Shown one piece after another: positions 1 through 39,131 of a stretch of 39,131 nucleotides of DNA. The notes beneath the pieces were generated by a model that was not told the origin of the DNA, made no database searches, and saw nothing but the letters and a program-made list of their open reading frames with translations. The position numbers were made by a program, and so were the translations under genes. Within the stretch, counting starts at the first letter, position 1. Every line of letters starts with the position of its first letter. This DNA is from Acrocarpospora phusangensis (GTDB lineage Bacteria > Actinomycetota > Actinomycetes > Streptosporangiales > Streptosporangiaceae): contig NZ_BOOA01000076.1 in assembly GCF_016862995.1 (NCBI RefSeq), positions 1-39,131 on the forward strand, read 5' to 3'.

Positions 1-1
1 G

Positions 2-406
2 GCCTCCGGTGGCGTGCCGTCGTTCGCCCCGCTCTCGAACCTGGGCAATGGCTGGAGCACGCTGACCAAGCTCGTGCTGGGCGACTTCACCGGTGACGGC
101 AAGGTCGACATCGCGGGCTGGACCGCCTGGAACTCCGACCAGCTCTACGTCGTACCCAACACCTCTTCCGGCACGACCCTGTCGCGCGGCCAGAGCGTCC
201 CGATGTCCACCGGCTGGTCGTCGATCACCAGCTACCTGGTCGCCGACTACGACGGCGACGGCAAGACCGACCTGCTGGGCGTCCAGGGCGCCGACCAGAT
301 GTTCACCTGGCGCGGCACCCACTCCGGCGGCACCCCCGGCTTCACCGCCCTGACCAGCCTGGGTACGGGCTGGAACACGATCGGCCACATACCCACCGCG
401 CAGTGA
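2..406 (+). CDS. FG-GAP/VCBS repeat protein, C-terminal fragment
   Basis: Only the 3' end is present; the frame is open from base 2, so the gene begins before the window. The visible ~134 residues hold two FG-GAP/VCBS-type repeats, each with an Asp-rich calcium-binding loop (GDFTGDGKVD and ADYDGDGKTD) followed by a beta-rich stretch ending in GTGW/STGW. Such repeats build extracellular beta-propellers, often as C-terminal modules of secreted hydrolases or peptidases. The catalytic part, if any, lies outside the window. The VanX-type dipeptidase follows after 73 nt on the same strand, so the pair may act together at the cell envelope (inference). Confidence 0.8.
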   Translation, partial: ASGGVPSFAPLSNLGNGWSTLTKLVLGDFTGDGKVDIAGWTAWNSDQLYVVPNTSSGTTLSRGQSVPMSTGWSSITSYLVADYDGDGKTDLLGVQGADQMFTWRGTHSGGTPGFTALTSLGTGWNTIGHIPTAQ

Positions 407-479
407 CCCACCACCCTCCGCGGGCCGTCCGGGGTTCTCCCCGGACGGCCCCGCGGGCGTTTCCCGGAAAGGAACCACG

Positions 480-1115
480 ATGTTGCTGCTGTCCGATCCA
501 TCCGTCGGCCGGACGCCGATCAGGGAGTGCGGCGAACCGCTCGTCGACCTGCGGACCGTCCCGGCCCTGCGGGTCGACCCCCGCATGGCCCCGACCGGCC
601 CCGGCCACGCCCACCTGCGGCTGGGCGTGGTCGACCGGCTGGTCACCGCGCAGACCTACCTGCCGCCCGGCCTCTACTTCCTCGTGATCGAGGGTTTCCG
701 CCCGGTCGCCCTCCAGACGGAGTACTTCGACGCCCACAAGGACCGGCTCCGCGCCGCCGAACCGGGCCACGGCGAGGACTGGTACCACGTCAGGGCCAGC
801 CGCTACATCTCCCCGCCGGACGTCGCCCCCCACGTCGCGGGGGCGGCGGTCGACCTGACGCTGTGCGACGTCGACGGCGCCGAACTCTGGCTCGGCACGG
901 AGGTCAACGACACCGACACCGAGGACTGCCACACGGCCTCCCCCTCGGTGACCGGCGAGGCGGCCGACCGCCGCAGGATGCTCTCCGACGCGCTCACCTC
1001 CGCCGGTTTCGTCAACTATCCAACGGAGTGGTGGCACTGGTCCCACGGCGACCGCTACTGGGCCCGCGTCACCGACGCGGAGGCGGCCCGCTACGGCCCC
1101 GCAGAACTGCCGTGA
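480..1115 (+). CDS. D-alanyl-D-alanine dipeptidase (VanX-type, M15D)
   Basis: This 211-aa protein has the full M15D zinc dipeptidase signature. Arg74 sits in EGFRP, His118 and Asp125 form the zinc pair in HVAGAAVD (H-x6-D), and Glu183 (base) and His186 (third zinc ligand) lie in EWWHW. The family hydrolyses the D-Ala-D-Ala dipeptide, either for vancomycin-type resistance or for recycling cell-wall material. There is no signal peptide, which fits a cytoplasmic enzyme like VanX. No vanH, vanA or vanRS homologue is adjacent, so a recycling or nutritional role is as likely as resistance. A GGAAAGG ribosome-binding site 6-7 nt before the ATG supports this start. A perfect 17-bp hairpin follows the stop. 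Confidence 0.9.
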   Translation: MLLLSDPSVGRTPIRECGEPLVDLRTVPALRVDPRMAPTGPGHAHLRLGVVDRLVTAQTYLPPGLYFLVIEGFRPVALQTEYFDAHKDRLRAAEPGHGEDWYHVRASRYISPPDVAPHVAGAAVDLTLCDVDGAELWLGTEVNDTDTEDCHTASPSVTGEAADRRRMLSDALTSAGFVNYPTEWWHWSHGDRYWARVTDAEAARYGPAELP

Positions 1116-1119
1116 GAAC

Positions 1120-1158
1120 GGTGTCACCGGGGTGCGCTCGCCGCACCCCGGTGACACC
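1120..1158 (+). terminator. Strong hairpin terminator after the dipeptidase gene
   Basis: A perfect 17-bp inverted repeat (1120-1136 pairing with 1142-1158) with a 5-nt loop starts 4 nt after the dipeptidase stop codon. There is no T-tract, as is usual for actinobacterial terminators. Its symmetry means it could act on either strand. Confidence 0.75.
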
Positions 1159-1429
1159 GGGTCCGCAGTGAGTCGCAACCGAGGTCCCGGGCGCTCCAGA
1201 AACGATCTTTGTGGTAGAGGCGGAGCCCTGCTTCGCGGTTCGCCCTATCGTGAGGGTGAACCGCATGTCGTCACGTTCAGCTTGCGCCCATGTGCTGAAC
1301 ATGCGAGCGGCTTCATCATGATCGTTACTCGATGGGTCGGCGCAAGGAGGAGCCACCCGGAGTCGATTCCCGACTCGGCTGCATCCCGTCTTGACATACT
1401 TCGGTGACCGATGCAACGGTAGCCGTACT
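1159..1429. other. Intergenic region with an inverted repeat, upstream of padR
   Basis: I see no convincing gene in these ~270 nt. A 12-bp inverted repeat (1235-1246 with 1253-1264, one mismatch that is a G-U pair in RNA, 6-nt loop) lies in the middle and could be an operator or a terminator. A perfect TTGACA hexamer lies at 1391-1396, about 33 nt before the padR ATG, and is the best -35 candidate; the matching -10 is unclear. PadR repressors normally bind their own promoter, so the region is probably regulatory. Confidence 0.4.
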
Positions 1430-1768
1430 ATGAGTGCTTCGTCGTCCCTGCGGGAACCCAGCTACTACATCCTCGCGGCCTTGCTCGACGGCCCCATGCA
1501 CGGCTACGCGATCATCAAGCACGCCGCTCAGGCCTCCCAAGGTCGGGTCAACCTCGCCGTCGGCACCCTGTACGGCGCCCTGGACCGCCTCGCCGGCGAA
1601 GGCCGGGTCTCCGTGGACCGGGAGGAGATCGTCGAGGGCCGCACCCGCCGCTACTACCGCCTGACCGATCTCGGCCGACAGGCCCTGATCGCGGAGGCGT
1701 CGCGCATGCAACACGCCGCGGGCGTCGTCTTCAGGCGACTCGCCACCCCGATAGTAGGGCCGGCATGA
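1430..1768 (+). CDS. PadR-family transcriptional regulator
   Basis: This is a 112-aa compact winged-helix protein. The family core is visible: SYYILAALLDGPMHGYAI, then a recognition segment ending VGTLYGALDRLAGEG, then a wing with RTRRYYRLTDLGR. PadR proteins are usually repressors that release DNA on binding a small hydrophobic ligand and often control exporters or the membrane protein encoded next door. I chose the ATG at 1430 because the alignable family begins with REPSYYIL a few residues later; an upstream TTG at 1391 would add an atypical tail and overlap the TTGACA hexamer. There is no ribosome-binding site before 1430, so the mRNA may be leaderless. The stop overlaps the start of the next gene (ATGA), so the two are translationally coupled. 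Confidence 0.9.
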   Translation: MSASSSLREPSYYILAALLDGPMHGYAIIKHAAQASQGRVNLAVGTLYGALDRLAGEGRVSVDREEIVEGRTRRYYRLTDLGRQALIAEASRMQHAAGVVFRRLATPIVGPA

Positions 1769-2706
1769 CCGCCACGATCCTCCGCCGCCGCTACCGGCGA
1801 CTCCTCGGGGTCTACCCGAGCGAGTGGCGTGCGGCCAACGAGACCGTGGTGCTGGACACGCTCCTGGAGGCCGCCGGCCCGGACCGGCACTGGCCGTCGG
1901 CGCGTGAGACGCTCGCGCTGCTGGTCGGCGGGGGCCGAGCACGGATCGCGCGGCTGCGTCCGGACGCCGGCCAGCGAGGTCGGCGCTGGCTGGACGGGCT
2001 GCATCTCGGCGCGATCCTGCTGACGTTATGGTGGCTCGCCGTGGCCATGGGCCCGCTCGTCTCCTGGCTGGGACACGGATTCCGTGATGTGTCCAGGGAC
2101 TCTCCCGCCTACGATGGGCCTTCTGCCGCGTACGACTCGGTATGGGTGGTGATGGCGGCCGTCACCGCGATACTGCTGCTGCGTGGCCGGGTCAAAGCCG
2201 CGCTGGTCGCCCTGGCGGTCTGGGCACTGGCCAGCCTGCTCAAGCCGTGGGTGATCGGTGCCGACCCGCCGGAGGGCACCGTCGCGGGCAGCTTGGCCAT
2301 GACAGTGCTGGAAGCGGCGGTCTGGGCGCTGCCGCTGCTGGCGATCCTGGCCGTGCTGGCTTGGCGCGGAGGAGTACGGTCCCGCTCGTGGGCGTGGCTG
2401 CTGCTGCCCACGGCACTGGTGATCTCGTACGAGTGGGCGCCGATGGTCTGGACGGTGACCTTGATGGTGCTGCTGGTGGGTCTGCTAGCCGCTCTGCCCT
2501 TGGCAGTGGTGACCGGTGAGGTGCGGCCGGCGGTGGTACTCGCGATTGCGGGCATGCACTCGCTGCTGTCAACGGTGCTCACCATCGAGGTGTCGGTCAC
2601 GTCCGCGGCGCTCGCGGTGACAGCCCTGGCCGGCTGGGGCGCTTTCCGTACGCGCCAAGGCTCAGGAATCACGACCGGAGGACCCATATCCCATGAAGAT
2701 GCCTGA
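1765..2706 (+). CDS. PadR-coupled multi-pass membrane protein
   Basis: This 313-aa protein has a soluble basic N-terminal segment (RRYRRLLGVYPSEWR) followed by an LDTLLEAAGP stretch, a pattern I recognise from actinobacterial membrane proteins encoded directly after padR genes. From about residue 80 there are roughly six to eight hydrophobic helices, for example LHLGAILLTLWWLAVAMG and WVVMAAVTAILLL. There are no transport or catalytic motifs. The 4-nt ATGA overlap with padR implies that the regulator and membrane protein are produced together, perhaps as a membrane signal module; the function is not known. Confidence 0.8.
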   Translation: MTATILRRRYRRLLGVYPSEWRAANETVVLDTLLEAAGPDRHWPSARETLALLVGGGRARIARLRPDAGQRGRRWLDGLHLGAILLTLWWLAVAMGPLVSWLGHGFRDVSRDSPAYDGPSAAYDSVWVVMAAVTAILLLRGRVKAALVALAVWALASLLKPWVIGADPPEGTVAGSLAMTVLEAAVWALPLLAILAVLAWRGGVRSRSWAWLLLPTALVISYEWAPMVWTVTLMVLLVGLLAALPLAVVTGEVRPAVVLAIAGMHSLLSTVLTIEVSVTSAALAVTALAGWGAFRTRQGSGITTGGPISHEDA

Positions 2707-2860
2707 GACATAGGTGATCGATTAACGCCACGGGCGGTACGTCGTCGTGGCTACGGCGGCACGAAAAGCTCGCAGGCGGAGGCTGAGCCCCCGTTTTTGT
2801 CGGCTGCGGTCGCTACCGTTTCCTAGGTACGCGTTTTCCGACCGGAGGCGGCTGGACGGC

Positions 2861-5800
2861 ATGACTGCGGGGCTGATCGGGCGGGACCACCCGGCGGGTG
2901 TGCTGCGTGCCGAGATCGGCAGGGCCGCGGACAGTCACGGCGGCCTGGTGCTGGTCACGGGTGAGGCGGGGATCGGGAAGACGACGCTGGTCACGGGGGC
3001 TGTGGAGGAGGCCAGGCGGCTGGGGGCACTGGTGCTCAGCGGGTCGTGCTGGCATTCGGAGGAGGCGCCGGGGTTCTGGCCGTGGGTGCAGGTGCTGCGA
3101 GGGCTGCGGCGGAGCGCGACGCCGGAGGAGTGGGAGTCGGCCGCGGCGGCGGCCGGCGGGAATCTGACCGTGCTGCTGGGCGAGGAGCCCGCGCCGGGGT
3201 CGGCTGAGGCATTCCGGTTGTACGACGCGGTCACCGTGGCCCTGGTGTCGGTGTCGCAGCGGCGGCCGGTGGTGGTCGTGCTCGACGATCTGCACTGGGC
3301 CGACACCGCGTCGCTGCGCATGCTGGAGTTCGTGGCCCAGCACACCTGGTTCGAGCGGCTGCTGCTGGTCGGGACGTACCGGGACGTGGAGGTCGAGTCG
3401 GGCGGGCACGCGCTGGAGCCGCTGATCATGCCGCTGCTGGCCAAGGCGACGACGGTGACGCTGACCGGGCTGTCCCGCGACGAGGTGGGCACGCTGATGG
3501 CCAGGACCGCCGGGCGGGTGCCGGAACCGGAACTGGCGGACGAGGTGCATCGCAGGACCGGGGGCAATCCGTTCTTCGTTGAGCAGACGGCCCGGTTGTG
3601 GCGGAGCAGCGGCTCGGTGAGCGCGATCGCGCCGGGTGTGCGGGACGCGCTCCAGCGGCGGCTGTCGCTGCTGCCGCCGGTGCTCGTCGAGCTGCTGACG
3701 GCGGCCTCGGTGCTGGGGCGTGAGTTCCACCGGGATGTGCTGGCGGCCACCTCGGGCACGCCGCCCGCGCGGGTCGACTCGCTGCTGACCCAGGCGGTGA
3801 ACGCCCGGCTGGTCACGGCCGGGGAGGGCGGGCGGTTCTCATTCGCGCACGACCTGGTCAGGGAGACGCTGTACGACGCGATCGAGGGCACGGAGGCGCG
3901 GCGGCGGCACGCGGCGGTGATCCGCGCCCTGGACTCGTCGGCCGGGCTGTCCGAGTGGCTGTTCCCGGCGGATCAGGCGCACCACTCGTATCTGGCCCGT
4001 GGCGAACTCGACCCGGCACGGGTGGTGAAGTCGTTGCGAGAGGCCGAACTGGACGCCGGCAGGCGGCTGGCCGCCGAGGAGAGCATGCGGCATCTGCGCC
4101 GTGCGTACGAGATGTCCGCCGCGCTGGACCTGCGGAGCCGGGCGATGGTCGCGCTCGATCTGGCCTCGGCGCTGGACCACACCGGGGAGACCGAGGAGTC
4201 CAGGCAGATCTACGCCTTGGCCGTGGAACTGGCCAGGGAGCTGGACCAGGCGGACCTGCTGGCCCGAGTGGCGCTCACCCTCTACCGGGCCGACGGCCCC
4301 GCCTGGCGCACCGGCAAAAGCCCGCAGCCAACGATCGACCTCCTCCGGGAGGCCCACACCCGGATGCTCGGCCGAGCCGGCCCAGAGGCGAACGCCCAGA
4401 TGCCCGGCCGAGCCGACCCGGAAGCGAACGCCCAGATGCCCGGCCGAGCCGACCCGGAGGCGAACGCCCAGATGCCCGGCCGAGCCGACCCGGAGGCGAG
4501 TTGGGCGGAAACCCCGGGAACCTCGGAAAGCCCGGCGAGCCGTGCGATCGAGAAGACCCAGACGATCCCGGTCGACATGATGGCCGAAGAGCTGACCGCG
4601 CGCGTTCTGACGTTGGCCCGGGAGGCCGGCGACGAGGAGGCGATCGGGTTCGGCCTGGCCGCCCGGCACGACATCCTCTGGCGGCTGGGCACGGCCGCGG
4701 AACGGGCGGCGCTCACCGCCGAGATGGTGGAGAACTCCCGGCGGCTCGGCGACCGCGACAACGAGCACTTCGCCGCGTCACTGCGGTGGGTGGCGATGCT
4801 GGAGCAGGGCGACCCCGACTATCTGGTGCAGTTCGACGCCTCCACCACGTTCGCCGAACGGGACGGCATGCCCCGCTTGACCTTCGCCGCCCTGATCGAC
4901 CAGAGCATCATCACCACCCTGATGGGCCGGTTCGAGGAGGCGGAGACCTTCCTCGAGCAGGCCATCGACGCGGCCGGAGATGACGGGGAACTCTATTTCA
5001 CGTTCATGGCCAAGCACCTGCGCTGGGCCTTCCTGCTCCATCAGGGGCGTTTCAACGAGCTGGACGACCTGCACATCCAGCTCGGCGAGGGCGGGCATCC
5101 GTATCCCGGGCTGCTGGAAGGCATCACCGCCCTGCACCGGGGCGACGTGCCAGCGGCCCGACGTCGGCTGCCGGAACTGATCCCCGGAGAGGACCCCTAC
5201 CCACGCAGCTTCATGGCGATGGGCCTGCGTTTCCTGGCACACACCGCGGCCGCCTCCGGCGACACCGCCCTCTGCGAGTGGACCCGCGCACAGCTCGCGC
5301 CGTTCCGGGGCCAATGGCTCCTCTCCCTGTACGGCTGCGACATCAGCGGCCCCGTCGACCTATGGCTGGCCAGGATCGACGCCGCCCAGGGCCGCTGGAA
5401 GGACGCGATCGCCGAATTCACCGCCGCCTACCGGTCAGCGGACCGGCTGAAGGCCCGCCCGTGGTCGATCGAGGCCCGCCTGCACCTGGCCGCGACGCTC
5501 CTGGCGAGAGACGAGGGCGACGACCTGCCCACCGCCAAGACACTCTTGGACGACGTGGAGCGCGACGCCGTGGACATCGGCATGCGGCAGGTGGTCGAGG
5601 AGGCACGGCGCATGCGCCGCCAACCAGAATCGGACACGACCGCCGCCCCGAAACCGAGCGGCACCTTCCGGATGGAAAGCGGCGTCTGGTCCCTCGGCTT
5701 CGCCGGGCTGACCGTGCACATGCCCGACGCGAAGGGCCTGCGGGACCTGCACTACCTGCTCGGCAGCCCCGGCGGAGACATCCCCGCCGTGCGGTTACTG

Positions 5801-6202
5801 GATCCCGAGGGCGGCGAGATCATCGTCGCCGCCCGGCGCATGGGCGGCGACCCGATCCTCGACGACGAGGCCAAAGCCCGGTTCCGCCGACGACTCACCC
5901 AGCTGGACGAGGAGATCGACCGCGCCTCCGAACGGGGCGACGACCACCGCGCCGCCGCTTTCGACTCCGAACGCCAGGCGCTCCTGGCAGAACTCCGAGC
6001 CGCCGCAGGTCTGTCCGGCCGCGACCGCCGCCTCGGCGACGAAGCCGAACGCGCCCGCAAAACGGTCACCGCCCGCATCCGCGACACCCTCCGCAAACTC
6101 GAAGACCGCCACCCGGAACTGGCCACCCACCTCCGGTCAGCGGTCTCCACCGGCGCCACCTGCCGCTACCAGCCAGAACATGAGATCGACTGGCGCCTCT
6201 GA
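2861..6202 (+). CDS. Large STAND/AAA ATPase regulator (LuxR-like, no LuxR HTH)
   Basis: About 1113 aa. The N-terminus is an ORC/AAA-type NTPase: Walker A GEAGIGKTT (residues ~34-42), Walker B VVVVLDDLHWAD (~138-148), and the RTGGNPFFVEQ motif typical of LuxR/MalT-class STAND proteins. A long TPR-like helical region follows. The C-terminus is not a LuxR HTH but a conserved actinobacterial tail: a GVWSLGFAGLTVHM strand segment, DAKGLRDLHYLL, a coiled-coil stretch of Arg/Glu-rich helices, and RKTVTARIRDTLRKLEDRHP near the end. The tail may bind DNA (winged-helix-like, inference). The ATG at 2861 has GGAGG 12 nt upstream and begins just before the conserved LIGRDHP; longer in-frame starts give a low-complexity Arg-rich tail. 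A 36-nt minisatellite interrupts the helical region in frame. Confidence 0.8.
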   Translation: MTAGLIGRDHPAGVLRAEIGRAADSHGGLVLVTGEAGIGKTTLVTGAVEEARRLGALVLSGSCWHSEEAPGFWPWVQVLRGLRRSATPEEWESAAAAAGGNLTVLLGEEPAPGSAEAFRLYDAVTVALVSVSQRRPVVVVLDDLHWADTASLRMLEFVAQHTWFERLLLVGTYRDVEVESGGHALEPLIMPLLAKATTVTLTGLSRDEVGTLMARTAGRVPEPELADEVHRRTGGNPFFVEQTARLWRSSGSVSAIAPGVRDALQRRLSLLPPVLVELLTAASVLGREFHRDVLAATSGTPPARVDSLLTQAVNARLVTAGEGGRFSFAHDLVRETLYDAIEGTEARRRHAAVIRALDSSAGLSEWLFPADQAHHSYLARGELDPARVVKSLREAELDAGRRLAAEESMRHLRRAYEMSAALDLRSRAMVALDLASALDHTGETEESRQIYALAVELARELDQADLLARVALTLYRADGPAWRTGKSPQPTIDLLREAHTRMLGRAGPEANAQMPGRADPEANAQMPGRADPEANAQMPGRADPEASWAETPGTSESPASRAIEKTQTIPVDMMAEELTARVLTLAREAGDEEAIGFGLAARHDILWRLGTAAERAALTAEMVENSRRLGDRDNEHFAASLRWVAMLEQGDPDYLVQFDASTTFAERDGMPRLTFAALIDQSIITTLMGRFEEAETFLEQAIDAAGDDGELYFTFMAKHLRWAFLLHQGRFNELDDLHIQLGEGGHPYPGLLEGITALHRGDVPAARRRLPELIPGEDPYPRSFMAMGLRFLAHTAAASGDTALCEWTRAQLAPFRGQWLLSLYGCDISGPVDLWLARIDAAQGRWKDAIAEFTAAYRSADRLKARPWSIEARLHLAATLLARDEGDDLPTAKTLLDDVERDAVDIGMRQVVEEARRMRRQPESDTTAAPKPSGTFRMESGVWSLGFAGLTVHMPDAKGLRDLHYLLGSPGGDIPAVRLLDPEGGEIIVAARRMGGDPILDDEAKARFRRRLTQLDEEIDRASERGDDHRAAAFDSERQALLAELRAAAGLSGRDRRLGDEAERARKTVTARIRDTLRKLEDRHPELATHLRSAVSTGATCRYQPEHEIDWRL
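4364..4498 (+). repeat. In-frame 36-nt tandem repeat (3.75 copies)
   Basis: A 12-residue unit (MPGRADPEANAQ) is repeated at 4364, 4400, 4436 and, truncated, 4472. Units 2-4 are almost identical at DNA level; the first differs at a few bases. It falls at residues ~502-546 of the STAND protein, between helical repeats, and is probably a flexible linker that can expand or contract without breaking the frame. Confidence 0.95.
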
Positions 6203-6322
6203 GACCGGCTCACTTGCGGCGATACTCACAACACTGGCCCGCGATATCGCGTCCGTTGGTTTTCGTCGCTTGTTACCGACTTCCGTCGTGATCTGGCCCC
6301 CAATGTGTCGGCGCGCGGCGGT

Positions 6323-6706
6323 TCAGTCTTCTTCAGTCGCCTTACCCTGCCGTTGGCGAATGCGGCGAATGCGCCTTCGACCAACTTCAGGATCCTCGAT
6401 GCCTCGCTTAACGCGGCTCTCAATACTCCCCTGCAAGATCTCGCCAAGCGCCGCGTCAGGGGACTTCTTCCAGCGTTTGGGCCGCCTGACGTAGAGACGC
6501 TCTTCGACCGCTCCGCTCCGCAGCTCATCGACAGCGCCCAGTACCGCCTCAAGAATCTGATGATCATGATGGCGGTTGGCCCTATGGGGGATCCGCTTGT
6601 TGCGCCGGATGCTCTTACGAGAACTCTTGTCGTTCTCGCCATAGGCATTACGGCGATCCTTCGCGTAGCTCAGCCGCTTCTTCTCCTGCGGAGTCTTCCG
6701 GCCCAT
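6323..6706 (-). CDS. Conserved hypothetical small basic protein
   Basis: A 127-aa, strongly charged protein rich in Lys and Arg. Its N-terminus (PQEKKRLSYAKDRRNAYGEN, then DKSSRKSIRRNKR) matches, from memory, a widespread bacterial family of unknown function in which KTPQEKK, SYAKDRRN and YGENDKSSRK are conserved. No catalytic motif, signal peptide or membrane helix is visible. It lies in a patch of lower GC and less biased codon use than its neighbours, with no operon partner, which suggests recent acquisition. A GAGGGGG sequence just before the ATG is a plausible ribosome-binding site. The overlapping plus-strand frame (6305-6787) has no recognisable protein and was rejected. Confidence 0.65.
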   Translation of the reverse strand: MGRKTPQEKKRLSYAKDRRNAYGENDKSSRKSIRRNKRIPHRANRHHDHQILEAVLGAVDELRSGAVEERLYVRRPKRWKKSPDAALGEILQGSIESRVKRGIEDPEVGRRRIRRIRQRQGKATEED

Positions 6707-6821
6707 GACCCCCTCGCTCCGATCGCCCTTATGGGATCAACAGTGACAGGCACCCGCCAAACGTGGCAATGGGCGTCTCGGCCGTGAGCTGAATCGAGGG
6801 ACCCTTCCTCTGCACAGCCGT

Positions 6822-6846
6822 ACCGCCGCCCAGCACGGGCGGCGGT
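6822..6846 (-). terminator. Hairpin downstream of drrB
   Basis: A perfect 10-bp stem (6822-6831 with 6837-6846) with a 5-nt loop lies about 90 nt past the exporter permease stop, in the otherwise empty 6707-6937 gap. It probably terminates the minus-strand exporter operon; it has no T-run. Confidence 0.5.
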
Positions 6847-6937
6847 TTGAAGACGCAGGGAATCTGGAGCATGCCTTCTTCGCGGTCGTGCGAAGTGCCC
6901 TCTCGGCAACCGAATGCTGGATGAAAGCGCTGTATGC

Positions 6938-7789
6938 CTACTTGCGGTTGTAGAGGCGCATTGTGAGGGTGCCGAAGACGGCCGTCATGATGATGCAGGA
7001 GGTCAGGACCCAGGTGAGTTCGCCAGTGTCCCAGGTGCCGGCCATCAGGCCGCGTACGCCCGAGACCAGGTGGGTGATGGGGTTGACGTCGACGAAGACC
7101 TGGAGCCAGCCGGGCATGGTGGTGGGTTCGACGAAGACGTTGCTGAGGAAGGTCAGTGGGAACTGGAAGAGCATGCTCACGCCCATGACCGACTTCTCGC
7201 TGCGCAGGAACAGGCCGAACATGGTCCAGATCCAGGAGAAGGCGAAGGAGAAGACGACCAGGAGGGCCACCCCGGCGAGTACGCCGAGCACGCCGCCGGC
7301 CGGGCGGAAGCCCATGATCAGGCCCACGATGATGATCGTCGTGGAGGCCAGGATGTAGCGGAGCAGGTCGCCGAGGAGGTTGCCGACCAGGGCGGCGGGA
7401 CGCCAGATGGCCAGCGACCTGAAGCGGTCGAAGACGCCCTTGGCGATGTCGGTGTTGACCGCGATGCCGGTGTACATGGTGGTCATCACCACGCTCATCA
7501 CCATGATCCCCGGCAGCAGATACTGCAGGTACGCCCCGGTGGACCCGGCCAGCGCGCCCCCGAACAGATACGTGAACATCAGCGTCATCATGATCGGGAA
7601 CGCGGTCACGTCGAAGAGTTGCTCGGGCACGTGCTTGATCTTCAGCATGGCCCGCCAGCCGAACGTGATCGACGCCGAGAGGGCGCTGGGCCGGGGTGGC
7701 CGCTCCCCCGGCGCCAGGACCGCCCCGATGCTCTCGGCGGCGGGCACGTACGGGACGGCGGGGGCGAGGTTCTCCGTGGTGGTACTCAT
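6938..7789 (-). CDS. drrB: ABC-2 type exporter permease (DrrB family)
   Basis: This 283-aa integral membrane protein belongs to the ABC-2/DrrB family, the membrane half of daunorubicin-type drug exporters. A cytoplasmic N-terminal tail of ~50 residues leads to WRAMLKIKH, then about six helices. Family landmarks are LLPGIMVMSVV, the cytoplasmic loop with FDRFRSL (the coupling segment touching the ATPase) and FLSNVFVEPTTMPGWLQ followed by NPITHLV. It follows the ATPase gene by 139 nt on the minus strand and has an AAGGAGAG ribosome-binding site. The gap between the two genes is filled by a 12-bp tandem repeat. Its substrate cannot be read from the sequence; the symbol denotes the family. Confidence 0.9.
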   Translation of the reverse strand: MSTTTENLAPAVPYVPAAESIGAVLAPGERPPRPSALSASITFGWRAMLKIKHVPEQLFDVTAFPIMMTLMFTYLFGGALAGSTGAYLQYLLPGIMVMSVVMTTMYTGIAVNTDIAKGVFDRFRSLAIWRPAALVGNLLGDLLRYILASTTIIIVGLIMGFRPAGGVLGVLAGVALLVVFSFAFSWIWTMFGLFLRSEKSVMGVSMLFQFPLTFLSNVFVEPTTMPGWLQVFVDVNPITHLVSGVRGLMAGTWDTGELTWVLTSCIIMTAVFGTLTMRLYNRK

Positions 7790-7810
7790 ACCGCACTCTC
7801 CTTAGCCAGC

Positions 7811-7882
7811 ACGAAAACGGACACGAAAACGGACACGAAAACGGACGCGAGGACCGACACAGGGACCGACGTGGGGGCCGGA
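7811..7882. repeat. 12-bp tandem repeat between drrA and drrB
   Basis: Three perfect copies of ACGAAAACGGAC (7811-7846) are followed by three diverged copies (7847-7882) that keep the period. On the transcribed minus strand each unit contains TTTTC, so the drrA-drrB spacer RNA has regularly spaced U-rich tracts. It is noncoding with respect to both genes. Confidence 0.9.
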
Positions 7883-7928
7883 CTGAGATCTGGTGCGAAA
7901 GTCGTGGAAACGGGGATAAAAGCGGATT

Positions 7929-8927
7929 TCACGCGGCGGCCTCCGACTTGGCCGGGCCGGTGAGGGCGAGGAAGACCTCGTCCAGGCTGGGCTGCCCCAG
8001 CGAGAAGTCATCCACGACGATCCCGGCCGCCGCGAGCTCGGACAAAGCTCTCGCCGCCTGTTCGGCCGCACCCCGATCCATCTCCCGCTCGGTGCCCTGC
8101 CCGGTGACGCGAGCGGCGAGAGACACCGGATCGGCGCCCAGCTGAACCGGCGAGTTGAGCACCCGGGCCAGCACCCGCTCGGCCTCCGGCCGCTGTCCGG
8201 CGTCACGCAGGCGCAGATGCACGGTGCCGGCGCCGACGGAGGACTTGAGCTCGCCCGGAGTGCCCTCGGCGATGACCCGACCGGCGTCGATGACCGCGAT
8301 GCGGGCGGCCAGATGGTCGGCTTCGTCCAGGTACTGGGTGGTGAGCAGGACGGTGGTGCCGTGCGCGACGACCGCCCGGACGATGTCCCAGACCTGGTTG
8401 CGGCTGCGCGGGTCGAGGCCCGTGGTGGGCTCGTCCAGGAAGAGCAGGCGGGGCGTGTTGAGGATGCTGGCGGCGATGTCGAGCCTGCGGCGCATGCCGC
8501 CGGAGTAGTTCTTGACCTGGCGGTCGGCGGCGTCGGTGAGGCCGAAGGCTTCCAGCAGCTGGGCCGAGCGGGCGCGGGCGGCGGGTTTGCGGTAGCCGAG
8601 CAGGCGGCCGAGGAGCACGAGGTTCTCGGCGCCGGTCATGTCCTCGTCGACGGAGGCGTACTGGCCGGTCAGGCTGACCAGGCCGCGTACGGCGTCGGCT
8701 TGCCGTACCACGTCGAGGCCGAAGACGTGGGCCTGGCCGGCGTCGGGGCGGAGCAGGGTGGCGAGCATTCTGACGGCGGTGGTCTTGCCGGCGCCGTTGG
8801 GACCGAGCACGCCGTAGACGGAACCGGCGGGGACGGTCAGGTCGAGGCCGTCCACGGCCCGGGTGGAGCCGAATGTCTTGACCAGGCCGGATGTCTCGAT
8901 GGCCGGGGTGGATTCGTCGTGCGTCAT
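7929..8927 (-). CDS. drrA: ABC exporter ATP-binding protein (DrrA family)
   Basis: A 332-aa ATPase with Walker [10 protein letters not shown] (residues 42-50), signature YSGGMRRR, Walker [14 protein letters not shown] and the switch His region [11 protein letters not shown]. The long C-terminal extension ending [16 protein letters not shown] is the DrrA regulatory domain needed for assembly with DrrB. It powers export of an unidentified hydrophobic compound through the adjacent permease. The start has a purine-rich site (AGAGGG) just upstream. The divergent promoter region shared with the flavoprotein at 9037 holds a perfect 21-nt palindrome, the likely binding site of a TetR-type regulator encoded elsewhere. 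Confidence 0.93.
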
Positions 8928-8965
8928 GGGTGACCCTCTCTGTCACCCTTCAGGCGCGAGAGACA

Positions 8966-8986
8966 CCGCTAGATCGGATCTAGCGG
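8966..8986. promoter_or_regulatory. 21-nt perfect palindromic operator
   Basis: CCGCTAGATC and its exact reverse complement flank a single central G at 8976. It lies 39 nt upstream of drrA and 51 nt upstream of the divergent flavoprotein gene. Size and symmetry are typical of TetR-family operators, which commonly govern Drr exporters; the regulator is not in this window. Confidence 0.7.
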
Positions 8987-9036
8987 GTAGTTGATCACCC
9001 AGCGTGTACGGTCGGAATCGAGCATCTGGAGGAGCT

Positions 9037-10449
9037 ATGTCTGACGTCTTCGACGTAATCGTGATCGGCGCCGGCCCGGCCGGCGAGAACGTGGTGGACC
9101 GGGTGACGCGCGGCGGGCTCACGGCGGCGATCGTGGAGCGGGAACTGGCCGGCGGCGAGTGCGCCTACTGGGCCTGCGTTCCGAGCAAGGCGCTGCTGCG
9201 TCCGATGGAGATCGTCGCCGAGGCAGGCCGGCTGCCGGGCCTGCGGACCGAGCCGATCGATGTGCAGGCGGTGCTGGCCCGGCGGGACGAGACCGTCTCC
9301 AACTACGACGACTCCGGCCAGATCAGGTGGATCGAGTCGGTCAACGGCACGGCCGTCCGGGGCAGGGGGCGGGTGGCGGGCCCGCGCCAGGTCGAGGTCG
9401 TCGACGGCGAGGGCGGCAGGCGGCTGCTGACCGCGCGGCAGGCGGTCGTGCTGGCCACCGGAAGCACCGCGGCGATCCCGCCGGTCCCGGGACTGGCCGA
9501 GGCGCGGCCGTGGACCAATCGGGAGTCGACCGGCGTGAAGGACGTGCCGGAACGGCTGGTCGTGCTGGGCGGCGGCGTGGTCGCCTGCGAGATGTCGCAG
9601 GCCCTGTACGCCCTGGGCGCCAAGCAGACCACGATGATCGTCCGGGGCGACCGGCTCCTGGGCCGGGTGGAGCCGTTCGCGAGCGACATGGTCACCGAGT
9701 CCCTGCGGGATTACGGGATCGACATCCGGTTCGGGACGGAGATCGTGAACGTGTCCCGGCCGGTGCCGGGCGGCGAGGTCACGGTGGACCTGTCGGACGG
9801 CACGCGGCTGGTGGCCGACGAGATCCTGGTGGCCGCCGGGCGGCGGCTGGCCAGCTACGACATCGGCCTGGCGTCGATCGGGCTGCCGGAGGAAGGGCCG
9901 GTGAAGGTCGACGACAGCATGCGGGCGACGGCGGTGGAGGACGGCTGGCTGTACGCGGTCGGCGACGTGAACGGCCGCAACATCCTCACCCACATGGGGA
10001 AATATCAGGCGAGGCTGTGCGGCGACGTGATCGTGGCCCGGGCCACCGGCGGCAAGGACGACCTGCCGTCCATGCGCGATCGCGCCGACCACATCGGCGC
10101 CCCACAGGTGATCTTCACCGACCCCAACGTGTGCGCGGTCGGCCGCCCCGAGGAGCGCGCCCGCCGGGAGGGCTTCAACGTCCGGACCGTCGAGTACGAC
10201 CTGGGCCGGGTGACGGGCGCGTACCTGCAGGGAGACGGGTACAAGGGCCGGGCCAAGGCCGTGGTGGACGAGGACCGGCGGGTGCTGCTGGGCGTCACGT
10301 TCGTCGGGCCGGGGGTGGCGGAACTGCTGCACGCCGCGACGATCGCCGTCGTCTCGGAGGTGCCGCTGGACGATCTCTGGCACGCCGTGCCGACGTTCCC
10401 CACGGTCAGCGAGATCTGGCTGCGCCTGCTTGAGGAGTACGGCCTGTAA
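9037..10449 (+). CDS. FAD-dependent NAD(P)-disulfide oxidoreductase homologue
   Basis: This 470-aa protein has the class I disulfide-reductase fold. Residues 10-15 give the FAD-binding GAGPAG, and Cys42 and Cys47 form the redox pair (CAYWAC, C-x4-C) in the position of the Lpd/MerA disulfide. VVLGGGVVACEMSQ is the NAD(P)-binding motif and LYAVGDVNG the second FAD motif. The usual C-terminal HPTxxE is replaced by FPTVSE: Phe454 stands where the catalytic His should be, while Glu459 remains. It is therefore unlikely to be a normal dihydrolipoamide dehydrogenase or glutathione reductase; quinone or small-disulfide reduction is possible (inference). The ATG at 9037 follows GGAGGAG closely; a GTG 33 nt earlier lacks such a site. 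Confidence 0.88.
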   Translation: MSDVFDVIVIGAGPAGENVVDRVTRGGLTAAIVERELAGGECAYWACVPSKALLRPMEIVAEAGRLPGLRTEPIDVQAVLARRDETVSNYDDSGQIRWIESVNGTAVRGRGRVAGPRQVEVVDGEGGRRLLTARQAVVLATGSTAAIPPVPGLAEARPWTNRESTGVKDVPERLVVLGGGVVACEMSQALYALGAKQTTMIVRGDRLLGRVEPFASDMVTESLRDYGIDIRFGTEIVNVSRPVPGGEVTVDLSDGTRLVADEILVAAGRRLASYDIGLASIGLPEEGPVKVDDSMRATAVEDGWLYAVGDVNGRNILTHMGKYQARLCGDVIVARATGGKDDLPSMRDRADHIGAPQVIFTDPNVCAVGRPEERARREGFNVRTVEYDLGRVTGAYLQGDGYKGRAKAVVDEDRRVLLGVTFVGPGVAELLHAATIAVVSEVPLDDLWHAVPTFPTVSEIWLRLLEEYGL

Positions 10450-10503
10450 GTTCACCTGGAGTTCCTTGCGGGTGGCGCCCCGGTGGCGCTTCGGTGAGTT
10501 CTC

Positions 10504-12162
10504 ATGAACGTGAGCGAACCGGTTGTCGTGGACTCGACGGTCGAACGGGATGCTTCCGGTGAACTCCGGCAGGAGGGCAACCGGGTGCCGGACATCGTCA
10601 CGCTGGACGCGCGGCGCTGGGTCGTGGCCTGGCGGGCGGGCCTGCGGGACGCTCGCGACCCGACTCCGACCGATCAGGGGTCGATCCGGTACGCCCGATC
10701 GGACGACGGGGGGCGTACCTGGACCAAGGGCACCCTGGCTCCGGCGACGGCCACCCACCGGTTCCACTACTGCGTGTTCCTCAACGACAACGGCGTGCTC
10801 TACGCGCTGCTCGGGCGGATCACGATCGCGGAGGACCGGCAGGGCGACGACGTGGACGGTTTCCCCACCCGGCTGACCATGAAGCGCAGCACCGACCGAG
10901 GCGACACATGGTCAGATTTCCCGATAAATGTGGATGTGCCGGGTAATACGCGTGGGGTGGTCGTGGCGGGGAAGCCCGTGCGGCATCAGGGTGTGTGGCT
11001 GGTGCCGTACTGGCGGCAGGGGACGGGAGCGTCGCAGGCCGGCGTGCTGCGGTCGGCGGATCTGCGGACCTGGACGTCGGGGGCGCTCGCGGTCAACCCG
11101 CCGGGCATCGGCGTCGAGGAGCCCCAGATCGTCTCCGACGGCACCACCCTGCTCATGGTCACCCGCGCGCTGGTACGGACTGCGTCCCCCGAAACCCGCG
11201 ATCCGTACTACCGCGCGAACGCCGCCTACTCGGCGACCACCACCAGCTCCGACGGCGGCCTCACGTGGGCGCCGATGACGCTTGACCCCGAGTTGCCCAA
11301 CTACTACGTGAAGACGTTCTACGCCAGAGCGGCCGATGGACGGCATCTGGCCATGTACAACACGCTGGCGGGGCCGTTCGCGGGTTCGGCGCAGAGCCGG
11401 CCCGACCGGTACCGCGAGGTCCTGCACTACAAAGTTCGCAGACCGGGCGAACCCTGGCAGCCGGGCCGGCTCTTCGCCGACGGGCCCCGCCTCACCACGG
11501 GCGCGGCCAAGGGCTGGGACGTCTACCCCAGCGGCGACGAGTTCGCGCCCGGCAAGTTCGCGATCGTCTGGGAGCACAACCAGATCAACATCAAGGTCGC
11601 CGTGCTGGACCTCGACAGCGAGCTCCCGGCCGACCTCGCGCCCGGCCGGTGGACCCTGGACCCCGGTGCCCGGCTCGACGAGACCGGCCTCCACCTCCGC
11701 AGCGCCACCGCGACCCCGGTCAGGGCGACCGCCGCGCTGATCGCCGTCTGCGACTTCACCGTGGAGTTCCGGGGCCTGGTCGTGGACGACAGCGCGCTCG
11801 ATCCGCGTACCGGGCAGGGCGTGAGCCTCGGGACGAAGGTCTGCAACGGCGCTCGGCGGCTGATGCTGACCGTCCAGCGGGGCGGCGTCTGGACCATGCG
11901 CAAAGGCTCCACGACCTGGGAACGTGTGCTCTCCGTCCCGGCGGCCGAGGCCACCTGGAAGGTGACCACGGACAGCGCGGGCGTGGCCCGGCTCTTCCGC
12001 GACGGACTCGACACGGGCGTCACGTGGATCATCCAGGACAGCGGCGAGAAACCGGGAGTGACCCATTGGGTGGCCGGAACGCCCGGAGGCAACGCCGCGC
12101 AGGCGCACATCTCCTGGACGAGGGTGACCCCGACAAGCCCCGGCAACGATCCGCGCGCATGA
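10504..12162 (+). CDS. BNR/Asp-box (sialidase-like) beta-propeller protein
   Basis: This 552-aa protein has three Asp boxes (SDDGGRTW, STDRGDTW, SSDGGLTW) and an N-terminal NRVPDIV segment that corresponds to the RIP box of sialidases, so the first ~370 residues should form a six-bladed propeller. The C-terminal ~180 residues (from about LDPGARLDETGL) look like a beta-sandwich of lectin or concanavalin type. Exo-alpha-sialidases cleave terminal sialic acids, but I cannot confirm the full Arg triad and Tyr-Glu pair by eye, so substrate and activity are open. There is no signal peptide, which is odd for an enzyme of this kind. It starts 54 nt after the flavoprotein, with only a weak GGTGAG site. 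Confidence 0.75.
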   Translation: MNVSEPVVVDSTVERDASGELRQEGNRVPDIVTLDARRWVVAWRAGLRDARDPTPTDQGSIRYARSDDGGRTWTKGTLAPATATHRFHYCVFLNDNGVLYALLGRITIAEDRQGDDVDGFPTRLTMKRSTDRGDTWSDFPINVDVPGNTRGVVVAGKPVRHQGVWLVPYWRQGTGASQAGVLRSADLRTWTSGALAVNPPGIGVEEPQIVSDGTTLLMVTRALVRTASPETRDPYYRANAAYSATTTSSDGGLTWAPMTLDPELPNYYVKTFYARAADGRHLAMYNTLAGPFAGSAQSRPDRYREVLHYKVRRPGEPWQPGRLFADGPRLTTGAAKGWDVYPSGDEFAPGKFAIVWEHNQINIKVAVLDLDSELPADLAPGRWTLDPGARLDETGLHLRSATATPVRATAALIAVCDFTVEFRGLVVDDSALDPRTGQGVSLGTKVCNGARRLMLTVQRGGVWTMRKGSTTWERVLSVPAAEATWKVTTDSAGVARLFRDGLDTGVTWIIQDSGEKPGVTHWVAGTPGGNAAQAHISWTRVTPTSPGNDPRA

Positions 12163-12269
12163 CGCCGCAACCGAAGGACCGGATCGTGTCCCCCATCAGC
12201 ATCCAGGAGGGTGCCCAGAAGCTCATCCGCGAGCACGGCACCGGCCCGGTGCCCCTGGTGGTGGCATGA
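12159..12269 (+). CDS. 36-aa small ORF or gene remnant coupled to the Asp-box gene
   Basis: An ATG overlaps the preceding stop (ATGA) and opens 36 codons, almost all with G or C in third position, giving a hydrophilic peptide ending GTGPVPLVVA. Coding-like composition stops abruptly at the TGA. No further recognisable protein is visible in the remaining ~200 nt before dapD in any frame. It may be a real small protein or the N-terminal stump of a decayed gene. Confidence 0.35.
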   Translation: MTPQPKDRIVSPISIQEGAQKLIREHGTGPVPLVVA

Positions 12270-12457
12270 GCCGCGATCGTGCGTCGATCCGAGGCGCGGC
12301 CTCGACTTCCAAGAACGTGAACTCCCCCGGCGTCGCGATCGACTCAGTCAGCCCCGGCATCACCCTGAGCGGGTGCCGACGATCACGAACGGGCTCAGTA
12401 GGCGCACGAGTCCTCGCCGGACGCTGGACGGCTCGGCGGCTGGCTGCGGGTGGGCGG

Positions 12458-12463
12458 TATTTT
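12458..12463 (+). promoter_or_regulatory. -10 box of dapD (leaderless transcript)
   Basis: TATTTT ends 7 nt before the GTG start at 12471, in surroundings that are otherwise nearly all G and C. With no ribosome-binding site, transcription probably starts at or next to the GTG. No good -35 is visible. Confidence 0.5.
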
Positions 12464-12470
12464 GGACGCC

Positions 12471-13436
12471 GTGACAGCTATTGATCCCGGCACCACCGGT
12501 GCGTATGGCACGGGCCTGGCGACGATCGCCGCCGACGGCACGGTTTTGGACACCTGGTTTCCCGCGCCCGCCCTGGGCGAGCCGTCCAGTATCGGCACCC
12601 GGCGGCTCTCCGCCGAGGAGGCGGGCGAACTGGCGGGCCTGGCCGGTCCCGACCCGGCCCGCGGCGTGGAGGTCGTCGCCGTGTACGTGGGGATCGGCAA
12701 GCTCGCCGAAGCCCCGGCCGACGCCCACGACGCGTACCTCCGCCTGCACCTGCTGTCCTCCCGCCTGATCCGCCCGCACGGCCTCAACCTGGACGGCGTC
12801 TTCGGCGTCCTGGCCAACGTCGTCTGGACCAACTTCGGCCCCTGCGCCGTCGAGGACTTCGAGCAGGTACGGCTCCGCCTGCGTTCCCGCGGCCCCGTCA
12901 CCGTCTACGGCGTCGACAAGTTCCCGCGCATGGTCGACTACGTGCTCCCCACCGGGGTCCGCGTCGCCGACGCCGACCGGGTACGCCTCGGCGCCCACCT
13001 GGCCTCCGGCACGACCGTGATGCACGAGGGCTTCGTCAACTTCAACGCCGGCACCCTCGGCGCGTCCATGGTCGAAGGCCGCATCTCCGCCGGAGTCGTC
13101 GTCGGTAATGGCTCCGACGTGGGCGGCGGCGCTTCGATCATGGGCACCCTGTCGGGCGGCGGCAAGGCGATCATCTCGGTCGGCGAACGCTGCCTCATCG
13201 GCGCCAACGCCGGCATCGGCATCTCCCTCGGCGACGACTGCGTCGTGGAGGCCGGCCTGTACGTCACCGCCGGCACCAAGGTCACCCTCCCCGACGGCAC
13301 CGTCACCAAGGCCCGCGACCTCTCCGGCCAGAACGGCCTCCTCCTCCGCCGCAACTCCACCACCGGCACCGTCGAAGCCGTCCCCCGCACCGGCACCGGC
13401 ATCGAACTCAACGCCGCCCTCCACGCCAACGACTAA
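12471..13436 (+). CDS. dapD: Tetrahydrodipicolinate N-succinyltransferase
   Basis: A 321-aa enzyme of the actinobacterial DapD type. It transfers succinate from succinyl-CoA to tetrahydrodipicolinate in the lysine/diaminopimelate pathway, feeding both lysine and peptidoglycan. The middle and C-terminal part is a left-handed beta-helix: hexapeptide turns run through [20 protein letters not shown], then [20 protein letters not shown] and [29 protein letters not shown] and GGGKAII are conserved family segments. Start choice: GTG at 12471 (VTAIDPG) because a TATTTT box sits right before it and family members start near here; an in-frame GTG at 12450 is upstream of that box. dapA lies 4.6 kb downstream. 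Its last codons recur three times in the following repeats. Confidence 0.92.
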
Positions 13437-13702
13437 CCCTTTGCCCACCCGCCCACCCCCTCACAGACAACGAGAGGGTGGGCGGAGCACACAGCCAGAA
13501 CGCCGCCCTCCACGCCAACGACTGACCCTTTTGCCCACCCGCCCACCCCCTCACAAATAACGAGAGGGGGCGGGCGAAGCACACAGCCGCCCTCCACGCC
13601 AACGACTCACCCTTTGCCCACCCGCCCACCCCCTCACTGATGACGAGAGGGGCGGGCGGAGCGCACAGGCTGAACGCCGCCCTCCACGCCAACGACTGAC
13701 CA
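13410..13702. repeat. Tandem ~88-bp repeat containing the dapD 3' end and its terminator
   Basis: Unit 1 begins inside dapD (codons for NAALHAND plus stop) and runs through a hairpin. The same block recurs from 13499 and ~13586, and a partial copy (dapD end only) from 13674; spacings between equivalent bases are 89, 84 and 90. Each extra copy retains the ~25 nt of former coding sequence followed, in copies 2 and 3, by a hairpin. The copies differ by scattered substitutions and small indels, so the array is not a very recent duplication. Confidence 0.93.
13449..13485 (+). terminator. dapD terminator hairpin (first of three)
   Basis: A 14-bp stem with one mismatch (13449-13462 with 13472-13485, 9-nt loop) starts 12 nt after the dapD stop. 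Equivalent hairpins follow at 13539-13576 and 13622-13659 in the repeat copies, giving three terminators in a row. Confidence 0.75.
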
Positions 13703-13726
13703 ACAATCACGCTGAACGACCCAAGC

Positions 13727-14022
13727 TAGCCGCTTCTCGCCGTTATCCGGCGCCGTCAACGCAGGTGATGCTTCTCACCGCACCGGCACCGAAACGGCCC
13801 GTTCGTTCTGTTAGGACCGACTGGCCCAAGCCACTACAGAGCCGACTCTGTCAGGGCGTCTGAGACTGGCCTGAGCCCCTGACAGAGCCGGCACGGCGGG
13901 CCAGCTCAAGCCGACCAAAATGCCCTGAGCCCTCTACCGGGCTGAAGAGCCCTTCTTGGCGCCGGTGCGGCGAGACGCGTCACCTGCGTTGACGGCGCCG
14001 GACAACGGCGCGAACCCGGCTA
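13727..14022. repeat. 296-nt fold-back element with long inverted repeats
   Basis: The outer arms are 31-bp near-perfect inverted repeats (13738-13768 with 13980-14010, one mismatch). They extend outward by a further short match (TAGCCG at 13727-13732, complement at 14017-14022) and inward by ~20 nt of imperfect pairing. Nested inside are a 7-bp pair (13821-13827 with 13898-13904) and a perfect 11-bp pair (13846-13856 with 13877-13887). The whole element can fold as one long hairpin. It contains no ORF worth calling. It may be a MITE-like element or a structured RNA. Confidence 0.85.
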
Positions 14023-14029
14023 TGCGGCA

Positions 14030-14845
14030 TCAGGCAGGGGTAATGGACTCCTGGAGTTCGGTGACCCAGGTGGAGGGGTCGCCCATGCCGTATTCGAGGT
14101 AGACCTCGCGGGTGAAGCCGACGCTGCGGTAGCCGTTCTCCTCGACCCAGCGGGCCAGCTGCTGGTGCGAGGAGCCGACGTCGTCCATGGGCCCGTGATG
14201 CAGGATGGTCGCCGCCTGCTCGATGGGCGGCAAGTCCACGACGGCGAAGTCGTACGCGTCGCTGGGCGCGACGGCGACGGGGAAGCCGGCGTGGACGAGC
14301 ACCCCCTCGGGGACCTGCTCGTAGTAGGCGATACCGGGCCCCACAAGGGCGACTCCGGCTTTCTCCATGCGGCTGTGCAACTCGGGGTAGAGCGGCTGGA
14401 TCACCGGCCCGATGTGCTCGGATTCGTAGCTTTCCGCGATCCCGGTGAGCTCGGCCACCCGTACGGCGGGCACGCTCTTGACGACGATGTCGGCGGGCAT
14501 GACACCTTCCCTCTCGATGGTTCGGATCCTCGCCTCCACATGGACCAGCCGAGCCCGATCCCGGACAACCTGGGCCTCCAGCTCGGCCTGCCGCAGTCGC
14601 AGCATCCCGTGCAGCTCCGCCACGCTGACCTTGTCGTCGAGCACCTGCCCGACCTGCTGCAGGGTGAATCCGAGGTCCTTGAGCGCGATCAGCCGGTTGA
14701 GCCGGGACAGTTGGGCCGCCTCGTAGTAGCGGTATCCGGTGGCGGGATCGACGCGGGCGGGCCGCAGCAGCCCCACCGTGTCGTAGTGGCGCAGCATGCG
14801 GATCGACACGCGGCCGATTCTGGCGAAGTCTCCGATACTGAACAT
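14030..14845 (-). CDS. MerR-family regulator with GyrI-like effector domain
   Basis: This 271-aa protein has an N-terminal MerR winged helix (MFSIGDFARIGRVSIRMLRH, then YDTVGLLRPARVDPATGYRYY), a dimerising coiled coil (~residues 75-115), and a C-terminal GyrI-like (SRPBCC-related small-molecule-binding) domain from ~120 with VPAVRVAELTG and HGPMDDVGSSHQQLARWVEENGY. This BmrR/TipA-like architecture senses hydrophobic drugs or metabolites and activates its promoter by DNA distortion. GGAGG lies just before the ATG. Its own promoter has a 19-bp spacer with a dyad, the hallmark of MerR autoregulation. The small membrane protein gene at 14981 is divergent and a possible target. Confidence 0.92.
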   Translation of the reverse strand: MFSIGDFARIGRVSIRMLRHYDTVGLLRPARVDPATGYRYYEAAQLSRLNRLIALKDLGFTLQQVGQVLDDKVSVAELHGMLRLRQAELEAQVVRDRARLVHVEARIRTIEREGVMPADIVVKSVPAVRVAELTGIAESYESEHIGPVIQPLYPELHSRMEKAGVALVGPGIAYYEQVPEGVLVHAGFPVAVAPSDAYDFAVVDLPPIEQAATILHHGPMDDVGSSHQQLARWVEENGYRSVGFTREVYLEYGMGDPSTWVTELQESITPA

Positions 14846-14855
14846 GTCGCCTCCA

Positions 14856-14886
14856 GGTCTAGGACCTCACACGATGTCAGAGTCAA
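14856..14886 (-). promoter_or_regulatory. MerR-type promoter with 19-bp spacer and internal dyad
   Basis: On the minus strand, TTGACT (14886-14881) and TAGACC (14861-14856) are separated by 19 nt rather than 17. The spacer contains the dyad CTGACA-TCG-TGTGAG (14880-14866). Over-long spacers with a central dyad are the known architecture of MerR-controlled promoters, so this is the likely autoregulatory site. Confidence 0.65.
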
Positions 14887-14980
14887 CCGTCCCTGGCCCG
14901 AACCCCCGGAATCCCTGACTTAACCCTGAGGTTGGCTCTCGGATGGCCCGTTGTGGCGGCGTGCGCCGTACCGTGAAGGC

Positions 14981-15169
14981 ATGGGACGCATTCTTATGAT
15001 CGCCGCGCTGGTCGTGGTGGGCTTCTTCGTCGTCGGCTGGCTGATCGGCTTCGTCTTCAGCCTCCTCAAGTGGGTTCTGATCGCCGGCCTGCTGGCGCTC
15101 GCCGTCATGGGCGTCATGCGCCTGACCAGGTCGGGAGGTGCCAAGTCCGACGACTCCCCGTACGCGTAG
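14981..15169 (+). CDS. Small two-helix membrane protein
   Basis: A 62-aa protein with two hydrophobic segments (ILMIAALVVVGFFVVGWLIG and ILLKWV-like followed by LIAGLLALAVMGVM) and a short polar C-tail ending KSDDSPYA. I do not recognise a named family. The ATG at 14981 has no clear ribosome-binding site; TACCGT 6 nt upstream could be the -10 of a leaderless transcript. It lies between the MerR gene (divergent) and the cation transporter (same strand, 18 nt away). It could be controlled by either neighbour's promoter region. Confidence 0.6.
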   Translation: MGRILMIAALVVVGFFVVGWLIGFVFSLLKWVLIAGLLALAVMGVMRLTRSGGAKSDDSPYA

Positions 15170-15187
15170 GTTTCGTATATTCGAAAC
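15170..15187 (+). promoter_or_regulatory. Palindromic operator overlapping the -10 of the cation transporter
   Basis: GTTTCG and CGAAAC flank TATATT-containing AT-rich sequence, an 18-nt dyad that ends directly at the ATG at 15188. TATATT (15176-15181) is a good -10 hexamer and would give a leaderless mRNA. A protein bound here would block the promoter, as metal-sensing ArsR/SmtB-type repressors do; no such gene is adjacent. Confidence 0.6.
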
Positions 15188-16141
15188 ATGGGCGGTGACG
15201 CGCACGGTCATGGGCCCGCTCTCTCCAAGGAAGCGGACGGACGGTACCTGACCGGCGCCCTGATCCTGATCGTCGCGTTCATGGTCGGCGAAGTCGTCGC
15301 CGGCCTCATCGCCCACTCGCTGGCGTTGATCTCCGACGCCGGCCACATGCTCACCGACGCGGCCGCCATCGTGGTCGCGCTGATCGCGATGCGGATCGCC
15401 GCCAGGCCCCCGCAGGGCGGCTTCACCTACGGCCTGCGCCGCGCCGAGATCATCAGCGCGCAGCTCAACGGCATCACGCTGCTGCTGCTCACGGCCTACT
15501 TCACCTATGAGGGCATCCGCCGCCTGGTCGTCCCGGCCGAGGTCCAGGGCGGTCTGGTGCTCGTCGTCGGCGTGGCCGGGATCGTGGTCAACCTGGTCGC
15601 CACCTGGCTGATCAGCCGCGCCAACCGGACCAGCCTGAACGTCGAGGGCGCCTTCCAGCACGTGCTCAACGACCTGTACGCCTTCGTCGCCACCACCATC
15701 GCCGGCCTGGTCATCCTGTTCACCGGCTGGACCCGGGCCGACGCCCTGGCCGCGCTGGTCGTGGCCGCCCTGATGCTCAAGGCCGGCTGGCAGCTGGTAC
15801 GGGACTCCGGGCGCGTCTTCATGGAAGCCGCCCCGGCCGGCATGAACCCCAGCGAGATCGGCGGCCGGATGGCCGGGCTCGGCTCGGTGGTGGAGGTGCA
15901 CGACCTGCACGTCTGGGAGGTCACCTCCGGCTACGCCGCCCTGTCGGCGCACGTCCTGGTGGACCCCGCCGCCGACTGCCACGCCGTACGCCTCGCCACG
16001 GAAAGACTCCTGCGCGACACGTACGGCGTGGAGCACACCACGCTCCAGGTGGACCACGCCACCCCGGAACTCCTCGACATCGGCTATTCGGCCGGCCACT
16101 GCCACGCTCCGCAGGGCCCGGCCCCCAAACCCGACCCGTAG
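15188..16141 (+). CDS. czcD: Cation diffusion facilitator (CzcD/ZnT-like efflux transporter)
   Basis: This 317-aa protein has the six-helix CDF fold and a cytoplasmic C-terminal domain. The transport site is visible in helix 2 (SDAGHMLTD: Asp50, His53, Asp57) and in helix 5 (QHVLND). Its His-containing N-terminus (GGDAHGHG) and C-terminus (SAGHCHAP) fit metal handling. The C-terminal domain shows VHDLHVWEVTSG and QVDH, as in CzcD and YiiP. It exports Zn2+ or a similar divalent ion in exchange for protons, protecting against metal excess. The start is the ATG directly after a palindromic promoter, implying a leaderless mRNA. It converges with the cellulase gene, with only 8 nt between stops. 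Confidence 0.92.
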   Translation: MGGDAHGHGPALSKEADGRYLTGALILIVAFMVGEVVAGLIAHSLALISDAGHMLTDAAAIVVALIAMRIAARPPQGGFTYGLRRAEIISAQLNGITLLLLTAYFTYEGIRRLVVPAEVQGGLVLVVGVAGIVVNLVATWLISRANRTSLNVEGAFQHVLNDLYAFVATTIAGLVILFTGWTRADALAALVVAALMLKAGWQLVRDSGRVFMEAAPAGMNPSEIGGRMAGLGSVVEVHDLHVWEVTSGYAALSAHVLVDPAADCHAVRLATERLLRDTYGVEHTTLQVDHATPELLDIGYSAGHCHAPQGPAPKPDP

Positions 16142-16149
16142 AACGGCGG

Positions 16150-17871
16150 CTACAGCGCCGGGTACGCGTTCCGCAGCAACTGCTGGAACTGGGCCGGGAA
16201 CCAGCGCCCCCACGCCGGAGCGCCGGGCAGCGCACCGGTGGGGTTGTCGCCGTTGCGCGGGTTGCCGGGGTAGGTCGGGTCACACATCCGGTCGAAAGTG
16301 CGGCCCTCCTCGTCCAGGATCGAGCTGCTCAGGCCGTCCGACTCGCCGGGAGGCTTGATCCAGACGTAGGCGTCGACGCCGGCGGCGGGGGTCGCCCTCG
16401 GCCGCTCACCCAGTCCGGCGCCGCTCTGGTTGCACCAGTTGTTCTCGTGGATGCGCCGGTCCACGCGGGACTCGTCGACGAAGGTGTCGACGTCGGTCGA
16501 GGTGCTCGGGGCGGTGGGCCTGGCCGGGCCGCCCCAGCCGTTGCGTGAGGTGTCGATCAGCATGCCGATGCCGGTCGCGAAGCCGTCCAGGATCAGCCGC
16601 TGCCGCAGGTCCCGCACGTAGCTGGACTCGTCCACGTAGAAGTCTCCGCCGACCCAGGCGGACTCCCGGACGGACCGGCCGTTCACCACGGTCGCGCTGG
16701 TGAAGTGGGGTTCGGTCAGGGCGGCGTAGCCGGCGGTGTTGGCGACGAAGCCGTGCACGGTGGCCCGGCCGCCCACGGCGCCGCCGGCGGTGGAGGCGTA
16801 CAGCCGCGAGGCCGGGGCGAACGTGGTCTCCCCGCCGAGCCAGCCGTGGTTCCCGGCGTCGAGGTAGTTGTAGACGTTCGGGATCGCGTGCAGCTTGCCG
16901 AGGGCGTAGGCCACGCCCTGGACGTACGCGCCGCTCTGGTACGCCTGCTGGCACCTGATCGAGTCGAGGTTGGTGATCAGGTTGGGCAGCGAGTTGGGCT
17001 CGACGATCGTGACGATGCGCAGGCCGCGGTAGGCCGGTTCCGCCAGGATGCCGGCGATGACGTCGATGTAGTCGGTCTTGTAGAGGTTCAGGCCATTCTG
17101 GGTGACTTGGAAGTCGCCGCGGGTGGTGAGCTCCTGGCAGTCCCGGTTGGGCAGGTTGTAGATGACGACCTGGAAGGTCAGGGCCTGGGCGCCGTTGGCG
17201 GCGTCCTGCCGCACGGCCAGGTCCAGGTGCTCGCGCAGGCCCTTGGTGTTGTGGCCGCCGGAGCCGCCGGTGATCGAGGCGACCCGGTCCAGCCAGACGG
17301 CGGTGGAGGTGTTCGCGATGGCCGCGCCCCCGGCCTCGGCGGCGACCTTGGCGGACCAGTCCGGGTTCACGTAGCCCGTCGCCCCGGCGAAGGGATTGTC
17401 CACCCGGGGCTCAGCCGGGGAGGTTCCGCCGCAGGGTACGCCGTTGACGGTGAAAGCGGTGGGTTCGGGGTTTCCGCCGCTCCAGGTGCCCTTGAGGCCG
17501 ATGCCGGCGCTCGCACCACCGGCCAGCGACCGGTTCCAGTCCAGCGCGATCGCGCTGACGTCCGAGCCGGACTGCGACCAGGTGGCCCCCCAGCCCTTGG
17601 TCAGCCGCTGCCCGGCGGGGAACGCGAAGCCGAGCGTCCATCCGTTGAGCGGCTCGCCCAGGTTCCTGATGATGATCGAGGCGGTGAACCCGCCGGTGCC
17701 GGGCTTGGTGGTCCAGTCGTCACTCGTGTACGTCACGTCGCACGCGACCGCCGCGTGCGCCGGCGTGGCCCCGACAACGCTCACAGTCACGCCGAGTACG
17801 GCCGCGGCCATCGCTGCCAGCCCGCACCGGACGAGGGAGCGGGTGGCTCTCGTTCGAGGGATGGATCTCAT
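16150..17871 (-). CDS. Secreted GH6 cellulase (exocellulase-like) with CBM2
   Basis: This 573-aa protein has a signal peptide (cleavage near ATPAHA, residue 40), a family 2 carbohydrate-binding module (~41-148, with GGFTASIIIRN, NGWTLGF and W-rich strands) and a GH6 catalytic domain (~155-573) that resembles Thermobifida Cel6B-type cellobiohydrolases along its whole length (GMLIDTSRNGWGG, DRRIHENNWCNQ, AYVWIKPPGESDG, FDRMCDPTY). Asp244 in NRDC matches the pKa-modulating Asp. The usual acid Asp in EPDSLPN or EIDSLPN is Asn293 here (EPNSLPN), which could impair catalysis. The linker between modules is very short. AGGAGG precedes the ATG, and a CebR-like operator lies 31 nt upstream. Confidence 0.93.
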   Translation of the reverse strand: MRSIPRTRATRSLVRCGLAAMAAAVLGVTVSVVGATPAHAAVACDVTYTSDDWTTKPGTGGFTASIIIRNLGEPLNGWTLGFAFPAGQRLTKGWGATWSQSGSDVSAIALDWNRSLAGGASAGIGLKGTWSGGNPEPTAFTVNGVPCGGTSPAEPRVDNPFAGATGYVNPDWSAKVAAEAGGAAIANTSTAVWLDRVASITGGSGGHNTKGLREHLDLAVRQDAANGAQALTFQVVIYNLPNRDCQELTTRGDFQVTQNGLNLYKTDYIDVIAGILAEPAYRGLRIVTIVEPNSLPNLITNLDSIRCQQAYQSGAYVQGVAYALGKLHAIPNVYNYLDAGNHGWLGGETTFAPASRLYASTAGGAVGGRATVHGFVANTAGYAALTEPHFTSATVVNGRSVRESAWVGGDFYVDESSYVRDLRQRLILDGFATGIGMLIDTSRNGWGGPARPTAPSTSTDVDTFVDESRVDRRIHENNWCNQSGAGLGERPRATPAAGVDAYVWIKPPGESDGLSSSILDEEGRTFDRMCDPTYPGNPRNGDNPTGALPGAPAWGRWFPAQFQQLLRNAYPAL

Positions 17872-17902
17872 CAGGGAGTCCTCCTGGGGTTCTGGCGCCC
17901 GA

Positions 17903-17916
17903 TGGGAGTGCTCCCG
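17903..17916 (-). promoter_or_regulatory. CebR/CelR-like operator
   Basis: TGGGAGTGCTCCCG matches 12 of 14 positions of the consensus TGGGAGCGCTCCCA bound by the LacI-family cellobiose sensors CebR (Streptomyces) and CelR (Thermobifida). It lies 31 nt upstream of the cellulase start, where a repressor would block expression until cellobiose is present. The repressor gene is not in this window. Confidence 0.8.
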
Positions 17917-18031
17917 AGACGTTAGGTCGGCACCTTGCGCTCGTACAGGAAGCCCCTGCGCCGCTCCCCGCGAGCAGGGCATCCAGCTGAAAGGTTCAGC
18001 ATTGCTTAACTCTCAGCAAATCAGATCTAAC

Positions 18032-18061
18032 TGGACGTACACGGTTTCGGTCTCGCAGAGT
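18032..18061 (+). promoter_or_regulatory. Candidate dapA promoter
   Basis: TGGACG (18032-18037) and CAGAGT (18056-18061) are separated by 18 nt and end 7 nt before the dapA ATG, giving a leaderless transcript. No ribosome-binding site precedes the ATG. The hexamers are imperfect, so this is tentative. Confidence 0.35.
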
Positions 18062-18068
18062 CATTGAT

Positions 18069-20538
<2,470 letters not shown>

Positions 20539-20685
20539 GGGAAACGCCCGTCACCCCCATCGGAGATCAGCCCCAGCCAGCCCTGAAACCCCCCTTACCC
20601 TCCCTGGTCCGGCACTTCCCGGCATATCGGGGTTCGGGGTCGGGGGAACCGGCCGTTTTCACTGGTCAGGGCCTAGGGGACGGCC

Positions 20686-22359
20686 TCAGGGCTGGTCGGA
20701 GTCGGCGGGCGCGGTCTCGGGGGTCGAGGCCCGGAACCAGCGGCAGCCGTACGGTTCCATCGAGAAGCGCGCGCGGCCGTCGCCGGAGATCTCGATGGTG
20801 CCGTCCACCAGCAGATCGGTCAGGACCTTGCCGGAGTCCAGCCCCTCCAGGGTGAGTTCGACCTCGATCTCCCGGTCGGCGAAGTTGTGCGCCGCCAGCA
20901 CCGTCCCGCCGTCGATGTCGGCCCGGTGCGCCAGCACGGCGGGCTCGCCCGCGTCGAGCACGTCGTAGTCGCCCCAGGCGAACTCGGGGCACTCCCGGTA
21001 CTGCTCGACCAGCCGGGTGATCCAGATCAGCAGCGAGTCGGGGTCGCGCCGCTGCGCGGTGACGTTCACCTGCTCGGGGCCGTACGCGCCGGAGGTCATG
21101 GGGATGGCGGGCTCCGCGGTGGAGAAGCCGCCGTGCAGGTTGGGGGTCCACTGCATGGGGGTGCGCACGGAGGCGCGGCCCTCGATGGCGAGGTTCTCGC
21201 CCATGCCGATCTCCTCGCCGTAGAAGAGCACGGGGGTGCCGGGCAGCGAGAAGAGCAGGCTGTAGACGAGGCGGATACGCCGTTGGTCGCCGTCGAGCAT
21301 GGGGGGCAGCCGGCGGCGGATGCCCCGGTCGAAGATGCGCATGTCCTCGTCGGGCGCGAAGGCCGTGAAGACCTCCTCGCGCTCCTCCTTGGTGAGCTTG
21401 TCCAGGGTCAGCTCGTCGTGGTTCCTGATGAAACTCGCCCACTGGCTGTCCTTGGGCGGCTTCGGCCGTTCCCGCAGCGAATCGGCCAGCGGGCGGGCGT
21501 CGCCCCGGGCCAGCGCCAGGTACGTGCGCTGCATGCTGATGAAGTCGAAGCACATCGTGATCTCGTTGCCCAGCGGCGTACTCCCGAAATACGTCAATAA
21601 ATCGTCGTAAGGCAGGTTGACCTCGCCGAGGAGCATGGCGCCGCCGTCCCGGCGGTTCATGAAGGCCCGTAATTCGGCGAAGTAGCTGTGCGGGTCCGGC
21701 AGGGTGTCGCTGTCGATCACCCGCTCGACCAGGAACGGAACCGCGTCCACCCGGAACCCCGACAGCCCCAGCTCCATCCAGAACCCCAGAATCTTTGCGA
21801 TCTCATCGCGTACGGCGGGATTCGCGGTGTTCAGGTCTGGCTGGAATTTGTAGAAACGATGGAAGTAGTACTGCCCGGTTCCCTCGTCCAGTTCCCAGAG
21901 GCTGTCCTCCTGGTCGGGGAAGACCACGCCCTTGGGGTCGTCCGGCTCCGGCTTGTCGGACCAGATGTACCAGTCCCGGCGTTCGGAGTCCCGGCTGGAG
22001 CGGGCGTCCTGGAACCAGGGATGCCGGTCGGAGGTGTGGTTGACGACGAGGTCGGCGATGACGCGGATGCCCCGGTCCCGGGCGACCCGCATGAACTCCA
22101 CGAAATCCCCGAGCGTGCCCAGCCGGGGGTCGATGCTGTAGAAGTCGACGATGTCGTACCCGTCGTCCTTGTCGGGGGTGGGGAAGAAGGGCATCAGCCA
22201 GATGCAGGTGACGCCCAGCCGGTCCAGGTGGTCGATGCGCTGGATCGCCCCCTGGAAGTCGCCGATCCCGTCGGCGTTGCCGTCCGCGTAGGTCTCGATG
22301 TCCAGGCAGTAGATGACGGCGTTCTTCCACCACAGTTCAGAGGTCTGGCTCAGGCGCAT
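20686..22359 (-). CDS. GH13 alpha-amylase family protein (trehalose synthase-like)
   Basis: This 557-aa protein has the GH13 (beta/alpha)8 barrel with all conserved regions: DLVVNHTSDRHPWF (region I), GFRVDAVPF with nucleophile Asp205 (II), LLGEVNLP with acid Glu246 (III) and FIRNHDEL with His314/Asp315 (IV). The opening WWKNAVIYCLDIETYADGNA resembles trehalose synthase and oligo-glucosidase relatives, but the protein has no fused maltokinase and I cannot fix the substrate. A C-terminal beta domain ends at EPYGCRWFR. No signal peptide is present, so it acts on intracellular alpha-glucans or maltose/trehalose. The ATG at 22359 is preceded by GGTAGG; the frame is open further upstream but only antisense to the cold-shock gene. 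Confidence 0.85.
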   Translation of the reverse strand: MRLSQTSELWWKNAVIYCLDIETYADGNADGIGDFQGAIQRIDHLDRLGVTCIWLMPFFPTPDKDDGYDIVDFYSIDPRLGTLGDFVEFMRVARDRGIRVIADLVVNHTSDRHPWFQDARSSRDSERRDWYIWSDKPEPDDPKGVVFPDQEDSLWELDEGTGQYYFHRFYKFQPDLNTANPAVRDEIAKILGFWMELGLSGFRVDAVPFLVERVIDSDTLPDPHSYFAELRAFMNRRDGGAMLLGEVNLPYDDLLTYFGSTPLGNEITMCFDFISMQRTYLALARGDARPLADSLRERPKPPKDSQWASFIRNHDELTLDKLTKEEREEVFTAFAPDEDMRIFDRGIRRRLPPMLDGDQRRIRLVYSLLFSLPGTPVLFYGEEIGMGENLAIEGRASVRTPMQWTPNLHGGFSTAEPAIPMTSGAYGPEQVNVTAQRRDPDSLLIWITRLVEQYRECPEFAWGDYDVLDAGEPAVLAHRADIDGGTVLAAHNFADREIEVELTLEGLDSGKVLTDLLVDGTIEISGDGRARFSMEPYGCRWFRASTPETAPADSDQP

Positions 22360-22385
22360 GACCGCGACGCCTACCCAGAAAACAA

Positions 22386-22415
22386 CAACCCGCACCACGG
22401 ACGTGGTGCGGGTTG
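22386..22415 (-). terminator. Intrinsic terminator of the cold-shock gene
   Basis: A perfect 13-bp stem (22386-22398 with 22403-22415) and a 4-nt loop are followed on the minus strand by a T-rich run (TTGTTTTC). This is a classical rho-independent terminator, placed 14 nt after the cold-shock stop, and it insulates the GH13 gene downstream. Confidence 0.85.
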
Positions 22416-22429
22416 CGGCTAGAACAGGC

Positions 22430-22633
22430 TTAGAGCGGCGTGACGTTCTCGGCCTGGGGGCCCTTCTGGCCCTGGACGGTCTGGAAGCTGACGCGCTGGT
22501 TCTCGTCGAGGCTGCGGTAACCACTCGACGTGATCGCCGAGTAGTGCACGAACACGTCAGGGGTACCGTCGTCCGGAGCGATAAACCCAAAGCCCTTTTC
22601 GGCGTTGAACCACTTGACCGTGCCTTCAGACAA
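22430..22633 (-). CDS. Cold-shock domain protein (CspA family), TTG start
   Basis: This 67-aa OB-fold RNA/DNA-binding protein has RNP1 KGFGFI and RNP2 VFVHYS. The family sequence starts at (M)[16 protein letters not shown], and here the first codon is TTG at 22633, preceded by an AAAAGGAGAAG ribosome-binding site 5-6 nt upstream; a longer frame from 22681 is unsupported. Cold-shock proteins act as RNA chaperones and keep mRNAs unstructured. The ~235 nt upstream contain no gene and probably hold the promoter and a long 5' leader, as is common for csp genes. A strong terminator follows. Confidence 0.93.
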
Positions 22634-22869
22634 CTGCTTCTCCTTTTCGGGAGCCTCACCGTGCCACCAGGTCGGGGACACGGGGCTGCTTAGCGGACCC
22701 TACCCTGCATCCGCGCAATACGCTGGAGAAGCAAGCACGCCCGCTGTCGGAACTTTCCGTCGGGAAGGTCCCGAGGCGCTTTTTTACAAACACCACTGCA
22801 ACACGAGCAGCCTACCCGCCCCGGGCCGGATGTCCAAACAGGGCCCCTCGCCGCAGCTCAGACCCCCTG

Positions 22870-23799
22870 TCAGCTCAGGGTTGGCGCTGCCATGTACCAC
22901 CTGGCCTCGCCGTCGCCCTTAGTCAAGGAGTCAAGTCTGCGCGGCAGTTCCTGTCGGGAGAAGGGGTCTCCGGTGGCGTTCCGGATATGGATGCCTACGG
23001 CATACATATCCCTAATTTCCATCAAAGTGCTGAAATCTGGCCATTCGCGTAGGTCGGATCCGTACGCGTGTGCGAATGCGTCCACCTCGCCCGTGGTCAG
23101 GCCGAACCGGCGCTGGCCGTGGTAGGTGTGCACCAGGTCCCACTCGCGGGGGCCGACCGCGACGCCGTCCCAGTCGCAGAGCACGGCGTGGCCGTCCCGG
23201 CAGCGGAGCAGGTTGTCGATCCAGGCGTCCCCGTGCAGCAGGACCGGCGGACCCGAGTCCAGGCTCTGCCAGCGCTCGGTGAGGGTGCAGATCCGCTCTC
23301 CCAGCCAGGCCCGCTGGTACGGCGTGAGCACCTCCGACCGGTGCTCGACCGCGTGCCGTACCTCCGCCAGGGGGTCGGTGAGGCGGCGCAGCTCGATCGG
23401 CGGCACGGGTTCACGGTGCAGGTTGCGCAGGACCCGGCCGAGCTCGGTGGTGGTGGGGCGGCCGTTGGAGCGTACGTAGCGCCAGAAGGTGACGGCGCGG
23501 CCGCCGTACACGATGGGCTGGCCGGGGATCTCGTCCACCGGGCGCACGGTCGGGAAGCCCCGGTCGGCGAGCCAGCGGGCGACGGCGAGCACCACCGGGA
23601 GGCGGGTGAGCGCGTCGGGGGCGGTCGCGATCCTGACCACCATCTCGCTTCTCAGCTTGAACACCGCGTTGCTGCGCAGGCGCATCAGCCTGGCCCCCTC
23701 GGCCTCGACGCCGATCTGGCCGCAGACCGCGCGCAGGACCGTGAAGGCCTCCTCGGCCAGGGGTTTCCCGGTGAAGGAATGCGCGATGGTGTGGTTCAT
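22870..23799 (-). CDS. Aminoglycoside phosphotransferase (APH)-fold kinase
   Basis: This 309-aa protein has the APH/choline-kinase fold. The catalytic loop is VLLHGDAWIDNLL (Brenner motif H-G-D-x4-N) and the metal-binding segment LCDWDGVAVGPREWDLVHTY. The N-lobe has RLRSNAVFKL and MVVRIATA, the latter holding the likely ATP-binding strand, although the usual Lys is replaced by Arg. It phosphorylates a small molecule of unknown identity; antibiotic inactivation should not be assumed. Its ATG overlaps the stop of the HTH-TPR regulator gene (ATGA), so the two are translationally coupled. This regulator-kinase pairing recurs in actinomycetes as far as I recall. Confidence 0.85.
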   Translation of the reverse strand: MNHTIAHSFTGKPLAEEAFTVLRAVCGQIGVEAEGARLMRLRSNAVFKLRSEMVVRIATAPDALTRLPVVLAVARWLADRGFPTVRPVDEIPGQPIVYGGRAVTFWRYVRSNGRPTTTELGRVLRNLHREPVPPIELRRLTDPLAEVRHAVEHRSEVLTPYQRAWLGERICTLTERWQSLDSGPPVLLHGDAWIDNLLRCRDGHAVLCDWDGVAVGPREWDLVHTYHGQRRFGLTTGEVDAFAHAYGSDLREWPDFSTLMEIRDMYAVGIHIRNATGDPFSRQELPRRLDSLTKGDGEARWYMAAPTLS

Positions 23800-25235
23800 A
23801 TGGCAAGCCGGAGGGAGGACTCCGACAGGACTTGGTTGAGGTGCCGGACCGACGGCAGCCGGGGGTCGGCGTCGGCCAGCAGCGCTCTGGCCCGGGTGAC
23901 GACGATCGAGGTGCGGTGCTCGGCCGGAACCTGGCCGAGCGCCTGGGCGGCCAGGCGGCAGGCCTCGTCGTGGTCGCCGTGCCGGGACAGGTGGCTGGCC
24001 TGGTCGAGCAGGATCAGGGCGGGGTCGATGGTCTGGAAGCCGCTGCCGAGCGACTCGAGGCCCTGCACCTGGGACTCGTCGCCCAGCTCCAGCAGGGTGC
24101 CGGTGCGGTAGAAGGTCATGCGCTTCTCGGTGAAGACGAAGGCGAGGTCGTCCTGGCTCATGCCGCGCATCCGGGCGAAGATCTGCTCGGCCTCGGCCAG
24201 CGCGATCCTGGCCGCCTTGCGGTCGCCCATCCGGGCCAGGGCCCGGGCCTCGGCGGCGGCGGCCAGCGCGGCCGGGGAGCTGGGGGCCGAACCGGCCAGC
24301 ATCCTGGCCTCCCTGGCCAGCCGTACGGTCTCGGTGAGGTCGCCGTAGTAGTAGGGCAGCATCGTCTGGTTGGCGCGGACCAGGGCGCGCAGGCGCAGGT
24401 CGCCGATGTCGTCGGAGGCGGTGCGGGCGGTGCCGTACCAGGCGTGGGCCTGGCGGGTGTCGCCGAGTTTCATCAGCGCGTCGGCGGTGAGCAGGGCCAG
24501 CATGGTGGTGGCGGTGAGCAGGCGGCGCTGCACGCTGGCCAGCTGCCGGGCGCCGGCGAGCTTGCGCACGTCGGCCAGTTCCAGCATGACCCGGCAGAGC
24601 ATGGGCATCGGCGGGGTGGTCATGTACTCCCGGCGGTAGCGCAGCACCTGCTCGTCCAGCCGGTCCAGCTGGTCCTCGGTGACGCTGCCGGTGGCGAGGG
24701 ACCGATCCACATCGTGCCGGGTGCCCTCCACCTCGGCGAAGAAGCGCCCGTTCGGGGTGCCCGCCAGCATCGCCTGGTGGAACAGGGCCCGCCGGTCGGT
24801 GTCGTCGTCGGCCAGTTCCTCGACGTGGACGCCGTCGTCCGGGGAGCCGTTGGCGACCACGACCACCTTCTGGCCGCCGCCGCCCGGGTCCTCGCAGTAG
24901 TCGGCGGCCAGCCCGAGCCGGACCGCGTTGGCCTTGTACAGCCGGGCCAGCAGGTCGATGGTCTGCGGCCGGGGCCTGGCCCGGTTGTTCTCCCAGGCGT
25001 TGAGCAGGTCGATGCTGGCGCGGGGAAGGCCGAGCGCCTGCTGCTCGCAGAGGAACTCCAGCTCCTCGATGGCCTGCCGGGCGGACCAGCCCCGCCCGAG
25101 CCGGTGCGCCTTCAGCATGCTGACCCCGCAGCAGCCGTGGATCGCCTGAACCGTCTGCCACAGGGTCCACTGCCGCGCGTCCGCCTGTTCACGCCAGCGG
25201 CGCGCGCATGCTGGGGAATGTTCGCCTCGGGCCAT
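23796..25235 (-). CDS. HTH (XRE-like) regulator with TPR domain
   Basis: This 479-aa protein has an N-terminal DNA-binding-like region (~residues 20-100: WQTVQAIHGCCGVSMLKAHR, then WSARQAIEELEFL, LLNAWENNRARPRPQTIDLL ARLY) that resembles the XRE-type HTH of large Streptomyces developmental or metabolic regulators. A long all-helical C-terminal half is rich in Ala and Leu with TPR-like helices (HAWYGTARTASDDIGDLRL, AEAEQIFARMRGMS). A ligand or peptide partner for the TPR part is not evident. I chose the ATG at 25235 because a purine-rich site lies upstream and the extra 59 residues of the longer frame look noncoding. It is divergent from the small gene at 25531. Confidence 0.72.
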   Translation of the reverse strand: MARGEHSPACARRWREQADARQWTLWQTVQAIHGCCGVSMLKAHRLGRGWSARQAIEELEFLCEQQALGLPRASIDLLNAWENNRARPRPQTIDLLARLYKANAVRLGLAADYCEDPGGGGQKVVVVANGSPDDGVHVEELADDDTDRRALFHQAMLAGTPNGRFFAEVEGTRHDVDRSLATGSVTEDQLDRLDEQVLRYRREYMTTPPMPMLCRVMLELADVRKLAGARQLASVQRRLLTATTMLALLTADALMKLGDTRQAHAWYGTARTASDDIGDLRLRALVRANQTMLPYYYGDLTETVRLAREARMLAGSAPSSPAALAAAAEARALARMGDRKAARIALAEAEQIFARMRGMSQDDLAFVFTEKRMTFYRTGTLLELGDESQVQGLESLGSGFQTIDPALILLDQASHLSRHGDHDEACRLAAQALGQVPAEHRTSIVVTRARALLADADPRLPSVRHLNQVLSESSLRLAI

Positions 25236-25397
25236 GGTGCCTGCCCTTCCACTGCTGGAGATGGGGCGTCGTTCTAGGGGTCGGGCCGTACCCCAGTCTG
25301 CCCGGGAACCACCCTGTTCGGCCATTACGGATATTTCCCACAGGTTAACCGGCACGCACCCAACCGCCACTGTCGTTATGCGTTCGTGGCCGGAGAA

Positions 25398-25414
25398 CCG
25401 TGGATGTTCCACGG
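25398..25414. promoter_or_regulatory. 17-nt inverted repeat in a divergent promoter region
   Basis: CCGTGGA-TGT-TCCACGG is a perfect 7-3-7 dyad in the 295-nt gap between the HTH-TPR regulator and the small protein gene at 25531. It is a plausible binding site for that regulator. The rest of the gap shows no gene. Confidence 0.5.
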
Positions 25415-25530
25415 AATACCGCCGACTTCCCTGGTTATTGCACGTATCCGTCGAATGGGACGGATTGCCGGTAGGTCATCCCAGGTTCACCCTTTCCGGT
25501 GAAAGGTCCCAACATCCCCGGGAGACCACC

Positions 25531-25821
25531 ATGGCCATGAAGGCAGATCGCAGCGAAGCGATGGACCACCTTGAGCGGCTGGCCGCCCAGTTGGAGGCGC
25601 ACTCGTTCCAGGTGCGCCTGACGGCGCCCGCCGGCCTCTACCCGCGACTGCGGGTGGTCAACCCGATGGCCCCGACGGTGGCCGAGGACGTGCTCGCGTC
25701 CAACGCCAACGACGGCGAGTGGTGGTACTGGCTCTCCTGGGCCGGCCGCATCGGCCACGCCTCGGACGTGGTCACCGCCGCGGAGCGCATCGCGAGTGTG
25801 CTCCACGTCATCCGCCGCTAG
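25531..25821 (+). CDS. Hypothetical small protein (WWYWLSWAG)
   Basis: A 96-aa soluble protein. It begins with an amphipathic helix (MDHLERLAAQLEAHSFQVRL), continues with LRVVNPMAP and an aromatic strand GEWWYWLSWAGRIG, and ends in a helix. The arrangement (helix, then short strands with a Trp-rich strand) is like many small actinobacterial proteins encoded beside regulators, but I recognise no named family. GGGAG 7-8 nt before the ATG supports the start. It is divergent from the HTH-TPR/APH operon and may be co-regulated through the inverted repeat at 25398. Confidence 0.65.
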   Translation: MAMKADRSEAMDHLERLAAQLEAHSFQVRLTAPAGLYPRLRVVNPMAPTVAEDVLASNANDGEWWYWLSWAGRIGHASDVVTAAERIASVLHVIRR

Positions 25822-25835
25822 CCCGACCCCCAGCC

Positions 25836-25910
25836 GGTACGGCTCGCGCCACGCGATCCCAAGCGACCCGCGTGCCCCCATTCCGCCCACACTGGGTCGC
25901 GAGCCGTACC
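25836..25910. terminator. 13-bp inverted repeat with long loop
   Basis: A perfect 13-bp inverted repeat (25836-25848 with 25898-25910) encloses 49 nt that can themselves form short stems. It starts 15 nt after the stop of the small protein gene, so a terminator is likely; an attenuator-like leader element for the downstream synthetase paralogue is less likely because the promoter found lies after it. Confidence 0.5.
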
Positions 25911-26066
25911 TCAGGGGTTCTTGTTAGCCGGACTGTTAGCGGAAGAACGGCGAGATGTCTACCATGGAAGCGGGACGCCGAGGGTGGTTCCGGCCTATTA
26001 ATTGCCGTTTGACGTGTCTCACAATCGGCCCCCGGTGATGTGCGGCCCCCGGCTCGTCGAATCCTA

Positions 26067-26096
26067 TCGACAGCAAGCGGAATGGTCGCTTACCCT
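26067..26096 (+). promoter_or_regulatory. Promoter of the CysRS paralogue (leaderless)
   Basis: TCGACA (26067-26072, five of six bases of the TTGACA consensus) and TACCCT (26091-26096) are 18 nt apart. The -10 box ends 7 nt before the GTG start, so the message should be leaderless. Confidence 0.6.
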
Positions 26097-26103
26097 CGGG
26101 TAG

Positions 26104-27468
26104 GTGGGTCTCCGCCTTTACGATACTTTCAGTCGCTCGGTTCGCGATTTCACCCCCCGAATTCCGGGAATTGTCTCGCTTTATCTGTGCGGTCCCACCG
26201 TGGTCGTCCCACCCCATGTCGGGCAGATCAGATCGCAGGTGAATTTCGATATCCTGCACCGCTGGCTGAGACACCTGAATTATCAGGTCCTGTTCTGCAG
26301 GAATGTCACCGACATCGAGGACAAGATCATCAGTCGGTCGCTCAGCGAGGGGGTGCACTGGTGGCGCATCACCGACCCGGTGTACCGCTCGTTCACGCGC
26401 ACGTACGAGGCCCTGGGCTGCCTTCCGCCCAGCGTGGAGCCCCTGGCGACCGGGCACATCCCGGAGATGATCGAGCTCGTGGAGCAGCTGCTCGGGTCCG
26501 GGAACGCGTACGAGGCGGATGGCGACGTGTATTTCTCGGTGGATTCCTTCCCGCCGTACGGCGCGCTCTCCGGGCAGCGCCCGGACCAAATGCGCGGCAC
26601 CGAGGAGAACAGTCACGGAAAACGCGACCCGCGTGATTTCGCATTGTGGAAGAGAGCCCGTCCCGGTGAACCGATCTGGACCGCGCCATGGGGCGAGGGC
26701 CGCCCCGGATGGCATCTCGAATGTTCCGCGATGGCCCGGAAGTACCTCGGCCGGGAATTCGACATCCACGGCGGCGGCGCCAATCTCATCTTCCCGCACC
26801 ACGAAAACGAGATCGCCCAGTCCCGGGCCGCCGGAGACGAATTCGCGCGATTCTGGATCCACAATGGGCCGGTCACCCACCGGGGCGAGAAGATTCGCAA
26901 GGTCGTGAAGAATCCAATGGCCGTGCACACCCTGCTCCGGCGGATTCGCCCGGTCGAGCTCCGTTATTACCTGGCGGCCGCGCACTACCGTTCTCCGATG
27001 GAGTTCTCGGTGGCCGCGGTGGAGGAGGCGGCGACCGCTTTCCGGCGGGTCGAGCGCTTCGTGCACCGGGTGGCCGAGCGCCCGGCCGACCGCCTTCCCG
27101 CCCAGTTCAGCGAGGCCATGGCCAACGACCTCAACGTGCCGCAGGCCCTCTCCCGGGTGCACGCGGCCGTCAACGAGGGAAACGCGGCACTCGATTCCGG
27201 CGACCCGAAACTCGCCGCCGAAAAATGCGGCGAAGTGCGCGCGATGCTGGAAATCCTGGGCCTTGATCCACTGGCCGAGAACTGGGCCAGAGAAACCCGG
27301 CTGCGCGAGGTCGCGGGGGCCGTGCTGCACGTGGTCAGAAATCTCGCCGAGACGAGCGCGGCCGAGGGCGAGTTGGACCGCGCACACGCGCTGCACCACC
27401 AGATCGACAGCGCCTTGATCGGCAACGTCGTGATCAACCGCCGGATGAATCATCGCTTGCCGGTCTAG
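26104..27468 (+). CDS. Cysteinyl-tRNA synthetase paralogue with degenerate signature motifs
   Basis: This 454-aa protein is homologous to CysRS from end to end ([14 protein letters not shown] at the N-terminus, [42 protein letters not shown]). The zinc site that recognises cysteine is intact: Cys29, Cys207, His232 and Glu236. The class I ATP-binding motifs are altered: HIGH is HVGQ (38-41) and KMSKS is KIRKV (263-267, in [10 protein letters not shown]). It may be a weakened or antibiotic-insensitive synthetase, or an enzyme using activated cysteine for something other than translation. It is not MshC, because it keeps the C-terminal helical region. GC bias is somewhat lower than its neighbours. 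The GTG start matches the family's N-terminus. Confidence 0.88.
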
Positions 27469-27520
27469 GAATGAGCGGATAATTCAACATCGGCAAGGGG
27501 TGGCCCCCGTACCAGCCGGC

Positions 27521-30500
27521 TCAGCGCAGGTCGTTGTCCTCGGCGAGCACCTCCTCGACCTGGCGTATCTCCTCATCCGTGAGCGGGCGCGGCGCGAAGG
27601 CCGGCGCGGGCCCGCCCAGCCGGTCGGCCTCCGCGACAGCCATGCGGATCAAGGCGTCGATCACCTCGCGGGCCGCCGCCTCCATGGCTTTTCGGTCCTT
27701 CCCCTTCCCGCGGACCTCTCCGGAGACGCGCTCCTCCCCCCACAGATGGATGCGGTAGGAGCGCCGCTTGCCCAGATCCGGGGTGTCGTAGATCCGGACC
27801 GCCGGCAGGACGATGCCATGGTCTCGGCGCAGCTCCTCCCGCCGGCGGGTCAGCTCGTCCAGGATCGTGCCCCCGTTGTCCGGATCGAGCACCTCGCTCA
27901 ACGGCGGCGAGACGGCCAGGTGCAACGGCTCGCTCTCCAACGTGGCCTGCCGTGCCCGCGCCCGCAGTTCCGCCGCGCCGGCTCCGTACGTCACGTCGGC
28001 GAGCCCGTCCAGCCCGTGGCCCTCGACGTCCCGCGCCCCCGACGCCTGAGCGAGCAGGATGACCGCCTCGTAGGTGCGCCTGCGCTGACCGTAATCCAGC
28101 AGCGGCGCGAGTTCGCGCAGCACCATCGCCGCGGACCTGTGGTCGGGAACCCGATACCGCAGCCGGGCCGCGAGCCGCATCGCGTGGGCCTTCTCCTCCT
28201 CCGAGATCCCGGGCAGGCCGCTGAACAACTCGTGGGCCGCGGCCTCGTCGCCCGCGCTCCCGTTCTCGGCGAAACCCGCCGCGGCCAGCTCCAGCTCACG
28301 GCGGGCCTGGCCAGGGGACTCCTCCCGCAGATGCATGCGGCCACGCCAGAGGTGCACGATGGCCAGTTCGCGCGGCGCGACCCGCTGGTACAGCTCCTCC
28401 AGCCGGTCCAGCTGCGGCGCCAGCGCGTCCGCCGGCGCCTCGGCGAAGTCCATGACCTGAGCCAGCACCCGGCGGGCCCGGGTCTCCAGCAGTTCGTGAT
28501 CGGACGACACGAGCAGTGCCAGCGCCCGGCGCGCCCCGGCGCTCGCCGCATCGTGGTCGTCCAGCGCGAGGCGCGTCTCGGCCTCGGTGAGGAGCCGTGC
28601 CGCCCGTTCGTGCGCCGGAACCGCCTCGGCCGCCTCCAAGGCGTCGAGGTCGTCGAAGAGCCTGGCCGCCTCGGCCTGCTTCCCGGCGACCAGGAGGTGC
28701 TGCGCCAGCCGGGCCAGCGCCGACCGGATCAGCGTGGGCCAGCCGATCCGTCCCGCCAGCGCCCGCGCCTCTTCCAGGTGGGCGATCGCCCGGAGGATGT
28801 GCTCGCTCTCGGTCTGCACCCCGGCCGCGTTGTGGCGGGCGGCGGCGACGTCACCGAGCTGGCAGAGCGCGTCGAACTCGCCGCGCCCCCAGCCGACCTC
28901 CCGCGCCAGCGTCAGCGCCGCGCGCGCTTCCCGCTCCGCCGCGTCGAACGCGCCGTCGCCCAGGTACGCGCCGGCCAGGCGGACCCGGATGGCCGAAAGC
29001 GGCAACTCCTCGCCCGGCAGGACGTAACGATCGACCAGTTCGCCCAGCTTCCGCTGCGCGGCCTCGAATCGGCCCTCGGCCATGTCGATGAACGTGACCT
29101 GGTCGAGTTCGACGACGGTCTGCGCGAGCTCTCCGCCCTGCACCGACCGGAACAGCCGCAGCGACTGCTCGTACAGGTCGGCCGCCAGGCGTAGTTGGTG
29201 CGCACCGCCGTACTGGGCCCAGCCGCCCGCGATCAGCCGCAGGCAGTCCGCCTGGAGGAAGGTGTCCCCGGCGGCCCTGGCCAGGCCGAGCGCCTCGGTC
29301 AGCAGCGCGAACGTCTTCCGCAGGTCGTAGAACTGGCTCCAGAACCCGACCGTGGACAGGACTCGCGCGCGGTCGCGCGTGGAGACGCCGTCGGCTCCCG
29401 CGAGGGCCGCCTCGAACGACTGGCGCGCGGCCTGCGCGTCGCCGTCGTCGGCCTGCGCGTTGCCCAGGAGGGCGAACAGCAGCGGATGCGGGACGACGTC
29501 CAGGGCCTGGCGGCAGATCTCCTGCGCCTCGGCATGCCGGAACCGGCGGGCGGCCACCGCCGCCCGGGTCGCCGCCGCGCGCACCACGAGCCGGTGGCTG
29601 CGCCCCGCCGTGGCCAGCCGCTGCACTTCGGCCAGCGCGGGCAGATCGACCAGATCCGGGTCGTTGACCTCGTCGAACGCGCCCAGGTGCGCGGCCAGCG
29701 CGGCGGCGCACCGCGCGTGGGCCGTGACCGGGTCGTCGTCGGTGAGCACCGGTTCGAAGACGGCGGGGACCCGGTAGCCTCCGGGCCGCTCGGCGTACTC
29801 CAGCAGATGCCAGCCCGCCAGGCGCCTGGCGCGTTCCACCGCTTCCCGCCGCGCCAGGTCCGGCACCGCGGGGACGGCGATCCGCGAGGCCGGGCCCGCG
29901 AGCCGCGCCAGGATCTCGGCCGGGACCGGGATCCGGTACGGCGCGACCGCGCGCAGCAGCGCCGCGTCCTTCGGGTCGCGCCGCCCGATCAGCTCGTCGA
30001 CGGCCATCTTGTCGTAGAACTCTTCGCGCCGCCGCTGGAAGCGCCGGCGCAGCAGTTCCTCGCCCGTCTCCGGGCTGTCGCGGGCGATGTCGAACAGGAA
30101 GGTGAGCAGCCGGGGGTTGTCGCGCGCCATCAACCGGGCCAGTTCCACGGCCCGCGGGGTGACCTGCCCCTGATTCGCGAGCCGGTCGATCCGCGCCTGC
30201 TGGAAGTGCTCGGGCAGCACGTCCAGGGCCACGTCGTCGAGGAGTTCGATGCCCGGCGACTTCGGCAGGTACCGGCTGGTGATCACGATCCGGTGCGGCC
30301 CGCGGACCGTGGCCAGCGCGGAGACGAGCGCGAACAACGCCTGGACGGCCTCCGGTGCTGGCACCGCCTCGGGACCGCCCGTGCCGATGTTCCGCTGCTC
30401 GAACTCGTCCAGCACGATGATCACCGGGCGGAACATGCGTCGCAGCGCACGCTCCAGCAGGGCCTTCAGGTCGCTTCCCGGCGGCGCGGAGCCGAGCACG

Positions 30501-31912
30501 CTGCCGAGCTCCGGGATCGCGCCCAGTTCCTGGAGCAGGACCTCCCGCGTCAGCGGCACGTTGATCGAGACGTAGGTGACCGGGTTGCCGCGCCCCTCCT
30601 GGGTCGCGGTGACGCGCTCCAGCACGTTGGCCACCAGCGTCGTCTTGCCCACTCCACCGACCCCGTGCACGACCGCGCCGGGGCGGAGGAATTCGCGCAG
30701 CGGGTCGAGCACGCGCTCGAGCCGCTGGATCTCACGCCTGCGGCCGAAGAAGTCCGCCAGCGACACCCGGGCCAGCCCCGACGGCCCGATCTCGCGATGC
30801 TGACGGCCGATCCAGATCTGGTCGAGCGGCATCTGCGCCAGCGCGACCGTCAGCGGGCGCGGCATGTCCGTGCCCTGGACGTGCATGCGGAGCATGTGCC
30901 AGTGTTCGCGGCCCGCCTTGATCAGCTCCTGGTAGCTGCGGGCCAGCGCGATGGCCGGGCTGCGCCCCAGCATGAGCTGCTTGTAGAACGCGGCCGTCGC
31001 CTCGCTCGCGACGCGGTCGTTGACCGGGCGGCCCCAGCCGACCACGATCGGGGCCGAGATGGTCACCAGCTCCTCGGCCAGGGACGGAGCGGCCCCGAGA
31101 TCGCCTCCCTCGGCCGTCTGGCAGCCCGACAGGAACACCAGCCCGGGACCGCTCTGCCACAGCACCTCGTGCAGGTCCTCGGCCGAGGCCCGGTACGTCA
31201 GGCCGTCACGGTCCTCAGTCAGGAAGGACCCGCGCCCGTCGCCGCGCAGCGCGTGCCCGGTCAGGTGGATCACGTCGAAGTGACCGCGGTCGTAGAAGCC
31301 CAGCCGGCGGCCCAGTTCGCTCAGGCTGCCCGTCGGCTCGTACTCCAGGTAGAACGGGGCGCCGCCCTCGGCCGCCGCGTCCCGGATCATCGCCTCTTCC
31401 ATCTCGTAGTTCAGGACGCCGGGGCCGTCGATCGGCTCACAGGCCATGAACAGCAGCCGGAGGGGATGCCGGGCCTCGTCGCGCGTGCGCGCGATCACGT
31501 CCACCGACCGGATCGGGATGACCGGGTTCGGCCGGGCGATGAGGAAACCCCGGCCGTCGTGGAGCAGCTCCCACGGCAGATAGCCGAGACCGGCCGACAC
31601 GTCGAGCAGGATGACCACCAGGTCGTTGGGCCGGCGCTTGAGGTAGCCCGTCAGGTAGAGGTGGCCGGTGTCGAGCAGGTCGTACAGGGTACGGCCGAGC
31701 CCGCGCAGCCGGTTCTCGCGTTCCACGTCTCCTTCGCCCGGGTCGTCCAGGTAGTAGCTCGTACCGGCCTGCCGGAGCGCGTTCTGGAGGTCGTCGTAGG
31801 CGAGCCGTTCGCTGAACGACTCCTGGCTGTCGCCATGGCTGTAGGTCAGCAGGTAGCCCAGTTCCGGGCGCTGTCCCGCGTTCTTCAGCGCGATCTTCAA
31901 CGTCCACGGCAT
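27521..31912 (-). CDS. CHAT protease-STAND NTPase-TPR conflict-system protein
   Basis: This 1463-aa protein has a CHAT (caspase-like) peptidase domain at ~95-345 with catalytic His220 (IHLTGHALRG) and Cys264 (FLSGCQTAEGG). Residues ~388-700 form an NB-ARC/STAND ATPase: entry segment ADFFGRRREIQ, Walker A GVGGVGKTT (417-425), Walker B PVIIVLDEFEQ (496-506) and VITSRYLPKSP. About 600 residues of TPR-like helices follow. The last ~100 residues contain VPAVRIYDTPDLGKRRSYRI, which recalls the FlhA/FHIPEP signature. This logic (sensor repeats, ATP switch, caspase-like effector) is that of bacterial immunity or programmed-death proteins. It is translated 7 nt after a small EACC1-like protein, with which it should work. 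What it senses or cleaves is unknown. Confidence 0.88.
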   Translation of the reverse strand: MPWTLKIALKNAGQRPELGYLLTYSHGDSQESFSERLAYDDLQNALRQAGTSYYLDDPGEGDVERENRLRGLGRTLYDLLDTGHLYLTGYLKRRPNDLVVILLDVSAGLGYLPWELLHDGRGFLIARPNPVIPIRSVDVIARTRDEARHPLRLLFMACEPIDGPGVLNYEMEEAMIRDAAAEGGAPFYLEYEPTGSLSELGRRLGFYDRGHFDVIHLTGHALRGDGRGSFLTEDRDGLTYRASAEDLHEVLWQSGPGLVFLSGCQTAEGGDLGAAPSLAEELVTISAPIVVGWGRPVNDRVASEATAAFYKQLMLGRSPAIALARSYQELIKAGREHWHMLRMHVQGTDMPRPLTVALAQMPLDQIWIGRQHREIGPSGLARVSLADFFGRRREIQRLERVLDPLREFLRPGAVVHGVGGVGKTTLVANVLERVTATQEGRGNPVTYVSINVPLTREVLLQELGAIPELGSVLGSAPPGSDLKALLERALRRMFRPVIIVLDEFEQRNIGTGGPEAVPAPEAVQALFALVSALATVRGPHRIVITSRYLPKSPGIELLDDVALDVLPEHFQQARIDRLANQGQVTPRAVELARLMARDNPRLLTFLFDIARDSPETGEELLRRRFQRRREEFYDKMAVDELIGRRDPKDAALLRAVAPYRIPVPAEILARLAGPASRIAVPAVPDLARREAVERARRLAGWHLLEYAERPGGYRVPAVFEPVLTDDDPVTAHARCAAALAAHLGAFDEVNDPDLVDLPALAEVQRLATAGRSHRLVVRAAATRAAVAARRFRHAEAQEICRQALDVVPHPLLFALLGNAQADDGDAQAARQSFEAALAGADGVSTRDRARVLSTVGFWSQFYDLRKTFALLTEALGLARAAGDTFLQADCLRLIAGGWAQYGGAHQLRLAADLYEQSLRLFRSVQGGELAQTVVELDQVTFIDMAEGRFEAAQRKLGELVDRYVLPGEELPLSAIRVRLAGAYLGDGAFDAAEREARAALTLAREVGWGRGEFDALCQLGDVAAARHNAAGVQTESEHILRAIAHLEEARALAGRIGWPTLIRSALARLAQHLLVAGKQAEAARLFDDLDALEAAEAVPAHERAARLLTEAETRLALDDHDAASAGARRALALLVSSDHELLETRARRVLAQVMDFAEAPADALAPQLDRLEELYQRVAPRELAIVHLWRGRMHLREESPGQARRELELAAAGFAENGSAGDEAAAHELFSGLPGISEEEKAHAMRLAARLRYRVPDHRSAAMVLRELAPLLDYGQRRRTYEAVILLAQASGARDVEGHGLDGLADVTYGAGAAELRARARQATLESEPLHLAVSPPLSEVLDPDNGGTILDELTRRREELRRDHGIVLPAVRIYDTPDLGKRRSYRIHLWGEERVSGEVRGKGKDRKAMEAAAREVIDALIRMAVAEADRLGGPAPAFAPRPLTDEEIRQVEEVLAEDNDLR

Positions 31913-31919
31913 GGGGGCG

Positions 31920-32303
31920 TCAGTCGGCCGTGCCAGGGCCGGGCGGAGACCCGGGATCGGCCTCCGCGTCCGCCTCCCGTTCCAGTTCGAGGAGATGGTC
32001 GAACTCGTCCGGAGACAGGTCCTCCAGCGGGTGACGGGACCCCGTACGGTCGAACACGACGATCACGCGGGGCGGCGGCGGACCCGGCTCGTCACGTTTG
32101 CGGAGACGTTCCGCCCACTTGAACACGGTGTCGGCGATGGCCACGACGGATCCGGCGAGGGTCACGATCGCGGTGACGACCTCGACGACGTTCTTGTCGC
32201 CGGGAGGCGGCTGGCTGAGCCGGGATTGGGAACCGATCTCCGCGGCCAGGTCGGCGGCGTCCCGGGCGGCCGTACTTCCGCTGACCACGATCCGGACGGG
32301 CAT
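31920..32303 (-). CDS. Small single-TM protein resembling EACC1
   Basis: A 127-aa protein with a short N-terminal beta-alpha unit (MPVRIVVSGSTAARDAADLA), one hydrophobic helix (~39-60, VVEVVTAIVTLAGSVVAIAD), a basic stop-transfer (KWAERLRKR), a Pro-rich turn, a strand (RVIVVFDRTGSRHPL) and an acidic tail. This order fits, by eye, the small effector-associated constant component (EACC1-like) proteins described next to STAND/CHAT conflict systems; a profile search would be needed to be certain. The ATG at 32303 has AAGGAGATCGC directly upstream, which rules out the longer frame to 32381. The CHAT-STAND gene follows after 7 nt. Confidence 0.65.
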   Translation of the reverse strand: MPVRIVVSGSTAARDAADLAAEIGSQSRLSQPPPGDKNVVEVVTAIVTLAGSVVAIADTVFKWAERLRKRDEPGPPPPRVIVVFDRTGSRHPLEDLSPDEFDHLLELEREADAEADPGSPPGPGTAD

Positions 32304-32334
32304 GCGATCTCCTTGCTCCCCCGACCAAGTGAAA

Positions 32335-32356
32335 CGGCTAATGTCATTCTTAGCCG
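32335..32356. promoter_or_regulatory. 7-8-7 inverted repeat between the conflict module and the nucleoside hydrolase
   Basis: CGGCTAA (32335-32341) and TTAGCCG (32350-32356) are exact reverse complements with 8 nt between. The site lies 32 nt upstream of the EACC1-like start and 48 nt upstream of the divergent nucleoside hydrolase start. On the minus strand TCGACA (32368-32363) and GACATT, 16 nt apart, give a possible promoter overlapping it. Confidence 0.5.
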
Positions 32357-32404
32357 ATAGATGTCGAGATGATGGCGGCAATGCCCGACGCTAAGCTCCG
32401 AAGC

Positions 32405-33346
32405 GTGGCCCCGACAAAGATCGTCATAGACTGCGACCCCGGTATCGACGACGCGCTGGCGATCGCGCTGGCGCATGGCAGTCCCGCGTTGGAGATCGTG
32501 GGTATCACCACGGTCGGCGGGAACGTGTCCCTGGAGCGCACCACCGACAACGCGCTGCGGCTGCGGGAGTTCCTCGGCTTCCCCGAGGTGCCGGTGACGC
32601 CGGGCGCCGCCGGTGCGATGATGCGGAGCGCGATCGAGGCCGCGCACGTGCACGGGACCGGAGGGCTGGGCGGGGCGATCCTGCCCGCGCCCACGCTGCC
32701 GGTGGCGCCGGGGCACGCCGCCGACTACATCATCGAGACGCTGCGCGCCGCTCCCGGTGAGATCACGCTGGTCGCCATCGGGCCGCTGACCAACATCGCC
32801 CTGGCCGTGCTCAAGGAGCCGCGCGTGGTCGAGTGGGCGCGGGAGTTCGCCATCCTGGGCGGGACGTACACGCGGGGGAACCGCACGCCGGCGGCGGAGT
32901 TCAACATCGCGGCCGACCCGGAGGCGGCGGCGATCGTGTTCCAGGCCGGCTGGACGGTCACCCAGATCGGGCTGGACGTGTCCACCACCGCGCAGGCCAC
33001 CGGGCCGATCGTGGAGCGCATGCGCGAGATCGGCCGCCTCGGCACCGATCTGCTGATCCCCTGCGCGACCTTCTACGGCATGGTGACCGCCGACGACGGG
33101 CCGGCCATCCACGACGCCTGCGCGCTGGCCTACCTGGCCGACCCGAGCCTGATCGTGTTCGAGCCCGCGTGGGTGGAGGTGGAGACCGCCGGCCGGTTCA
33201 CCTCGGGCATGACGGTCATCGACTTCAATTTGGGCGGACGCGTGCCGAACGCCCGGGTGGGCACCTCCATCGACGTGGGCCGGTTCTGGGAGCTGGCCCT
33301 GGCGGCGTACGAGCGTGTGAACAAAGGACTGTCCAGCGGCGTCTAA
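32405..33346 (+). CDS. Nucleoside hydrolase (IUNH family)
   Basis: This 313-aa enzyme cleaves the N-glycosidic bond of ribonucleosides for base salvage. The Ca2+-binding signature is IDCDPGIDDALAIALA near the N-terminus. TVGGN, PLTNIALAV, EFNIAADPEAAAIVF and DGPAIHDACALAYL (with the active-site His and the fourth Ca ligand Asp) complete the family pattern. I chose GTG 32405 because the signature then starts near residue 8, as in other members, and TAAGCT (32392-32397) lies 7 nt upstream as a leaderless -10; the ATGs at 32369-32381 would add 8-12 residues. It is divergent from the conflict module, and the next gene follows after 6 nt. Confidence 0.9.
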   Translation: MAPTKIVIDCDPGIDDALAIALAHGSPALEIVGITTVGGNVSLERTTDNALRLREFLGFPEVPVTPGAAGAMMRSAIEAAHVHGTGGLGGAILPAPTLPVAPGHAADYIIETLRAAPGEITLVAIGPLTNIALAVLKEPRVVEWAREFAILGGTYTRGNRTPAAEFNIAADPEAAAIVFQAGWTVTQIGLDVSTTAQATGPIVERMREIGRLGTDLLIPCATFYGMVTADDGPAIHDACALAYLADPSLIVFEPAWVEVETAGRFTSGMTVIDFNLGGRVPNARVGTSIDVGRFWELALAAYERVNKGLSSGV

Positions 33347-33352
33347 CGGGTT

Positions 33353-34420
33353 ATGTTCGCCCACGTTCTGCTGACCCTCAGCCTGCTGGCCCCGCAGCAG
33401 GCCACCGCCGCCCCCGCCTGGACCATCCAGAGGACCTCTGGCATCTCCAACGCCAGCGCGCTCCTGGACGTCTCCGCCTCCGGCGCCTCGGACGCCTGGG
33501 CGGTCGGGTACGGCTGCAGCGCCGAGGACAACGAGGGCTGCCCCGCCATCCAGCGCTGGAACGGCAGGACCTGGCGGAAGGTGACGGACGCCAGGACGAA
33601 CGCCTACCACGCGGTCGGGGTCAGCGCCGCCTCGCCGAACAACGTGTGGGTGGTGGGCAACGGCACGACCGCGTGGGCCGGGCACTGGAACGGGCGGGCG
33701 TGGACGTCCTACCAGCCGTTCGGCGCGGCCGAGCACAACAGGATCAGCGATGTGGCCGTCTCCGGGCGGCCCTGGTTCGCGGGTTCCACCGCCGACGGCC
33801 GGGGCGTCGTGCTCAGCTGGAGCAAGGCGCGCGGCTTCCGGACCGTGTTCGCCAACCCCGGCTCGCTCAACGCGATCACCGCCAGGAGCGCCACCGGGGA
33901 CGTCTGGGCGGTGGGCGCCAACGGCTCCCAGCCGATGATCGTGCACGGCTCGAACGGGCGCTTCACCGAGCACCGGGCGCCCCTCATCCCCGGCGGCGTG
34001 CTCACCCGCGTCTGGCAGGCGGCCAAGAACGACGTCTGGGCGGTCGGCCACACGGGCGGCACCTTCGCCACGTCGAAGCCGCTCGTGCTGCGCTACGACG
34101 GCCGGTCCTGGCGGCAGGTGTCCGTGCCCGTGGCCAAGGGCAGGCTGACGGGAGTGACCAGCGACGGCGCGGGCGTGGTGTGGGCGAGCGGGGTGGACTT
34201 CGCGCACGGCCGCCAGGTCCTGCTCATCCGGCTGGGCGCGGGCCGGCCACAGGTGTCCTGGAGCCAGGTGTTGACGATCCCCAACCAGCGCGACTACGAC
34301 CCCGACACGGTGACGAAGGTCTCGATCAGCCGCGTCCCCGGCACCCGGCACGGGCTCTGGGCGGCGGTCGCGGCGGGCGGCGGGGACTTCGAGACTCACT
34401 TCCTGATGCGCCGGAAGTGA
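33353..34420 (+). CDS. Secreted beta-propeller protein with DVWAVG-type repeats
   Basis: This 355-aa protein has a short signal peptide (MFAHVLLTLSLLAPQQATAA, cleavage near residue 20). The mature part repeats a blade motif around a D/N-x-W-x-VG core: SDAWAVGYG, NNVWVVGNG, GDVWAVGANG, NDVWAVGHTG, each followed by WNGRTW- or YDGRSW-like strands. This predicts an extracellular propeller related to Kelch or galactose-oxidase central domains, without visible catalytic residues. It begins 6 nt after the nucleoside hydrolase stop, so both are probably co-transcribed. Role unknown; surface binding is a guess. Confidence 0.8.
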   Translation: MFAHVLLTLSLLAPQQATAAPAWTIQRTSGISNASALLDVSASGASDAWAVGYGCSAEDNEGCPAIQRWNGRTWRKVTDARTNAYHAVGVSAASPNNVWVVGNGTTAWAGHWNGRAWTSYQPFGAAEHNRISDVAVSGRPWFAGSTADGRGVVLSWSKARGFRTVFANPGSLNAITARSATGDVWAVGANGSQPMIVHGSNGRFTEHRAPLIPGGVLTRVWQAAKNDVWAVGHTGGTFATSKPLVLRYDGRSWRQVSVPVAKGRLTGVTSDGAGVVWASGVDFAHGRQVLLIRLGAGRPQVSWSQVLTIPNQRDYDPDTVTKVSISRVPGTRHGLWAAVAAGGGDFETHFLMRRK

Positions 34421-34525
34421 GGCGCGCACAGCCGTTTGCGCAGCCAGTGCGGATGGGCGCAATCTCCGTGCCGGAACGACCAATTCCCGAAACAATCCCA
34501 GACTTTCCGCGAAACATGCGTTTCT

Positions 34526-34531
34526 TAGTCT
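34526..34531 (+). promoter_or_regulatory. -10 box of the ATP-grasp operon (leaderless)
   Basis: TAGTCT ends 6 nt before the ATG at 34538, and no ribosome-binding site is present. A weak -35 (TTTCCG at 34504-34509) is 16 nt upstream. The 34421-34537 gap holds nothing else that I can see. Confidence 0.4.
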
Positions 34532-34537
34532 CCGGTC

Positions 34538-36082
34538 ATGGCGGACATATTCGACTCATACGCCCTGGCCGATGCATGGGACGAGATGTTCGAGCGGCCG
34601 GGCGTGCCCCGGGCGCCCTACCAGGGACTGTTCGCGGCCCTGCAGCCGCTCGGCGCCGAGGAACTACGGTTCCGGGCCGACCAATTGGCGCGCGTGTTCA
34701 CCGACCGCGGCGTCACCTTCGACTACGCCGGTGAGGAACGCCCGTTCCCGCTCGACCTGATCCCGCGCGTCATCGACGCCGCCGAGTGGGATCTCATCGC
34801 CCGCGCCGTACGCCAGCGGGTGCGCACCCTGGAGGCCTTCCTGGCCGACGTGTACGGCGCCCGCCAGGTCTTCCACGACGGGGTGGTGCCGTGGCGGCTG
34901 CTCCAGTCCTCCCCGCACTTCCACCGCACCGCCGACGGGATCCGGCCGGCCAACGGCGTACGGGTGCACATCGCCGGGATCGACATCATCCGGGATGAGG
35001 CGGGCGACTTCCGGGTGCTGGAGGACAACGTCCGTACCCCCTCCGGGGTGAGTTACGTGCTGGAGAACCGGCTGGCCATGATGCGGACGCTGCCCGCCCT
35101 GTTCGCGGGGCCGGGACGGGACGGCGTCGGAGCCGAGCAGCGGGTGCGGCCGGTGGACGAGTACCCGCCGCGCCTGCTGGCGGCCCTCCGCAAGGCCGCC
35201 CCGGCCAGCGTGACCGACCCGACCGTGGTGGTGCTCACCCCGGGCGTCTACAACGCGGCCTACTTCGAGCACGCGCTGCTGGCCCGCCTGATGGGCGTCG
35301 AGCTGGTCGAGGGCCGCGACCTGATCTGCGAGAACAACCGCGTCTACATGATCACCACGCACGGCAAGCGCCCGGTGCACGTGATCTACCGGCGGGTGGA
35401 CGACGACTACCTCGACCCGCTGCACTTCCGGGCCGACTCCACGCTCGGCTGCCCGGGAGTGCTCAACGCGGCCAGGGCCGGCACGGTCACGATCGCCAAC
35501 GCGGTCGGCAACGGCGTCGCCGACGACAAGCTGCTCTACACGTACGTGCCCGACCTGATGAAGTACTACCTGGGCGAGGAGCCGCTGATCGGCAACGTGG
35601 AGTCGCACCGGCTGGCCGACGCCGACACGCTCGAATGGGCGCTCGACCACCTGGACACGCTCGTGCTGAAGCCCGTGGACGGCGCGGGCGGCAAGGGCAT
35701 CGTGATCGGGCCGCGCGCCGACGAGCGGACCCTGGCCACGCTGGCCGAGGCCGTACGGGCCGATCCGCGGGGGTGGATCGCGCAGCGGCCGGTGGCGCTG
35801 TCCACCTCGCCGGCGCTCATCGGGGACCTGCCCCGGCCCCGCCACATCGACCTGCGGCCGTTCGCGGTCAACGACGGCGACGACGTCTGGCTGCTGCCCG
35901 GGGGGCTCACCCGGGTGGCGCTCCCGGAAGGAGAACTGGTGGTCAACTCCAGCCAGGGCGGCGGCTCCAAGGACACCTGGGTGCTGTCCGAGCCCGGCCC
36001 GCGCGCCGCCGCGCCGGAACCCGCGCCCGCCCAGGTGCACTGGGAACCCACCAGGAACGCGGCCTGGGACGGCCAGCAGTGA
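34538..36082 (+). CDS. Circularly permuted ATP-grasp protein (DUF404/DUF407 type)
   Basis: This 514-aa protein is the lead gene of a conserved actinobacterial triad. Family landmarks are YQGLFAALQPLGAEEL, ITFDY-like VTFDYAGEERPFPLDL, the ADVYGARQV segment, AGIDIIRDEAGDFRVLEDN, RTPSGVSYVLENR, and the permuted nucleotide-binding part LVLKPVDGAGGKGIVIG with SSQGGGSKDTWVL near the end. ATP-grasp enzymes activate a carboxylate as acyl-phosphate and ligate an amine, so a peptide- or amide-forming role has been proposed for the triad; the substrate is unknown. The stop overlaps the next start (GTGA). Confidence 0.92.
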   Translation: MADIFDSYALADAWDEMFERPGVPRAPYQGLFAALQPLGAEELRFRADQLARVFTDRGVTFDYAGEERPFPLDLIPRVIDAAEWDLIARAVRQRVRTLEAFLADVYGARQVFHDGVVPWRLLQSSPHFHRTADGIRPANGVRVHIAGIDIIRDEAGDFRVLEDNVRTPSGVSYVLENRLAMMRTLPALFAGPGRDGVGAEQRVRPVDEYPPRLLAALRKAAPASVTDPTVVVLTPGVYNAAYFEHALLARLMGVELVEGRDLICENNRVYMITTHGKRPVHVIYRRVDDDYLDPLHFRADSTLGCPGVLNAARAGTVTIANAVGNGVADDKLLYTYVPDLMKYYLGEEPLIGNVESHRLADADTLEWALDHLDTLVLKPVDGAGGKGIVIGPRADERTLATLAEAVRADPRGWIAQRPVALSTSPALIGDLPRPRHIDLRPFAVNDGDDVWLLPGGLTRVALPEGELVVNSSQGGGSKDTWVLSEPGPRAAAPEPAPAQVHWEPTRNAAWDGQQ

Positions 36083-37005
36083 CCCGCGAGCTGCTCAGCC
36101 GGATCGCCGAGACCCTCTACTGGATCGGCAGGTACGTCGAGCGGTCCGACGACATCGCCCGCCTGCTGGACGTCTCCCTGCACCGGGCCCTGGTCGGCCA
36201 GGAGGACTGGGCCACCGTGTTCGCCACCCTCGGCCACGTGGGCACCGAGTCGCCCACCACCGAGACCATGGTGCAGCGCCTGGCGTACGACTCCGACACC
36301 CCGGGGTCGATCGCCGGATGCGTACGGGCGGCCAGGGAGAACGCCCGGGGCGTGCGGGAGATCGTCTCCAGCGAGGTGTGGGAGTGCCTCAACGTCACCT
36401 GGAACCAGCTCCCGCTCCGCCAGGTCGGCGCGGAGCGGCTGGGCCCGCACGGCTACCTCCGGTACGTGCGGGAGCGGGCCGCCCTCTTCTTCGGCCTGGC
36501 CGACGCCACCATGAGCCGCGACGACGGCTGGCGCTTCATCGTGCTGGGCCGCAGCCTGGAGCGGGTGGACATGGTCGCCCGGCTGCTGACCGTGCACCAC
36601 GAGCCCAGCCACTCCTGGAACTGGCGGCTGCTGCTGGAGGCCTGCGGCGCGGACGAGTCGTTCACCAGGACCCACCGCGGCGACGCCCGCCGGGTGCTGG
36701 AGTTCCTGCTGCTGGACCGGCTGTTCCCGCGCTCGGTCATGCACGCGCTGGCCACCGCCGAGCAGTGCCTGGCCGAGCTGACCCCCGACCACGACCGGGC
36801 CGGCATGTCGGACGCGGCCCGCGCCGCCATCGGCCGGGTCCGGATGAGCCTGGAGTACGCCGACGTGGCCGACCTGGACGACCAGCTGCCGGAGCTGCTC
36901 ACGGCCCTGCAGGCGGTCTGCGTGATCGCCTCCGAGGCCATCACCGACCGGTTCTTCCAGCACGTGGCGTGGGGAGGGTCGGCGTGGCAGACGGCTGGCG
37001 TGTGA
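36079..37005 (+). CDS. Alpha-E domain protein (DUF403)
   Basis: This 308-aa all-alpha protein opens with LLSRIAETLYWIGRYVERSD DIARLLDV, the diagnostic alpha-E signature. Later segments such as ARENARGVREIVSSEVWECLN and LGRSLERVDMVARLL match the family. It has no known catalytic residues. It is almost always encoded between the ATP-grasp and transglutaminase-like genes and is thought to form a complex with them. The GTG at 36079 overlaps the upstream stop by 4 nt, so translation is coupled. Confidence 0.92.
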   Translation: MTRELLSRIAETLYWIGRYVERSDDIARLLDVSLHRALVGQEDWATVFATLGHVGTESPTTETMVQRLAYDSDTPGSIAGCVRAARENARGVREIVSSEVWECLNVTWNQLPLRQVGAERLGPHGYLRYVRERAALFFGLADATMSRDDGWRFIVLGRSLERVDMVARLLTVHHEPSHSWNWRLLLEACGADESFTRTHRGDARRVLEFLLLDRLFPRSVMHALATAEQCLAELTPDHDRAGMSDAARAAIGRVRMSLEYADVADLDDQLPELLTALQAVCVIASEAITDRFFQHVAWGGSAWQTAGV

Positions 37006-37817
37006 GGATCAGGCACCTGACCCTGCTGGAGTACGAGGGCGACGCGCAGTCGTCGTACAACGAGGTCAGGATGACGCCGCTGGACGACCGCGGGCAGACC
37101 ACGCTGGACCAGCGGCTGGTGGTGCGGCCGGCCACGCCGGTCTGGACGTACCGGGACTACTGGGGCACCCAGGTGAGCGTCTTCGACGTGCCGAAGGCGC
37201 ACCGGACGCTGTCCATCGAGGCCATCAGCCGGGTGGAGACGTCGGGGCCGCGCCCGCTGGGCAAGCCGCTCGGCTGGGCGGCGCTGCGGGAGGTGGACGG
37301 GCCGATCGCCGAGTACCTGCGGCCGACCGAGCGGACCACGATCGCCCCCGAGGTGGCGACCGCCCAGGTGCACGGACGGGACCCGCACGAGGCGGCCGAG
37401 GCGATCGCCTGGGCGGTGCACGAGCGGGTGTCCTATGTGCCGGGTTCCACGGGCGTGCTGACCAGCGCGCAGGAGGCCTGGGACCTGCGGGAGGGCGTCT
37501 GCCAGGACATGGCCCACCTCACCGTGGCCCTGCTCCGCGCGGCCGGTCTGCCGGCCCGGTACGTCTCCGGCTACCTCCATCCGCACCGGAACGCGGCCGT
37601 CGGTGAGGCGGTGGCGGGACAGAGCCACGCCTGGGTGGAGTACTGGGCGGGGGACTGGGTCGCGCTCGACCCAACAAATCGGTCAAAAGTGGGCGAATCA
37701 CACGTGGTGGTAGCGCGCGGGAGAGATTACGCTGACGTACCCCCTTTGAAAGGTATTTACCAAGGACCACCTGCGGGAAGACAAGTAGTGAAGGTCGAAG
37801 TGACCAGGCTGGCGTGA
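36984..37817 (+). CDS. Transglutaminase-like cysteine peptidase
   Basis: This 277-aa protein has an N-terminal beta-sandwich (VRIRHLTLLEYEGDAQSSYN) and a transglutaminase-like core with the triad Cys173 (EGVCQDMAH), His215 (QSHAWVEY) and Asp229 (ALDPTN). It could cleave or transfer peptide bonds made by the ATP-grasp partner. Start choice: GTG 36984 has GGGAGGG 6-7 nt upstream and overlaps the alpha-E gene by 22 nt; GTG 37002, which overlaps the stop by 4 nt and gives the more typical family N-terminus VRIRH, has no such site. Translation is coupled either way. A small ORF follows after 52 nt. Confidence 0.9.
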   Translation: MADGWRVRIRHLTLLEYEGDAQSSYNEVRMTPLDDRGQTTLDQRLVVRPATPVWTYRDYWGTQVSVFDVPKAHRTLSIEAISRVETSGPRPLGKPLGWAALREVDGPIAEYLRPTERTTIAPEVATAQVHGRDPHEAAEAIAWAVHERVSYVPGSTGVLTSAQEAWDLREGVCQDMAHLTVALLRAAGLPARYVSGYLHPHRNAAVGEAVAGQSHAWVEYWAGDWVALDPTNRSKVGESHVVVARGRDYADVPPLKGIYQGPPAGRQVVKVEVTRLA

Positions 37818-37855
37818 TCTTGGCGTCAAAGTGGGAAGGCTGAGACCAAACGATG

Positions 37856-37869
37856 AGAGGAGCGCCTCT
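37856..37869 (+). promoter_or_regulatory. Hairpin sequestering the small-ORF ribosome-binding site
   Basis: AGAGG (37856-37860) pairs with CCTCT (37865-37869) around an AGCG loop, and the GTG start begins at the very next base. The only Shine-Dalgarno candidate is the paired AGAGG, so folding could limit initiation. Confidence 0.4.
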
Positions 37870-37965
37870 GTGAAAAGGGTCCAGATCGTTCAGCGGCCTC
37901 GGCCTCCACGCCGTCCCGTCCCCATCGACCTGCGCACCCCGTCCGGACGGATACTTCCGTTCTAA
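37870..37965 (+). CDS. 31-aa Pro/Arg-rich small ORF
   Basis: GTG start, 31 codons, TAA stop. The peptide is very basic and proline-rich (VQIVQRPRPPRRPVPIDLRT) and ends GRILPF. A GAGAGGAG site lies ~9 nt upstream. It sits 52 nt after the transglutaminase-like gene on the same strand, close enough to belong to that operon. I do not recognise it. The short length makes chance possible, but position, start signal and intact C-terminal PIDLRTPSGRILPF argue for a real peptide. Confidence 0.4.
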   Translation: MKRVQIVQRPRPPRRPVPIDLRTPSGRILPF

Positions 37966-37993
37966 GTGCCTTAGCCTCTGTTCGAAACCCGTT

Positions 37994-39097
37994 TCACGAG
38001 TCGTCTTCACCGCCCCGCGCGAGCGCGTAGCACCGGTCGAAACCCTCCAGCACGGCCGGCCACGAGCAGCGCACCGGCGCGGTCTCCCGGTTGTGCTCCG
38101 CGATCGAGGTGCGCAGCCGCGCATCCCTGGCCAGCCTGGCCACCGAGCCGACCAGCTCATCGAAACTGCCGCCGAGCAATCCCTCCTTGCCCGGCCGGAC
38201 GAAATCGGCGACCCCGCTCTGGGCCCGGGCCACCACCGGCACGCCCGCCGCCCGGGCCTCCAGCGCGGCCAGCCCGAACGACTCCCGCGGCGCCGGCGCC
38301 ACGAAGACGTCCGCCCCGGCCAGCAGCTCACGGATCTGCTCGCGGGTGTAGCGGCCCGGCATGCGCACCCAGTCCATCCGATGCGCCCTCAGGTACCGCT
38401 CCATCGACGCGCGGGCCGGGCCGTCGCCCACGATGGTGGCGCGCATCGCCACCTCGGCGGGCACCCGCGCCCGCGCCGCCGCCAGCAGCTTCAGCAACCG
38501 GACCGGCTGCTTGCGCGGGGCCAGCCTCCCCACCGCCACGACGTGCACGGGATCGCCGGACGGCATCGGGCCCGCGGGGCCCCAGCCGGTCAGGTCCAGG
38601 CCGTTGGAGACCACCCGGACCGGCACCCGGGGGCCCGCCACCTGCCGGATCGGGCGGGCGGCCGCCTCGCTCACTGCCGTCGCCACCAGACCCCAGCGAT
38701 GCCACTCCGACAGCGCCCGCAGCGCGCGGTAGACGTTCTTGGTGACGGGATCCCACATGCTGTGCACGGTGACCACCGCCGGCAGCCCGGCCCGGTGCGC
38801 GGCCCGCACCCCCATCCAGGCGAACGGCGAGACCGCCCCGGTGTGCACGTGCACCACATCCGGCCGGTACGACGTCATCAGGCGGATCAGATGGCCGGTC
38901 CCGCGCGGGTGGACGGGCAGGTCGAACGGCATCCGGGCGACCAGCCTGCGCACTCCGGGCAGCCGCTCCCCCGGCGTCGCCGTGGCCACCTCCACCTCGT
39001 GCCCCGCCTCACGCTGGTTCCTGATGAGGTCCGCCACCTGAACCTCGATCCCGCCCAGCCGGGGAAGGTAACAGTCACTCACGTGAAGGATCCGCAC
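37994..39097 (-). CDS. GT4-family glycosyltransferase (GT-B fold)
   Basis: This 367-aa protein transfers a sugar from a nucleotide donor. The N-domain shows VSDCYLPRLGGIEVQVADLI (acceptor side, Gly-rich loop) and PDVVHVHTGAVSPF. The C-domain has AVGRLAPRKQPVRLLKLL and the donor-binding E-x7-E region APRESFGLAALEARAAGVPVV, followed by GVADFVRPGKEG. Such enzymes build lipid-linked glycans, phosphatidylinositol mannosides or capsular sugars; the acceptor is not predictable. The start may be GTG 39097 (VRILHVSD, the family norm) or ATG 39121, which lies 10 nt from the window end. No ribosome-binding site is evident for either. It is not linked to the triad on the other strand. Confidence 0.9.
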   Translation of the reverse strand: MRILHVSDCYLPRLGGIEVQVADLIRNQREAGHEVEVATATPGERLPGVRRLVARMPFDLPVHPRGTGHLIRLMTSYRPDVVHVHTGAVSPFAWMGVRAAHRAGLPAVVTVHSMWDPVTKNVYRALRALSEWHRWGLVATAVSEAAARPIRQVAGPRVPVRVVSNGLDLTGWGPAGPMPSGDPVHVVAVGRLAPRKQPVRLLKLLAAARARVPAEVAMRATIVGDGPARASMERYLRAHRMDWVRMPGRYTREQIRELLAGADVFVAPAPRESFGLAALEARAAGVPVVARAQSGVADFVRPGKEGLLGGSFDELVGSVARLARDARLRTSIAEHNRETAPVRCSWPAVLEGFDRCYALARGGEDDS

Positions 39098-39131
39098 CGA
39101 CCAAGCCTGACACAGTTTCATGGCGGTGCTT

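Follow-up and report, generated by a model that had tools for sequence, protein, structure and literature searches.

Our analysis of a 39,131-nt stretch of the Acrocarpospora phusangensis genome (contig NZ_BOOA01000076.1; the whole of this stretch is called the window here) points to a two-gene locus whose products would form an EACC1-caspase type of immune or death receptor linked to the membrane, a reading that we hold with a probability of roughly 55%. The pair consists of a gene for a small membrane protein followed by a gene for a 1463-aa protein that joins a CHAT protease, a STAND NTPase, a TPR-like region and, at its C-terminus, a domain like part of FlhA. Judged from sequence, the pair is most likely a variant form of the two-gene EACC1-caspase conflict systems described in the literature, to which the finding would add a branch of CHAT-STAND proteins paired with small membrane proteins. 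It also shows a piece of the flagellar export gate away from any export apparatus and joined to a caspase-like receptor, and opens direct tests of the role of the partner and of the ligand of an export-gate docking fold on an immune-type receptor.

Both genes lie on the minus strand within positions 27521-32303 and are separated by 7 nt (31913-31919), with the small gene 5' and the CHAT-STAND gene 3'; an earlier sequence-only reading of the locus had given these coordinates, frames and gap correctly. The small gene (31920-32303, minus strand, 127 aa) is preceded by AAGGAG, a ribosome-binding-like motif (32309-32314, minus strand) 5 nt upstream of the ATG at 32303. The 7-nt gap before the CHAT-STAND gene (27521-31912, minus strand) shows no obvious ribosome site, which suggests coupling. 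On the opposite strand, a cysteinyl-tRNA-synthetase-type gene (26104-27468, plus strand; Pfam tRNA-synt_1e, E 1.9e-105) stops 52 bp short of the CHAT gene's 3' end; the genome has four matches to this family, so the gene may be an extra copy.

Pfam models for CHAT, AAA_16 and FHIPEP all matched the large protein above their cut-offs. CHAT, a member of the caspase superfamily, covers residues 72-336 (PF12770, E 3.4e-18; 30905-31699, minus strand), AAA_16 marks the core of the STAND NTPase at residues 388-531 (PF13191, E 4.2e-13; 30320-30751, minus strand), and FHIPEP matches residues 1319-1401. The CHAT dyad is intact, with His220 (codon 31253-31255) and Cys264 (codon 31121-31123) where the sequence-only reading had placed them, and the STAND NTPase, which it had also called intact, has a Walker A motif at residues 417-425 (30638-30664) and a Walker B motif at residues 500-505 (30398-30415), all on the minus strand. 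H220, C264, K423 and D502 were invariant in an alignment of three sequences, namely the window protein and its cyanobacterial and alphaproteobacterial relatives. The long TPR sensor proposed earlier did not stand as such: when the region was scanned alone, TPR_12 (E 0.0027) and TPR_8 (E 0.098) both remained under cut-off, so residues 680-1310 or thereabouts (27983-29875, minus strand, limits approximate) hold degenerate TPR-like repeats at best. By BLAST, this region weakly resembled the TPRs of the Acaryochloris relative P0004 (E 0.001, single comparison). A P-loop, a Walker B motif and a helical repeat region, its repeats degenerate, are together in keeping with a STAND NTPase. PADLOC returned weak matches to the large protein, the best of them (PDC-S27, E 0.0027) within the NTPase part.

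The C-terminal domain (27710-27958, minus strand) had been overlooked in the sequence-only reading. At the level of sequence profiles, residues 1319-1401 share homology with a portion of D1, a subdomain of the flagellar export-gate protein FlhA. FHIPEP (PF00771) matched with E 1.8e-7 on the whole protein and E 7.5e-9 on the last 149 residues, and a PDB search recovered FlhA (3mix, E 1.7e-4), with FlhA accounting for 12 of the 13 chains among matches listed at E up to 1. An independent profile of 29 FlhA proteins, drawn from 29 of the 30 FlhA loci of the window's class (the one left out had no clean motif), gave the domain 34.6 bits, a score reached by none of 2000 shuffles (maximum 10.3), and an FlhA-D1 profile run over unselected ORFs ranked the window gene first with 31.4 bits, against 8.7 for the runner-up. 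The homology is limited to the first part of D1, about 80 residues at FHIPEP positions 322-403 of 657; it ends ahead of D2, and the protein differs from a full-length FlhA in having neither the membrane part nor D2, D3 or D4. A complete D1 from which D2 had been excised was considered but not supported, as adding the post-D2 helix brought no gain (33.7 vs 34.6 bits) and 62 of 74 control joins outscored the real one.

FHIPEP matches occurred in 51 of 394 genomes of the class, over 82 profile positions in the window's genome and 469 or more in each of the other 50; the window's genome had no other FHIPEP match and no FlhA. A CHAT-STAND-FlhA fusion was found in none of the 393 other class genomes, where no more than 2 candidates were scored in each, and in none of the 340 other genomes of the window's family. 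When the C-terminal part was used as query against the 341 family genomes, 17 matched at E up to 0.01: the window's own, nine with true FlhA genes (996 bits or more with an FlhA profile) and seven with weak matches, which did not exceed 3.2 bits with the D1 profile and were taken as chance. Within the scope of our literature search, which leaves out most subscription journals and bioRxiv, no report of a CHAT-STAND-FlhA protein was found by title and start of abstract, nor any work on FHIPEP in actinobacteria or on FlhA together with a STAND NTPase, nor an experimental study of the EACC1 / CHAT-STAND family.

The small protein carries one hydrophobic helix, in agreement with its earlier description as a single-helix protein. 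This predicted membrane helix (residues 39-57, VVEVVTAIVTLAGSVVAIA; 32133-32189, minus strand) has a Kyte-Doolittle 19-residue mean of 2.28 and contains the residues AGS. A low-confidence structural model, predicted from the single sequence (pLDDT 64), consists of a helix, a second helix, two short strands and a further helix, one helix spanning residues 37-70. The protein shows the EACC1 trait of a single TM helix with small residues near its middle and short alpha+beta flanks, the flanks being read from the low-confidence model. For its EACC1-like identity, proposed from sequence alone, the result is suggestive: EACC1 (PF19953) matched with E 3.7e-4, but at 20.9 bits the match stays under the Pfam cut-off of 23.6. 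EACC1 matches above cut-off occur at three places in the window's genome (L054, L055 and L056), the one at L054 preceding a Peptidase_C14-nSTAND1-WD40 gene and the one at L056 a WD40 protein gene. No homology was found between the small protein and these three canonical EACC1 proteins, the score of their profile on it being reached by 43 of 1000 shuffles. PADLOC gave zero matches for the small protein. Elsewhere, the 'TIEIAG' ORF (L067, 3173-3781) was taken as spurious, as it sits opposite a longer ORF.

The gene pair recurs outside the phylum. A tblastn search of 72,556 plasmids with the large protein as query gave two records. On an Acaryochloris marina plasmid (NZ_AP026078.1), a CHAT-STAND-TPR gene follows 9 nt after a 107-aa gene, in the same order as in the window (proteins WP_261892250 / WP_261892248). 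The large proteins of the two loci match at E 2e-74 and the small ones (P0003 in Acaryochloris) at E 9e-8, both in single comparisons, and the score of the small proteins was reached by none of 2000 layout-preserving shuffles in either direction. In a search of 1213 ORFs with the window's small protein, the Acaryochloris one was the best non-self match (E 4.8e-4). The reverse search with P0003 ranked the window protein second (E 0.0098) behind an Embleya ORF (E 3.8e-5), which was taken as unrelated despite its higher score, as it sits among tail-like genes. The sequence-only reading had let the two-component interpretation fall if the small gene proved not to be conserved next to CHAT-STAND homologues, and its recurrence beside such a gene in another phylum, in one close relative pair, speaks for the pairing.

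The second record, an Azospirillum plasmid (NZ_CP012918.1), shows another layout, in which the CHAT-STAND-TPR gene comes first and its 3' end shares 4 nt with a 125-aa one-helix gene. The same 4-nt overlap was found in G020, a genome of the window's family, on a contig that ends inside the CHAT gene. These two loci resemble each other in both their small proteins (E 8e-9; 0 of 2000 shuffles) and their large proteins (E 3e-61). Homology between the window's small protein and the Azospirillum-type partner was not detectable (340 of 2000 shuffles reached the score; 22 of 2000 for the G020 partner). Likewise, a profile of the other three CHAT-paired small proteins failed to recover the window protein, 105 of 1000 shuffles matching its score; on the Acaryochloris protein, 278 of 1000 shuffles matched a profile of the other three as well. 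Besides the window's own genome, one of 395 genomes of the phylum had a match with an E value no higher than 1e-40. No related loci were found in genome contigs with P0002 and P0001 as queries, nor among the viral contigs and phages searched, and plasmids gave no match to P0002 or to the C-terminal domain. In the protein and profile searches of whole genomes, the best 2, 3 or 10 candidates per genome were scored.

To gauge how regularly such proteins have a membrane partner, we compared 14 CHAT-STAND loci, comprising the two plasmid matches and the listed matches to the CHAT-STAND profile: the window, Acaryochloris, Azospirillum, G020, G289, the own-genome locus C58, G1013, three loci in G1002, and G015, G109, G165 and G1035. 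A small one-TM partner was present in four (window, Acaryochloris, Azospirillum and G020). The two-component interpretation is partly supported, in that the domains pass their profile searches and the small gene recurs on the Acaryochloris plasmid, but such a partner is not general across these loci. A TM-TIR neighbour was seen in another four, namely C58 (divergent), two G1002 genes, which flank one common TM-TIR gene, and G015 (divergent, in two pieces). No partner was recognised in the other six (G289, G1013, the third G1002 gene, G109, G165 and G1035), of which G109, G165 and G1035 have poor gene calling, so that their blanks are not counted as true absences. The small TM-TIR proteins adjoin TIR-CHAT-STAND genes in three genomes (L064 8214-8777, L131 7915-8466, and L132 3085-3656 in two pieces), which suggests a second membrane-partner design, possibly joined by TIR-TIR contact. 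On the G1002 contig (L131, 1-16000), the three CHAT-STAND matches fall inside about 10 kb.

In the published EACC1 system, a one-TM 5' gene is coupled to a 3' gene whose product has a caspase-superfamily peptidase at its N-terminus and, C-terminally, domains of up to 50 kinds, STAND included; the table there gives a total of 671, 650 of them multicellular (Kaur et al. 2020, PMC7159879). EACC1 was suggested there to sense at the membrane and then trigger self-cleavage. The window pair shares with this system the 5' one-TM gene and the 3' N-terminal caspase-superfamily peptidase with STAND and variable C-terminal domains. It differs in that its small protein matches EACC1 below the Pfam cut-off, in that its peptidase is of the CHAT type, a word absent from the main text of PMC7159879, and in its FlhA-D1-like C-terminus, as FHIPEP and FlhA are likewise absent from that main text. 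We therefore filed the pair as a variant rather than a member, because the EACC1 match fails the cut-off though the plan fits.

The Acaryochloris pair has a related small protein followed by a related CHAT-STAND protein, but its TPR arrays are clear and it has no FlhA-D1 match. The Azospirillum and G020 type also combines CHAT-STAND-TPR with a small one-TM partner, but there the partner lies downstream, overlaps and has no detected sequence similarity to the window's. The TPR-CHAT protein of Craspase acts together with the RNA-guided gRAMP and, to our knowledge, has no STAND part. It shares with the window protein a CHAT protease and a TPR-type region in an immune setting (Csx29; PMC9729208). 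No close direct repeats of at least 22 bases, as in a CRISPR-like array, were found in positions 20000-39131 of the window, and Pfam identified no Cas family among 10 window proteins scanned.

By analogy with STAND receptors, on which the following steps are modelled, the small protein would tether the receptor to the membrane or report membrane state, and the TPR-like region together with the D1-like C-terminus would bind the trigger and keep the STAND module off. Trigger and ATP would then lead to STAND assembly, bringing CHAT domains together and switching on the His220/Cys264 protease, which may cut the partner, itself or a host protein and so cause growth stop or cell death. Killing, trigger and substrate are what we infer for such a receptor, and an anti-phage role is conjecture, as are the sensing of phage or damage and the housekeeping substrate put forward in the sequence-only reading. 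At the sensor end, the D1-like domain most likely offers a surface on which a protein docks, since D1 contributes to docking in FlhA: the linker there touches the D1 and D3 subdomains of the adjacent subunit, and chaperones bind in a dimple between D1 and D2 (PMC8166844). It could instead be an effector or an oligomerisation part. A more specific scenario, in which a caspase-like STAND receptor recruited the export-gate D1 as a sensor tip that detects an export-chaperone-like or phage protein and sets off membrane-linked proteolysis, is quite unlikely as it stands; if true, a bacterium with no export gate would be using an export-gate docking surface for sensing. We know of no earlier case in which an export-gate module has been put to use for immune sensing.

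Other explanations assign the C-terminal domain a different task. As an effector, it would be freed by CHAT self-cleavage and would jam an assembly by protein docking, which we consider unlikely: STAND-TPR chains usually carry a sensor, not an effector, at the C-terminus, and no toxic activity of a docking fold of about 80 aa is known to us. The domain is nevertheless the variable part of the protein, as the FlhA-D1 profile finds no match in P0004, P0008 or P0015 and only 0.3 bits in P0014, and Kaur et al. (2020, PMC7159879) treat variable C-terminal domains as effectors freed by auto-proteolysis. A dsRBD-like nucleic-acid sensor, with the receptor firing on structured RNA, is highly improbable. 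The single-sequence model of the domain has the order alpha-beta-beta-beta-alpha, several dsRBD proteins are among the weak Foldseek matches, as are ribosome hibernation factors, and GKGKDRKAMEAAA is, by eye, what we take to resemble the third dsRBD motif; however, the model has low confidence (pLDDT 55), Foldseek found nothing at E 0.001 or better, and a Pfam dsrm match is absent. A profile of 21 RNase III dsRBDs gave 6.9 bits on the 90-residue core, reached by 0 of 2000 shuffles, but 5.5 bits on a 179-residue stretch, reached by 2 of 2000, and the whole protein ranked 8th of 1099 reported ORFs at 2.2 bits, under spurious ORFs. Given these mixed weak signals and the far stronger FlhA signal, the dsRBD identity was not supported.

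The pair might also act outside defence, as a STAND-family regulator of development or stress that signals through a non-lethal protease. This is possible, if on the unlikely side. Actinomycetes have many STAND-TPR regulators, those window neighbours that Pfam could match belong to metabolism or regulation, and no sign of a defence island was seen when PADLOC was run on 10 further window proteins, nine of which had no match and the tenth a GlgB-type model on an alpha-amylase. The distribution of the system is sparse, however, its architecture is variable, and both plasmid relatives (Acaryochloris and Azospirillum) lie near recombinase or transposition genes, which suggests conflict rather than housekeeping. 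Finally, the small gene could be an unrelated neighbour of a protease that acts alone, as the CHAT-STAND genes of G289 and G1013, which have no recognised small partner, would allow. We regard this as very improbable, since the same pair in the same order occurs in the window and in Acaryochloris with similarity in both genes, and since the 7-nt gap has no obvious ribosome site. The reading of the pair as a membrane-linked receptor of the EACC1-caspase kind is the one that we retain.

The window also encodes a second STAND-type protein (2747-6202, plus strand, 1151 aa) with AAA_16 and TPR matches. Protein matches pointed to a probable actinomycete host: a window oxidoreductase shares 70% identity with one from Nonomuraea, and nearly all its other named matches came from actinomycetes, whereas a second protein had mixed matches of lower identity, with Tsukamurella best at 60%. 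A glycosyltransferase (37994-39121, minus strand) matches Pfam GT4-conflict (E 4.5e-14), and ordinary glycosyltransferase models score higher on it. The 9.1-Mb genome has 13 CHAT matches over cut-off, of which two belong to a single frame, and by its CHAT and EACC1 counts holds a large stock of caspase-like proteins.
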